DNA of 64,000 bases from Kalaharituber pfeilii (lineage: Eukaryota; Ascomycota; Pezizomycetes; Pezizales; Pezizaceae): contig WHUZ01000005.1 of NCBI GenBank assembly GCA_015179045.1, positions 310,001 to 374,000 of the forward strand. The letters run 5' to 3'. The notes beneath the pieces are model-generated. The model was not told the DNA's origin and searched no databases. It saw only the letters and a program-made list of their open reading frames with translations. The first letter of the stretch is position 1, and the number at the start of each line of letters is the position of its first letter. Below are positions 1-64,000 of the stretch, piece by piece. A program made the position numbers and the translations under genes.

Positions 1-1900
1 AAAGGATTTTTTCGCACCCGTCCCTTTTTATCATAGTAATTCTCCGATAGCGAAGTATTGTAGACATGGTATGCTAGTGCAGGACCATCTATGTAGACAT
101 TCTTGCTGACTGCCAATTCAGGGCTGTCGCGGTCAGTGGATGGTGGAGGAAAGATGAATGGCTGGGCATATGGCCGGAGGAGAGTGTAGAGGTTGGGAAT
201 GCCCATAGAGCGAGTCCTGTTAACCTTAAATATAATTAAGGTGTCATGTCCATTTGTACGGTGAGCATAACGTGAGGTTAGTTAATTACCTGCAAAGTCT
301 TGGCTGCTACCTAGTCCTGGTTGCTTGGTGTGTTGAAGGTTATGCAACGAGCATCACGGGACAAATCATGTGAGTGTGAAGGAGCCACGTGAATGTGGAT
401 AGCATCACACTGATTCTCATAATTTTTTTTCGAGTGCCTAAAGATTCTTTTCTTTATGAGGTCCCAGATTTTTTCAATATGATAAGAATAAAATCTGGAG
501 AGTTTGGAGCAAAGCTTAATTGGATATTAGCTGTAGAAGACATTGACTTGGAGACCCAGATGCCTTATAAGATTCCAAAGCAAAACTCGTATTGCAGCTC
601 CTGCAATCGCATACTGTACAACATTACAGCACGTAGTGTTAGGTACATCTAGTATAATAGAAATAATCTTTTAGGATACATCAATGTACTGCAAGCTAAA
701 TATTGCAGCTCTTTTGGGTGTGATCTCCAGACCTACATATATTTAGTAACTGCATAGCTACTTTATTATTTTACTAACCTCCCATTTTACGCAACTAACA
801 AGCATTCACTACCGTAACAGAGGAAGACAGCGAAAGACTCATGTGGATATTTTCAGAAGGTGATGACTGCGGGAACGAAGTGAGGGGGTTACAATGTGTA
901 GATTATACTAGTACAATATTCGCTGGTTCGCGGGGACTAAGGAAATGACTGGAAGTACATGGAAGGCCAAGGAAATGACTGGAAGCAGGTAGAAGCATCA
1001 GGAATATCCGGGGATGAGCTCAATGATACCTGTCGCTGGTGGATTCCGGGGTCTTCCAGCAGGTTCTAGGGCTTTCCGGTGGGTTCTAGGGATCCGGGTT
1101 CCTCTAGCAGATTCTGGCAGGTTCTCGGGTTCGGGTTGTTAAGTGATGACCGGAATGCTGGCGGCCATATTGCTTAAGCAAGTTCACAGGTATAGGGATA
1201 TATACCAGAGTGCTAGAAGGAGTATAGCGAGTTGCAAGGGGGTCAGGGTCAGCTGCATGTATATGAGTACTGGCATATAGTATGTTGATTGCCAGTATAG
1301 GACCGGAGCTGGGGGGTCTTGGGCGAGGGGTCCGGGTTGGGTCATTATAAGTACCTAACTCAATGCATTTGAATACCTACTCAATATGCCTATTAGTAGG
1401 TGTTAGATTTCTTAACCTCAAGTACTTACCTTGATTGTACATTATAGACAACAGTGATGATATTACCAAATGCATTTCTTTAGGTGATAGAAAAGAGAAT
1501 CTAGAAGCAAAAAAGACTTTCCACTGCTTCTGATCATAGCTATTTCTTCAGTATTATACAGCTATGTCTACTTGCCAATCTTTCATCTTTAGAGACAGAT
1601 CTTAGAAGAGTGACTTTCTTTTAATAGATTCTGCAAGTTTATATTATAAGGTGCTCTCTTGGTCATATGGCAGAATCTTACCTGCTCAAAGCTCTATACT
1701 CCTCCAGTATCAGTATTATAAAATCTACAAGCTTATAGACATCCTCTAACTACTCTAAATTAGTCCTATATTTTCCTGGTCACTTTCTACTTCTTCGGTT
1801 ATATTCTGCACTTATCCTTATGTATATTCAGTGGCCAGTACTCCCTGTTGGGTAAAGTTTTTGTTTGCAGTAAACACCTACCGGACGTGTCGGGTGCATA
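1..1900. other. intergenic, decayed sequence without a gene
   Basis: I see no convincing coding sequence. The stretch is AT-rich. It has a short G-rich patch at about 930-1130 in which phrases such as AAGGAAATGACTGGAAG and CAGGTTCT recur two or three times as imperfect local duplications. Confidence 0.5.
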
Positions 1901-2324
1901 CAAAATTAGCACCTGACAGTGTCGCCCGACAACCGAAGAGGTCGCCCGACAAGTAAAAGAGTCACCCGACAAGCAAAAGAGTCACCCGACAACCAAAGAG
2001 AGTCGCCCGACAACAAAAGAGGGTCGCCCGACAAGCAAATAGAGTCGCCCGAAAAGCAAAGAGAGTCGCCCGACAACTGAAGAGGGTCAGGCGAAGTTTT
2101 TGTTTGCAGTAAACACCTACCGGACGTGTCGGGTGCATACAAAATTAGCACCCGACAGTGTCGCCCGACAACCGAAGAGGTCGCCCGACAAGCAAAAGAG
2201 TCGCCCGACAACCAAAGAGAGTCGCCCGACAACAAAAAACTGCCACCCAACAGCCAAATAGAGTCGCCCCACAACCAAATAGAGTTGCCCGACAAGTAAG
2301 ATGGGTCGCCCGACAAGCAAAAAG

Positions 2325-2415
2325 CTCGCCATAGCCTAGTCGTGCCAACCAGACTAGCCATAGCCCAAAGGGCGGCATGCGAGTACTGATATTAAAAAAA
2401 AAAAAAAAAAAAAAA
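2325..2415 (+). mobile_element. 5'-truncated LINE 3' end with poly(A), 12-bp target duplication
   Basis: The body is the recurring LINE tail (CTCGCCATAGCC ... GGGCGGCATGCGAGTACTGATATT) followed by about 22 A. It is flanked by ACAAGCAAAAAG at 2313-2324 and 2416-2427. The tail is itself interrupted by a 20-bp nano-insertion at 2337-2356, which duplicated GCCATAGCC. Confidence 0.9.
2337..2356 (+). mobile_element. 20-bp nano-insertion with 9-bp target duplication (type TAGTCGTGCC)
   Basis: TAGTCGTGCCAACCAGACTA is inserted in the LINE tail between two copies of GCCATAGCC (2328-2336, 2357-2365). All other copies of this LINE tail in the window read straight through the site. The ends TAGTC and GACTA are inverted repeats. 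The identical 20-mer recurs at 16828-16847. Confidence 0.88.
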
Positions 2416-2548
2416 ACAAGCAAAAAGAGTCGCCCGACAAGTAAAAAAGGTCGCCCGACAGCCAAAGAGAGTCGCCTGACAACCAAAAACTGCCACCCGA
2501 CAAGCAGAAAGTGTTGCCTGACAAGCAAGAAGGGTTGCAACTGCGTCG

Positions 2549-2591
2549 CCCGACGCTTGGCATTGCGGGCGACTGCCAAGCACGTCGGGTA
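2549..2591. repeat. hairpin closing the minisatellite
   Basis: CCGACGCTTGGCA pairs with TGCCAAGCACGTCGG across a loop containing GCGGGCGAC, giving a stem of about 13 bp with one bulge. It adjoins the palindromic array and may be its seed or a boundary. Confidence 0.6.
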
Positions 2592-2611
2592 AAATAAAGC
2601 CCCCTTTTCGG

Positions 2612-2960
2612 GTGAGTTACGTTCCAGACTACGGCCAAGCCATGGCGGAGGCCGAAAATAATAGTCTGGGCACGAGAACACACAATGGCTATATGAGCTA
2701 CATAGAGAATAAGCGAGCATCACTAGTCAAGTGTCTTTTTGGCCTGGCGGACGGTAATCTCTGCGTTTACCGCCTCCCTTATCATACAGAGTAGAGAAGC
2801 TGGAGATTAGCCCATGTATAATTGCATTCCTGTGCTTAGTAATGCCAAGATTGCACGAACCGCGCGCTAGCGCGATTAATGGCGCTTGAGTTCTGCCAAA
2901 GACCGAACTAGCGCGCGTTTGTTTTCTGTGAGTTAATTCGGTCGCTGTTTTGCCAAGATC
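2612..2960 (-). mobile_element. degraded LTR fragment with a MITE end inside
   Basis: Read on the minus strand, about 2700-2790 (GGTAAACGCAGAG ... CCGCCAGGCCAAAAAGAC ... CTTGACTAGTGAT) matches the solo LTR at 35911-36041 and a third copy near 38350-38430. Positions about 2650-2680 carry the right end of the MITE family ending TCTGGGCACGAGAACA, with the GGCCGAAAATAATA subterminal block shared with 38462-38546. Confidence 0.6.
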
Positions 2961-3047
2961 CACTAATGCAAGTGTATGCGTGTCTCACCAGCCCAAGGGA
3001 TAGCAAGAAAAGCCCGAATGTGGATCTCTCGGAGGTTTCCGCTGGGC

Positions 3048-3069
3048 CTAGGGGCTTGGTATGAGACTA
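3048..3069 (-). mobile_element. 22-bp nano-insertion with 9-bp target duplication
   Basis: The insert starts CTAGGGGCTTGG and ends TATGAGACTA. It lies between two exact copies of CCGCTGGGC (3039-3047, 3070-3078). The reverse complement of this insert recurs at 37722-37742 with a different duplication. Confidence 0.85.
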
Positions 3070-3645
3070 CCGCTGGGCTACACTTTCTCCAGCCACAATT
3101 GCCAACGAACAAGTTTACTGCCAGCTTCTTCAACTTATTTTATACTCCAAAATCTTGGAATCTCTGACACGTACAAATACGATACTAACTCCTCAATTTT
3201 CTAGATTTCATCGATTTTCTAAAGAGATTTAAGTACTGACAAAGGTTACTACTTGATTGCGGAATACCCTAGCGCCGCGCGGGGCGTTGGTTTCTACTTA
3301 TTTACTCCTCACAGGAACTGTACCATGGTCACAGTCTCGACTATGATAAGTTAACAGAAATAATCAATCCGAGCAGACCCCTGGCACGAGACTGCAGGAT
3401 CTCCCCCCTTGTGTGCACTCAGTTCCCTTCGAGAAAATTCACTAATAATTCAATAAACAAGCAAAAAAGAGATTACAGAAAATAGTAAAATCATTATCAG
3501 AGAGTTCAAATTGCTTTTTCAAAATTAAAAATTGGACCATTTCTGGCTGAGTTACAGTGGTTTCTAAAGTGGGGGGCGGGGGAGTCGTTCGGTAGGGGAT
3601 AGCATCTTGGTTCAAACGGCTGCCTCAAGTACTTTATCTGCATGC

Positions 3646-4145
3646 AGTGGCCCGTCGTAAGTCTTGGGAATTAGGCAATATTGGGGTAAGTGAATCATGC
3701 AGTTTTTTTCCTGTAGAGCCGCGATATGTCTCCGATATTAGATCCTCACCATAGGTCCGATAATCACCATTACAGTACCTCACATACCGGTACCGCACTT
3801 ATTCCTTTCTCCAATGTGCCCTCGCTATCACGACACATACTGCGCCTGACCAACGACACATGTAGTATGAAGCTCGAAACACAGCCACCGTTTGTCGCGG
3901 GCTTCCATTGGCCATGGCGGCCGCCGAGACCATTCCCCGGCCGCCGGGCTTCAACAATTCCGCCAAGGCGTTACTTGAGGTAAGTATCTACGTCTCTAAA
4001 GCACGTAGCCCGTGTGTAGCGTGCGCCCCCCAATGATCAGGCACGAAATGTGTGTCCACAGTGACCCGTTAAAAGTCTTGGCTTGCATGATACACTTACC
4101 TACCCCGATATTGCCTAATCCCCAAGACTTTTTACGGGGCCACTT
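3646..4145. mobile_element. about 500-bp TIR element (MITE) with roughly 58-bp inverted ends
   Basis: The left end AGTGGCCCGTCGTAAGTCTT ... GGCAATATTGGGG ... GAATCATGCA is matched in inverse at about 4088-4145. The inner part is not obviously coding: the frame at 3726-3983 shows no family motif. This is probably a non-autonomous DNA transposon. The TSD is not clear. Confidence 0.7.
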
Positions 4146-4665
4146 ATGTGGGTCCCTGCCTGACCGCCCCCAATCCGACCCTGATTAACTAGTGCTGCAT
4201 CTTGTGTGTTAGCTCCCACAGGTTGAGTCTGGGCATGAGCCATATACTCGGTCAACAAGCCGGTCATACATAAGCCTCAACCCCACTAAGGAATATCAAC
4301 CAACCAGACTAGTGGCCGCTCGCCTGCTTCTTATTCCTAATCTGGTTGTCTTATTTCAACTCCAGTAATTGACCGACGATGCAGTAATTTAAACCTTCAC
4401 CTCCCCTATCTCTTGGACGCCGATTTCTCTGGGTGAGATAGTCTCCGTGTTTCTATAAAGTTGCTCTACCAATTTTGACGCTGTCGTCGAGGACAGGGGC
4501 GCGGGACAACAGCGCTTGCGAGATTCTGTGGGGTTGAATAGGGATCAGCATAACCTCAGGTATGCTACCGTATTGATGTTATTCCTGAGGCTGGTGCAGT
4601 CAAGAACACTCAACGGGGCATCGGTACAAATTATGATCCTCAGAGATGGGAAGTGGAAAGAACCC

Positions 4666-4679
4666 TGGTTACGAGACTA
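4666..4679 (-). mobile_element. 14-bp nano-insertion with 9-10-bp target duplication
   Basis: TGGTTACGAGACTA sits between two copies of GAAAGAACCC (4656-4665, 4680-4689). Its reverse complement begins TAGTCTCGTAAC, the terminal repeat of the 62-bp MITE at 38107-38168. Confidence 0.82.
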
Positions 4680-4904
4680 GAAAGAACCCGATAACCTGTT
4701 AGATGCTATGTACTTGATATACTCTATATTAAATGCAAGGTAAACTGGAATTAAACCAACAGATTAACAAAAAAATAAAACTAAATATAAAAATAAATAT
4801 AAAGTAAATATATGTACAGGAGCAAATTTGTGCAAGCATATTCGCGCATCCCTTGGTACCCCGCTCGCTTGATAGCTATTGAGAATCATTTAGATGAAAG
4901 AAAC

Positions 4905-5830
4905 CTAGTGCTCGGATGTCCTTGTAGCAGCGAATTCAATCAAGTTCTGCCTTCCCGGAATGTTTTGTGCAACACGAGAATTGAACTTCATGACTCTCTT
5001 CCATGCCTGGAATTGTGCAATGCTCATCGGTAGGCTGTCTTGCACTACATACCATGTAACCGCTTCGTCGCAGGGTGGTGTAGTGAGAGAACCGGAATAT
5101 GTGTATATTGAAGATTTTTGAACTACACTCATGATTGATCTTGAGGGATATTTCTTAGCTCAAATGCCAAGTGGCACCATAATTTATCGTTCCACAATAG
5201 TCTCACCTAAAGTTAATATGATCAATAGTCTTGCTAGATCCATTTTCCTTGAGGGAATCTAGAGTATAAGTGGTAGAAAGAAGAAGATCGTCACCCCAGC
5301 CATATTTCAAGTCGAAGAATACCCCGACGACCGCCAGCTTCCCATCTGCAAGAAGTAGTTAGAATGATGAGCCAGGAGATGTGAATCTTATGGTACTTAC
5401 CAGCATCCTGATGGACAAAGTGAACCTCAAGTGGATAGAATTCCTCCAAAAATCGATGCTCGCTAGGTGTATGGAAATGAAATTGCACCAGTTCGTAAGG
5501 TTTACCCTCTAGAATTGCATCGTAGGTCCCATTAGCCCCGGCATCCTTGGGAGTGAAAAGAATTGTATGCCCGTTGTTTTCCACATGGACGTCCTGGCTG
5601 TATTCGGGATATTTGAGCACTAAGGGTTTCGCCAGCTTCACCCCTTCAGCTGGTGATACGTTGATTGGTGATTGATTCTTTCCGGTAGCGCAGAGGGTGC
5701 TGTTTGGCAAATAATGCCAACCTAGAGGTCCAAGTTCACCGGTATATCCGTAGGTCGCATCTGCTCGGGGATAGATGCATGCGGAAGCGAGTGTGGACAA
5801 GATTGTCACAAGGAAAATGGAGGCTTGCAT
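4905..5830 (-). CDS. secreted alpha-class carbonic anhydrase
   Basis: Three exons, 5830-5401, 5345-5207 and 5139-4905, with introns of 55 and 67 nt (GTAAGT..CAG and GTGAGA..AAG), give 267 aa. The enzyme interconverts CO2 and bicarbonate and, with the signal peptide MQASIFLVTILSTLASAC, should act outside the cell. The three zinc histidines are present as FHFH (H118, H120) in QFHFHTPSEH and as EVHFVHQD (H137). The proton-shuttle position NNGH (H88) and the substrate-site loop SLTTPPC are also intact, as is the early QSPIN motif. Length and domain order fit fungal alpha-CAs. The start was chosen because it gives the signal peptide at once and no earlier in-frame ATG lies nearby. Neighbours are repeats only, so context adds nothing about its role. 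Confidence 0.95.
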
Positions 5831-6537
5831 TTTGAGAAGTTGAGATGACAGTGAATGTATGAAGTTGGTATAATTAGGAGCCTGTTTATCTGGAAGGAAT
5901 GTAGATGTTTGAGAACAATATTGTAGGTTTGCTGGCAGAAGGAGTGGAAGAATTTAAATATTCCATCCCTATCTTCCAGGAGCTGGCGCTCGGCTAAGTT
6001 CACCGTCTACTAGGTTCCTTTCGAGACCATATCGACTTGCAGGGGTTCAGGATGGGACCTTGGTAGGAAGCAATGCACCACCTGAGTATGAACTGCGGGA
6101 CAACATCGCATCTACGTCTCTAGCACCACATTGGTCTGTTTGATCCCCCTCCACGAACAAGTGGCTTATTCCCGTAGATCAAGATATCATCGCGATCCAT
6201 GAGATCTTGCCGACAGCCGTTGGCGTAGAATGGGAAAGAAACTGTCAAAAGGCGAAATGCAAGCAAAGGCAAGCGCAGCTCTTCGAATTCATTGAATGTT
6301 CTCTCAAGATATGAAATCACCAGCGCCTCTCTGTAATTGAATGTTTTGCTACTTTACTTACTTTATCTTTCGCAATTTCTTTGTTTACTAGTATTTCTGT
6401 CTAAGACATACTTGTTGCTTGTATAGTAGTCGGATTACGGGACTAGTCGGAGCAACAATTTGAATTCCCGACTAGTGGCTATGTAGATGCAGAAGTGACG
6501 ACAGAAAAGGATCCATGAAGAATTGGTTCAACAGTAC
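5831..6537. other. upstream region of the carbonic anhydrase
   Basis: This should hold the CA promoter. I see no clear TATA box or gene here. Confidence 0.4.
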
Positions 6538-6903
6538 CTAATCTCGTGACCAGTACAGCCGCCCAAGGCCTGGAGACACAGAATCGGGAAGAAGGAAAGT
6601 CCAGAGTGTAGATGGTGTGGGGAAGAGACGGCGGAGCACATCTGGAGCGCATGCAGAGTCTGGAGGCAGAAGTGGCCAGGAGGGGCGGAGGCGGTGAGTG
6701 CCCCCCCGAAGGCGAAGGAGGATGGGAGGGACCCCCTGAGGGAGATGTTGAGGTGGGCGGCGGGCGCACTTGCTTGAGGTTATCCTACTGTTCATTTGGG
6801 GCACTTGCTTGGTGTTACGTCCTATCCTATTTCATTATATCATTATTTGTTTACCCTTATCCCCTATGTCGCCATAGCCTACAAGGCGGCATGCGATTAT
6901 TGA

Positions 6904-6933
<30 letters not shown>
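6538..6933 (+). mobile_element. LINE (Tad/I-like) 3' end with poly(A), 5'-truncated
   Basis: Plus-strand frames encode the C-terminal zinc-finger-like tail (ECRWCGEETAEHIWSACRVW, pattern C-x2-C-x4-H-x4-C, then WPGG). The 3' UTR follows, with TCGCCATAGCC ... GGCGGCATGCGATTATTGAT, then about 23 A. The same tail occurs at 9250-9957 and, inverted, at 7637-8385. Frames are broken, so it is inactive. Confidence 0.8.
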
Positions 6934-6935
<2 letters not shown>

Positions 6936-7636
6936 GAAGGACAGCTGCCAAGTTACTCAGCTCCTGAGAAGGAAAAAACGCTCTGGCATGAGACTAAAGA
7001 GCTCGTCCATTCCAATCATGAATTATTAACGTTGACCGAAGCGAGTTTTTTCAGGTTTAGCTTAGTCTCGTAACCAGGCTTTAACTGGGCGTTGCTCTCG
7101 TTCCGAGGCTAGCTTGTAATATATTCACTGTCCCTGTCCCCGCCTCAGGCAGCGCTGTAAACCGGGTAACATTATGATAGCGAGGAAAGAAATACCAGAC
7201 TCAGACCAAATTCATAGGGCTTAGATGAGCATCGCTTATTTATACCTTCGATAAACACACGATTATCAATTTAGAAACTTTCTGAAGTATAACAGATTGA
7301 AACGTACGTATACTAGTAAATGAAAACACTAAAGAATCCCTATATCATATATTTCTCGCTGCGGAAGCATATTTGTTTTTTAGGCTTGCTGTGAAATGCA
7401 ACCTTGGTAATCTGAGCGAGATTGCTGAAATCACCAATTATTCTAGCAGACCTCAGCTCTGTGGCAGTTGCCGTAGCAGTTTACAGTGTCCTCCTGCCTT
7501 AGGCTACGTTAACATCTATGGTAGACAGTTGAAGAGCAATGGGTGGGTTCTTTCGTCATTAGGCAAGCGCGGTTTTTAATTACCCCTATGCCCAAAGGTG
7601 CTACGAGCATAAACTCCGTAGAATTTACTATTCTAA

Positions 7637-7696
7637 TCATTACTCGTTTGCCGCCCTACGGGCTATGACGAGAACAAATACATAAGAAATAAAAGG

Positions 7697-7730
<34 letters not shown>

Positions 7731-8385
7731 ACTATTAACAATAAAGAAAATAAAAACCAATTCAGACCATTGTCCCGAAGTCCCTGGCCCTGTCATCTCT
7801 CCATCCACCTCAGCAGATCAGCCAGTGGGTCCCCCTCGCCCTCCTTGGCCACCAGGAGCGTCTTCATCGCTTCAAACCCTCCTGACCAGCTTCTTCACAC
7901 CTCGCACCTGTTCCAAATGTGTCCCTGCTTCCTCTTCCATCCCACACCACCTGCGTTCCAGGCTGTCTGCCTTGCCGACTTTGTGTCTCCAGGCCCTCAA
8001 GCCTTTTCCTCCCATCAGGCCTCCAAAGGTGCGCATGCGCACAAAGCTACCCAATCTCTGTAATGGTGTATAGTTCGAACCAGTCTGTTTCTTTCCTGTG
8101 CTCGTTGTGCATGCTTTGGCAATTGCCCGAAGTGCCGCTTCCGTTACTCATGCCCATAGGGCGGCACGGGAGTAATGATATATATATAAAAAAAATAAAA
8201 TTTACCACCTCATCCTGGTAGGGGAGGAAGGTTCCCAGCCTAGTTTGCCTCTTCGTTTCCCTCAGGGCCTGTGTCCTTTCACCCACGTGACAGCCACATC
8301 TAGAGCCCCTCGGCTCGCCCTTCCTTCCCAGGCCTTTCGGCATATGTATCTGGCTCGTTCCATCAGGGGTCGGGCCTCCCATCGT
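7637..8385 (-). mobile_element. LINE 3' end, inverted copy, with a second LINE tail nested in it
   Basis: Minus strand: an RNase-H-like remnant near 8240-8310 ends in the phrase GTFLPYQ shared with the copy at 9250. The Cys/His tail follows (GLRAWRHKVGKADS, WCG) at about 7872-8010, then the tail motif at 7637-7672. A plus-strand LINE tail with an A-rich end (about 8140-8195) is inserted in opposite orientation. A run of about 40 A lies at about 7699-7727. Confidence 0.7.
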
Positions 8386-9240
8386 AAAACTTACTGATAG
8401 TAATTCCTCACTGCTGCATTCGGCGTCATTGAGAACTCAGGTTACTAGACGTGGTACGTGATACACAAGGTTGCTCAACATGGCGCGCGGGAGGCTTCCT
8501 AGGAGTAAGACCCCTGGGTATGATATCAAGCAAGACCGTTTTGTAAGTACTATAGATTAGCCCCGTGAAATATTAATATAGTGAGAAAACAGTCTAGCAG
8601 AGCAACATAAAGTAGTCTCGCGACAATGTAATACTGGTTTGTGCATGGCTCGCTGCCCAAAAGAGCCGAAATGGCCACCCTATCATGTAGTAAAATTCAT
8701 TTATGTGGCCTAGTCTATCTAGTCAGCTCAAGCAAATACAGCAGAATTGTAGCCGTAAATCTCTGTCTGTTGTGCTAGCTGAGCCTGATGCCAGGTTTGG
8801 CTATGGATTCCTGCTTTCAAGCTGAGAGATCAGGCCGAGGACTTGAAGCCTAATATAAGGCCTCCAGCTAATGTTCATGTTCCAGATCCCACATGTGCAC
8901 AGGCTCACACTAAAATGGCAGGTCGTTAAGAATGTTAACAGATTGTTATTTGTATAACTCTGCAGCTGGATTACGTATATTGCTCAAGTCGAAGAGTTTC
9001 GAGACGATAAGGTGCACCATAGGTACTAATTTATCTTGTCGATAGCAACTCTTACGTATACCTCCCAATATGGTAACTGAAGCTTAGTCAGAAGCTGGAT
9101 CTGTCCGCAGGCTAGTATCTATGCAACGTAGCTTACAATGGCCATAAAACTCTAATCAACGTATTCTCAATGTGGATATTATGATACATTACTTTTTGCA
9201 ATTCAAGTTGACCAGCTGCATGGTTGATGTTAAACATTCA
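8386..9240. other. intergenic, no gene seen
   Basis: AT-rich sequence without motif-bearing frames. No clear repeat was found. Confidence 0.4.
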
Positions 9241-9249
9241 GTTTTGGGA

Positions 9250-9957
9250 AGGGGCGGGCATATGGCAGGGCAGCAGGAGAGAACAGAATATCTGGGCATA
9301 AGGGCCAGTCAACGACGCCGAGCTGATAGCCATAGCCAAAGCTCTCGGAACAGGGGAGCCTGGGAGGGCAGGGTGACCCGCAGAAGCCTGGACGTAGTGA
9401 TAATGTGGGTGAAAGGACACAAAGGCATCAAGGGAAATGAAGAAGCAGACAAGGTGGCGAAGGTAGGAGCCTTCCTGCCCTACCAGCTGGAGACAGTCAC
9501 GGAAGCAGGCATGCCCATGTCAGCAAAGGCATAACGAACATAGGAAAGGAACAGGCTAGGCCTGAGCTACAGGCCACTGCAGAGACTGGGAGGTATGGTG
9601 CAAACACTGGCAGGCCTACTAGGCGGGAAAGGCCTGAGGGCCTGGAGACACAAAGTGGGTCAGGCGGACAGCCCGGGTTGCAGAGGGTGCGGAGAGGAGG
9701 AGGAAACGGTGACGCACTTATGGGATAGGTGCAAGACGTGGAGGAGGAAATGGCCAGGGGGAGAGGAGGCGCTATACAGGGCTCCAGCAGCGGGCGAAGG
9801 GAAGGGGGACCCCGTGATGGACTTGCTGAGGTGGATGGAGAGATAACAGGCCCGCGTTTATTTTACATTATTTATTCTCCTATTTATTTCCTATTTATCC
9901 CCTATGTAACTATTCTCATCATAGCTCACAGGGCGGCACACGAGTAATGATTGTAAA
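9250..9957 (+). mobile_element. LINE 3' end: RNase H plus zinc-finger tail and 3' UTR
   Basis: Frames carry the RNase H end motif WVKGHKGIKGNEEADKVAK (about 9403-9460), then a stop and frame change, then GLRAWRHKVGQ and a C-x2-C-x8-H-x4-C tail (GCRGCGEEEETVTHLWDRC, about 9670-9735). The UTR motif and an A-rich end follow. It is the best-preserved copy of this LINE in the window, but it is truncated at the 5' side and frameshifted. Confidence 0.85.
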
Positions 9958-9988
9958 AAAGAAAAAAATTTCAGATTTGGGAGGTTGT

Positions 9989-9991
<3 letters not shown>

Positions 9992-10026
<35 letters not shown>

Positions 10027-10067
10027 TCATTATTCGCATGCCGCCCTATGGGCTATGGCGAGAGGGG
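9992..10067 (-). mobile_element. LINE-tail retroposon, minus strand, 9-bp target duplication
   Basis: About 34 T followed by GTCATTATTCGCATGCCGCC ... CTATGGCGAG, flanked by GGTTGTCAT at 9983-9991 and 10068-10076. It consists of only the last ~45 bp of the LINE plus poly(A). Confidence 0.88.
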
Positions 10068-10092
10068 GGTTGTCATGGCCTACCCAAGAAGG

Positions 10093-10457
10093 GTGCAGTT
10101 GGGCAATGAAACATGGGTCAGGCACGGATGTGTATTGCAAGGATCTGACGACATGGTAATAAGCCACTGGACGGACCTCTAGGAGCAAAGCCACCGAATG
10201 GACCTCCAGGAGCAGAGCCACTGAACGGACCTTCAGGAGCAGAGCCACCGGATGGACCTCTAGATAAGACGAGGCAGTGACTAAGAGATATCTATAGATA
10301 GAACATCATGATATCATAGCAAGTTAGACAATAGATGGAAGGCATGTAGGATTGGCTATAAGAAGGGCTAGCAAGAGCTGCCCTCTCAAAGGTCAAGCAC
10401 CAAGCGTTGTCCTAAGTACACCCTCATATTTATTACATCATCGTATAAACCGTAACA
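10093..10457 (+). mobile_element. LTR remnant, plus orientation, with internal 28-bp tandem repeats
   Basis: It ends CCGTAACA. Its left part (ATGAAACATGGGTCAGGCAC...) reappears inverted at about 12955-13050. Its right part, from AGATAAGACGAGGCAGTGAC to the end, reappears inverted at about 11289-11610. Positions 10175-10262 hold three copies of a GGACCTCYAGGAGCARAGCC-type unit. This copy preserves the uninterrupted versions of two sites that carry insertions in the inverted copy. Confidence 0.7.
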
Positions 10458-11030
10458 GAGGTGTTCTCATATAATGTTTTGTATAAGAGTATGAATATTG
10501 TGAATAACTACACAACAATAGTAGATAGCACTCTGCAAGTCTTCTGGTACTTTCACATGATGTGAAATTATATGAAATGTCCAAGTACTTCTATGAAATT
10601 TATTGTCAGCGTGGTATGCAAAAGTCCATACTGGTGATAATGGGTGGTAAAAGTACTAAGACCTGATATAAAAATGTGTTGAGTCCTGGGAACAAGGACT
10701 CGTTGAGTCATAGTTCCTTGAAAAGGACAATTATGGGGAAGCAGAAATATGGATTATGAAGAACGGCCATTGATTTAGCTCGCCAGCAAAGCGTATAGAA
10801 ACCTTTGTTGTGGTGGTTGAGATATATGCTCTTCTCGATCGTCAATTTTGGTGTAAAAGGTGCGTGGGAGGTTGCCTTGTGGTGAAATGCAGTATACACT
10901 TCAACCTACCTGACGGAGATAGCTACCGTAGAAACAGGATTCATGATTACACATTATTATTAGGGATGAGCCTTATGACCGAACGAGGGCCGCGCGCCCG
11001 TTTTCGACTTCCACCCGGGTCTCTTATCTC
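10458..11030. other. intergenic, no gene seen
   Basis: No motif-bearing frame and no recognised repeat. Confidence 0.35.
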
Positions 11031-11036
11031 ATATAA

Positions 11037-11200
11037 CTTCTTCCTTTTTTTTTTTTTTTGGTCATGTAACCCACATACAGGCTACCGGGCCCGGATCTCG
11101 TATAACCTTTTTTTTTTGATCACGTGACCCGCGTGCCGCTGTTCGCCATGGTAGGTCTAAACCCTCAAAGCCCGGAGGCAGGCTTCTCGTATAACTTGAA
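11037..11200 (-). mobile_element. two short poly(T)/CACGTGAC retroposons sharing one target word
   Basis: Two units of poly(T) plus GGTCATGTAACCC... and poly(T) plus GATCACGTGACCCGCGTGCC...TTCGCCATGG are bounded by three copies of the word CTCRTATAACYT (about 11027, 11095, 11190). This suggests successive insertions into the same duplicated target. Confidence 0.65.
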
Positions 11201-11310
11201 TACATGCTACAGCTATGACGGTATGACCTAGTACAACTGACTTTAGTTACAGGATGTCCTCGCCCGAAGGAATTATAGAGACGCTAACTGTTACGGTTTC
11301 TACGATGATG

Positions 11311-11354
11311 ATGTTTTTTTTTTGTTTTTTTTGTCACGTGACCCCGCATGCGGC
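11311..11354 (-). mobile_element. poly(T)/CACGTGAC short retroposon, 8-bp target duplication
   Basis: The insert runs from ATGTTTTTTT to CCCCGCATGCGGC between CGATGATG (11303-11310) and CGATGATG (11355-11362). The sister LTR at about 10434-10457 reads ACATCATCGTATAAACCG with no insert. Confidence 0.85.
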
Positions 11355-11395
11355 CGATGATGTAGTGAATAGAGGGTGTAACTTACGACAACACT

Positions 11396-11470
11396 TGTTC
11401 TCGTACCCAGACGGGCACTGATGCTGCCAAGAGGTGGAAAGACCCAGTGCTAACTCTGGGCACGAGAACA
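11396..11470. mobile_element. 75-bp MITE, 16-bp inverted ends, 9-bp target duplication
   Basis: The ends TGTTCTCGTACCCAGA and TCTGGGCACGAGAACA are inverted with one mismatch. It is flanked by GACAACACT (11387-11395) and GACAACGCT (11471-11479). The sister LTR (about 10405-10425, CAAGCGTTGTCCTAAGTAC) is the empty site. A 9-bp duplication is the usual signature of the Mutator (MULE) superfamily. Confidence 0.9.
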
Positions 11471-11745
11471 GACAACGCTTGGTGCTTGACCTTCGAGAGG
11501 GCAGCTCTTGCTGGCCCTTCTTATAGTCAATCCTGCATGCCTTCCATCTAATGTCTTACTTGCTATGATATCATGATGTGATATCCCTCAGCCACTGCCT
11601 CGCCTCATCTAAACGGAATGTCTCTGTCCAGTCAGATAGTGACTGGACAGAAGCCGGGACAAGTGTTACTAGCTATATATATTTAGTGCGACTGCTGGTC
11701 TACTAGTACGTACAACCCATGTCCTGACCGATATCCCCTCAAGCT

Positions 11746-12420
11746 GCCAGACTACCACCTTCTCCAAAACTTTATCCTCCTTACATGCTATCCTGTGTTA
11801 GTGCAGGATAATAAAATATTGAGTATAATTGTCTGCAATGCTGTTGAGCTCTTGAATAGCTCAACAATTGGCTAACTCTTGGTTCAGCCATCAGCACCAG
11901 TAGGCTCATGTATGGAGTCAATGCTGTTAGTCTTTGGGTTACGCAAGGTAGATGTGCCAGATGCTGTTCAAAATTGTGTCTGGAAGGTTTGCTCTGGAAA
12001 GGTAAACAGTGGCCAGATGCGAATTTGCAATGCTTGCATTGTCTGTTGAAACTCTTGAACCTGATGTGCTGCCATGTGAGAGCAGGTTGTCCAGCAAAAG
12101 TAGGCCTCGTATTGGTGTGAGTAGATTATTGTTGGTTTGAGTGTGACTAACACAAGCTTCCTTAAGATGACAAGATTCTACAAAGATCCTTTCATAGCCT
12201 TGGTCAAATACGAAATGCTCGGGATATCAAATGGATTTTCGGCTATCCCACGGGCATGATCACATTCATTTACTCCAAGTAGCCAATCCTTTCGAATGAT
12301 ACCATCATGGAGCTTCTCAGCGTTCTTTAGAGATTGATATACCTCCCATTTGCTGCCTAGGCAGCGATGTTACTCGAGGTCAATGATTAACCTCTACATA
12401 ATTTAAGTATCAACTTGACT
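11746..12420. other. possible retrotransposon internal remnant
   Basis: This lies next to the LTR remnant. Frames on both strands are broken and show no reverse transcriptase, RNase H or gag motif I can name. Confidence 0.3.
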
Positions 12421-12779
12421 TACCAATACCAGAGTCTGGGCACGAGAACAACCAATACCTGCCATTGACGACGCTTTTTTCCAGATCTATCCTCCATTAT
12501 ACCACCAATGGCTTTATATTCCTTTTGGGTCACTGCGGTGGCTGTTAACCCATGCCGGCTACGAGGAGTATCCCCATAGCGGACACATCTGTACCGGTTT
12601 CTTCCAAACTGCTCGGGCCTACTTGCTACCCAAATCAAGAAGCCGTGCATAAATAAGCCTGCAGTCGGGTTTTTCATAGCCCTTGGGTTTAGTCCATAGC
12701 TTTCATCCTTAGAATTTTTCAAATATGCAGTCAGCACAGCAGTCATGATTTTATGGGCACATAGGAGATATGCAGACAT
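12420..12779 (-). other. uninterrupted 119-codon frame, unrecognised
   Basis: The frame contains word-like stretches (DESYGLNPRAMKNPTAGLF, RYGDTPRSRHGLTATAVTQ) and reads less random than its surroundings. It matches no family I know, and the 20-bp nano-insertion interrupts its 3' part. It could be a fragment of a transposon protein or of a dead gene. I do not assign a function. Confidence 0.25.
12431..12450 (+). mobile_element. 20-bp nano-insertion with 9-bp target duplication (type AGAGTCTGGG)
   Basis: AGAGTCTGGGCACGAGAACA lies between two exact copies of ACCAATACC (12422-12430, 12451-12459). The last 16 bases equal the right terminal repeat of the MITE at 11396-11470. The same 20-mer with the same left edge occurs at 20063-20082 and, inverted, at 38178-38197. 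Confidence 0.88.
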
Positions 12780-12884
12780 TGTCGTTTTGTGCGCTTTTTC
12801 AATGAATTTTCGTGATTACAATCTGTCCCTGCGCCCCGGGCATGGGCTGTACGTACTAGTGGATTAGCGGTCGCTTGTATATAG

Positions 12885-13065
12885 TTAGCGACGCTTATAT
12901 ATATCCCGGCTTCTGTGCAGTCACTTTCTGACTGGACAGAGACATTCCGTCATCTAGAGGTCCGTCCGGTGGCTTATATTGTGCTATGACCATGCCGTCA
13001 GATCCTTGCAATACACATCCGTGCCCGACCCATGTTTCATGACAGACTGTAACTATCGGTTGATC
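12885..13065 (-). mobile_element. LTR fragment, inverted relative to 10093
   Basis: On the minus strand, CATGAAACATGGGTCGGGCA ... GGATCTGACGGCATGG ... GGACGGACCTCTAGATGAC is nearly identical to 10097-10180. Its adjoining CTGACTGGACAGAGACATTC links it to the copy at 11600-11660. Confidence 0.7.
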
Positions 13066-14600
13066 AGGCCGAACCGTCACTAGCAGCTTTACAGGTCAAT
13101 AATGGGTGGATATCCGCTTGCCGGGTAGGCCGTGACATTAAGCAATGAGACAGGTTTGGGAGCAACTTTAAGATTACTCGCTTCTTTTTCAACGAGCAAT
13201 CAAGAGTCACTCTGATTGCTGGATGCGACTCTTCTTCACACAGTTAGTGGTCCCTTATAGAGCATAACTACCACTGGATTTATCCGGGCTGTTTTTTTTT
13301 GGGTCCCTTATAAAAAGTGGTCTCATATATATAACTTCAGATTTTCGTAGTATCTCATGATTCAATTTCTATGGCATGTTTGCGAGTATACATATTTCTC
13401 AGCTAAGCCGGGTTTGCAATGCACCTTACTAAAACCTTATGAGTCGGCGCATTGGACCAAGTAGTTTCGTGATAACACTTAGGTAGCGATAAGGCATGGA
13501 ATTTACATTACCAGGCTAATTGAAACAAAGTACATACGCTCACTTCAAAATAATATGGGTCCTCAGTACGGACTAATCCGAGTCAGTCCATACATATTTG
13601 CAATTTGCCTGCGAGGAAGCAGGCACCCATATAGCAGACTATCAGAATATACTTGTATATACCCGGATGAAGTTTCATATCAGTTGGCCTAGGCAAATTC
13701 CTGGCCGGAACGCCCAGGTGCATAGGGTACTTGATGGAATATTCTTGTTGAGTTTCTGCAAAATCGTGTTAAACATTAGGCACCCGAAGAGGCGGTCGGG
13801 AAATGCTCGGTACTTAGGAAATGGAGAATTTGTCAAAAGAAGAAATTCAAAAGGCTCTTATTAAGTAGGGACTCGTGGTATTATATCTTTGCCCGCACTA
13901 AAAGAGAGTTATCTGCCTAGCTATACCATTGATGCCGGCTACTATCCACATGTATTTAACAGCTGCAAGTGGGGTTACATGATGGAAAAAAGAAAATAAA
14001 AAAAAATGAGGCAAGCAAGATGCGCAATAAAGAGGAGCTGGAGAAAGAGGCACTCGAAAGTCAACACTCTGGCGTTGTCCCCATTTACGGCCCATCTTAG
14101 GTAATCTCGCGTAGCACCGTAGCATGCTTCTCGAATGATCACTGCATCTCGCTCCCGGCAGCCCGAATAATGGTTCTGTGAGTGGGTGCTTAAAGCAGCA
14201 CGTGATTTGTGGCGCTGCATCCGGGCGCTGCATCCGGGCGCCGCATCCGGTGCCCGACACTTATGGCGCAGACGGGCACTGCCTATTGGGGCAATTAGGC
14301 AAACTGGAACTTATCGCGGTCCGGGGACGGGCGCACGAGTCTTCTACCAGCGGCAAAAAAACTGTACGACGTTCCGTGGAGCCGGAGCCCAAGTGCATGC
14401 ACGTGTACCGATCTTGTTGGTTATAGCCGTAGATATAGCATAGCCAGTAGCGGAGCACTCTGTATTTCAGGGTGTTATGATACACATGTCTACCTTAAAG
14501 ACAGCGAAAGTGGCGTCGCTGCCTGAGTGGCTACAGTCTGCATGGCTATAGCGTCGGGCGGCCTGTGTGCACTGAGAGATTGTCACATGATGCGGTCTTT
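13066..14600. other. intergenic, mostly featureless, one short retroposon
   Basis: Around 13961-14013, AACAGCTGCAAGTGGGGTTACATGATG plus an A-rich tail matches the short CACGTGAC retroposon family in plus orientation. At 14212-14250 a GGGCGCTGCATCC unit is repeated three times. No gene is recognised. Confidence 0.5.
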
Positions 14601-14606
14601 GATGAA

Positions 14607-14613
14607 TATAAAA
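14607..14613 (+). promoter_or_regulatory. TATA box of the arginine deiminase gene
   Basis: TATAAAA lies 134 nt before the chosen ATG at 14747. It is followed by a pyrimidine-rich leader (ATCTCTCACTAG...TCTTCTCC) typical of fungal promoters. Confidence 0.5.
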
Positions 14614-14746
14614 GCGAAGCCGATTATCTCTCACTAGAGCGTCTTCTCCATAGTTTAGATGTATGGAAGTTGTTCACTGCTTGAACAGAAGCGCATTTAC
14701 TCCTTGAGAACCGCACAGCGTTCAACAGCCGCATTCTCGGACAGCA

Positions 14747-16668
14747 ATGAAACTCCTCAATGCTATTGCCCTGGTCTCCAGCCTAATAGGTATCCAGTCC
14801 TTCTTCTATCCAGGTTTTCCGTGCCATTGAGCCCAATAGCTTTTACTGACTCAGTTGCACATAAAGGCACCCACACCTCACTTGCATCTGCGGTTTCTTC
14901 CTCCTTCAAGCCTGACATCCGTGTTGATACCAACCGTGACGGGATTGTCGATATCTCGCCTCTCTCAAAGGATATTGAAGGCAAAAACACCTGGACACTA
15001 CAGCGTGGCGCCATTTTTATTGCCAACATCGGCTACACCATTCCCCCATCAGAATGTCCAGTTCCCATCTTCAAGAGTTATTTCTGCAACAACGGTGTCC
15101 AAGACACAGCGTTAGCGCCAGAGTATCTGGCCCCAATTCGCACTGTGCCATTGAAAGGGGTCGTCCCAGAGGGCATTGTGGGAAGAATAGAGGCCCTTGG
15201 TGAAGCAAAGTTTCACACCTCCATCTTCTACAAGGACAGTGGCAACTGGACAATTACCACTGCAGAGAAAACTTTCACAGTAGAGCAGTTGAAGAAGGGT
15301 CTCGAATTAGGTATTCAAGGAAAGGAGTTGGTTCGAGATGACCGCATCTGGGACGGCACAGCCAGAATCCGCTTCTCTCTAAATGACCCTGCCTCAAATG
15401 TTACTGCTTCTGATGAGGCAATGCTGAAGATTGCCCCTGTCTTGACGCATCACCATTTACAACGAGCCACGAAGGTTTTCGCCTCAGGTGGAAACGACAC
15501 ACTCCCTGATCAAGTACTTTTCACAGCGAATATGAGTAAGCAGGTCAAGGAAGCAGGGATTAGGGAACCCGTTCATCTTTTCCAGGGCTCTGACGATCCA
15601 TGGGCACAGGACTTTTTTGAACCTGGCTACACTTCCTTTCCAGGACCAGATGGGCCAATAATCCTGAGGATTCTCCTTCGTTCTCCTCAGCCTACACGCG
15701 CTAGTGGGGGTCAGCTTCTGGGGGAGTTAGCTGCCAGAGGAGTTGGTGTGGTTGAGACTTCTGATGGTAGCCGTGTTGAGATCAATTCTATGGGTAACTT
15801 AGAAACCATACCACCCTACCGGCATGATGGTCGGGAATTTCCCGCCGGTCGAATTCTGATTGGAGAATGGAAGGATCAGAGGATGGCATGGGGCCTCGTG
15901 GGGTTGCTGAAGGCCCAGACAGTGCAAGATCCGCTGTTCATGGATACGGACTGGTTGCGGGCCGGGCACGTCGACGAGGTCTTCCAGTTCTTACCGGACA
16001 ATGAGGTTAAGTCATTGCTGAAAGATGGTTATAAGCCGTGGAGGGTCGCAGTGGCGTCCCCAGCATACGCATTAGGGCTTCTTCGCAAGGCTGAGAAAGC
16101 CGGATTCGGGAACACCAAACTTGTTTCCAGGGACAAGTCGTTTGGCGCTCACATCCCAGATTATACGATATCATCTTACCTTGCCAACAAGGAGAACATA
16201 AAGGTTAATGAAGCCGCATGGAAGCGTATCCAGGGGAATATTGACCAGCTTCAGAAGGAAACAGGGGTAAGGAAGGAGGACATCATTTCCCTTCCCGTCT
16301 TGTACGAGAACAATAACGGCTTCAACTCTGGCTCGTTCTATGGGAACTATAATGCATCTAAGTTCTATGGCGGGGATGTCCTTGCACCAATTCCTGCTCC
16401 AGTTACTGCGGAGAGACTGAAGGTCGGGCCCGTGCTGCCCAGCGCAGTGAACGGGCTGCTATTGACGGATACGAAGGTTGTGGCGCCCAGGCAGTGGGGA
16501 CCGGTGATTGAAGGGAAAGACATCTTTGAGGAGGCGATCGAGAACGAGTACAGGAAGCTGGGAATCCAGGTAGCATTCGTGGATGATTGGACGACGCATC
16601 ATGAGGGTGGGGGGGATGTGCATTGTGGAACGAATAGCTTCAGGGAGGGAGGAAAGTGGTGGCTTTGA
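14747..16668 (+). CDS. secreted protein-arginine deiminase (peptidylarginine deiminase)
   Basis: Two exons, 14747-14789 and 14855-16668 (65-nt intron, GTATCC..CAG), give 618 aa beginning MKLLNAIALVSSLIV, a signal peptide. The long frame that starts at 14659 lacks a signal, and the splice joins it in phase. PADs convert peptidyl-arginine to citrulline with calcium. The catalytic set is complete: WAQDFFEPGY (D267), GHVDEVFQF (H386, D388) and GGDVHCGTN near the end (C605). Other family marks are the calcium-type loop DTNRDGIVD near residue 39 and GNLETIPP. The N-terminal cupredoxin-like domain of animal PADs is absent, and the protein starts at the middle domain. The branch site CTGAC lies only 5 nt from the acceptor, so the exact intron edge is slightly uncertain. 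A retroposon is inserted at the stop codon and leaves the protein unchanged. Confidence 0.95.
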
Positions 16669-16671
16669 GGT

Positions 16672-16733
16672 TTTTTTTTTTTTTTTTTTTTTGATCACAT
16701 AACCCCGCTTGTAGCACGTGGCCATGGCAGGGT
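16672..16733 (-). mobile_element. short poly(T) retroposon at the PAD stop codon
   Basis: About 20 T and GATCACATAACCCCGCTTGT...GCCATGGCAGG are flanked by GTGGCTTTGAGGT at 16659-16671 and 16734-16746. The duplicated target includes the TGA stop (16666-16668), which therefore also exists at 16741-16743. The PAD message now has an insertion-derived 3' UTR. Confidence 0.93.
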
Positions 16734-16827
16734 GTGGCTTTGAGGTTAGTGCACGGAAATGAGATAGGGACGATATATATTGATGCGTAGTGTTTACATT
16801 CAATGCGGCAAAGAAATCATTGAGGGA

Positions 16828-16847
16828 TAGTCGTGCCAACCAGACTA
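16828..16847 (+). mobile_element. 20-bp nano-insertion with 9-bp target duplication, identical to 2337-2356
   Basis: TAGTCGTGCCAACCAGACTA lies between two exact ATTGAGGGA copies (16819-16827, 16848-16856). Confidence 0.9.
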
Positions 16848-16859
16848 ATTGAGGGACTG

Positions 16860-17920
16860 GTATTCGAATGGCAATTGATTGTAGTATAAGTTGGTTTGGG
16901 GATTTCGATAGCAGTTTTGAATTGAAGGTATTTATGCGAGAACTTTATGTGATGGGTGTTCTAGGGCAGCCTTTTTAAGGGTTTCGTGCAAAGGGCAGAG
17001 TTTATAGTATTAGGGTTAGCTGGGGTGCAGAACACAGGACGTGGTTGCAGTCTCGTAACCAGACGCTGACTAAGAGTACTTACTACTTCTTAGTAGTTGC
17101 TTTGAGATTGATAAGGATTTATGTCTTGAGATATCTGTTTGTTTTTTTTGGTTTCATTCCCTTTGTTTAATTGGTATCTTGAGACTTTAGGCAATATTAC
17201 TTTTCTTACCTTTTAAGTATCTCTATATAATACTGCATATACCATAGGTAGTCTTATAATCTAGCTACATCAATCTCATATCATTTGAATCGATATTTGG
17301 AAGGTATGGATTTGTACATTCACAGTTGCTACATGCTCAAGCATATGTACATGTACAACCCTTTTTTCACACAAGGCTCCTGGTGCTCCTCGAAAGGTAC
17401 AAGAACCTTCTCCAATGCCCTCCCCAACCTCTCTGAAATGAATATAAAGTTCATTAGTATCGACTTCTCTACAAGCAAATTCACAGTTATCAAGGTTAAA
17501 ATATCAACACAGGACAAAGTTTGAGCAGATGAGAAAATGAGCACTGGGACGGACATCACAAGTGGTGGCAAGACTGGACACAAGTAAAGCCATGCCTCGC
17601 AAACTTAATTGACCTCCAGGGGAACTCCATGCAATTCTATATCCTTAGCTTCCACATTTCTAGAATGCTTGCAACTCTTTCACCACCATCCAGTTCCACA
17701 TACGCGACATCATGTTATTAGCACCCCTCAGATGACCTCTCAAGCACCTCGTCCCCCTCATGTTCATAAAGCGCTTCTTCTTTAAAATAGTTATTGCCAT
17801 TTTGTCATGAGAAAATAGTTTCATGGTTAGATGGCGTTTCAGAAAGCTTGCGAACCTCGCTAGCACTTGCAACAGCGGTAAAAGAAATTTCAGCGGCTCG
17901 CATCGAGTCCCTGTTTCTCC
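16860..17920. other. intergenic between PAD and the small membrane protein
   Basis: At 17050-17073 there is another GTCTCGTAACCAGACGCTGACTA sequence, the body of the 37590 nano-insertion, here without a visible target duplication. No gene is seen. Confidence 0.45.
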
Positions 17921-17922
17921 AT

Positions 17923-18409
17923 TCAGTCGCTGTCGTTTCTTGGCATCTCGTCTTCCGACGCTTCAGCGGCCTCAAACAGCATAGCTTCGATGCCCAAGTC
18001 TCCAGGCTTCTCGTTTTCATCGACCACAGGGATATTTGCGAGTGTACTCTTTTCTTCATTAATCTATCCACAATGAACATATCAGCTCTCCACATTCAAG
18101 CAGTTTGCTACATGTCACCTCTATAGTAACTTATTCCCTCTAACGACTCACCTCTTCCATCTCCTTCTTCTTTATCGCAACATATTCCTCAATTCTCCAT
18201 GGCCTAATCATCCCCCTCGACGCCAGAAACATGCAAAAAGGCCCCGTGATCAGCGCGAATAAGAGGAGGACATGCGCGGGTGTCAATGCAGCGTACATGA
18301 TGGCGTGGGCGAAGAGGGACGGGTCGGGCTTGGGGATGTCATTGGGGTCAGTGATAATCTGGGTGTCGGTGTGGTCGTCAACGTAGGTGTTCAGATCGTC
18401 GTTGGACAT
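17923..18409 (-). CDS. small single-pass membrane protein, function unknown
   Basis: Two exons, 18409-18152 and 18063-17923 (88-nt intron, GTGAGT..TAG, phase 0), give 132 aa. Residues about 1-35 are acidic and polar (MSNDDLNTYVDDHTD). A hydrophobic segment follows (YAALTPAHVLLLFALITGPF), then a basic patch with KKKEMEE, and after the splice an acidic tail ending EDEMPRNDSD. The spliced reading is strongly acidic and ends in a clean stop, which supports the intron. A longer upstream frame exists, but the ATG at 18409 begins the coherent part. I do not recognise the family; the membrane anchor is visible, the role is not. Confidence 0.6.
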
Positions 18410-19460
18410 TATGGGGGTGGAATGGATGGGCCGGGTTCTGCTGTTCGATGTCAGGGTTGTCTGTGATCGTTGTGGTGCTCGGGTTAGAGGACAACTATTA
18501 GAGGAGCACAATGCGCGCAAGACCAGTTGGTTCCAGTCTGGAACAGAACAATGAACTTTAGAAACCTAAGGGCTGCAGTACTCTTTGAACAGTTGAAAAT
18601 GGGTTGAAGATTCGGGTTGAGGCGTCTCATGCAATTAAGACTTGAGACAAATAGTACGGCTTTAGTAGGCTATTGTAGCAGAGGGCGGAGAGCCAGAAGT
18701 TGGTTGTATTATAGAGGAGGTAGTCTGGGCAAGGAGAGGAAGGCTTGCAATGATACTTGACTTCGAACGCAGAGAGTGTTTTCGTGCCCAGAGTCACGCG
18801 GAAAGCCTAGTTTAGAGCCGGCCGTCATATGTGCTTCGAATTTGAGTGACTGCCAAGCTTGCAAGCGTGGAGCCTAGTCTAGCCTTATCACTCACAATGT
18901 TGTTCAATATGGTTGGGGACATCTGTAACCGGAGTGAATTTCGCATCAACTTCAACACTCAAATCACAACCAAAATTAATAGTTAAAATTAGTTTTGCAT
19001 CAAAAAATGATAAATTAGTGAATGAAAAATAATATTTTGAAGCGATATCTATTTGTTTAATTTTTTGTCATCGTGATTTGAAAATCAAAGATAAGAAGTT
19101 TTATATGGGGATGGGTAAAAATGTCCACCTTTAGTAACTGCTAAATATGGTATAGTACATAGTAAACTAACCAAAAAAGGAAAATAGCTAACCAAAAATA
19201 GAATAGAATATATACATTTCCTATGCATATCCATTTTACCACTTCGTTTTATCTGGTACCTGTCTATGACCTATATATATATGTGAATGAAACTCTTTAG
19301 TACCATAAGTTAACCCTTCATTATATGCATCAATAGTACACAAACAATGATAATTAAAACGATTAATAGATGCGGAAGAAACAGAATGTAATGCTAAAGG
19401 AAGAGTATCTTGTAAACCATCAAATGAATGAGAACAGCAACAGGGTGGGTGAACAGGTTA
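18410..19460. other. AT-rich intergenic region with MITE-end traces
   Basis: TAGTCTGGGCAAGGAGAGG (about 18725) and GTTTTCGTGCCCAGAGTCAC (about 18779) are degenerate facing ends of the TGTTCTCG MITE family. The rest is AT-rich with no gene. Confidence 0.4.
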
Positions 19461-19475
19461 TAGGACCGATTTAAA

Positions 19476-19570
19476 CGACCGATTGAGCGACTGATTGAGC
19501 GACCGATTGAGCGACCGATTGAGCGACGGATTGAGCGACTGATTGAGCGACCGATATGTACGACTGATAT
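19476..19570. repeat. GACCGATTGAGC-type short tandem repeat
   Basis: The unit of about 10-14 bp (GATTGAGCGAC) is repeated 7-8 times. The minus-strand Ser/Arg/Ile frame over it is a translation of the repeat. Confidence 0.8.
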
Positions 19571-20062
19571 TTGCGACCGATGCAACAGGTATATGAGGAG
19601 CAGTATGCAGTGGAGGTCCAACTGGTATAGGTGGGAGTAGCAGGGCGGTGGGGTGAGCAAGTGAAAGAAAACCAAATCGATGCGACAGTTTGAAAGGGGG
19701 TAGAACAGTGTATGTAATTACTACATAACTAGTGCTTAGTCATCAAGCCAAATGTCCGCCCCACTCCGTGTACAGATGTCCCCAACCATATTAGCGGTAT
19801 TCAGATCAGAAAAATCTGGCCGGATTTTCCGAAGTCCGGAAAAATCCAGTCATCTCTATACAAAATTGTATCTGGTTTTTTTCGAAATAAATCCAGTCGG
19901 ATTTTTGCGACAACTGCATATATATGATGCATCTTGCGGGCCTCGATGCAGTATTTAGGACCTGGCATGCATAAATTCCATTGGATTTTTGGACCCAAAA
20001 CTGGTTTTCGATTTGACAAAAAAAATCCGATTTTCACAACAGGGTACTCAGACAACAGATGG

Positions 20063-20082
20063 AGAGTCTGGGCACGAGAACA
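20063..20082 (+). mobile_element. 20-bp nano-insertion candidate, no target duplication visible
   Basis: AGAGTCTGGGCACGAGAACA is identical, edges included, to the insert at 12431-12450. The flanks (AACAGATGG, GTTGACCAC) do not repeat. Confidence 0.6.
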
Positions 20083-20476
20083 GTTGACCACGTATAGCAG
20101 AGATTTCAAGTGGAAACTATGGCAACCAAACGATTTCTACGTTTCGCTAGGGTTCGTTTCGCATGAAACTAAACTGTTAAACTGTGAGTTTCCGCCGCAA
20201 AAATTGGAACTGTCCAACAGAAGTGAGTATGGCCACGTATCATTTCGCTTGCTATAGCAAACCGCATCACATCATTGCATCGCATCATGACATGATCACA
20301 GAACTTAACCCTCACAATATCCTCACTCTGGACCTATTATTAGAATAGAAATAACAGAGTAGATGCTGTTATTTTACAACAAAACTCCTTATGCAGACAT
20401 CAGCATTGCAAGGAAATGTGTACTTACAGGAGGTTTATTTTTCAGCAAACCTGCGGTGTCCTTTGGAAGGTCCACT

Positions 20477-20482
<6 letters not shown>

Positions 20483-20511
<29 letters not shown>

Positions 20512-20546
20512 CATTTATCGCTTACCGCCCTGTGGGCTATGGCGAT
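20483..20546 (-). mobile_element. LINE-tail retroposon, 12-bp target duplication
   Basis: Poly(T) plus AATATCATTTATCGCTTACC...GGCTATGGCGAT is flanked by TCCACTTTGCTT at 20471-20482 and 20547-20558. Confidence 0.88.
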
Positions 20547-20599
20547 TCCACTTTGCTTGTAGTTCTGACATTTTGGGTAGGCTGATTCAGTGCTATAGC

Positions 20600-20691
20600 A
20601 GAAAGCATAGACAGTGATAGTGATAGCTGTATTAGCTTGAGACTCGGAATGCAATAGCTGCAATTGACAAGTTTGACATTGGTGGCTGCGG

Positions 20692-20723
<32 letters not shown>

Positions 20724-22380
20724 TGCACAATGAGAATGTAGTAAACAAACACTTCCCCAGTTCCAACTGCTACCTCTTACGTTGTATCCCGCTTTGGCCA
20801 TGCTAGATCTAAACTATCTGATACCACCAAACAGGGCCTAATCTGAATATGGCCTTTAATCAGCACATTTCGATCCTATATATCAACACCGATCACTGGC
20901 GCAATAAAAATCGTAAAAAATTTAAAACTTCTCATAGATATGAAGAGAATTGAGTAAAGACTCAATCTATGTCACATTTCTAATTTTGTAAATTTTCGTG
21001 AAAAGGTTAAGTAGAGGTAAAGTTTGGTGGGGGACCCGAATCGAGTTATACCGGTATACTACTAATACGAATTAGGTAAGATTGTAGATTAGTAAGCAAG
21101 AAAAAAAAGAGTTAAGTCTAAGGTACATGTAATTACTACGTGCTTTTATCCACCACTTGCCGATGATTTTGATAGACATATTCCTGAACTGTTTATTTCA
21201 TAAGTATATCCATTAGAGTATGCATTAAGAAATCGCATACAGTGCTCATAGTAGTGAAAAAGTAGAAGCAGTACGGAGTACTTACAGAATGCAAAGCAGC
21301 AGGTACTGTGCTTCATAAGTCTTCATTCTGAGAGGTATCATACAGAATATACTGTATACGTGAGAGAGAATGTATGGTACTACTGTATGGTAGAAGGCGG
21401 AGCGAAGCGCGATATTCTGTACAGTAGAGGGTGAAGAGCGAAAAGGCGCATTATTCTGTGAGGTAAAGGCGGGAAGCAAAAAGCAAGAGACCCAGTACCT
21501 ATTCCGTATAGCATATGATAGGGCAACGGAGCGAAGAGCGAAAGGTGTGGTGGAGGAAAGGAAAAAAAAAGGCTTGTATTACTTAGTAAGCAAAATGAAG
21601 TGTTGGTCCTCAAACTCAGTTGATTGATTGGCTCATTGCGTCTTTGTCAGCTTTCTTGACTTCTTGGCGGCAACCACACTCCGCCTTCAACGCAACCTCA
21701 GGTGTAGCCCAAGCGAAGCGAAGGGGGTCCTCTCTCCAATATCTCTGTCTATGATACGGCCTCGCTGCAGCGCGCCTCACGGTCGGGAGGCCGGTCCGAT
21801 AGATGTGTACTATGAGTTTGAAGGAACTTAGAAAATTGAAGGGATTGAGTTCTATACAAGTATCATTGGTTCACTTGTTATGAATCTAGAAGCGATAGCT
21901 TTTGGTTACTACAAACCGGAGTTTTCACCAATATGGTTGTAGAGAATAGCATATCGGATTCTACGTTTCGTCAAAGCCCAAAGCGAACGCCAAGGGTAGT
22001 CCTGTCATTCCTGATTCCACGCAGTTCCCTGGCTAGGTCTGACTGTTCTTCCTCATTCCTGATTTGTATAGAAATGAGAATCAGATAAAGACTTGTATCA
22101 GTTGGGCATATCAGATCCCTTCGTAAGTATTCGCTTCTCAGTATTGGAACTCTGCAAAACCGTATGCGCTATTGGCTCTGGCCACTTTGTACTACTAGTA
22201 TTCCAAAAGGCGAATAGCGCATACGTTTTATGCAGCGTTCCGAACCAGCGAGTACAAACGTTTTTCGTGCTACGCTGGTTATGTTACAGGTAACTAAATT
22301 GCGTTGTGTTACGTTATGTTACAGTACATTACGTTGGGTCGGTTACGAGACTACCCAAACTGTACTAGTACAAGATTGCC
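20600..22380. other. intergenic, no gene seen
   Basis: A run of about 27 T lies at 20697-20724, and AT-rich decayed sequence follows. At about 22125-22265 there is a degenerate relative of the MITE at 50855-50985 (GGCGAATAGCGCATAC, TTATGCAGCGTTCC). Confidence 0.45.
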
Positions 22381-22385
22381 TAAAA

Positions 22386-22790
22386 CTACAACACCAGCTA
22401 ACGCATGCTACCGGGGATATTGCGCACCTTCCGGATACCACAACAAAAAATTACTATGAATGCAGATGACCCTCAAGTGGGCTCAAATTGAAGCCAGAGC
22501 ACGGGAGAATACGTTAAATTAATCTCCGCACATAGATCTCACGGTAGGATCATTGACACATGGCGACTCAAAGCATGTCTGGTATAGGATTTTGCATATA
22601 CCAAATATGTGATCACTTATATGCTGCAAATAAGCCCACAAAATGTGCAGAGAATTAATTTAACATATTCTCCGTGCTCTGGCTTCAATTTGAGCCCGCT
22701 TGGGGGCCATTTGCACTCATAGTGATTTCTTGTTGTGGTATCCGGAAAGTGCGCAATATCCCGGTAGCGTGCATTAGTTTTTGTTCAATC
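22386..22790. mobile_element. foldback element with about 150-bp inverted arms
   Basis: The left arm (GCTACCGGGGATATTGCGCA, TTCCGGATACCACAACA, GGGCTCAAATTGAAGCCAGA, ...) is matched in reverse complement by 22644-22790, with a spacer of about 100 bp. It could fold into a long hairpin. No coding content. Confidence 0.85.
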
Positions 22791-23679
22791 GATTCTGAAC
22801 TCTACGTGATATTTACATGAAGCTCACTAAACTATGGATACCCAAGGCAAACGCCAACGCCAGTTTGCTCTTCTGGGATTGATGCTACTGAGAATTTACA
22901 AGCAGTACTCCTGAGTGTGCACTTTCACCTCAACAGCGTCAACATCACAATGTGGCTACTTTTGTTACCGGCCTCCGATACAATATGAGCAGCATTCATG
23001 GATGCTGTTATCAAGTCGTTGGGAAGGTACTGAATGCATCGAATACCCTTAATTTACGTGAACGGTGAACCGAGATAGCAGAATTGCTTGGTGAGGGATA
23101 GATAGAGAAACCTTTGGCTAGGTGTTAAGACATGGAGCACCAGTAGAATACATCAGAGCTCTTTTAGAGGCCTCGAAATGACTCGTACAAGACATATTTA
23201 TTCCGAATGGGCTCTTCGACTTCTAAACCAAGATGTCACCGAAACATAGTATTCCCACTTGCGACTACTTTCGTTCATTTTGCAAGAGTAGCACCGATCG
23301 AGCTCTGCTTAAGCATGCCGTAATTCCTTTCTTTCCCTCGTTGTTACTCTCTCTGAGACTCTGCATGTTTGCCTCTGCATCCCTATGACTAGGACAGCAA
23401 GCATAACGAAAGCACTTCTTCATCTTAGCCCACTTGTGCCAGCATCCGCTGCTTCCTCGAGTGCAGAACCGTTCGTCGAGCCACACTGGCAAAGTGTGAG
23501 GACACTTAGCACCTCAGAGCGTGAACTCAGTAACCCTTGGAGGTCTGAGTCCATGAGTGTCAGAAATTGGAGAAAACCAACGTTACCTCCCAGTCGAAAC
23601 GAATGTGACAGCAAACTCAACGCTCAGGGATTGGCTAAACACTGTATATCTTTATGTCTTCGGTATATTAGAGCACCCT
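22791..23679. other. region before the oxidase pseudogene
   Basis: No gene is recognised. The frames at 23385-23684 show no family motif. The promoter and signal-peptide exon of the dead oxidase may have lain here. Confidence 0.35.
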
Positions 23680-24095
23680 CATGAAATGCCACAATCAAGT
23701 CCCAGTAATAAATCGTCGACAGCCATAAGACTTCCCACTCCTGGAATCCTTCAACCCTTGGCCACATATACAACTGAGACCGCAGGGGAGGCATTCGACT
23801 TCTATGAGATTACCATAAAGCCGCTAAGGGAGGGTGTCTGCCCCTGGTTGCAGGATACGAAGTTAGAGGGATATAAAGGCCAGGTTTCGGGACCGCATAT
23901 CAGAGCAACATTTGGTAGAAGGGTTGTCGTGCGCTTCATAAATAATGCGAATTAGCCGACGAGCGTACAGTAGTTTTATAACACATCGGAAGCCAGTTAT
24001 TTTACCTATGATAATCTTTAATTAGCCTTCATGAGTCACCAACTAGACCTTCATTTGGCGGTGAGCCGGCTTATCATGACAAGTGAGTGTAGCTT

Positions 24096-24160
24096 TTTTT
24101 TTTTTTTTTTTTTTTTTATATCACGTAACCCCGCGTGCAGCTGTTCGCCAAGGCAGGGCA
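24096..24160 (-). mobile_element. short poly(T)/CACGTAAC retroposon inside the oxidase
   Basis: The target duplication GTGAGTGTAGCTT lies at 24083-24095 and 24161-24173. The body is poly(T), ATATCACGTAACCCCGCGTG, CAGCTGTTCGCCAAGGCAGG. Confidence 0.9.
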
Positions 24161-25159
24161 GTGAGTGTAGCTTGCGAGATTGTTAATACAGAGCGCTTTG
24201 TAGGCTAGACGCTCCAAGGGGAGTACAAGGATCAGGTGTTTCCTAATGAAAACGCTCGAAATTTGTGATACGTGAAACCTTGCCTCCACTGTATTATATC
24301 TTTGCGTTTTGCTCGTGCTAAGTTGAGCAGGTGTGATGTCCATGCGCTAGGTAAGCCACTAGTCAACATTATCATCAATGCGGTACAGATATTCTGATAC
24401 TGGATCCCATGCAGGTCATACGGCAAAAAACGTGAACAAACGTCATGTCGGCCTTTATTGGATAGATAATAAACCCCTAAGCTTGAGGAGCGGTTTCAGC
24501 TGCCGCAACGTAAATTCGACAACCCCCTTACCCTGAGCGACAAGCGGTATATCCAAAGCGGCTAGCTATGGAACTTAATGAAGAGAAAATAATTCCGAAG
24601 TGGGGAATCCATTGAAACGAAAGATCACCAAGATGGAATTCCTAATCATATAGAATCGCATATCAAGTATTCACTTTGAGGCCCGATAGGGCAAAAATGC
24701 AGGTGCAAATACAGTAATTCTTTACACTCAGGTTTTTATGGAGTACGTACTTCATGTCAATGGCATACTGTGGCCATACTTTGAAGTAGAACCGCGAAAG
24801 TACCGTTTTCGAATCTTGATCATGATGCAAGCGTCAGGTGCACATACCACTTGACATGTGAGGACGAAAACGGTGCGTCAGAATTCCTGTAGGGGTGGCA
24901 CTTACGTTTGCACATATTTGTTCTTGAGATATCAATGCTAATCTCGAAATCTAGACTCCGGATTCATGGCAGTCCTCGTCCCATCTGACAGTATCCTTGT
25001 TGCCATGGCGGAATATTACGAGGTGATTGTGGATTTCACCAACTATACGGGGCAAATGGTACATTTTCGCAATCAGCGGAATTTTAGCAAGAATGAAGAC
25101 TATCCAATGACAGACTGGGTTATGCAATTTATAGTGGGTGAGAATACGACTGATGTAAG

Positions 25160-25258
25160 TGGTTTTTTCTTTTTAATATCATTACTCGCATGCCGCCCTG
25201 TGGGCTATGGTGAGAACTGGTGAGTTGAGAAGGGCAAAAAAAAAAAAAAAAAAAAAAA
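25160..25258 (-). mobile_element. LINE-tail insert and adjoining A-run in the oxidase
   Basis: TTTTTTCTTTTTAATATCATTACTCGCATGCCGCC... is the reversed LINE tail. A separate run of about 24 A follows at about 25237. I see no clean target duplication. Confidence 0.65.
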
Positions 25259-26956
25259 TCAGGCCCGCATTTAGGAAAAGTTCTGCTGCAGGCTGTCTTG
25301 CTCATCACCTGGGGTTGCAGGCAATGAACCGCTACGTGCCGAACTTATTAAAATCGATTACCTTGTCAGTACAAATCAGGTCAATCGACATTTCAAGTTC
25401 GATTTTGTAAACCATGCTTGGATGATCAATGAAGTTGTGTTTAAAGACAAGGCTAGAAGGATCCAGGCCGCCCCAGAGCGAGGATCTGTGGAGGTATGGC
25501 AGTTAGAGAGTACTAATGGAACAGTAAGTCGAGTGTCTTCTCTCATGATATAAAAGCTCTGGAAATATTGCTAACGACGCATTGTTTGTGGAATCTTGTA
25601 GTGAGCGTAAGTAATATCCTTTGCTCAATTAGATGACTCGTTAAATGGTATCAATATTGCCACAGTCATCCTGTACATATACATCTCATCGACATTAAGA
25701 TATTGAGGGGGATTCCTATGTATATTGCAATATGCTGTATACTTCACGTAAAGGAGAAAGGAGTAACCTGGATACCTTCAATCCAGGATACAGTATTTCT
25801 ACAGGAAGGAGTATCGACGGTAATAGCGAGGTTTACTCCTTGGCCCGGACAGTATATGTAGAGCGCCCTGATATAACTTTCATCATCGTCTTTATAACTC
25901 CCATTACGAGCTCACATTGCTCTCCCAACTTCAGTTCACTGTCTCACAATCTCAACCAAGAAAGTAGCTTCATTTTTCCGTCTCATAGAGGTAACTGAAC
26001 TGAGCTGACAGGCCCATAGATAATGATAAGATGGCCGTCTTTGACGTCAACAACACCCGCGCCACAAACCAATTCACCGGCGATCTTTTCAGCGACCCGA
26101 TACCGCCTCGCATCCGCGCAAAGCCATATCCCGACCTCACAGAAATTGAGACTGTGTCGTTGCCGGCATTGGACGTGTACTCAACACAGGGGTGAAGAAG
26201 TAGGTGGCGTATTTGTGTGCGGCAATGTTGACACTTGAGGAGGTGCTAAAGGAGAGGGTGGAGACGGAGAGGTTGGAGAATTTGAAAAGGACGGTGTCAG
26301 CAGGGGAAGCTACAAGAAGCAGATATACTAGTTTAAGTCTTTAGGCAGGTACCAGTTGCAGGTAAGTGGCGCCGGCGTCTGAAAGGGTTAGTCTCGAGTT
26401 TATCAACTATTGGTATTGGGCGGCAAGCGATCAATGATTTTTTTTAAAAAACTATTGGTGTTGTTTATGTTGTATGTTGGTTCTACTTCCTTATCTGCAG
26501 CCGTACTGGCTTTGGAACGGCTAGTCTCTAGAATGGAGAGGTGCAGTATGTTTGGAGCATAAGGATGGTGCCTATACGGGAAAAATAATATCTGGATAGC
26601 GGCCCGGGCTAGATGACAATGTAACAGAACAGTTCTTCCAAAAACAAATCCTGTTAGACTTCACAGCTGAATTACCGGACCATTTAGACATGTATAGATG
26701 CTAATAAAGTTACAGAAAGGATCATCTTGATGGTAATACCAGGCCAATCTCGGTTACGGGGCTGTTAGAACTCATAAAAAGGATTCATCGGAACGGCCAA
26801 GAGAAGCTTACTATCCTGCATGACATCACTTGATTCGTGAAGAATAGATGCAGCAAGGGCAGGAAGACAAGTCAATCGCAACTCAACAACACATCTGGGG
26901 TAACCCAACAAATAAAATAGACGCCTACAACCTCACCAGCCCGAACTTCTTTAACC

Positions 26957-29900
26957 CTACCAATAAACATCGTCATCCTCGTCCTCATCTTCATCAATTT
27001 CATCATCATCGTCCTCATCAGCCCAGTCCTCACCAATCCACTCACCCTCTTCAGCCCTCTCACGCAAAAAATCATCGTCATCATCGTAATCCTCATCCGA
27101 TTCATCGTCATCATCGTCCTCCGTACCCCACCCAAATGGATCCAAATCCGCATCCCAATGCTTATCAAAGTCCCATGCACGTTGCCCGGCTCCGTTGAGC
27201 TTCATGTCTGTAATCCGCACGTCGCGGCACCGCCCTCCAGTCTGAATTGCCGTCTGGATCAAAACGCGAATAAGCCACTGGCGGTGACGCTCGATGCGGA
27301 GCTGGATGTTGACTTCATCGGAGAAGCGCGGGTCGGAGCCGAAGACTGAACGCGCAGAGCTGGAGGATTTCGTTGAGCTAGCGTCATCGTTTTCGCTGTC
27401 AGGGTTGCTGTCAGAGTCGGAGGGATCGGGTGAGGGTGGCGCCGTGCGAAGGTCCTTGTCCGGAAGCCACGCAAGGAGGCCGTCGTCGTGTGGGGTCTTG
27501 TGCGTGAGCTCGTTATTCTCACCGAGATTGAACTTAGTGAACTGGGTTTCTATATCCTGCACCATCCCTGGGTTTGTATTTGAATCGGCATCCTGTTTTC
27601 TACCTGATGGACCTGGTGTAGACCCGACAGCAGCCACAGTGGGTGCTTCAGGAGTCTCACCTGTTGCCTTTTCTTTGCCTTTCGCCTCTTTATCCTCCTT
27701 CGTACGCCCTTCAACATGGCCCTCTCCTCCTAAGGCTCCATCCTTAAGCACGTCACTATTATCGGCATCTTCCTCTGTATCATCATCGTCGTCATTCGCT
27801 TCTCCTCCAGTATCGTTCTCCTTATATTTCAAGCGCTTCTTATCATCTGGGTCGTATCCCACCGCCCAAACCAGCCCAATGAATTCCAAAACTTCCAACT
27901 GCTTCAGCTTCGCTGTTAAGTTCCCCACCCACGTCATCTCAATCTGTCGATAAACGAACAAATTTCTCAACGTCAGTCTAGTGAGATTTTGCAACATCAA
28001 GTGCTTCCCAGGGTCATTCGGAATAGACATCCACATCACTTGCTTGATTGCGGCCCTCGGTTCCTGAACATCGGCTCCAAGCTGCGGCGGGTTCTCTGGC
28101 CCGAGATCAGGGCATGTAGCAGGTTGTATCAGGGCACCCATGTCAATATCGAACTCTCTTAGTTTACCGTCCTTGACGAGGTTGTAAAAAACTCGTGAAT
28201 GCTTGCTCGGCACGAAGACTGGTGAAATGCGAAGCCTGGCCCCCTCAATACGAAATGAAACAAGATTGCGACAAAGCGGCAAGAAATCATCAAAGAAATC
28301 CACCCAGTCCTCCATGCAATAATGTTGGTCTTCCCAGTCAGGACTAGCAGTTGGAAAAATGTGTAATGAATGCAAAGATAGTCCGATTGGTTTCCATATT
28401 TTTTCTCTCACCTGTTGTTCATTAGTGTTCCACCGAGGTCTGTGGATTTCGAGCCTTAGCTTCAGAGGGATGTTTGCAATTGAGCAGATCCGCATCACTT
28501 TCTTGAGGGCTTCGCTAAGGGTGCTTGTATTGTCCTTGTATTTCCAATACGTATCGAAAACTTCGTCTGTCATAACTAGATATCCATTCGACGGCTGATT
28601 AAATGGGCGGTGGATAGACTCTCCGCCTTTGAAAGTGTGAATGTGTTGAAGGCCCACCTTCATATTATCATTGTTTCTGCGGATATCATTGGAGCATGTT
28701 GACAACCATTGGACAAGCGTTGAAGCCTCTTTGTACTCTAAGCTGGCAAACTGGTAAATGTTTGGCGCCCAGTTCATCTCATTGGTGATCCATCCCCCAT
28801 GGCTCAAAGATGCCTCACACAATTGCATCATAATTTTGATTTGCTTTAAACCTCGACGGTCATCCTCGTCCCAAACAAAAAAATCGGTCCCTATCCGCAC
28901 AAATTCTAATTGTGGAAATTTCTCTCGTGACGCTAACGCCTGAAAGGGCTGTTTCTCAGGATCCAGATACCTAGGCCCCACATCTGTGGCGTAGAAGCGA
29001 AGATTTTGGCCCACCTCCTCGGCAACTATGGCTGTTACATCATCCCAACCATTGAACGATCGAATGAGCTTTCGAGCACAGCCGAACCTGAGTCCATGGA
29101 AGTACAATGTCAAATGAGTAAGTTTTTTGGTTTGAGAGAGCACAATCCTGACAGAATGCGGATTTGTAACGCCATAGACTAGAGTAGTCAGGTTTCCAAA
29201 GATGATCGCTGAGTCTGGGGACTTTGCGAGCTGAATCTCCAAGTCTTCAGCGATGAAGGGTACAAGGTCTCGATCATCCTCCGTGAATTCAAAGCCTGCC
29301 TTTAATACCAATCTTTCTACCCCATTAAGGTGCCTAAAGTGATCTGTAATCTTCTGTAATGCATGCTCCTTGTACGTAAAGTAGTACCAATACAGTTGCA
29401 ATGACCATTCCTTCCACACCCCAGCTTTAGGATGCTGGCAATACTTGAAGAAATCTTCCTTATTTTCAGGTTCGAAAGCTATTCTGTATGCCGGGCTGAA
29501 ATCGACATACAACGTAGGCCATGCCAGCTCGTAGATGGGTTTGCTGACCAGACAAAGCTGTTGTAGGCAGTCCCGGTCAAGGTACTCACAAACACTATAA
29601 AACAGTTCTGGGACTAGCGAAGCCAGTGTATGCTTTTGCTACAATCGATGCAGTGACGTCAGCGGCCGCATAGGAGGAATCAAAAATGCAATGTCTGCAA
29701 CATGTACATTCAACAATCACCAGAATCCACAAAACGCACCGTGTACTCCTTCTTGCTCCACTTCTCCTCCTGTTGCTTCAGCACTTCTAGAAACTTAGGC
29801 ATCTGTAGCTTACGCCTTGCATATGGGCCTCCATAGCGGGCTAGCCGATCATCCTGGGGTGGAAGCTTGCGAGAGAATCTGGTGGGTGGAAGAACGCGGT

Positions 29901-29964
29901 TGTTCACACCAAGGGAGAATATTGTCCGTTCATCTTTAGACAACTTCGGCAGTGAATCCGCCAT
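26957..29964 (-). CDS. F-box-type protein with long acidic C-terminus
   Basis: The main exon, 29638-26957, encodes 893 residues. Just after its acceptor TAG it reads LASLVPELFYSVCEYLD ... LQQLCLVSKPIYELAWPTLY, a typical F-box opening, so the product probably links substrates to an SCF ubiquitin ligase. The middle has leucine-rich, LRR-like spacing (GNLTTLVYGVTN, TKKLTHLTLYFHG, LTRLTLRNLF). From about residue 600 it is low-complexity, and it ends in Asp/Glu runs. There is no ATG before the F-box and an in-frame TAG precedes it, so an upstream exon is required. The frame at 29964-29740 (MADSLPKLSKDERTIF...KKEYT), joined over a 101-nt intron with donor GTGCGT and a CTGAC branch site, keeps phase and gives 968 aa. 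That first exon could instead be a separate 84-residue gene ending at 29710. F-box call solid, exon 1 inferred. Confidence 0.7.
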
Positions 29965-31236
29965 CGTGATATTGACACGGATATTCTGGAATGATGATTG
30001 TTGACGTAGCGTATGCTGCCGTGATGGTCTTCGTGCGAGGTCGTTTGGTCCTAAGTTTACTGGGTAGGTGATCAATGTCCAGTTGATGAACTATCAAATA
30101 TCCCTGCAGTATCTACGTCCACTATGCCCTGTCAGAAAAGATCAATCACTGGATCAGCATCAGCCTAAGGAGCATCCATACCGGGGACTCAGCACGAGGA
30201 TGTGCTAGGATTGTGCCAGCGGGGAATGATAGGCCTTGTGATGCAGAGGAGGGGGAGCCGAGGCTGCGTTAGTGCAGCGGTGCAGTTGGTTGTCGATACG
30301 GGGCGCAAGGGATGTTCGCAAGGCGAGATCTGCGCGGTGAGGGGGTGGGGGTCGGGGGGGTGCGTTGGCCTTGTAGGACACTTGGGCTAGCGGCGCCGGG
30401 TCTTGGCATCCTGTGCCCCAGGGGAAGGCCTTAGAAACTTGGGGTTGAACATCACGAAATTTGTTGCATCGGCGGCCGCCTGCCGCCGTTAAACTCTTGT
30501 ATTATGATACCCGCGCAGAGCTGTCATATCGCTTCTGCCCTGTCGATCGCGAGATTGCACTACCGCAACTCGCAGCTAAGCTCATCCCACTGCGTCGCCA
30601 GAGCCACCATGCCTACATGCACCCGCATTGGTGCGCATGTTGATTGCAGCCTCCTTTCCGGAGCATCCATATATTGTTCTCTGCATTCCTGATGTTTGCG
30701 TCGGCTTGTTGTGCATGCACTCGTTCCAGCCGACGTCGTGCGCGCTCCCAATAGCCCCCCTGTTTCTCTGTTTGCAGCCCCCTTATGATAGCCAAAATGC
30801 CCCCCCCCAACTTAATTTACCGTCGGTCCCTGCAGCTGCCCGACCGTGTGCTAGCAGCACTAGAGTAGCCTATATCTTCTAAGTTGTCACCTCCTTTCCC
30901 ATGTTGATGGATATCAACAACTACCCGTCGTTTGTACGTTTCCCTTTCGCTTTTACCGCCCCTTCCGCCCCTTCCCGCGGACCTGCCTCTCCTTCAGTCG
31001 AAAGCTAGGCTTCTCCTCCTCACTCGCTTCAGGAGAGCTAGTGGATCGCGCCTTATCAGCGGCTTCATGAGCGCATGCGCCTGTCAACAATCCACAAAGT
31101 TGGACAAACATTTCAATATATCCTCACACTCCTTACAACTTAAGCTACAACTCGTGGCAACTACCCACGTTCTTTCAAATCGCTTATGACACAATTGCAA
31201 TAAATCAGCGCACTTCGATATTAAATTACGACAATT
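29965..31236. other. divergent intergenic region
   Basis: A G-rich then pyrimidine-rich stretch separates the minus-strand F-box gene from the plus-strand expansin-like gene. The many open frames (30202-30900) have no family motif. It probably holds both promoters. Confidence 0.45.
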
Positions 31237-32355
31237 ATGTTATCGTTCATTACACCAGCAAATCCAAACCCGGGGTTGCCCTCTTCAGTGGTACCCTCGA
31301 ATGCTTCAGAAAGCACGCTCTCACCTCCTATTGCGCCCCCTGGTGCTCTTCATAATTCTAGTTCCCAATCTCTCTCGCCTTCCGCCAGAACTGTGGGAAC
31401 TACTAATATTGCCGCCAGTATTTCCAGCACTGATCCCATTGATGTTGAGAAAAACACTTCGTCTCCAGCTCCTGGCGCACAATCCAATCCCACCAGCTTT
31501 GCCAGATATACACCCGGTTTGATACCGGCAATAAATACCTGCAAGCTTCCTCCATTTTTGTCAACGCTTGTCGTGAAGGTTTTTGGTCAGAAGGATAGGA
31601 GATATTTCGGAATTCCCCGCGACACTTTCATAGCCACTGTCTTTGCGGTGATTTATATTTTGCTCGCTGCAGTGCTGGGCATCGGAATTGGTTATATGCC
31701 TCAACGATATCCCCCAGGATATAACAAAAATGACCCACAGACCAGTAACAATGACGTGAACATCATTATTGACCCAGAGTAGTTCTCCAAAATCCCTTTT
31801 CAGTAATGCCCCATCACGCTTCAGCTTCTGACCATGTTAACTTGTTCTATAGAGACACGACAGACCTCCCTCTTCCAACCTCTGGGTCCATCAACTCTGG
31901 CGAAGCAACGTACTATAACCCTGCGCTTGGATCTTGCGGGATGACCAGCACAGATAATGATCCCATAGTCGCAATCAGTATGGTGCTGTATGATGCAGCG
32001 AGCACCAGCCCAAATCCAAACAACAACCCCCTCTGCGGAAGAAAAATTAGAGCTACCCGGTGAGTTTGACGTATATATGCGAGATAGTGCACTAGTTGTC
32101 CAAATGCTTATGGTGGATGAGAATGTAGTTACCGGCCCGATATTCTGCAAAACATCACGATTGAGGCAATGGTTGTTGATAGATGTATGCTTCCCATATA
32201 TTCTTTTCGCCTCCAATAATCTTGAAGTACGTGCTAATGATTCCAATGGAGGTGTTGCCTGCGCTCCAAATGATCTGGATCTTTCTCCGTATCTTTTCGA
32301 AAAGATTGCGAACCTCGAGTTGGGAAGGGTCGATATTACTTGGGCATGGTTGTAA
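31237..32355 (+). CDS. membrane-anchored RlpA/expansin-like double-psi beta-barrel protein
   Basis: Four exons, 31237-31744, 31804-32059, 32129-32184 and 32252-32355, give 307 aa. The Ser/Pro-rich N-terminus of about 120 residues is followed by one membrane segment (ATVFAVIYILLAAVLGIGIG). The barrel comes next: SGEATYYNPALGSCG, NPLCGRKIRAT, IEAMVVDRC, then ACAPNDLDLSPYLFEKIA and a terminal GRVDITWAWL, all in the order expected for the family. Introns 2 and 3 are well supported because they restore VVDRCVACAPNDLD. Intron 1 (GTAACA..CAG, 59 nt) is less sure; without it the barrel would start at the ATG at 31806 as a separate gene. Such proteins sit at the plasma membrane or wall and are thought to bind or loosen cell-wall polymers. 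No catalytic activity is predicted. Confidence 0.8.
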
Positions 32356-33077
32356 CTATTGTCAAGTTCTGTCCGATTATCAATACCATTCTTTCGGAGG
32401 ATCCATATGTAGTGCGCCCCAGACGCCAGAGTAAGCATACTGAGTCCGGGTGAGAAGTGGTCTATCGAGCCAGGCAGGCGATAGATTAAATGCCCGCCGC
32501 CTCGAAACGCATTATCCGTAACCCTGTCAGGCTAGCGAGTAGACAAAAGCTTGGGTATGGGTCTGTAGTGTACATATTTGCGCTGAAGACTGCATGCATC
32601 CTTGAATACGTCTACTCGTCTGGAGGGTGGCGCGCTTGATCATCTTTTAGTCCCGCCACCGTAGCTGCGATCGTCAAGGCAATCATAATTTTCGCCAACC
32701 GCATCCGCATCTGCAACGATGGGAGCGAGGATGTTGCAAGATCAGCCGGATCCCTGGGCCCGTGCCCAATCAGGCTGATGGGGGCGGCGAGGCTCCATAT
32801 CAAACATACACGCCCTGTGCCTGTTGGCGTCTGCTGCGATTGGACGGTGCTGGCGCTGCTGACCTCCCCGCCGTGCGTACATTGCTGCGAGCTCAATGGG
32901 CGTCTGCGCGTGCAACGACCCTGCTTACCGTTGTTTTCTTATCCCCTGTTCCGCAAACAAGCAAAGGAAAAGGACAAAAAAGAAGGAAAAAAAAAAGAAA
33001 GGGAGTCCGGCAGTCGTAGAATAGCTACCCAGCACCCCCTGAGCGTCTATCGTACCGCCCGTCAAGCGCATGCGACG
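32356..33077. other. intergenic leader of the F-box/ankyrin gene
   Basis: A frame open upstream to 32778 continues into the next gene but reads as non-coding (A-rich at 32950-33010). I treat it as 5' leader. Confidence 0.45.
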
Positions 33078-34340
33078 ATGCCCTTCGGGAACTCACCCTT
33101 TCTCCGTGTTCACCGTCGCGAGGAGCACAGCGGCTCCGCGAAGATGCCGGCTCCAAGCATCCTCGGCCATTGCTCAACGGGCGGGACGCCAGGAGGAGTG
33201 CCCCGACCAGTGTCGGGGCAGCTAGAAGCCACCGGCACCGCGAGCACCCGTCCCTGCCTTGTCAGCGCTATCAGCGTCGCCAGCCCCGGACCCGAATACG
33301 CCGGCGCCCCAGGGCCAGCCGTCGCGAAACCCAAGCTTAAGCCGTGGCTAATCGATTTACCGACCGAAATCCTGCTCCTCATCGGCGACTTTCTGCCAGA
33401 CCTGCACACCCTCAGCTGTCTTGCCCGGACGCACCGACGGCTTACCGACATCTTCTCGACGATTCTCTTCAGCAAAGCTCTCAAGGGGCAAGATGGCCTC
33501 AGCGGCCAGTATCTGCTCTGCCTGGCGGCCCAACTCGGCAACTGCCCGCTAATGCTACTCCTGCTGGACAGGTACCAAATCGATGTAGATGCGGTGAGCA
33601 TCTATAGGCAACGTACCGCGCTTCACAGCGCATCTGAATACGGGCAACTGTCCACAGCAAAGCTTCTGCTACAGCGAGGCGCCAGCCCAGACGCCCAAGA
33701 TTTCGAAGGCACGACTCCTCTTCATCTGGCAACCGGAAAAAGATCGAAGGCCTTGATTATTCTACTCATTGAGAATGGCGCTAACACAGAGTTGGAGAAC
33801 CATGCTCATCACACACCACTCCACTATGCCACCAAACTCAACGATCCTGCTATTCTACGGCTCTTGTTGGTCATGGGGTCCAATCCGAACCGAATAATGG
33901 GTGAAGGTTCTAAGCCACCAGTAGAGGAAAACATCTACTATCAATATGCGCCCGTCAAGTACACTGCCCTCCATATAGCTGTTACATCCGTTGATCATCC
34001 AGAAGCCGTGATCCGAGAGCTCGTCGAATTTGGTGCGGATCTGGAAGCTAGAAATCCCTTCCTTACCCCGCTAGGCATAGTGGCACGCAGACTCTTAGAA
34101 AACCGAGCTCTGTGGATCAAATTCACCAATCCAATATGGCATAAACTCTTGCAGTTGTTTGAACTTCTGTTAGAGTTTGATGCAGATTTTGAATCTGCGA
34201 TGGAATCAGTCGATGCAGATACGTGCAATGACCTTTTCCCATGGCTGCGACAAGCTGCAATATCCAAATTTCATAAAGACCTACAGGCAGTCTATGACCG
34301 CGTTAGAGGTAGACACCCCTGTCCACCCCGGTGTTTTTAG
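33078..34340 (+). CDS. F-box and ankyrin-repeat protein
   Basis: A single exon encodes 420 aa from the ATG at 33078 (context GCGACGATGCCC). After an Ala/Pro/Gly-rich N-terminus of about 90 residues comes an F-box (LIDLPTEILLLIGDFLPDL, SCLARTHRRLTDI). Ankyrin repeats follow (RTALHSASEYGQLSTAKLLL, GTTPLHLATGKRS, HTPLHYATKLNDPAILRLLL, YTALHIAVTS). The protein probably presents ankyrin-bound partners to an SCF ubiquitin ligase. The last 90 residues are not repeat-like. A continuation through a short 3' intron into the frame ending at 34644 is possible but not supported by motifs. The longer upstream frame was rejected because it lacks domain content. F-box/ankyrin proteins are numerous in Pezizomycotina, so the substrate cannot be guessed. 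Confidence 0.8.
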   Translation: MPFGNSPFLRVHRREEHSGSAKMPAPSILGHCSTGGTPGGVPRPVSGQLEATGTASTRPCLVSAISVASPGPEYAGAPGPAVAKPKLKPWLIDLPTEILLLIGDFLPDLHTLSCLARTHRRLTDIFSTILFSKALKGQDGLSGQYLLCLAAQLGNCPLMLLLLDRYQIDVDAVSIYRQRTALHSASEYGQLSTAKLLLQRGASPDAQDFEGTTPLHLATGKRSKALIILLIENGANTELENHAHHTPLHYATKLNDPAILRLLLVMGSNPNRIMGEGSKPPVEENIYYQYAPVKYTALHIAVTSVDHPEAVIRELVEFGADLEARNPFLTPLGIVARRLLENRALWIKFTNPIWHKLLQLFELLLEFDADFESAMESVDADTCNDLFPWLRQAAISKFHKDLQAVYDRVRGRHPCPPRCF

Positions 34341-34667
34341 GCCTTCAGTTCCGAGGTGCAGAGCGCTAACATCAGGTTTCGCCCAATTCAAAGCGAAAGG
34401 AGCAATAACCCGTATCCCACGAATATGGTTCCGGCACCGCGTTATTGAAAGCCTCTACGACACGGACATGCGCAAATTCTTCTGGCTGATGTCCCATTCA
34501 GAGCCTGTATATGCAGTAGATGAGAAGAGTGCACAGTATGGCAAGTGCCAGGCAATGACACTTACTGCAGTGCGCCAGTGGAGAAGAAGGACCATGGCCG
34601 AACTTACCTCTGTGACAAAAGTTGCCGAACGGTTATTGCGATAGCGCACCGCAGATGCAGGGAGTTA

Positions 34668-35082
34668 CAGTTTTCCCTTGCTATACCGGATCTGTAAAAT
34701 CTGGCCTTTTTCGTCCGGTATAGCAAGGTTCCGTTATAGAGTAAAATGCTTGGCAAAACAGAATAGGGATGGGCAGCAAAGTTAATGTAATTATTGGGAA
34801 CAACGACAGCCTAATTTTATTATGTAATGTTAAGTTTAATAAGCTTCTGAAGGTGAATGCAATGTGGGATAGCCAAGATTGGACGTATCAGTGTTAGTGT
34901 ATCCGGTATAGCAAATATTATTTGTATGGAGACAGGGGGGTAAGTGCCTGGCAATTCCTATCCGGTCCGGTATTCTTAGTGCGTCCGGTATAGCAAGAGG
35001 GTTTGTATGGGAGCGGGATGTAGCAACCTGAGAGCATCCGGTATAGCAAGGTTTCGAGGTCCGGTATAGCAAGGGAAAACTG
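34668..35082. mobile_element. 415-bp Tc1/mariner-pogo-like MITE, TA target
   Basis: The ends CAGTTTTCCCTTGCTATACC and GGTATAGCAAGGGAAAACTG are perfect inverted repeats flanked by TA. Inner copies of TCCGGTATAGCAAG repeat the end motif several times. A paralogous copy lies at about 37480-38048. It has no transposase. Confidence 0.88.
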
Positions 35083-35905
35083 TATATCAATGGAAAATAT
35101 TCTTGGGAACCCAGTATAACCCATGGTATCCAAGCTGGGCACTACGTCAATATTCAAGGCATGGCCCAGGCGAGGTAGTACTTTTCAAGCCAAAAGCAGC
35201 TTAACTACAAAAATTTGGGTGATAAGCGTCCAGGGCTTTATTTTTCCTTCCTCGGACCATCACCCTAGATGTATGATAATGCCCCGCAGATGCGCGTGAG
35301 CCCAGATTAGATAGCTAGACTAGAATGAGATGACCGGTTGATCATATGATTGAATTCGTTAGTTCCTGAACAATAAATTGCTCCAACCTTTGTTGCCGGT
35401 GTCCAGCTGCTAAGTACGCTGTAGCAGTTGTTATGTCGCACCTAGTCACCTGTGCTAATAGTTTGCATGTCATGTCTTGTTCTCCTTCTGTAGTCAAGCG
35501 CAACGCTGAATTTCGCGTCGCCGTATGTGTATCGATCTGTACATAGTACCAAATTTTTGCAGGTCTTAGTGATCGTTTCAATTTAGTAACCAGTCGTAGA
35601 CGCATGTTGTAGATTAAACAGCTCTAAGGACAATACTCCATAGTTGCCGTAATATCTAGGTTGCGATGACCTGAAATGAAAATGTCTTGGAAACGCTACT
35701 TGTGCAGTAACTCCCGACAGCTAAGATGGCTATCGGGGCTAATAATTTAGAAACGCAGATGATTATCACCAATCATCAGTATTATTAGTTACTATAATCT
35801 TCAGTTACTTTAAGGGCCAATTATTATTATCGCCAGTAATGATTAATGGCAGTCACTATTATCGCCAGTAATCATTAATCGCTGGAATAGTTATTACTAG
35901 ACATA
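35083..35905. other. intergenic with small tandem duplications
   Basis: Around 35820-35880 a TATTATCGCCAGTAATSATT unit of about 40 bp is repeated. No gene is recognised. Confidence 0.45.
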
Positions 35906-35910
35906 GTAGT

Positions 35911-36041
35911 TGTAACGGATGTGGTAAACGCAGAGAATTACCTTCCGCCAGGTCAAAAAGACACTTGACTAGTGATTCTCATATAGCACTCACTGCGACG
36001 CCGACGCTCGGCTGTCGCACGGTTGCGGTGAATCCGTAACA
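35911..36041 (+). mobile_element. 131-bp solo LTR (TRIM-sized), 5-bp target duplication
   Basis: It begins TGTAACGGAT and ends ATCCGTAACA (10-bp inverted ends, TG...CA). It is flanked by GTAGT at 35906-35910 and 36042-36046. Related fragments lie at 2690-2790 and 38350-38430, both on the minus strand. The small size suggests a terminal-repeat retrotransposon in miniature. Confidence 0.82.
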
Positions 36042-36099
36042 GTAGTGGTATGGGTATCATGTACTCTCATAATAGTATTCCCTAGTTATTATTTCTACT

Positions 36100-36520
36100 A
36101 GTTACTGCTTACCGCAGCCATGGTTTACTGCAGTCACTACTCACCACCACAGTTACTGTTTACTGCAGCCACTGTTCACTGCAGTTACAAATGTAGAATA
36201 ATTACAATCAAACTCGATACCGATGACGGTTTCTTTGAGTATATACAGAAGCAATCGCTACATACAAGTAGTGATCTAACATGCACAAAAGGAAATACAC
36301 ATAGCATATGAAAAGAGAGAATTCTTGAAGTATTATAAAATCTAGATCAGCAGCGAAAAATAGCAAGAAAAGAGCTCTGTAGGTAAATTCTACCGGACAT
36401 GCTAATACTATTATACCTTCAACTACTCTATTTCATACTTGGCTGCTATCACTGCTGCCACCACTGCTATTACTGCTTCTACCGCTACCACTGCTACCAT
36501 CACCTACTACAACGTTGTTC
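36100..36520. repeat. ACTGCAGCCAC and ACTGCTACCA short tandem patches
   Basis: Two imperfect patches: TTACTGCAGYCAC units at about 36103-36186 and CTRCYACCACTGCTA units at about 36440-36510. They are low complexity with no coding sign. Confidence 0.55.
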
Positions 36521-36666
36521 AAGTAATGGAAACTGGGTACTTCGTTACTTCTTTTCCATGCATGATCATTTTCAAGATTAATTGCTAAACTACTTACTAC
36601 TTTATTTCAAAATATCTGACTAAGTAGATACAACTACTGGTTAGCTCAAAATAATAGAATAGATAC

Positions 36667-37194
36667 TGTAACGTCGGCGGCTGGGCTTGGGCGGAGGTCT
36701 TGCCAAGGGGTACGGTCAGCTTGGGTATCGGCGGCGGTTCGGCGGCTATGGGTTGAGGACTACGGCGGCGGCGGCTCGGCGGCGGCGGCTCGGCGGCTAG
36801 GGGTCACGGACTATAGCAAGGGCAACGGCGGAGGAGTAGGAGAAACCAGACGGGTCTATTGATCAACAAGACAACGGACAAGGAGAAGAAGAGCTATCTA
36901 CAGAGGCGGACCTGGGGCCCTTATATGCTTGGAAATTGACATAGAAAGGAATACAGGACTATAACGATATGAGAAAGAGAATCCGAAATGCAAGAGCGGC
37001 AATAGTGATGCTAATATTGGAAGGCATATCAATGAGCTGTCAGAGGGCTAATCAACCGGACCGGGACGGCTTGTCAAGCCTTTCCAAGTCGGCTATTAGT
37101 AAGGTCTCACCTTCCGGCTTGGCACGTCGGCTCGGCTTGACTTGTCGGCTGCGGAAAAGGATGATATCGATGCGTGCGTAGGTGGGCTGTGACA
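36667..37194 (+). mobile_element. 528-bp solo LTR, 5-bp target duplication
   Basis: It starts TGTAACGTCGGCGGC and ends GGGCTGTGACA. It is flanked by GATAC at 36662-36666 and 37195-37199. The GC-rich 5' part (GGCGGCGGCTCGGCGG repeated) contrasts with the surrounding AT-rich DNA, suggesting a recent Ty3/gypsy-type insertion followed by LTR-LTR recombination. Confidence 0.87.
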
Positions 37195-37589
37195 GATACG
37201 TAGAATATCGAAGTTAAGCTAAAGTATAGTAATCTTACCAATTCATCTCAAAAATATTTATCAAATTCACTTAAGTTTTCTTTAGCATATTTTAGTTCTA
37301 GTCAATGTTTACATATTTGATGCTTCTCAAGTACACTTAAGGCCCGATGTTTTTGTGAGTGATACATATTGATGTCTTTGGCTAGGTATGCGAACAAGTT
37401 GATGTTACTTCATTCATTTCCTATTTTAGTAATTATTTGAATTTACAAAATTATATCACCCCCCTATCTATCAAGCATTTTTTCTATACCGAAATCTTGC
37501 TATACCGGACGAAAAGTGCCAGATTTTAGCGATCCGGTATAGCAAGAGGTAGACTGTAGGGATGGGCAGCAAAATAGAATGGAAATTGC

Positions 37590-37614
37590 TAGTCTCGTAA
37601 CCAGACGCTGACTA
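37590..37614 (+). mobile_element. 25-bp nano-insertion with 9-bp target duplication
   Basis: It starts TAGTCTCGTAACCAGAC and ends GCTGACTA, between two exact GGAAATTGC copies (37581-37589, 37615-37623). It is absent from the sister MITE at 34668-35082. Confidence 0.88.
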
Positions 37615-37721
37615 GGAAATTGCCTAATTTGGAAGTAGATCGACAATGACAACCTAAATTTAATTATGTAAAGTCAAGTTTAGTAAGCGTGTTCAAGGTG
37701 AATGCAAAGGTGGGGCAGCCA

Positions 37722-37742
37722 TAGTCTCATACCAAGCCCCTA
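37722..37742 (+). mobile_element. 21-22-bp nano-insertion with 9-bp target duplication
   Basis: It starts TAGTCTCATACCAAGC and ends CCCTA, between two GGGCAGCCA copies (37713-37721, 37743-37751). The sister MITE reads GGGATAGCCAAGATTGGACG without it. It is the same element as 3048-3069 in the opposite orientation. Confidence 0.88.
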
Positions 37743-37911
37743 GGGCAGCCAGAGATTGGGCGTATAAGTTATTAATGTATCAGATATAGCAAATATTATT
37801 TGTATGGAGACAGGGGGGCAAGTGCCTGGCAATTCCTGTCCGGTCCAGTATTCTGTGTGCGTCCGGTATAGCAAGAGAGTTTTGTATAGGAACGGAATGT
37901 GGCAGCCTGAG

Positions 37912-37979
37912 CTGTTTTTTTTCCTTTAATATCGTTGCTCGCATGCCGCCCCATGGGCTATGGCGAGAAATCTTAAGTA
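37912..37979 (-). mobile_element. LINE-tail retroposon, 10-bp target duplication
   Basis: Poly(T), then ATATCGTTGCTCGCATGCCG...CTATGGCGAGA. It is flanked by GCAGCCTGAG at 37902-37911 and 37980-37989. The sister MITE has the single-copy site near 35024. Confidence 0.88.
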
Positions 37980-38106
37980 GCAGCCTGAGAGCATCCGGTA
38001 TAGCAAGGTTTCCGGTACAGTGAGGTCCGGTACAGCAAAGGAAAACTGTAGTTCAAGGGCGCCGGTACTTTAAAGACTACCTATATTACACTTATTAGCA
38101 CTAAAT

Positions 38107-38168
38107 TAGTCTCGTAACCAGACTTATTCAGTGTCACATGGAACTGGAGTAGCGACGTTACGAGACTA
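38107..38168. mobile_element. 62-bp MITE with 12-bp perfect inverted ends
   Basis: The ends are TAGTCTCGTAAC and GTTACGAGACTA. Its left end continues CAGAC as in the 25-bp nano-insertion. The 9-bp flanks (GCACTAAAT, GCATTGATG) match at only five positions, so a duplication is not shown. It looks like a parent form of the TAGTCTCG nano-insertions. Confidence 0.7.
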
Positions 38169-38177
38169 GCATTGATG

Positions 38178-38197
38178 TGTTCTCGTGCCCAGACTCT
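38178..38197 (-). mobile_element. 20-bp nano-insertion candidate, no target duplication visible
   Basis: TGTTCTCGTGCCCAGACTCT is the exact reverse complement of the insert at 12431-12450, edges included. It lies 9 bp from the 62-bp MITE. Confidence 0.6.
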
Positions 38198-38249
38198 CAC
38201 AGAGACTGATGCACTAGTGTTACCAGGGTCACTGCAACCGTAGGTGGTG

Positions 38250-38440
38250 CGGTTAAAACATAGGTAGAGCGTACGCGCAATATGCGCATATACGACGCAT
38301 GCGATATGCGGCAGCCGGACGGCATCGCAGTCGCGTGAGTACTATATGAGCTACGCAGAGGACTAGCGAGAATTGCTAGTTAAGTGTCTTTTTGACCTGG
38401 CGGATAGTAAGTTAACCATCTCCATTACAGGCATATAATA
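38250..38440 (-). mobile_element. degraded LTR fragment
   Basis: On the minus strand it reads TGTAATGGAGATGGTTAAC ... CCGCCAGGTCAAAAAGACAC ... CATATAGTACTCACGCGAC, parallel to the solo LTR at 35911-36041 but diverged. Confidence 0.6.
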
Positions 38441-38461
38441 CTAACATTCTAAGGGCTGGCT

Positions 38462-38546
38462 TGTTCTCATGCCCAGACTATTATTTTCGGCCTTCACGGC
38501 TTTGCGCTTCTTGGCAGCATCCAGTGCCCGCCTGGGTACGAGAACA
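38462..38546. mobile_element. 85-bp MITE of the TGTTCTCG family
   Basis: The ends TGTTCTCATGCCCAG and CTGGGTACGAGAACA are inverted. The inner block TTGGCAGCATCCAGTGCCCG matches, in reverse, the interior of the 75-bp element at 11396-11470. It is flanked by GGGCTGGCT (38453-38461) and GGGCTGGTT (38548-38556, one extra G before it). Confidence 0.82.
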
Positions 38547-38559
38547 GGGGCTGGTTTAC

Positions 38560-40127
38560 AAAACTACCCAAATACCGTCTCTCTCAGCATTGTTGGTGTT
38601 GACGGCGCTGCTGGTGCTAGTACTCAAAACATCCAGAATTATGCTAAGGATCTAACTAACCCTACTTATATACCTTAGCTGAAGTGGAATACTATATGCA
38701 TAGGTTGCAGCAATAGAGGTAGCTGCAAGCGCCATGGAAAGATGTAAAATTGAGAGTCCCAGTTCAGTTGTGAGTTGGGGAAGAGGATTGTTCAGCATCT
38801 CCCTGAGATGGACTGTGATACTCTGATTCCATATGATTAAAATCTATAATCATATGGAACTAGAATAGTCCATTTTCAAATTTCAATAATTATGCTGCCT
38901 TTATGCTGTCAGCATATTGTAAGTCGATTTGCACTTGGGTAGTAATGGTTTAGACAAGTAATGATGTTAGCATTATTCTACCTTAATCAGGATCCGTTAT
39001 AATAATGGTTTAGAATAAAAAAATGTAAGCTATACAATCACGAACTTGTTATCATAGCCATGTACTGTCATGTGTCATACATTGTATTACAGTGGATCTC
39101 TGATATTTATGTTGTAGTTTCTAAGCTGTTATGGTAACAGCATCTCGTAACGCAACAGCCCTTGTTATAACTTACACCTGTGATGACTACCTCACCTAGT
39201 TTGCAGACTATACCTCACCAATACTCACCAGCTCTAGGTGCAGATTTGTATCTTGCAACAACTTCTCGCCACTCTTTTGAACTGTAGTACTTACGATATG
39301 AGAGTTAAGTGGCATCAGCTACCAAGCGCAAAATGCGTCACACCTGCTTATTATTTGAACTTTCAATGCTGGCGACACACATAATTGCACTAAACGATTT
39401 TAAAGCAGTTCTACAACCATTTGTGCGACTGACAAATTTTTGGTGCAAGTAGTAATGGATTCTAATGTGACTTTGTGCATTCTTGATGTACTGCATGGCG
39501 AAGATCTTAGTTGTGATTGGTTGCTGAAAGAACAATGCTTTGGGGGCTTGACTTAAATTATGTTGAATTTAGGTCCTGGCGCTAGACAGATGAGGTGTAG
39601 GTGTGGACTCTACATATGTATCTCACTCTGCTGTGACCTCGTATCATGCAGGCGTAGCATCATAACCCCTGCTGTATGCCAAACTGATCAGTAGATTTCA
39701 ACCATTTAGCGGGAGGTTCTAAAATTCGAATTAAGACGGTAGTTTACTTCGTACCCAAGTCGCACACCAGTAAACAACGTCTCTCAGGACGTGTGCATCC
39801 TAGGAATTATTCCGATTGATCAGTTTCAACCTCACCCTTAAGAATACATGCCCCATGGATAGGCATACGGCACCAGTCTCGATCCCACTATCCAACCTCT
39901 CGTATGTGTCATTTGACTCATGTCTTACTCCAATAATGGTGCCCCAGGCATAGTAACCACATCCTTGAATTTGTTTGGGGGAGAATGGAGGCTTCCACAG
40001 TAGGGGACGATATGTTATTTGCGCAGATACATATTCCGTACAGTCCCCAGTGCTTCCCCACTACAGTATCATGAGCGCCCAGTTTCAGTGCAACTGAGTG
40101 ATATCGACCAACGTTGGGAAACACGCA
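38560..40127. other. intergenic upstream of the betaine-lipid synthase
   Basis: AT-rich sequence. A short inverted repeat lies around 38830-38870 (CCATATGATTAAAATC/ATAATCATATGG). No gene is seen, and the BTA1 promoter should lie in the last few hundred bases. Confidence 0.4.
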
Positions 40128-43077
40128 ATGTCTTCATACTTTGACGGGCTTCCTATATGGAGCGCTTTCCCTAAAGGGATATTTTTCCCTTCTGTTCTGA
40201 CTCCCACCTTGGCTATCTCTTTCCTTTTCTTACTTCTCATCCGCCTTGGGAAACCTTATCTGCTATTTTTCTATCACTGCTTTCTGAAGCCGCATACCAA
40301 GGTTGGAGACTCGCAGCAGCAAGCCATTGAGAACTTTTACAAGGGACAAGCCGCTATTTACGATGCAACCAGAGAAAAGCTGCTTCAAGGAAGAGTGGAG
40401 ATGCTTCAACTGGTAGCAGCGCAATTGAAATATAGGATTGAAGAGTTGGAGGGCAAGGAGAAATCGACCCTGTCGGACCGGTTGGTCTGGGTAGACGTAC
40501 GTAATTGATCCCCTATATGATGGCAGAGCCGTAGGTACTCTTTGCTATTTCTGACTGCTTATTAGATTGGAGGTGGAACCGGATACAATATTGAGTGTCT
40601 TAATCATTTTCTGCCAATTAGAGAGTATTTCTCTGCAATTTATCTCGTGGACCTTAGCCCTAGTCTCTGTGACGTAGCAAGGGCAAGATTTGATGCGCTC
40701 GGGTGGGGTGATCTTGTGAAGGTGGTATGCATGGACGCAAGGAGATTCAAGATCGAATATTTCGAACCAGCCAGGGCCTTGAAAGGAGAACAGCATGGCG
40801 TTGACTGGATAACAATGAGCTACAGTTTGAGCATGATTCCAGAGTAGGCCTATCTGCATTCTATTAGCTTTGCTGGTTTAGTGTTTGAGCTTAACCGGTA
40901 ACTGCAGTTTCTACTCTGTTATCGACTCCCTAAGTTCCCTCCTTGCTCCAACGGGCATAGTTTCAGTTGCAGACTTCTATGTGCAGTCAGTTACAGCTGT
41001 ATCGGGGAGAACATACACTGGCGGCGTGCTTAGCAGACATGTGAATTGGCTATCACGTCTCTTCTGGAGGACATGGTTCGAGTTCGATCGGGTGATGCTT
41101 GATGAAGGGCGGCGTGACTATCTTGAATATCGATTTGGAACCATTATGAGTATTGATGAGAGGTAAGATGTCACTGCATGTTTGTGATAGTGTCACTGTA
41201 CGGCGTGGTCCGTGGCGGACTTACGGGTGCTATGTGGCTTGGGAAGCACGTTTGGATGAGCAAGTTGCTGACCTAAGCGCCACGTGCTTGTGCGTGGGAA
41301 GGAACCGGCTCCTGGGAGGCATCCCGTATTACATTTGGATCGGCTGCCCCAAGTCAGCTGCATTTGCCGGCCACATCGAGCAAATTGACGCAGCTGCTAC
41401 AGAATCCCCTTATCTCTCTCCTGCAAACTTTCAGGCCTCTCGAAACCTCCAGCTGTCAGGAAAAGCCCAAAGCACCGAAGTGCAGATCCGCAGCAAGGGG
41501 TTCGAGGCAGCAGTGCTAAACCTCTCATCAAAGCTTCCCTTGCCCTCCACCTTTTACCAAAATCATCCATGGCGGATCTACTACGATGAGCTACTCCCCT
41601 GCCATACGCAGTTCCAAAATGACTACATATACGCTTTTACATGGGAGGACCCAAGGGTGGATTACAGACTTCTAAAGATCAACGAGCGAGATGTAGTACT
41701 AGCACTGACGTCTGCGGGTGACAATATTCTTTCCTACATCATTGATGCTTCAGCAAAACGAGTTCATGCTGTTGACATGAATCCCGCACAGAATCACTTA
41801 CTGGAGCTGAAGTTAGCAGCTTTCACTGCGAAGCTTCCACAAGAGGATATTTGGGCCATGTTCGGCCGCGGAATACACCCAGACTTTCGAAACCTCTTAA
41901 TTAACAAGTTAAGCCCGCACCTCTCATCCCGTGCAATGCAATTTTGGTTAGAAAATTCCTATCGATTCACTCGTTGTGGTCTGTATGAATCTGGTGGATC
42001 CAGAATTGCGATCAAGATGACGAGGTGGCTTTTCCGACTCTTCGGGGTTGCAAGGTATGTAGACATGATCTGCAGCGCAAAGACTCTGAATGAACAACGC
42101 GAGATTTGGCGCGAAAAGCTGAGGCCCGTGATATTGAGTTGGTGGGTAAGTTGGGCAATCATCAGCAATGAGAAATTCCTATGGAAGGCTTTGGGTGTAC
42201 CTAGTAATCAACGTGATATGATCAATGATGACTACTACAATGTCGGTGACTCCAAGCCAAAGCAAAGGGATAGGGGAGGTAAAGCAATGTGGGAATATGT
42301 TGTGAACACCCTGGACCCCGTCGTCGAGACAAGTTTGATTGGGGATGACAACTACTTCTATGAGCTTTGCCTGAAAGGATGTTATTCGAAGCGGTATGTG
42401 ATATGCACCTAGACCTTGACCTAACATGGTCTCCTCTAATTTAGTTCACGCATTCAGCTACTGACACAACTTTTAGCTGTTGTCCATCTTACCTTACGGA
42501 CACAGGATATGCAAAGTTAACTCGCCCAGATGCATTCGACGGCGTCCGTATTCACACAGACGGAATCTTAGAAGTGCTAGCACGTATCCAGCCAGGGACA
42601 TTGACAATCGCTGTGGTAAGTCATGGAACTAGCCTTCTAATATTTTAATCGTTCGCCAACCCTTACAGGTCATGGATTCCATGGACTGGTTTGATACCGA
42701 CGGCGTTAAGGCAAGAGAGGAAATTCAGCGGCTACGCTGTGCACTTGCTCTTGGTGGCCGAGTCATGTTCCGCAGTGCCGGCCTGAAACCTTGGTATACA
42801 AAGATTTTCGAGGAAGAAGGGTTCGAGTTGAAGCGAGTGGGAACTAGGCTCCCAGGAGCTTGTATCGACAGGTAAGAATGCTTGGCTCTCCCGCAGTGCC
42901 CTTGTTTTGGAATGTGCACTCAAAAATCATCTAACCTCGTTTAGGGTCAATATGTATGCATCGACCTGGATAGCAACTAAGGTTTCCATTTCAGAGACAA
43001 TTGGGAGTAGGCGGTCTAGCTCAAGTGGGAGCAGTCGGATGGAGGAACTCAAGCTTCCCTCTGCCCTTATGGAATAG
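40128..43077 (+). CDS. BTA1: betaine lipid synthase (BtaB-BtaA fusion), makes DGTS
   Basis: Seven exons (40128-40496, 40566-40843, 40908-41162, 41302-42393, 42477-42615, 42669-42871, 42945-43077) give 822 aa. This bifunctional enzyme transfers the aminocarboxypropyl group of S-adenosylmethionine to diacylglycerol (C-terminal BtaA-like part) and then N-methylates it (N-terminal BtaB-like part). The product, diacylglyceryl-trimethylhomoserine, can replace phosphatidylcholine when phosphate is scarce. A membrane segment at about residues 25-55 precedes the SAM site DIGGGTGYN (residue 123 onward) and VDLSPSL. The BtaA half includes HPWRIYYDELLPCHTQF, FTWEDPRVD and AVDMNPAQNHLLELKLAA. All joins restore family words (SMIPDFYSVID, ERNRLLGGIPYYIWIG). 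Intron 3 is unusually long at 139 nt and contains CACGTG at 41281, the core site of Pho4/NUC-1-type regulators, which may be coincidence. Confidence 0.94.
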
Positions 43078-43227
43078 CGAGATTTGGCGCTTGATTTGTA
43101 CGTACAATACCATAGCATTGATAAATCAGTCGACTAAGGCAATAGCGTGAAGATGCATACTCTTTGTAGAGTCATGATGGAAAATGAATTTGATTGCCAA
43201 TTTCCTACTTGTTATACCAGCGTAAAT

Positions 43228-43287
43228 GCCCTGCCATGGCGAACAGCTACAAGCGGGGTCACGTGAAATTAAAAAAAAAAAAAAAAA
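43228..43287 (+). mobile_element. short CACGTGA retroposon, 13-bp target duplication
   Basis: GCCCTGCCATGGCGAACAGC, TACAAGCGGGGTCACGTGAA and about 17 A are flanked by TACCAGCGTAAAT at 43215-43227 and 43288-43300. This is the cleanest complete copy of the family and shows its total length of only about 45 bp plus tail. Confidence 0.93.
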
Positions 43288-43712
43288 TACCAGCGTAAAT
43301 ACCGGAACACCAGGGGTTGTCGGCAGGTGGGCGAAGTGGGTCTGTGTGTTGTATGAAGCTGTAGTGAGGGAGTGGGGCTCGCTGAGTGCAGATACTTTTC
43401 TTTATCTTCCAGAAAGCATGCCTAGACGTATGGCTGCCGAAATTGCAGGACACACAAATGGAGTCGCAGTAATTTAAGTATTTACCATGAACATTCAATT
43501 CAAAAACTGGCGTTGTTCCCTAGCGCATACCCCTGTCGACACCCCCTAGTGTTCCGGTATTTGGTATATAAGCAGAATATTTCGTAACCGCTGAGCAGCA
43601 TGATTACTCTATGCTTACCTGTTGCAGTTGTATTGCAGATCATCTATGTTGTAATGAGCCCCGGCCTTCAATTGTTTCCTTGCTGAGTAGGACCGACATC
43701 ACAGCCACAGTA

Positions 43713-44395
43713 CAGTCTACCCTTGCTATAACGAAACTCGCTATAGCGAAAACCTTGCTATACCGAAAATTGAACGGAGCCATTATTCCGTTCACACTCA
43801 AACACCTCTTGCTATAACGAAAATCCACCAAATAACGAAACAAAAATTAGATTGAGTTAAAGTTATTTCTGTCTACATACAAATAATTCTTGCTATAACG
43901 AAAAATGGCTAGTTGAATGCATGACTAATAAAGAACCACCCAATTGCACAACTAGAAACTCTCTAGTTAGTTTTTGGCCCAATTCTACTGTACTTGGATT
44001 GTACCGGATTCATTGTGAAATGCCTTCGAACTGCGTCTAGGGTTTCTTTTTGTTTTTGCAGCTCCAGTCTTCTTTTTGCATAGTTGCTGCTTTTCTAACT
44101 TGAGGTTCGGCTTTGTAGGTAATTTTGCTTCAACATGATTGATTTTGCATCTGCATAGTACCTGCTCAATACTTCTGTACTCTCAATTTTGTATTCATTT
44201 TTTCCTTCTCCGGTTATTTCCATGAGGAGGAAAATCACAGAGTTAAAATCTGTTGCCATTTCCTTAGGTACTCGGGCTTCTAAATTCAGCTGCCAAGGAC
44301 ATGACTAATCTTGCCACAATATTCTATAACGAAACCTTGCTATAACGAAAAAAAAGTGCTAGATTTTTGGTCTTCGTTATAGCAAGGGTAGACTG
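43713..44395. mobile_element. 683-bp pogo-like MITE, TA target
   Basis: The ends CAGTCTACCCTTGCTATAAC and GTTATAGCAAGGGTAGACTG are perfect inverted repeats flanked by TA. Inner CTTGCTATAACGAAA words repeat the end. There is no intact transposase frame. Confidence 0.9.
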
Positions 44396-44459
44396 TACAT
44401 CCTATGCGTAAGCATAGATATAGTAATACAATATAGCACCGTGTAGTTAACTATTCACA

Positions 44460-45200
44460 ATAACCTAGAGCTACCTGCAGCTGGCTATAACGAAGGCCAA
44501 GACTCCGAACGGTTTTCTTCACTATAGCAAGTACTAACTATAGCGAGGGGTCACGTGCTGGCCCCCATGTAGAACTGCCAACATCATGCGTCACTTTGGA
44601 TGTCCAGCTCTAGAGAAAAATGGAAGATATATATGTTGCGCTCATCAGGAAGTGGGACAGCGCCCACGAGAAATGACTTTAGAAGACTTCTGCAAATTAT
44701 TTCCTATTCCCGATGGCAAGCCAATGGCATTATCTTCAATTTCTACTAGTATGATATTGAAGCAGTCAGATACACTAGAAGTTTTCTTTTTCTTTTTTGT
44801 ATTGAGATAATCTTGAATTAAATCACCACTCTGTTAATCCTATTACAAAAGGCAGTACTGAGGCCATGCCCCGTATTTCACTATAGCAAATACTCGTTAC
44901 CAGCATTTAGTGATGCCGGTGGGGGCCAAGTTATAGGCCGTGCGAACAGTCTATGAGCAGGTGAGGCTAAGGTCTGTACCCGACTTTGGGAGCAAAATTG
45001 TATGAAAATACCTGTCAGTGGCAATATCCATCCCCGATCCGGTAGACTATTCTCGCACCGCCATAACAGCCCCACCTGCGTCGCTAGATGCCAGTAACGA
45101 GTAGACTTTACCTGTTGCTGAAATTAATTACCCCGGAAAAGTCCCTCACTTTCGCTATAGCGCTTCTTTTCACTATAGCAAGGATTTCACTATAGGAGTC
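44460..45200. mobile_element. degraded relative of the pogo-like elements
   Basis: TTCACTATAGCAAG words occur near 44520, 44878 and 45167, and CGCTATAGCG near 45155. The arrangement resembles the adjacent element, but the outer ends are not clear. Confidence 0.5.
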
Positions 45201-47540
45201 TCACGATAGCCGGGGTCACTATGTATCCATGCGGTCGCCACTTCCGTGCTTGCGTACCATTCGCATGTTGAACCTTCCCCGAGGCGTCGGCCGAGAGTAT
45301 TTTGGTGCGAACCACCAGTCGCATGGTATTTATATTGATATTCTGCACAATAAAGACCAAAAAAAAAAAAAAAAAAAAAAGCCCTAGATGCAGTTCCGGT
45401 GGTTGTTGATCAACATAAGGTTGAGCCCCGATTCCATGGCCTTGGGCACGACTCTGCGACTGCAGAGAATAGCCACAGTCTATTGGTAGGCACTGCAGCA
45501 GCTTTGGCATGGGGTTAGTTACCGAAGCTTAGCAGTTTGTCTCAATTTATCAAGCCAACGCACACTAAGCTAAGTAATAAGTGACTCGTGAACTTGCTAT
45601 GATAAGATGAGTTCTTTTTCTTTTTTCGCATATTCGCACGATTGTAGCAGTCCGGCAGGTGAGCGGCAGACTGCCGGCTTGCCGCTGGGGGCGATGGCTG
45701 GGTGGCACGAACGAAATCTACTAGGTCTGCAACTGGCCTAGGCTTCGTCACTTTCTAAATCCAATTATGTAAGATCGCAGGACCTCCGATTTTTTCTCCA
45801 GCAACTATTTCATCGCAGTCTGGTTGGCATGACCACGAACTACAAGTGTCTGCTCTCGGTTTCACTGATCGCACATACCGAGTTGGAATTTTGTGCACAG
45901 ATGTGGTAGGTACAACGCTGCTGGCAACTCATTAGTTGCCCCGGTTTGAAATTTGTTCTAGAAACACCTCTTTGCTTTTTTACAGCCCGATGAGCTTCCC
46001 TCTATCATATCATACTCTATGCAGGGGACTAGTGCCAGCTGCGAGGAGTTGCCTCGACAAGTAGGTACCGAGGGAGCTGAATCACTAGGCTTCATGCAGT
46101 AGTGGTTTGAGCACATTTTTTCTTTATCTGTAGAGACGTAATCATGTTTCTCAAGTAGTTCTTGTACAAGAATTCCCTTCACCATAGCAGCCGTGGAAAT
46201 AGCTCTTTTCTATCATTTGTTATTACCCATACCCCATGTGGAGACCTTCGGTTGTCGGGTCACGCCAGCTGATTTAGGACCCCACATCTCACCGCGGTTG
46301 GGGCAACCAGACTAAGCGGTAAAGTTTAAGCGGTAGCCTACGCAGAATCGGGCGCTTCGGACCTCATGTGGCATGTATCATAGTCTGGTTGCACTACCCC
46401 TTGTAGAGGCGTGGCATGGACCTAGTCCTCTGTGCGCGAACCGGGGCTACTGCATAATCAGTTCATTCAAAATTTATAGTTCAACACAATTAATAAAATG
46501 TCTGTAATAAAATGTCTGTACTGATTACGTTAGTGCCAGTGAGCCAAGACCTGGATCTGGGGAATATCTAACAAGAGGTGGGGCCTGTTCGTAAATAACC
46601 TGGAATGTTTGTGATGAACCCAGACACTCTATTAACTAGTCCACTGGTGAGACTTTGTGAGTGGTTCAAAATAGAGTAGTTTGGACATTCAATCCTTGCG
46701 CAACTTGAAAGTCCGAATGATCTCACAGAATATTTGCAAGGCTCAAGTCATAGCTAAAAGAGTCTCATGTTGGGGCCCAGATTTCAACATGAACTAAATT
46801 GCCGCATATTTTTGCAGTTTCCCCGCAGATAATTCCGATAACCTGGCATGCACAGACGAAGTTGCTGGCCTGCGTTAGGCGCTGTGTTAGACTCGTGACT
46901 AGCGCCGTCTCACAAAGTGGATGTTGCAATGCAGTAATTATGCGATCTCCACACGCATCAAGCAGACACAAATACGATCAACCGTTCAACCCATGGGTGA
47001 GCCGAGCCAAAAGTCAACGGATAGTATCATTGCACTGTAGCTTGGTGCTCACCTGCCTGCGGTATCCCGCTCTAATTTGCGTGGAGTCAACCCCAATTGT
47101 CAGTACTCTACAAGACATGCCGATTTTCAGCAGTGCCGTACATATGGATCCGCACCAATTAGGTCCAATTTACGCAAAAACAAACATACGGCCGAACCGC
47201 AGGGATAGAAGTCCCGTCAAGCCTCCAACGTGCTTACTTTCCCGGTGGCACAGTGCATAGTTTAGCATCACACCATCCCTCCGTGTCCGAATATTGCCCT
47301 AATCCAATTGTGACCATCATGACTGGGTTCTTTGTATTCTTCTATTGTGAATTAGTCGACATGTGTATTTCAATTTGCCTTTAATGCAAGGATAGGGCGA
47401 CAGGGACCGCTATAGCCAGAAGTACCGAAGAGAAATCGACTGGCACAAAAGCTCGCGTAATCCTGGGCTTGTTAGGGTAATTTTAATCGCAATCGTCTAG
47501 ATGCTACTAGTGAATGCACCCCCTAAGTATCTGGATTTCT
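45201..47540. other. intergenic with short repeat traces
   Basis: A run of about 20 A lies at 45361. GCAGTCTGGTTGGCATGACCA near 45816 and CAACCAGACTA / TAGTCTGGTTG near 46304 and 46384 are further members of the nano-insertion sequence family, without clear duplications. No gene is seen. Confidence 0.45.
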
Positions 47541-47548
47541 TATATAAG
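47541..47548 (+). promoter_or_regulatory. TATA box of the sugar transporter
   Basis: TATATAAG lies 108 nt upstream of the ATG at 47656. Confidence 0.45.
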
Positions 47549-47655
47549 TGCCCAACTTTATCTTGGAGTTCAAGATTTCTTCAGCAAAGGCTTACAGTTT
47601 GAGCCTACCGACTCGAAAGCCACTGGAAGTTGGGAGATTTGGATAGTTTGTCAAA

Positions 47656-49481
47656 ATGCAGATTTTTACCTTCTCTTTGGCTGCGTTCTCAGCCATCGGG
47701 TAAGCTGAACGATTAACTTCATCTTATAATTTGATTGCTGATGATTTGTGGTATTATAGATCATTCCTCTTTGGATATGACTCCGGAGTTATGACCCAGG
47801 TCATTGGGTCTAAGCACTTCCTCACCTTCTTCGATACGACAGATGACTCTCCAATTCTTGGGGCTATAGTGTCCACATTCGCTGCTGGGGCCGTTTTTGG
47901 TGCCTTGTCAGGTGGATTGACCATGGACAAGTTGGGACGGCGGATGAGCATCCAAATAGGAGGATTAGTCGCTTTGATTGGTGCGGTCCTTCAAGCTGCA
48001 GCCTCCCATCTTGCAATGATGTTAGTTGGACGCATTATAACCGGATGGGCTGTGGGCATTATGAGTATGGCTGTCCCTGTTTATCAAGCGGAGTGTGCTC
48101 ACCGTAAGTCGCCAACTTGCCTAAAAACGCGATCAATATATGCTCATATTATTCTTAGCCAAAACACGCGGACTGATGGTTGGGCTTTCCCAACAAATGA
48201 TTGGCATCGGTTTCATCATCTCAACCTGGGTCGGATATGGATCTCTCAAAAGGCCAGATACAGACAGCTTCCAATGGCGATTTCCCCTGGCTTTCCAAGG
48301 CATTCCAGCTATCATCTTGGTCATCGGTCTCATTTTCTTTCCTGAATCACCTCGTCAACTCATGGAGAAAGATCGCGAGGAGGATGCCATGGCTGTTCTC
48401 AGGCGTCTTCGTCATGGTGCTAGTGACGAAGATATCAACCGTGAGTTCCAAGAGATTAAGGCAACAATCCAAGCAGAAAATTCCATCACCGCGCCAGGGT
48501 GGACCATAATGTTCCAAGTCCCAAGTTGGAGGAAGAGATTGCTCCTTGGAACTAGCGTTCAGGTTTTTACTCAATTGACAGGAATCAGTATGTCCCATAA
48601 AACGTTTGCTCCAGTTGACAGAAGAACTGACCTCCGATACAGATGTCATTAATTATTATCAAACAATCATGTACAGGTCTTTGGGAATTGAGGGTGGCAC
48701 CAACCGCCTGGTGACAGCAGTTTATAATTTCGTAGGACCAATTGCTAGTAAGTGTCATTCTCTCGAATAAACTGAGTCCGCGGAGCTAAACAAACGCAGA
48801 CTTGATTTTCATCTTCTTCCTCATTGACCGAGTTGGAAGAAAGAAACCTCTCATCTTCGGTACCGTTGGTATCACAGTCTTGTTGATTATCGAAGCCACT
48901 CTTGGCTCTCAGAATCTTGAACATTCTAAATCAATGTCGATCGCTGGAGTAGCTATGATTTTCTTGGTATCAATTGTATTCTCATGGAGCTTTGGACCTA
49001 TCAGCTGGACATATATGTCTGAGATTATGGTGAGAAAGCCTACTTCGCATGCCATTCTTAAATTTGGATAGAGGAAACTAACGGAACCCCATCATTAGCC
49101 TATGCAAATTCGTGCAAAAGGGAACGCCTTTGCAACCGGAATTGGAAATTGGTTGTTCAACGTCATCTTTTCCCAGGTCTCTCCGCAAGGGCTAGGAGAT
49201 CTCGGCTGGAAGTATTACTTTGTGTTCGTAGCATTTAGTAAGTCGACTCCATTTTCGATGTTGCGGACTTCAGGCAGGGGAGCTGACAGATCCTTCCTCT
49301 AGACATTTGCATAACACTGCCATGTATCATCATCTTCTATCCTGAAACGAAAGGCCTCTCTCTCGAAGAAATTGATCTTCTATTTGGTGACAGAGCACTG
49401 GGAAAACTCCCAGCAGATATTGCCACGAAAGGAAATGCCTCAGAATTTGAGCATGTTGAGAAAGGCGATGTCGCTGCTTGA
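47656..49481 (+). CDS. MFS sugar transporter (sugar porter family)
   Basis: Seven exons (47656-47699, 47760-48103, 48159-48587, 48643-48747, 48800-49029, 49099-49237, 49303-49481) with introns of 52-69 nt give 489 aa with about twelve membrane segments. It should move a hexose or related sugar across the plasma membrane. Family signatures are present in order: FLFGYDSGV in TM1, DKLGRRMSIQIGG between TM2 and TM3, PESPRQLMEKDREEDA after TM6, QLTGINVINYYQ restored by intron 3 in TM7, DRVGRKKPL, SWTYMSEI before TM10-11, and YPETKGLSLEEIDLLF at the C-terminus. All splice joins recover these words, so the gene looks functional. The N-terminus is short, without a long cytosolic arm. The substrate cannot be read from sequence alone. 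Confidence 0.93.
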
Positions 49482-50850
49482 TGTGCTGCTGCTCGTTAGC
49501 GTGGGGTTCGGTGAATTTGGATGTGTAATATCTTTAGAAGTTATCCTCTTGTATTAGCATAGCGGGTGATGCTTCAGTTCCATTGGTGTATAAATATAGG
49601 TATAAATATATATATGTATGTGGTGTGACGAAACCTGGCCGAAGCTTTAGGATGCTATGGTGCCAGTCGTCAATAAGCGATCCCCGACAACTTAGTGAAT
49701 ATCAAGCATTATTAGGCAATTTAAATCAAGAAAAAAAAAACTATTTTGCGGCAAGCGACTTGAACTTGAAGTATTATTTCATTACCCACCCGCATCTGAT
49801 TAGAAATTAAACAACGTAATTGTGTACTATTCTGTCTGCTCTACAATCCTTCATTATCTGAATTAAAAAATATTTAAAGGATGTAGAGAAATTTTAGATT
49901 GAACTAGGTGTGCTTTGTATGGGGAGCCTCTAGAGAATTTACACATCAAAGTAACGATATTAGTTACTAGAGGAATGAAAAGATTACTTAATATGGAATT
50001 GTTCAGCATAGTTATTACACATATATGCTGAGTAGGCTCTCCAAACATACCCAATACGGTATTAGCAAATCGTGTGAGTTCAGTGCCAGGATCTGCCCGC
50101 CAAGATCACATGCTAGGGCAAATTTGGAATATCATCCACTTAGTCATCAAGCCGGTGTAGTTTACCTTATTGATGACCGGCCGAGTCTCTTGTAGATGTT
50201 TCCTAAAGAGACCGGTTTGCCAAGCCGAATATTTAATATTTCTGCAACCAGTCCGGAGGCCGAAAATAATAGTCTGGGCAAGGTGTTCTCTACTTGTAGG
50301 TAATTGTGCCCAACTTATAGTTGCGAATTGAAGCTGGAGTCAAAACCGGGGGTGCGCCACTAGACTGGGAGTCCCAGTAATTAACTGGGGACCCTTAGAT
50401 GACCTCCCGTTGCTCCGTCGTTAATGCAGCCAGCCAAAAGGGGTTCGGGCCAACGCTCTTTCTCGGGGCCTGTCACTGTCGCATTTTTCCACTATGCACT
50501 GCACAGCGCTCTGAATTGACTCCAGACACAATTCGCAATCTCTCTATGTTACTAGTAGAGTCCTGGAGTTTAAAGTCGCTAGTTTGATCTCAATGAGTTT
50601 TTGACTGCCGCAATATTAATCAAATTCCGCAATCATTGCGTACTTGCTTAAGTGTGATGTAAACTGCAGCAAGGTATGCAACCATGCTAGTCTCGGCATA
50701 AATCTCGGCGTGCCGCCCTTAAAGCCGATAAAGCAGGCCACAATGCCGGCGACTGGAGCGTTAAGCCCGCAAGTGATAAGACAAGGAATCGATAATCCTA
50801 TCTTGCATGCGTATATTACGTTCCTCCGCTTCTCAGGCTCTGCATCTGAT
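49482..50850. other. intergenic downstream of the transporter
   Basis: At about 50253-50275, GGCCGAAAATAATAGTCTGGGCA is a truncated right end of the TGTTCTCG MITE family. No gene is recognised. Confidence 0.45.
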
Positions 50851-50854
50851 GTAC

Positions 50855-50985
50855 TACTAGTACTTGCCGGTTCGGAAAGTATTGGAACGCTGCATAACAA
50901 ATTAGCATTATTCCAAAAGGCGAATAGCGCATACAATTTATGCAGCGTTCCAATACTCTCTGGACCAGCGAGTAGTACTAGTATA
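50855..50985. mobile_element. about 130-bp MITE with roughly 45-bp inverted ends
   Basis: GAAAGTATTGGAACGCTGCA ... inverted as TGCAGCGTTCCAATACTCTC, with outer CTAGTACT/AGTACTAG. A degenerate relative lies at 22125-22265. Confidence 0.82.
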
Positions 50986-50997
50986 CTCGACGTGCGT

Positions 50998-51018
50998 GTG
51001 CCAACCAGACTAGACCTA
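50998..51018 (+). mobile_element. 21-bp nano-insertion with 9-bp target duplication
   Basis: GTGCCAACCAGACTAGACCT plus A sits between two exact GACGTGCGT copies (50989-50997, 51019-51027). It shares GTGCCAACCAGACTA with the 20-mers at 2337 and 16828 but has different edges. Confidence 0.82.
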
Positions 51019-51027
51019 GACGTGCGT

Positions 51028-52613
51028 ATTCATAGACGCGGCATTTTTCGTCATCTTCCCTACCTAAGTAGACGTACTATCGGAAAAAATAAGTATCCAG
51101 ACAGGGGATTAATGCACATTATGCGCTATGCAGTATTCGGTATAAACTAGCATACGAAAATGAGACCAGTCCAAATTTCCTGGAAGTGTCTAAATTTATT
51201 ATGTCAGAAGAATCCAGATAATGAATTTGGCATCTTCAATACTTTGTACCCCTAATACCCTGATCATGCAGCAGTATAAAAACAAGTGCAAGGCCTCTAT
51301 ACATAATTAATTTTATAAGAAGAGCAAGCAAAAAAGACTCAGTTATCATGGTTAATAAGAAAGATATTAATATTCTCAGGTCCGGAAATAACAAAAGCAG
51401 CTATTGTGGCATCAAGATATTCGCATGTACAAATAGCATGAGCAAGCCACTATTAATAAGGGCCAATTCAAAAATAATGAAAATACTGAAATTGACGTGT
51501 GTTGAAATCTTGACAATGCAGTTCTAAGAGCTTCACACTTGCATTCTAAGTTAGCTATGAGCCCTTTTGGACTCTATTTTACTACAGTATAGAGGCTGTT
51601 ATAAAGGCTTTTCCGCGGGCTGTTTGAGAAGCCCTTTGGATGCTGTTTTACAGTAGAAGCTGTTACGGAAGCTGTTTTGGAGGCTGTTTGAGAGGCTGTT
51701 CCAGAGGCTGTTCCAGAGGCTGCCAGTATTGAGAATAGCTCTCAGAACAGCCTCCGAGACAACTGCTAGAACGGCCTCCGAAACAGTCTCCACAACAGCG
51801 TATCGAATAGCCTCGGGAATAGCCCTCGGAACAGCTTATAGAACAGCCCTTGGGATAGCCTTGAAAAAGCTCTAGACCTGCCGTCCCCAAGTAGTCTTGG
51901 AATCTTAAGACCTATCATGTTGGTGGTGTGAAGACCCAAATTCATTACGTTAGCTTCCGGTGAATTTCATTAGGTCAGCTGTCTGGATACTTCTGACATA
52001 ATATACTAGTAGTCCCCCAATGCACTCCCTACGCCAAGACTAAGTGGTGCTCAAGCTGAGTCTGGTAGCACTGCTATAACACGACGGCCATGTGACTTCA
52101 TATGTTACCATCATATCCACAAGGAAACACCTGGTCTCGTAAGACCATGGGCGCAAAAGTACCTTGACCCACCCCTGCGCATCATACATATCTATCCCAC
52201 ATCAATTATACTCAACCTCCCCGCGGCTCGCGCTGGTATCATAACTTTATCAAGATGCTTGTGATGGTGACTAGTCTAATCTCGGTTAGCTGGCATTCTC
52301 GAGAGCAATAAACCATTGCAGCCACGCGCATGCCTCGGCTCTTAGAATTCCCGCGTCTTGCTGATTTTAATGTTGGGGTCTGTTGGCGGCGCCGATAGTT
52401 GAATCAACTACAGTCTAACGTTTCCCCTCTTCCCCAGGATGACTAGAGAGAGCTCCCAGCGTCTCTACCTTTCTCCAAGCAGGGGTTGTGAACGCAAGCT
52501 TTCCGATTCACAAGAGGCTTATCGCTGCCGAATCTACTCATCTAGGTGCTCCAGATCCAGATTTTCATCTGCTTGACAAGCGACAGCTGCGCTTCGAATT
52601 CCAGTTGCACAGA
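51028..52613. other. intergenic with a GGCTGTT tandem patch
   Basis: At 51590-51880, GAGGCTGTTCCA-type units and their reverse (GGAACAGCCTCC) form an imperfect array that turns over about 51735, so it can fold back. A few hundred bases before the hydrolase there is pyrimidine-rich sequence, its likely leader. Confidence 0.5.
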
Positions 52614-54644
52614 ATGTCGCTCGCACTTCTCCGCACGGTGCTTCCTAAGGTCCCTCACATATTATCCTCCTGCGCAAGCCATATATTGTCGCTCAACCCA
52701 CATTCTAAAGAATGGGATTTCCGAACCTTTCTTACTGTCACCGTTCTCCAGGCCTTCTTAGGCGTGACCGAAAATAGGGATGTGTACGGTAATGTTATGA
52801 CCGTTGAGAAAGTTCAAAGGATGTCCAATACCGAGCGAGAGCTGGAGAATGATTGTTGGGTTTCCAAGGTCGTCATACCACTGGATACGCATGAAGAGGA
52901 GGTGAGACAACTGGAGGAGATCATTGACAGAGCGATAAGGGAGCTGGCTGGGCGGGATGATATGGTGGTGGACGGTGCCAAAGTGCCAAAGACTGGCCTA
53001 ACCGGGGAGTGGACTGGTTGGAGGAATGTTAACAAGCGAGGCAAATATACACGACCCTGGAACAGTGATGAAAAATTAGACGAGAGGCAGAACTATAAAA
53101 ACTTAATGGAAGATATTTCAGCCTTCAAGGACCCCAGAGGAGAGGATGGGGTGCTGCTATGGCTGCATGGAGGTGAGTTCGAAAATCATTTAGCTAGCGA
53201 GTAGTCTAACAGCCCCAGGCGCCTACTTGTAAGTCCTACAGGCACATACACGTAAAGCACCGGAGGAATGGAGTCATCTAACTTCGAGAATATATATCAG
53301 CTTTTGCGACCCATGCACTCATCGGCCCATAGGGAAAAACATGAGCAAACAATTTGGAGGTACGCAGTTGAATTCTCGTCTAGCTTGCAGCCCAGTTGCA
53401 CTGCCTCAATACTTCGTGGTTCTCAGTGAACATGTGCTGCAGGCCCCATTCTCTTGCCTCGCTACCGACTTGCACCACAACATCCCTTCCCAGCAGCCCT
53501 CGTAGATACCTTCCTTTCGTACCTCTACTTATTGTATCCGCCCGCGGGGTCATATCATCAAGCCTATACATCTAATCAAATATTCGTTGGTGGTGACTCG
53601 GCCGGCGGTGGTCTGGCCTTATGCTTGATGCAGCTCCTTCTCTGGTTCAACACTCCTAATGAGGACGGCAGTAAGAAGACGATAAGATGGCGCGGCCAAG
53701 ACCGAGAGGTGCCACTGCCTAAGGGGGTGACAATCATAAGCGCATGGGTTGATTTGGCGAGGTGCTTTGTTGAACTCACTGCGGACGGGAAGGGAGGAAC
53801 AAGCGAAAACTCGTGCGCGGGCGGAGATTTCAGTAAGCCACCAAGTGGACCACTCTTTGCACGAGCAAGGACGGCCGCCACATGCTCCAGTTTGCTCACT
53901 GCTGACATCATGAAGTACCTGCACCAGCCCGAGCGATGGAGGTCACGTATGCACAGAGCCCTGCATGGCCGGCCGACCCACCCAGAACACATGTAAGCGA
54001 TGCACTCGGCGCGCATGATGTATCATACGCGCGCGAAGGCGTATCTAACGCTTCTGGAGACAGTTCTATGCCAATAATACCGCGATAACTCATCCGCTGG
54101 TCTCTCCGATGGCTGCAAAGTCTTGGAAGGGGTGTCCACCCGTTTGGCTGTGCGTAGGCGATGAATGCCTTCGCGATAGTAACCGTAAGCCATCTCCACT
54201 CATGCTCATTCCTGTGCGCAAGAAACCCACATTCTGACCCTACGTTGCTCTTTAGTCTATTGGGCCCACCGTCTGCTGCAAGCGCAGGTTCCAATCCAAA
54301 TGGAGATGTACACAATGATGCCCCACGTCTTTGCGCTCTTGCTGCATCACCACCCTTGCACAGTAAGGGCGTATAATGGTGTCGGAAATTTCCTTAAGTA
54401 TAATCTGTCAAAGGAGCCAGCTGAGGAGTACAGTTACAAAAGGGTCAGAATTCACCCCAGGACTTTGAAGGAGACACCGGTCGACGAGAGCTGTCTCTCT
54501 CTTGGAGGCTTGGAGCTGGAAGAGGTAATTGCGTTGATGGAGAAGGAGGTGAAGAAGTGGCAGCGCAAGGTTAGAAAACCAACGGATTATGAAGTTGGCA
54601 GCGGAGACGCTCTTGGAGGGCTTGATGCGACTGCTGCCGCATAG
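52614..54644 (+). CDS. alpha/beta hydrolase of the hormone-sensitive-lipase type
   Basis: Six exons (52614-53172, 53219-53228, 53301-53359, 53443-53992, 54060-54184, 54256-54644) give 563 aa. The enzyme should hydrolyse carboxylic or acyl-glycerol esters; the substrate is unknown. The oxyanion-hole motif HGG closes exon 1 and continues as GAYF through a 10-nt exon. Then come THRPIG, PRYRLAPQHPFPAAL and the nucleophile GDSAGG. The acid is probably in CVGDECL, and the histidine in YTMMPHVFALLL. Every join keeps phase and restores family words (FGGGPILLPRYRLAPQ, ITHPLVSPM, NLYWAHRLL), so what first looks like a frameshifted pseudogene is probably intact. The start ATG at 52614 was chosen where the family-like N-terminus begins (MSLALLRTVLPKVPHI). 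The acceptor at 54059 is GAG rather than the CAG four bases on; only the former keeps frame. Confidence 0.78.
53219..53228 (+). other. 10-nt microexon in the hydrolase
   Basis: GCGCCTACTT is bounded by CCCCAG before and GTAAGT after. It is needed to read HGG-AYF in frame. The introns on either side are 46 and 72 nt. Confidence 0.65.
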
Positions 54645-54878
54645 CTATAGAATGTCTTTCTGCACGGTCGAATGTCGAATTTTTCTACTTTCATAAGATA
54701 CACGCATATGTAACGTCGAGAATGCCGTTGCAATATTGAGAACTTTTTTGCTTTCATACTTCTTTCACCTCTATAATAGGACTCCTGTGGGCTACTATAC
54801 TATATACATATAATACATATATTCAAGGAGGTGTTGATCATAGCTAGTCATATTCTTCCTTATACCTCAAGTGAGTTA

Positions 54879-55725
54879 CAGTAAAACCTGTCATATTGGA
54901 TGAACGTCGCTGGCCCGAGCTTGGGCCAGTGTAGATTATTGAATATTTTCATTATTGGATAGATAATTTCTCTTCGCCCACTTTAAGGGTTTACATAGTA
55001 ATTGGGCTTGTCATATTGGTTAGTACGACTACTAGCAAGGATCATGAGCTTTGACTGACTGTTAGACCACTTTTGTTCTTGCATTAATTCGAGGGCCTAG
55101 CAGATGTACCCGATATCTTTAGACACTATTAGAGTTGGAAGGACATGTGTACAGGGTAGTGCCAGAACCGACACTGTCCACATTAATGTCGCTGAATTTG
55201 TGGATCATGGGGGCATGGAAAAAGTGATTTTGGATCACTTGATACTTCTCAGGCAGAGGTTACAGCTGAAGACTCAGCTGATCAAGGCCAAGGTGACTCC
55301 GTGGAGCATGCACTGGTTTCATAACTTGAGACAGGCAATGCATTGTCTGCAATCAAACACTTCTTGCGACAAAGTCCCAGGACTCCAGTTCCAGAGGATG
55401 AACAAACCACACTTGCATTTCAGGACATTGAAAAGTACTTGACTTTGTTAAGCTGAAGTGCCCGTTGATACAGGTATCTATTACCTCTTACAGGCAAAGC
55501 TGTCATATTGGATAACGAGGGACCGGAGGGTTCTATCCAATATGACAGGTTTGACCGTATCTTGCTCTTGTAGAGTTTATTATTCATATCAGTATCTGCT
55601 ATAGATCTGACTGCATACATGTAGCACAAAAATTGACCTGTCCACTCCAACATGTCTAAGCGGATAATCCGTCTTATCGGATAAAACGGTGGTCCCGGCC
55701 TTATCCAATATGACAGGTTTCACTG
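54879..55725. mobile_element. 847-bp pogo-like MITE, TA target
   Basis: The ends CAGTAAAACCTGTCATATTG and CAATATGACAGGTTTCACTG are inverted with one mismatch and flanked by TA. TGTCATATTGGAT words recur inside at about 55500 and 55535. The frame at 55104-55442 may be a transposase scrap, but no motif is visible. Confidence 0.88.
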
Positions 55726-56511
55726 TAATCCTTAGTGGCCTGTTTTTTTTCTTTTTTTTTGTTTCGTTCGCTACAAGCATATGGCAGGGATCCGGTTGAT
55801 GCTATACGCGATATTGAGTAGCTATGACTGTGTCAGGTGTGATGTCTACTCATTAGAACTTGCTTCATCTGATATCCAATGACCGTTTCGCTTTCTTGTT
55901 ACAAGAGCGGTACTAGTGACACAAACTTAATTTTCAAAAAATCGACTTTTGTGCGTGGAACCGTGACGCCGCCCTTCTTCATCGGTTTAATCTAGCTGCG
56001 GCTTTGATGGATGGCCTGCACTTGCAGATTCGCTATTACTAGTTGATCGTATCACTGATTGATTATACTCAATACCAAATTATATAATGTACCTTCTCTT
56101 GCTCTTTGGATTGATAAATTGTTTCCCGTATCCAGTTGATATCAGTGATTAATATTAGTTCCGTGGATCCACGCTACTTGATAATCACGCTGATGAAGAA
56201 CAACTTAAAGCTAGTCTTGCGGCCCAGACGCTCATAAAAACCTAAACCTGTTGTTTCTCTATTCCCAGTGAAGTATCAGAAGGAGAGCAGACCATGCCAA
56301 ATTTGTGAGTGGGTTTGATGACGTCCAGGTTCAAACAAAAGTGTATGTGGCGGGGTTCCCGTTCGCTGTGGCGCTGGTGAGCTCCTGCCTCACCTATTTC
56401 AGGGGCTAAATTTAGGGATGTCTCCAGAGTCAAAAACACAATTCCAGCTGGCAGTCCCACACTCATGGGACTCGTGGTTCTGTCAATTTGGCTGCAATAT
56501 TAGGCAACCAA
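55726..56511. other. intergenic, no gene seen
   Basis: No motif-bearing frame and no clear repeat. Confidence 0.35.
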
Positions 56512-57131
56512 CAGTGGATGACTTCCCGTCGGCCCAGACGACCAAACCCAGACCTTATCAGCGCTCGATCTACCAGAAAAATTTTTTAACCCCCTTCCAA
56601 ATTTTAGATTCTGGCGGCCCTCCCCCCCCCTCCGCCAGACCCAGAATTTTTGGAAACGCGTTCCAAATCAAGTGACTAGTAAAAACGGGGTTAGGTAACA
56701 TAGCATAAAAGAAAATAAATGCTGTCAACACCAAAATTTCTGCATATCGCAAATTGATTTCTACTGCAACGCCTCAACTTATGCAGAAATTGAGCATAAA
56801 GCTTTCTTTCATTTCTTTGTTTATGCGCATTACACTTTTCAGCTTACGCGACAACAACGAAGGCAGTTTTACTTTACCTGAGGAGCTTTACTGCGAATCT
56901 AGTACCACTAGACAGAGCCTGTGCCAGTCGAAGGATTGCAAAATGTAGCATTCAAATTTACTCTTTGAAAGTACTGTAAATTTTTGGTATCGCGATATGA
57001 CTAAGTGAAGCGCGAAGTTGTTCGCTGACAAATCTGAGATCTGGGAATCTGGACGTTCACGAAAATTGAATTTAGGTTGCGACGGGAATCGGGTCTGAGA
57101 CGGAATCTGGCCGACGGGAAGTCATCCAGTG
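56512..57131. mobile_element. about 620-bp TIR element (MITE)
   Basis: The left end CAGTGGATGACTTCCCGTCG matches the inverted right end (CGACGGGAAGTCATCCAGTG) with one mismatch. A C-rich patch lies at 56620. The target duplication is not evident, and there is no transposase. Confidence 0.72.
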
Positions 57132-57955
57132 CTGGCACCCTTGGTATCCAATAAGATCCGCATCCAGGTGCCATATTCGACGTGCAGGTGAGGCTCTGGT
57201 GATCCTGGATGCATATGATACTCAACTCCATTCGTTTTGAACCGATCTTCAGGCTCGGATGTTAATGTTACATCCTCACTCCTTGTATGCAGACACTCTA
57301 CATATTTCTTCTGTCCCTCAACTGCTTTGATCATTCGTGAGTAGAGTTACCAGTCATCAAAAGAATACTCTTGCCGCAAGGACTGCCAGAAATTCTCTGG
57401 AGACGAGCTAGTCGGGATTGGGGAAAGTGGAGGTTTCCATGGCCAGCCCCATTTTTCTGGACAAATTATATCCCCTCTGTTCTGGCGCCAAGTTCACAAA
57501 CAGCTGGCAAGAGACAACACGATGCTGTACTTGCATGCGCATGGCTTCTCTAGAAGAGCTTTATATAGAACACTGAGTCACGAATGTCTGTCTTGAGGGG
57601 GCTAGCTAAAGTGGTGATTCACATGTTGGGGCCATCGTCGAACTAATAACCTGGATGTTGAGTTCTCCCGTTTCGAACAATCTGGCGGACAACTTGTTGA
57701 TGTCCTCTCATACGTCAGCGAGCGAAAGTGCGACCTTGTCTGTGGCGCGGGACAGAACGAACTGCTGCACAGGCGGACTTTAACCATCTTTGGGAAATAA
57801 GGCTTGTCACCTTGCTTATTTGTCGCCAATAATTGTCTCAGGCGGTGGTCCCTGTTTGCTTAAATAGGGACCCATGGTACCCCTCCACCGTTAAATCCAC
57901 CTAAATGGTCGAGGTGTGATCTCAACGAGTCGAACATCGCCTGCGTTCTCTGTTA
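57132..57955. other. intergenic / possible 5' part of the next gene
   Basis: A CTGTTATTGCAG acceptor-like sequence at about 57950-57960 and an ATG at 57905 could belong to a first exon of the downstream gene. I could not fix this. Confidence 0.3.
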
Positions 57956-58672
57956 TTGCAGAGGCTTCAGTGCCAATCCCCAACGTGCTACTATACCCAA
58001 CACCATCTGGTCACCCCTATTATCCCCAGTCAACTTCGAGAAGATATGCAAATTGCTTCGGCGCTCCCGTTTGCGCCAGGAGCAATCCTTTTGGCTTTGG
58101 TTACTCTCAACATAGCCAATCCAAAGCGCAACAAGAACCCGAGACCAAATGGAATTGGTAATGCCACCACAGGGCATGATAGTGCCTCTAGCCGACCCAT
58201 GCAAACCAAGGGAGCAGAACTAGTGCCCTCATTGTCTGCTCCCAGGCGTACACACTCTCGTTCTGCACGAAGCCCCGGGCGCTCACAGTCCCTGAATCGG
58301 AATGTGTACCTTCCGCCGTCGGCAACTCCCTCTATTAGTGAGACAATGCAATTCAGACATGCCTCATCAGGGTATCCGTCTGGGGCGAGGCGGGGAGGAC
58401 CACAGACGCATTCCAGCCATTATCGAAGAGGTAGGTTATGCCGCTAGAAGAAGAAATTATGTTGAAAGTTCTAACTACCGTATCCTACAGTGCACCGAAA
58501 ACCCGGTCTTCAAGCTGCGCAAACATTTCCGGATTTCAGTTTCCCTAGTTCCCGAAGACCAGCAAATCCGAAAGTAAAGTCGACAATGCCGAATACATCT
58601 ATAAGCTTCTTGAATCACCAAGACCCGAACTCAGACAACCGAGATTTGCGGCTACCAGCTCCATTCTTTTAA
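57956..58672 (+). CDS. Ser/Pro/Arg-rich hypothetical protein, 5' structure unresolved
   Basis: The reliable part is a 3' pair of exons, up to 58430 and 58491-58672, separated by a 60-nt intron (GTAGGT, branch CTAAC, acceptor CTACAG). The joined reading runs through RRTHSRSARSPGRSQS, PPSATPSISETMQFRHASS, then HRKPGLQAAQTFPDFSFP and ends NRDLRLPAPFF. It is low-complexity, basic, Ser/Pro-rich and probably disordered. Upstream, another frame (57916-58160: IPNVLLYPTPSGHPYYPQS) also reads as protein-like, so at least one more intron with an undetermined position is likely. No family is recognised. Confidence 0.5.
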
Positions 58673-60100
58673 GTTTGTTCTAGTTCGTTGAGAAGAAAGT
58701 GGCTATATCTATCAAAGAATACTAGAAATGGAGATTCTTGACCGACAGAAGCATGACATAACCGAGGTAGGGTGCTAGTGGTGTTATCGTCGATTAGGGG
58801 AAAATTTTAAATATAGTTGACGACTGACGCATACTATTTAACTTTACGAAAACCTATCTTGGATAACGACTATGATATTGGCTAATAACTGTATTTCTTA
58901 CGTTTCTATTTTTGACGATGTGGGAGCTCATATACTTTGTACTTTTAATTTTGTTCATACCTAGCATATCGCATCTTCTGCTCATTTGACATTTTGTTAA
59001 GCATGGTGCTTTTCTCCCCTTCGGGATCCTTGCGTATCATAGCTTTCAATTCCGGTTATATATGAAATTCGACACATATGTACAGCTATAGGTATGTTTT
59101 TCTTGCTCTAGTGGATTGAGCAGGGCTGGAGTTTTGATTCTCATTTCTTTGTGATTCTATTATGAGAGGAAGCTGAAAGCAGCATATATACTTTGATTGC
59201 ACGCTCTCACCTTTACTTGAGTGTTTCTTTATTACCCATCGCCTCACTGATGTTGTACCTGGTATGTTCCACGGCGTACCGCATAGAAGCGGAGGTGGCG
59301 GAGTGGTATCTACTTATATATATATATGCTGAGTTGCTTGCAATATATATTTATTAACCTGATATCGGCGCGAGGCAGGGCCATTTCGTCATATACGAGT
59401 ACTCTACTGCTACAGTAAAGTAAATGGAGTGAAAGAGACAAACACGCACAAATGAAATTTCGCATTCATCATCAATGTAATTGAATCGACCGGGAGAGCT
59501 TCTTCTTCTTCTTCTTTTTTTTTTTTTCTCTCTCCCAAGTTTCTAGGCTACATAAAACCGGTATATCATCGCCATGAAGGACGGGAGTGAAGAGAACACT
59601 CTACTATAATCAGAAACTTCCATCCGGTATATATCTACGCCGTTCAACGAAGTTCCAGTGATATGATATTGCCCACTTTTTAATCTGGGTATATGATCTA
59701 ATCTATGGTCCGAATTTGTAGGACGTTGCGGTTATCGCATGCGCTTTTTTCCCACCTCAGAGTCCCTTCTCCGTTTTTTTCCCCCCTTTTGCTCCGCTAT
59801 TAAGAACTGCTGCATGGAAGCTAATATAAAGTGTTATGTTGACTTTGTATATAGCCCCTGCGCATGGAAACGGGGAAAAAATTAACAGAAAAGAACAAAA
59901 ACAAGAAAACCTACGGACGAACGAGAAGAGAAGTCTCCTCATAAGATCATGAATCCAACAAATATTCATCTAAAAGAATCAAATATCAAAATAACCCCCC
60001 AAGGTAGTTCTGCAAAAAAGGAAAATCAATATAACAAAGGCCCAAAAACAGTAGCTATCAAGGACACTAACCCAGAAGAAAACCAGCTCCATAAGAAAAT
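58673..60100. other. intergenic between convergent genes
   Basis: This holds the 3' flanks of the hypothetical gene and the permease: AT-rich, with a CTTCTTCTT/T-run at about 59500 and a TATATA stretch at about 59315. No gene is seen. Confidence 0.45.
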
Positions 60101-61876
60101 CTAACTCAACTTCACCTTCCTATACCTCACAACTTCACTCCCATCCTCTAATATCTTCCTCTCACTCACAACCTTATACCCTCCCAGCTTCGGCAACAAC
60201 TGTGTCCAAATCACCCAATAAATGCATCCCAAAATCAAGACACCCACGCCCACCACCGGGAACACATAGAATGGATAACTCGTCGAGGGTTCATCCGGTG
60301 GGATGAACGGCACGATAGCTAGGAAGATGTTGGAAAGAAGGTAAATGGCATTGATGGGGAAGTACGAGTGCCACGGAGAGTTCCACTGTTCCTTCTGACG
60401 GAAGAGGTGTAGATAGATGAGGCCCGCAGCGACAAACGAGTTAATCCAGGCACCCGGGTACGTGTAGAGATCGACAATGAACTCGTAGGCCTCGCCGGCA
60501 GGGGGAGCGATGAGGACTATGATGGTAACAATCCAGTGGAGGAAAAGGGAGGCAGCGGGAGCATTGAAGGGTTTGTTGGAAGCGAAGAAGCGGGAAAAGG
60601 GGAGAATGCCTTCCTTAGCGAGTTCTGTAGAATATGATTAATATAGGAGATCGTGAAAAGAATTCAATGGACGGAAATTACCTTGGTTGACTCTTGCGTG
60701 CGCAAAGCTGACAGCTAGAACATTGCCCATATTGCTTATAGCAACAAACACGGGCAACGCCCTCGCGCCAGCGCTATCTCCAAAGACGTTCCTGAAAAAC
60801 AACCCAGCAACAATAACACCAGAGTTTGCCAACTCCGTCTTTGGGATTGCGGCAAAGTATGCTACATTTGCAAGGACGTAAAGTGTCATGACTCCTCCAA
60901 TGGCTAATGGAGCTGCAATTGACAATGTCTTCCGGGGATGCCTGACCTCGCCTAGGACATAGTTTGCATTTTCCCATCCTTTATACGAGTATACAATCCG
61001 TAGAAGCGCCGTTGCATAGTTGTAAACTCCACCGCCCATATCCGGATCAAATGAGAACGCGTTATCGAAATTATTTGGTTTGTCTATTTTGAGATGTCCA
61101 TTTAGCGCAGCGAATCCGGAGAAGACAATAAGCAATAAGACAACGACTTTGAAAATTCCGAGAATGTTAAATAGCCGCATGCCCCATTTAGGAAGTGTGG
61201 AGTGAAGGACGATCGCAAACGTGATACATGCAATTGCAATGCCTCTCGCATGCCATTCGTCAGGAGATTCACGGCCAGAGGCGAAAAGTACGTAGCGGCC
61301 AAATGCTAGAGAATTGCCCGAGGAAAAACCAAGAAGGATCATCTGCGAGAGGAAAACGGAACTCGCCAAGTATTTAGGCCTGCGGTACACACGTTCCAGG
61401 TAATTCTTTTCACCTCCACTAAGTGGTATTTTCTGTGAAACTATTAGTAGGTAATCTCCCAAGCGGTGGAACGAACTCACTTACCAGACCAAATTCAAGG
61501 TAGACGCTCAGGCCAGTGAACGTCAAGATACCTCCTACAACCCATAGAATCAAACTGACGCCAACACTACCAGTAGCCTTGTAAATACCCGATGGCGTTG
61601 AGAAAACTATCAACTATTGTTAGCATCATATTTGATAAAATGTACTTCAGATCTTGACATACTTCCAGTCCCAATCATCTTATTAAGAATCAGAAAGATA
61701 GAACTCGTAATTCCCAGCTTGCGCGAATCATCGTATTGGTATCTTTCCTCCCCTGAAACACTTTCCCTGGGACTTTCGAATGCTGGCGATAGTGATTCCG
61801 AGTCGGAGTTGTTGGAGGTCTGGGACCGGTCCTGGCTGTACTCTGGTGTTACCGCGGATTTGTCTGTGGAAGACAT
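60101..61876 (-). CDS. amino-acid permease, MUP1-like high-affinity methionine transporter (LAT type)
   Basis: Four exons, 61876-61663, 61606-61485, 61432-60682 and 60624-60101 (introns 56, 52, 57 nt), give 536 aa. The protein should import methionine or a related amino acid at the plasma membrane. After a Ser-rich cytosolic N-terminus of about 55 residues comes the APC-superfamily opening LNKMIGTGIFSTPSG, restored by the first splice. Then come YLEFGLKIPLSGGEKNYLE with the MUP1-type PLSGGEKNYLE signature, SYKGWENANYVLGEVRHPRK, and FAHARVNQELAKEGILPFSR across the last splice. About twelve membrane segments are visible. The C-terminal tail is short and basic (GSEVVRYRKVKLS). Regulation is not evident from the sequence. 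Confidence 0.92.
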
Positions 61877-62694
61877 GGTGGCTGGATTCTGCCTTCTTGC
61901 TGGGCTAGAGCGTGCGTACAGGCGATGAGGAGTGTGGGCTGTCAGCAAGGCAACACGCAGGTCAAGCTAGGTGGGAAGGCGGGATAATAAATTTGTGAAT
62001 CCAGCAAATAGCAGGTGTGTTAGCGCCATTATATATCCTCCGCGCATCTACCGAGATGGTGAAATATTAAAGTTTCCTATCTGATTTTAATTGCTAGCAC
62101 GCAATAGCTGTTCCAACACACGCCTGTCGTCTCCAACTGCCTGGGTATCTGGTGGGGGGATATCACCATCGCAATACCATCTATAGAAAACAATGATTTT
62201 ATAAGAACCTCACATCTCCAGGGGTGCTATCCTGCAACGTCCTGCTGAGCGCTGCATATACCACCTCTTAGCGGTCGCATTTGGTGTGCAATAAGGATTT
62301 AGCAGTCATCTCAAAGGGGCTGGGCACCACACTGCTAAGCAACATTATGGCAGGCGCAGATGGGATTGGCAGAGGGACTTCCGTTGTGGCGATATTTGCA
62401 TGATTGATTGCGTGCTGTGTTATCGATAGCAGGAGCGTTTAAGTATTTTGAGTGAGGCAGTGTATCACTCGCTTCGGGCAGATTGGAGCTAGATACGGGG
62501 CACTGACTGCGCCGCGGGGTTCGTGTGATAATAGGGTCATGATAGCCTTGTGGAAAGATGCCCGCGCCGTTGCCCAGCCAGATCCAAATCCGCAAAGTTT
62601 GATTGCATTCAGCAGCCGAGAGCAAGGTTTGTGTTGGCTGCGTTTGCAGGGATTCGATGACGTGATCCGCAAGAAAGCGCAGGTCATGGAGAGC
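61877..62694. other. upstream region of the permease and intergenic sequence
   Basis: It contains the permease promoter side (a TATATAT word near 62032). No gene is recognised. Confidence 0.4.
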
Positions 62695-62747
62695 TTCTTC
62701 TTTCTTTTTTTTTTTTTTTTAAAAACATTACTCGCATGCCACCCTGT
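62695..62747 (-). mobile_element. LINE-tail retroposon, 13-bp target duplication
   Basis: A T-rich run plus AAAAACATTACTCGCATGCCACCC lies between GGTCATGGAGAGC at 62682-62694 and 62748-62760. Only about 25 bp of LINE tail remains. Confidence 0.88.
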
Positions 62748-63057
62748 GGTCATGGAGAGCATAGGCAAGTGACAGCCGTTGAAACGTCTAACCTGAGATG
62801 AGATCTCCTACTTTAATCCGTGCGTGTCAGTGAAAGAGTTTTCTCGCAGGATATTGAATTTAGTGTTTTCGTTCCCAGCTGCGGACGAAGAGAGAAAGAG
62901 ATCTTGCGTCCGCGATGTAAATGATAAGACCAACGAAAAAAGTATCTCGCTGGTGAAAAAAGCATGTAATAATCTTCGTCTTAAAGTCAGTTGCTGGCTC
63001 TGCTTGTCCATTATTTTCATACCCTTGTCCGACTGTAAGTGCGAGATGACACTAAGC

Positions 63058-63071
63058 TAGTCTCGTAACTA
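63058..63071 (+). mobile_element. 14-bp nano-insertion with 9-bp target duplication
   Basis: TAGTCTCGTAACTA lies between two exact ACACTAAGC copies (63049-63057, 63072-63080). It is little more than the 12-bp terminal repeat of the 62-bp MITE at 38107-38168 with TA added. Confidence 0.87.
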
Positions 63072-63080
63072 ACACTAAGC

Positions 63081-64000
63081 CTGGAACCCGGAGGTTAACA
63101 CTATCGAACCGCGGCTTCGAGTACTCTACCTACTGAACATCTATACCCATCGTAAGTAGCTGGCATCGCCCGTCTTAATTCACGACGAGAATTCTTTCTA
63201 GTATTACAAGTTGTCTCATTTTTGCCCTACAGCTTTTATACATTTGGCACACATGCTGGGAAATGCGCTGCAACCAGGTATGTTCGATCCCTCGCGAAAA
63301 TAAGGTTTTTCTTTGGAGAATCCTCAGATGGCAACTCTGCATGTTATTCTAAGTACAGTGCTGTATTAACCTACCCATACCTTGATGCAAAGTATCTAGC
63401 AAGCGAAGATATATGCAGAATACACATTTTGCGTGATCTATGCGCGCGATTCCTTGTTCGGTTTAATCTTCGAGAATGAAGAAAGCAGCCTTCCTGACCT
63501 TACTACTTCATCAGCCAGTTACCATGGTAAACAAGCCCCCGACATATCGCTATGACCTAGTCCTTCTTCAGGAGGTGACTTAGAAGTAGCGGATGCTTCG
63601 ATTATCGAGAGCAATATAAATTGGAATACTAAAAATAGGCGGTTTCACAAGGTATTTCTTGTAATCAGAGGCTCCTCCTTTCAAGTGAGTTGTGTCATTG
63701 AAAGGGTATAAACTGAGGTCTCAGCAATTCGATCCAGTCATGGTCTTATTGAGTGCTTGAAAATTTTTCAGCGCGAATATGCTTTGATGGAGCATTGGTG
63801 GCTCTCTCCATCTATGTCCGCGGCGGCAGCCAGATTCAGACAGGAAGAGGATAGCAGTGATGGAACCAGCTTCCAACTCTGACAAAAAAAATCAGGCTTT
63901 TTGGTTGGCTAATTTAGTATCTGCACTGTTCAGTCCCAGGAAGCCCTAGTAGGTAAGGATAAGCTAATGAATGCTACATGTACATATGAGGCCCAGGTCC
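63081..64000. other. intergenic / possible gene start cut by the window edge
   Basis: An ATG at 63476 begins MKKAAFLTLLLHQPVTM, which resembles a short signal peptide. It is followed by GTAAAC..CAG and, in a different phase, a run reading GDLEVADASIIESNINWN up to a GTGAGT at about 63685. I could not join the two in frame, so this is only a hint. Confidence 0.2.

Follow-up and report, generated by a model that had tools for sequence, protein, structure and literature searches.

Identical 20-bp inserts in the genome of the desert truffle Kalaharituber pfeilii as probable excision footprints of a larger DNA transposon family

Introduction

Target-site duplications of 8–11 bp accompany Mutator-like elements (MULEs), and those of AcademH DNA transposons, which were reportedly described by Kojima in 2020, measure 9–10 bp. 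The usual size of MITEs is far above 20 bp.

What DNA transposons leave behind at a donor site differs between the systems described. According to PMC10983969, the cleavage sites of the Drosophila P element transposase on the two strands are widely separated, so that a 3′ single-stranded extension of 17 nt results. For Muta1 in yeast, PMC5225508 reports that up to 13 bp of terminal repeat was occasionally left in constructs without flanking duplications, and that ~90% of excisions were precise when duplications were present. Of the 94 rice DNA-transposon excisions in PMC4423477, 8 left just the two duplications; in the rest, flanking sequence was deleted, filler was added, or the two were combined. 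Helicase-bearing DNA transposons of the AcademH type have been reported in fungi in PMC10799480, the main text of which does not mention DUF6589. A limited search of open papers, covering titles and abstract openings, found no one-ended footprints of fixed length. Here we describe two identical short inserts in K. pfeilii, their siblings and the larger element to which they can be related.

Results

The window analysed is a stretch of 64,000 nucleotides of contig WHUZ01000005.1 (positions 310,001 to 374,000 of the forward strand). The 20-mer TAGTCGTGCCAACCAGACTA occurs in it at 2337–2356 and 16828–16847, on the plus strand and with identical letters at both sites, exactly as a first-pass annotation of this DNA had described. 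The first copy lies in the tail of a LINE-like repeat between the duplications GCCATAGCC at 2328–2336 and 2357–2365, and the second between the duplications ATTGAGGGA at 16819–16827 and 16848–16856 (no strand assigned to the duplications). Both duplications are exact, 9 bp long and unrelated to each other. The claim that the first insert splits the repeat tail was also borne out, since three other copies of the tail in the window (10033, 25185 and 37938, minus strand) are uninterrupted and carry a single CCATAGCC.

Allowing up to three mismatches, the window contained 3 matches to the 20-mer against a shuffle mean of 0.02, and a search of the whole assembly found 208, the reversed control giving 4. 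Among the ~100 matches listed of these 208, 58 (hand count) were GGGTCGTGCCAACCAGACTA, which forms the terminus of a larger element. Exact copies in the 78-Mb genome were confined to the two sites described. These are 14.5 kb apart and have the same orientation, an arrangement that a mobile 20-mer predicts; it could alternatively reflect local hopping of a parent element, or selection of the finding.

Fifteen bases of the 20-mer (GTGCCAACCAGACTA) are one end of the larger inverted-repeat element, designated F1, and the remaining five, TAGTC, match the opposite F1 end, with the junction at the shared GTC. On sequence comparison, each of the two inserts is a composite of two F1 ends, with 5 bp from one and 15 bp from the other. 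We consider both to be very probably excision footprints of one family of TIR DNA transposons, F1.

An unselected 5-mer scan recovered TAGTC at 26 of 522 sites (expectation 0.44), the runner-up 5-mer reaching 4 of 585 (expectation 0.49). The 26 rows correspond to 21 distinct inserts, 8 of them in the window and 13 in 223 kb of flanks, which are not a random sample. In a wider set of 700 TAGTC rows, which includes F1-selected loci and counts inverted inserts from both strands, 106 had 8 or 9 matching bases and 73 were exact, compared with 0 to 8 exact for each of 11 other words. Inserts beginning with TAGT or ending with ACTA were flanked by exact repeats of 7, 8, 9, 10 and 11 bp in 16, 6, 36, 10 and 1 cases, respectively (loci partly F1-selected), and the duplication length of 9 bp is specific for inserts with such ends. 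Reversed-pattern controls gave 0 for two 15-mers, a 22-mer, a 35-mer and a 41-mer. The TAGTC excess and these empty controls stand against chance or an assembly artefact, for which no support was found, and this explanation can practically be dismissed.

At least seven further inserts with related ends lie between exact 9-bp copies in the window. Four are on the minus strand: a one-ended 22-bp remnant of family F3, TAGTCTCATACCAAGCCCCTAG, at 3048–3069 (between CCGCTGGGC copies at 3039–3047 and 3070–3078), a one-ended 15-bp remnant of family F2, TAGTCTCGTAACCAG, at 4665–4679 (between GAAAGAACC copies at 4656–4664 and 4680–4688), a 20-bp insert called F4, TGTTCTCGTGCCCAGACTCT, at 12431–12450 (between ACCAATACC copies at 12422–12430 and 12451–12459), and the 14-bp insert TAGTCTGCAAACTA at 39197–39210 (between TACCTCACC copies at 39188–39196 and 39211–39219). 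On the plus strand are two inserts with an F2 start, namely the 25-bp TAGTCTCGTAACCAGACGCTGACTA at 37590–37614 (between GGAAATTGC copies at 37581–37589 and 37615–37623) and the 14-bp TAGTCTCGTAACTA at 63058–63071 (between ACACTAAGC copies at 63049–63057 and 63072–63080), and an F3 remnant of 21 bp, or 22 bp with a shared G, at 37722–37742 (between GGGCAGCCA copies at 37713–37721 and 37743–37751). Two non-F1 end sequences recur genome-wide in 777 and 124 copies, few of which were read with their flanks. Five of the six exact F3 22-mers read abut a duplication directly, one of the five at 8 of 9 positions. An Rfam search of the window gave no match.

Both ends of F1 were located in four spans (C15:133974-139774, C26:31889-40529, C320:115627-120530 and C223:619693-623450). 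The complete copy L034 (1028–5931) is 4904 bp long, with the 9-bp duplication GGATTTTAG on both sides and near-perfect terminal repeats of ~85 bp as judged by eye. Loci L031 and L032 have F1 ends and no matching duplication, and a two-ended F1-like insert of 82 bp with a 9-bp duplication was found at L039 (1635–1716).

F1 copies encode a RecQ-like helicase, with Pfam matches to DEAD (E = 1.4e-13 in L031, 5.8e-12 in L032) and Helicase_C (4.4e-11 and 3.1e-10, respectively); the helicase match is broken in the L034 span. In copies L032 and L034 the helicase gene faces the other gene. A second F1 ORF resembles the start of DUF6589 proteins. The F1 ORF of 174–175 aa had no Pfam match over the cut-off, and a protein search with its 175-aa form matched three K. 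pfeilii proteins only. No transposase was found by Pfam among twenty translated pieces of F1 copies, which gave helicase domains, RNase H in one L032 piece and sub-threshold matches.

Automatic parsing of F1 matches yielded 92 rows, comprising 9 full ends and 83 short ones. The rows were drawn from the ~100 matches listed of 208, nine of them left out, and F1 ends shorter than ~17 bp are under-represented among them. The left boundary of each row is the best of several dozen offsets; by our own arithmetic, agreement at 8 of 9 positions should arise by chance in far fewer than 1% of rows. After removal of one duplicate strand (site L006, parsed on both strands), 46 of the 83 short rows were inserts of 15–58 bp whose two duplication copies agreed at all 9 positions (31 rows) or at 8 of them. 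The duplication is common to L073 and L074 and the insert nearly so, so that independent events are fewer than rows. Flanks matched at 7 or fewer of 9 positions in 36 of the 83, which are unexplained as footprints. The second end contributed at most 1 bp in 34 of the 46 good rows and at least 4 bp in 11. Identical inserts recurred (35 bp five times, 29 bp four times, 21 bp and 15 bp three times each, 20 bp and 30 bp twice each), and lengths clustered at ~15–18, 20–22, 29–30 and 35 bp; that there are several such clusters rather than one speaks against the footprint reading.

These siblings bear directly on the headline of the first-pass annotation, a transposing 20-bp element. The F1 enzyme would mobilise such a minimal element in trans, and this would account for the genome's only two exact copies sharing one orientation 14.5 kb apart while their perfect 9-bp duplications are unrelated. 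However, the 20-mer is a composite of F1 ends, one of them only 5 bp long against the ~85-bp terminal repeats of complete F1, its siblings of 15–58 bp (34 of 46 essentially one-ended) have duplications of the same kind, and one-ended pieces of 15 and 22 bp recur without inverted ends. Because one-ended siblings bear the same duplications, the latter do not require movement of a short piece, and we regard a mobile 20-mer as very unlikely. The alternative offered in that annotation, an excision remnant of a larger element with both duplications kept, is favoured by the data; its further provision that the same 20 bases always remain did not hold, as F1 remnants vary with recurring lengths and this 20-mer class was seen twice.

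Nearly all short F1 remnants retain no more than 35–36 bp of an end. Only two of the 83 exceed 36 bp, namely L064, with ~41 bp of F1 end and one extra G, an exception to the 35-bp limit, and L044 (43 bp), a full F1 end damaged by deletion. Genome-wide, exact 15-bp F1 ends numbered 164 (reversed control 0), while 22 ends reached 35 bp and 12 reached 41 bp at up to two mismatches (reversed controls 0). Interrupted gap repair, in which the sister chromatid serves as template for restoring the departed element but synthesis stops after only a few bases, is known for other cut-and-paste elements. It accounts for one-ended remnants between intact duplications, and both L064 and the F3 remnant L078, with 45 bp retained, fit it. 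A broad spread of lengths would be predicted, however, whereas more than 36 bp was retained only in L064 and L044, 41 bp was reached by only 12 of the 164 ends, and one-ended lengths recur identically. Overall, this origin appears rather unlikely.

Two-ended F1 composites are joined at GTC or TC, a kind of junction that end joining would readily produce where an element has been excised. Insertion of transposon-end fragments captured by an enzyme would equally give recurring one-ended lengths and intact 9-bp duplications. These junctions count against it, and to our knowledge insertion of one short end by itself is not known for any transposase; we judge this origin highly improbable. From this one genome, we infer that the remnants arose by excision rather than by insertion of short pieces. 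In the proposed excision sequence, F1 would insert with a 9-bp target duplication, as seen on L034, and later leave, the gap being closed with both duplications kept and short end stretches left inside. At the two 20-mers, a 15-bp stretch from one end would have been joined to 5 bp from the opposite end where both read GTC. The recurring one-ended lengths (15 bp for F2, 22 bp for F3 and 35 bp for F1) may correspond to strand-offset cuts with 3′ overhangs.

The first-pass annotation had noted that a 9-bp duplication is typical of Mutator-type transposases, and the 9-bp F1 duplication falls within the MULE range. None of 80 MULE (PF10551) matches lies inside the four F1 spans, and a MULE enzyme inside F1 was rejected on this ground.

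None of 36 genome matches to DUF6589 falls in the four spans, so F1 and DUF6589 are connected only through gene order and the upstream ORF that they have in common. At C339 and C335 the F1 ORF matches DUF6589 frames in their upstream portions, and at C68 and C293 it matches sequence lying upstream of DUF6589. DUF6589 genes are located, for example, at C314:261158 and C339:323344. A helicase match lies within ~4 kb at 11 of 23 DUF6589 places, facing in 11 of 11. The F1 enzyme may be a DUF6589 protein. The KDZ domain PF18758 had no match in this genome, nor in the control genomes, and a literature search pairing DUF6589 with transposition terms found nothing. It is possible, though doubtful, that DUF6589-linked transposons with a facing RecQ-like helicase cut with family-specific staggers of ~15, 22 and 35 nt and have left thousands of one-ended, fixed-length footprints flanked by intact 9-bp duplications, a record of past jumps; the ~41 bp of L064 and the lack of a DUF6589 match inside F1 make this reading less probable.

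Discussion

Excision-type scars, many of them one-ended, are common in the parts of the K. pfeilii genome that were read, and they keep both target duplications and stop at recurring positions. If confirmed, they would allow past jumps to be counted from one genome (for F1, 12 ends of at least 41 bp versus at most ~150 shorter ones) and would hint at the cut sites of an uncharacterised transposase. They also serve as a warning against automatically taking tiny identical inserts that have target duplications for tiny transposons.

Among known systems, MITEs resemble these inserts as short non-autonomous elements with inverted repeats, and the 82-bp L039 insert is comparable; the 20-mer is far smaller, and one of its ends is only 5 bp. 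AcademH was compared on two features, an encoded helicase and, in F1, the 9-bp duplication, and is similar in both. The P element offers a parallel in that a staggered cut lets end sequence remain at the donor site, with the overhang in K. pfeilii proposed from remnant lengths; 9-bp duplications and one-ended remnants that recur at 15, 22 and 35 bp set the present case apart. Muta1 and other Mutator-like elements share duplications of 8–9 bp and terminal-repeat leftovers, but Muta1 excises mostly precisely when duplications are present, whereas end remnants are left in K. pfeilii and F1 spans lack MULE matches. The rice data likewise form a genome-wide set of excision scars; in contrast to them, both duplications survive in the 46 good rows of K. 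pfeilii, and the insert between them is mostly the element's own end.

The two 20-bp inserts

Both 20-bp inserts (window 2337-2356 and 16828-16847), each set between 9-bp duplications, lie exactly where the first-pass annotation placed them. In the whole assembly (78.0 Mb, 360 contigs), exact copies of the 20-mer occur only at these two sites, in the same orientation and 14.5 kb apart. Allowing up to three mismatches raised the count to 3 in the window (shuffle mean, 0.02) and to 208 in the genome (reversed pattern, 4). The first site interrupts a repeat tail, and the three other copies of this tail in the window are uninterrupted, with a single CCATAGCC at the insertion point. This tail is embedded in an array of ~20-bp units containing TCGCCCGACAA (window 1921-2540).

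The second site is located 160 bp beyond the end of a 669-aa ORF (window 14659-16668), relatives of which bear a protein-arginine deiminase domain (PF03068). The ORF matched a protein of K. pfeilii, a desert truffle, at 97% identity over 88% of its length; the best named relative outside K. pfeilii was from Terfezia claveryi (70%), and many other matches at ~40% came from Streptomyces and Fusarium. A short tandem repeat with a GATTGAGCGACC-like unit of ~12 bp was observed at window 19476-19560.

Element F1 and the make-up of the 20-mer

The sequence GGGTCGTGCCAACCAGACTA, present in 58 of the ~100 matches listed (208 in total; our own count), marks the terminus of F1, a larger element with inverted repeats. 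A complete copy in L034, one of the loci read elsewhere in the assembly, spans 4904 bp within the 9-bp duplication GGATTTTAG and has near-perfect terminal repeats of ~85 bp, judged by eye. F1 ends are also present in L031 (5801 bp) and L032 (8641 bp), without a matching duplication. The 20-mer reads as TAGTC of one F1 end and GTGCCAACCAGACTA of the other, apparently joined where GTC is common to both. A possible MITE lies at L039 1635-1716: 82 bp long and nearly palindromic, it is F1-like at both ends and flanked by the duplication ACTGTGTCC.

Parsing of F1 matches gave 92 rows, comprising 9 full-length-like ends and 83 short ones. In 46 short rows (one duplicate strand removed), inserts of 15-58 bp lay between flanks that differed at no more than one of 9 positions, and in 31 of these rows the flanks were identical; the other 36, with agreement at 7 of 9 positions or fewer, were not counted as footprints. 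The second F1 end was represented by at most 1 bp in 34 of the 46 well-flanked rows and by at least 4 bp in 11. Identical inserts recurred, with five copies at 35 bp, four at 29 bp, three at each of 21 and 15 bp, and two at each of 20 and 30 bp. Only two short rows kept more than 36 bp of an F1 end: L064, with ~41 bp and one extra G, and L044, where a full end carries a small deletion.

Genome-wide, the exact F1 15-mer occurred at 164 places; 35 bp was reached by 22 ends and 41 bp by 12, both counted with up to two mismatches, and these longer patterns could miss old, mutated ends. Seven of the 10 ends reaching 35 but not 41 bp were read (L024, L046, L048, L052, L059, L066 and L087), and a good duplication adjoined the 34-35-bp piece in all except L059.

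Transposition of a free 20-bp element, as the earlier annotation had proposed, is unlikely, given a 20-mer that reads as two joined F1 ends and the 34 siblings with scarcely any second end. A 20-mer that was itself a transposon would predict two exact copies 14.5 kb apart in one orientation; however, local hopping, or how the finding was selected, may explain this pair. The alternative raised alongside it, that the 20-mers are excision remnants, is favoured by the complete F1 with its 9-bp duplication and by the sibling remnants between duplications, and is well supported by the sequence of this single genome.

Short inserts beyond F1

We scanned the window and the flanks of the loci read (287 kb, F1-selected centres masked) for any 5-mer followed, 8-60 bases on, by a copy of its preceding 9 bases. 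TAGTC was the sole strong outlier (26 of 522 sites vs. 0.44 expected); the next 5-mer reached 4 of 585 sites vs. 0.49. The 26 rows reduce to 21 distinct inserts, of which the window contributes 8 and the 223 kb of flanks 13; naively scaled from flanks that are not a random sample, the genome total would be several thousand. With F1 loci included, exact repeats around TAGT.. or ..ACTA-ended inserts numbered 36 at 9 bp versus 6 at 8 bp and 10 at 10 bp. Among inserts bounded by both TAGTC and GACTA and set in exact duplications, 13 measured 12-59 bp, one 60-200 bp, none 201-1000 bp and one 1001-9500 bp, against a mean control count of 0; long elements are under-counted here because most loci are only 3 kb.

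Two other recurring end sequences, the 15-mer TAGTCTCGTAACCAG (F2) and the 22-mer TAGTCTCATACCAAGCCCCTAG (F3), had 777 and 124 exact genome copies, respectively, which are copy counts and not scar counts; the reversed F2 and the F3 control each gave 0. One-ended flanked F2 pieces were found in L057, at window 4665-4679 and, with one base changed, in L089. The duplication directly adjoined the F3 22-mer at five of six exact places in the loci and window (one at 8/9, one sharing the last G), and the sixth, L078, kept 45 bp. This count leaves out three F3-like places that have diverged. The pattern of the two inserts, a short sequence found at several loci and bounded at each by a separate 9-bp duplication, therefore recurs in pieces that lack any second end.

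At window 38107-38168, 62 bp with F2-like ends on both sides lack a clear 9-bp duplication and are closely followed by an end resembling F4, the 20-bp insert at window 12431-12450. The 25-mer TAGTCTCGTAACCAGACGCTGACTA recurs with different flanks at window 37590 (duplication 9/9), L021 1908 (8/9) and, with first base C, window 17048 (none seen).

Candidate enzyme

F1 copies hold RecQ-like helicase pieces (DEAD, Helicase_C), along with an ORF of 174-175 aa for which no Pfam match passed the cut-off. A genome search with this ORF gave 14 matches. Two weak ones, on contigs C339 (31% identity) and C335 (50% over 58 residues), share a strand with a DUF6589 (PF20231) match and are located upstream of it; on each contig the ORF match and the DUF6589 match have the same reported open-frame length (631 aa on C339, 581 aa on C335). 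Two others, on C68 (73%) and C293 (44%), sit upstream of DUF6589 matches by 0.7-1.1 kb. The 36 DUF6589 matches were grouped by eye into 23 places. A RecQ-like helicase match within ~4 kb was absent at 12 and present at 11 (C339, C335, C314, C296, C35, C223, C57, C298, C327, C352 and C181), facing DUF6589 in all 11, the gene order found in F1; most were weak (26-38% identity in 9 of 11). A number of the DUF6589 reading frames run without interruption, for up to 993 aa. We infer that a DUF6589 protein may be the enzyme moving F1. Counting against this link, all 36 DUF6589 matches fell outside the four F1 spans that could be delimited at both ends (C15:133974-139774, C26:31889-40529, C320:115627-120530 and C223:619693-623450). 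The 80 MULE matches fell outside these spans, too.

Proposed excision mechanism and known systems

Footprints retaining part of the element ends are a known result of cut-and-paste excision. If the two strands were cut n bases apart, the donor site would be left with n-base overhangs, and ligation of one overhang directly to the opposite flank would give a one-ended n-base scar with both duplications intact. The F2 15-bp, F3 22-bp and F1 35-bp classes fit this proposed cleavage geometry. Offset cuts do not by themselves explain L064, L078 or the F1 classes of 20-22 and 29-30 bp, the latter needing trimming or overhang pairing. If the remnants are footprints, aborted gap repair is the chief competing explanation for their origin.

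Cleavage by P element transposase leaves 3' extensions of 17 nt (PMC10983969), and Muta1 in yeast occasionally leaves up to 13 bp of terminal repeat on excision, from constructs without flanking duplications (PMC5225508). In rice, no more than 8 of 94 excisions left the two duplications and nothing else (PMC4423477), so the preservation of duplications in the K. pfeilii remnants is unusual and weighs against the excision reading. Helicase-bearing AcademH elements are reported from fungi (PMC10799480), and kinship between these and F1 is a lead.
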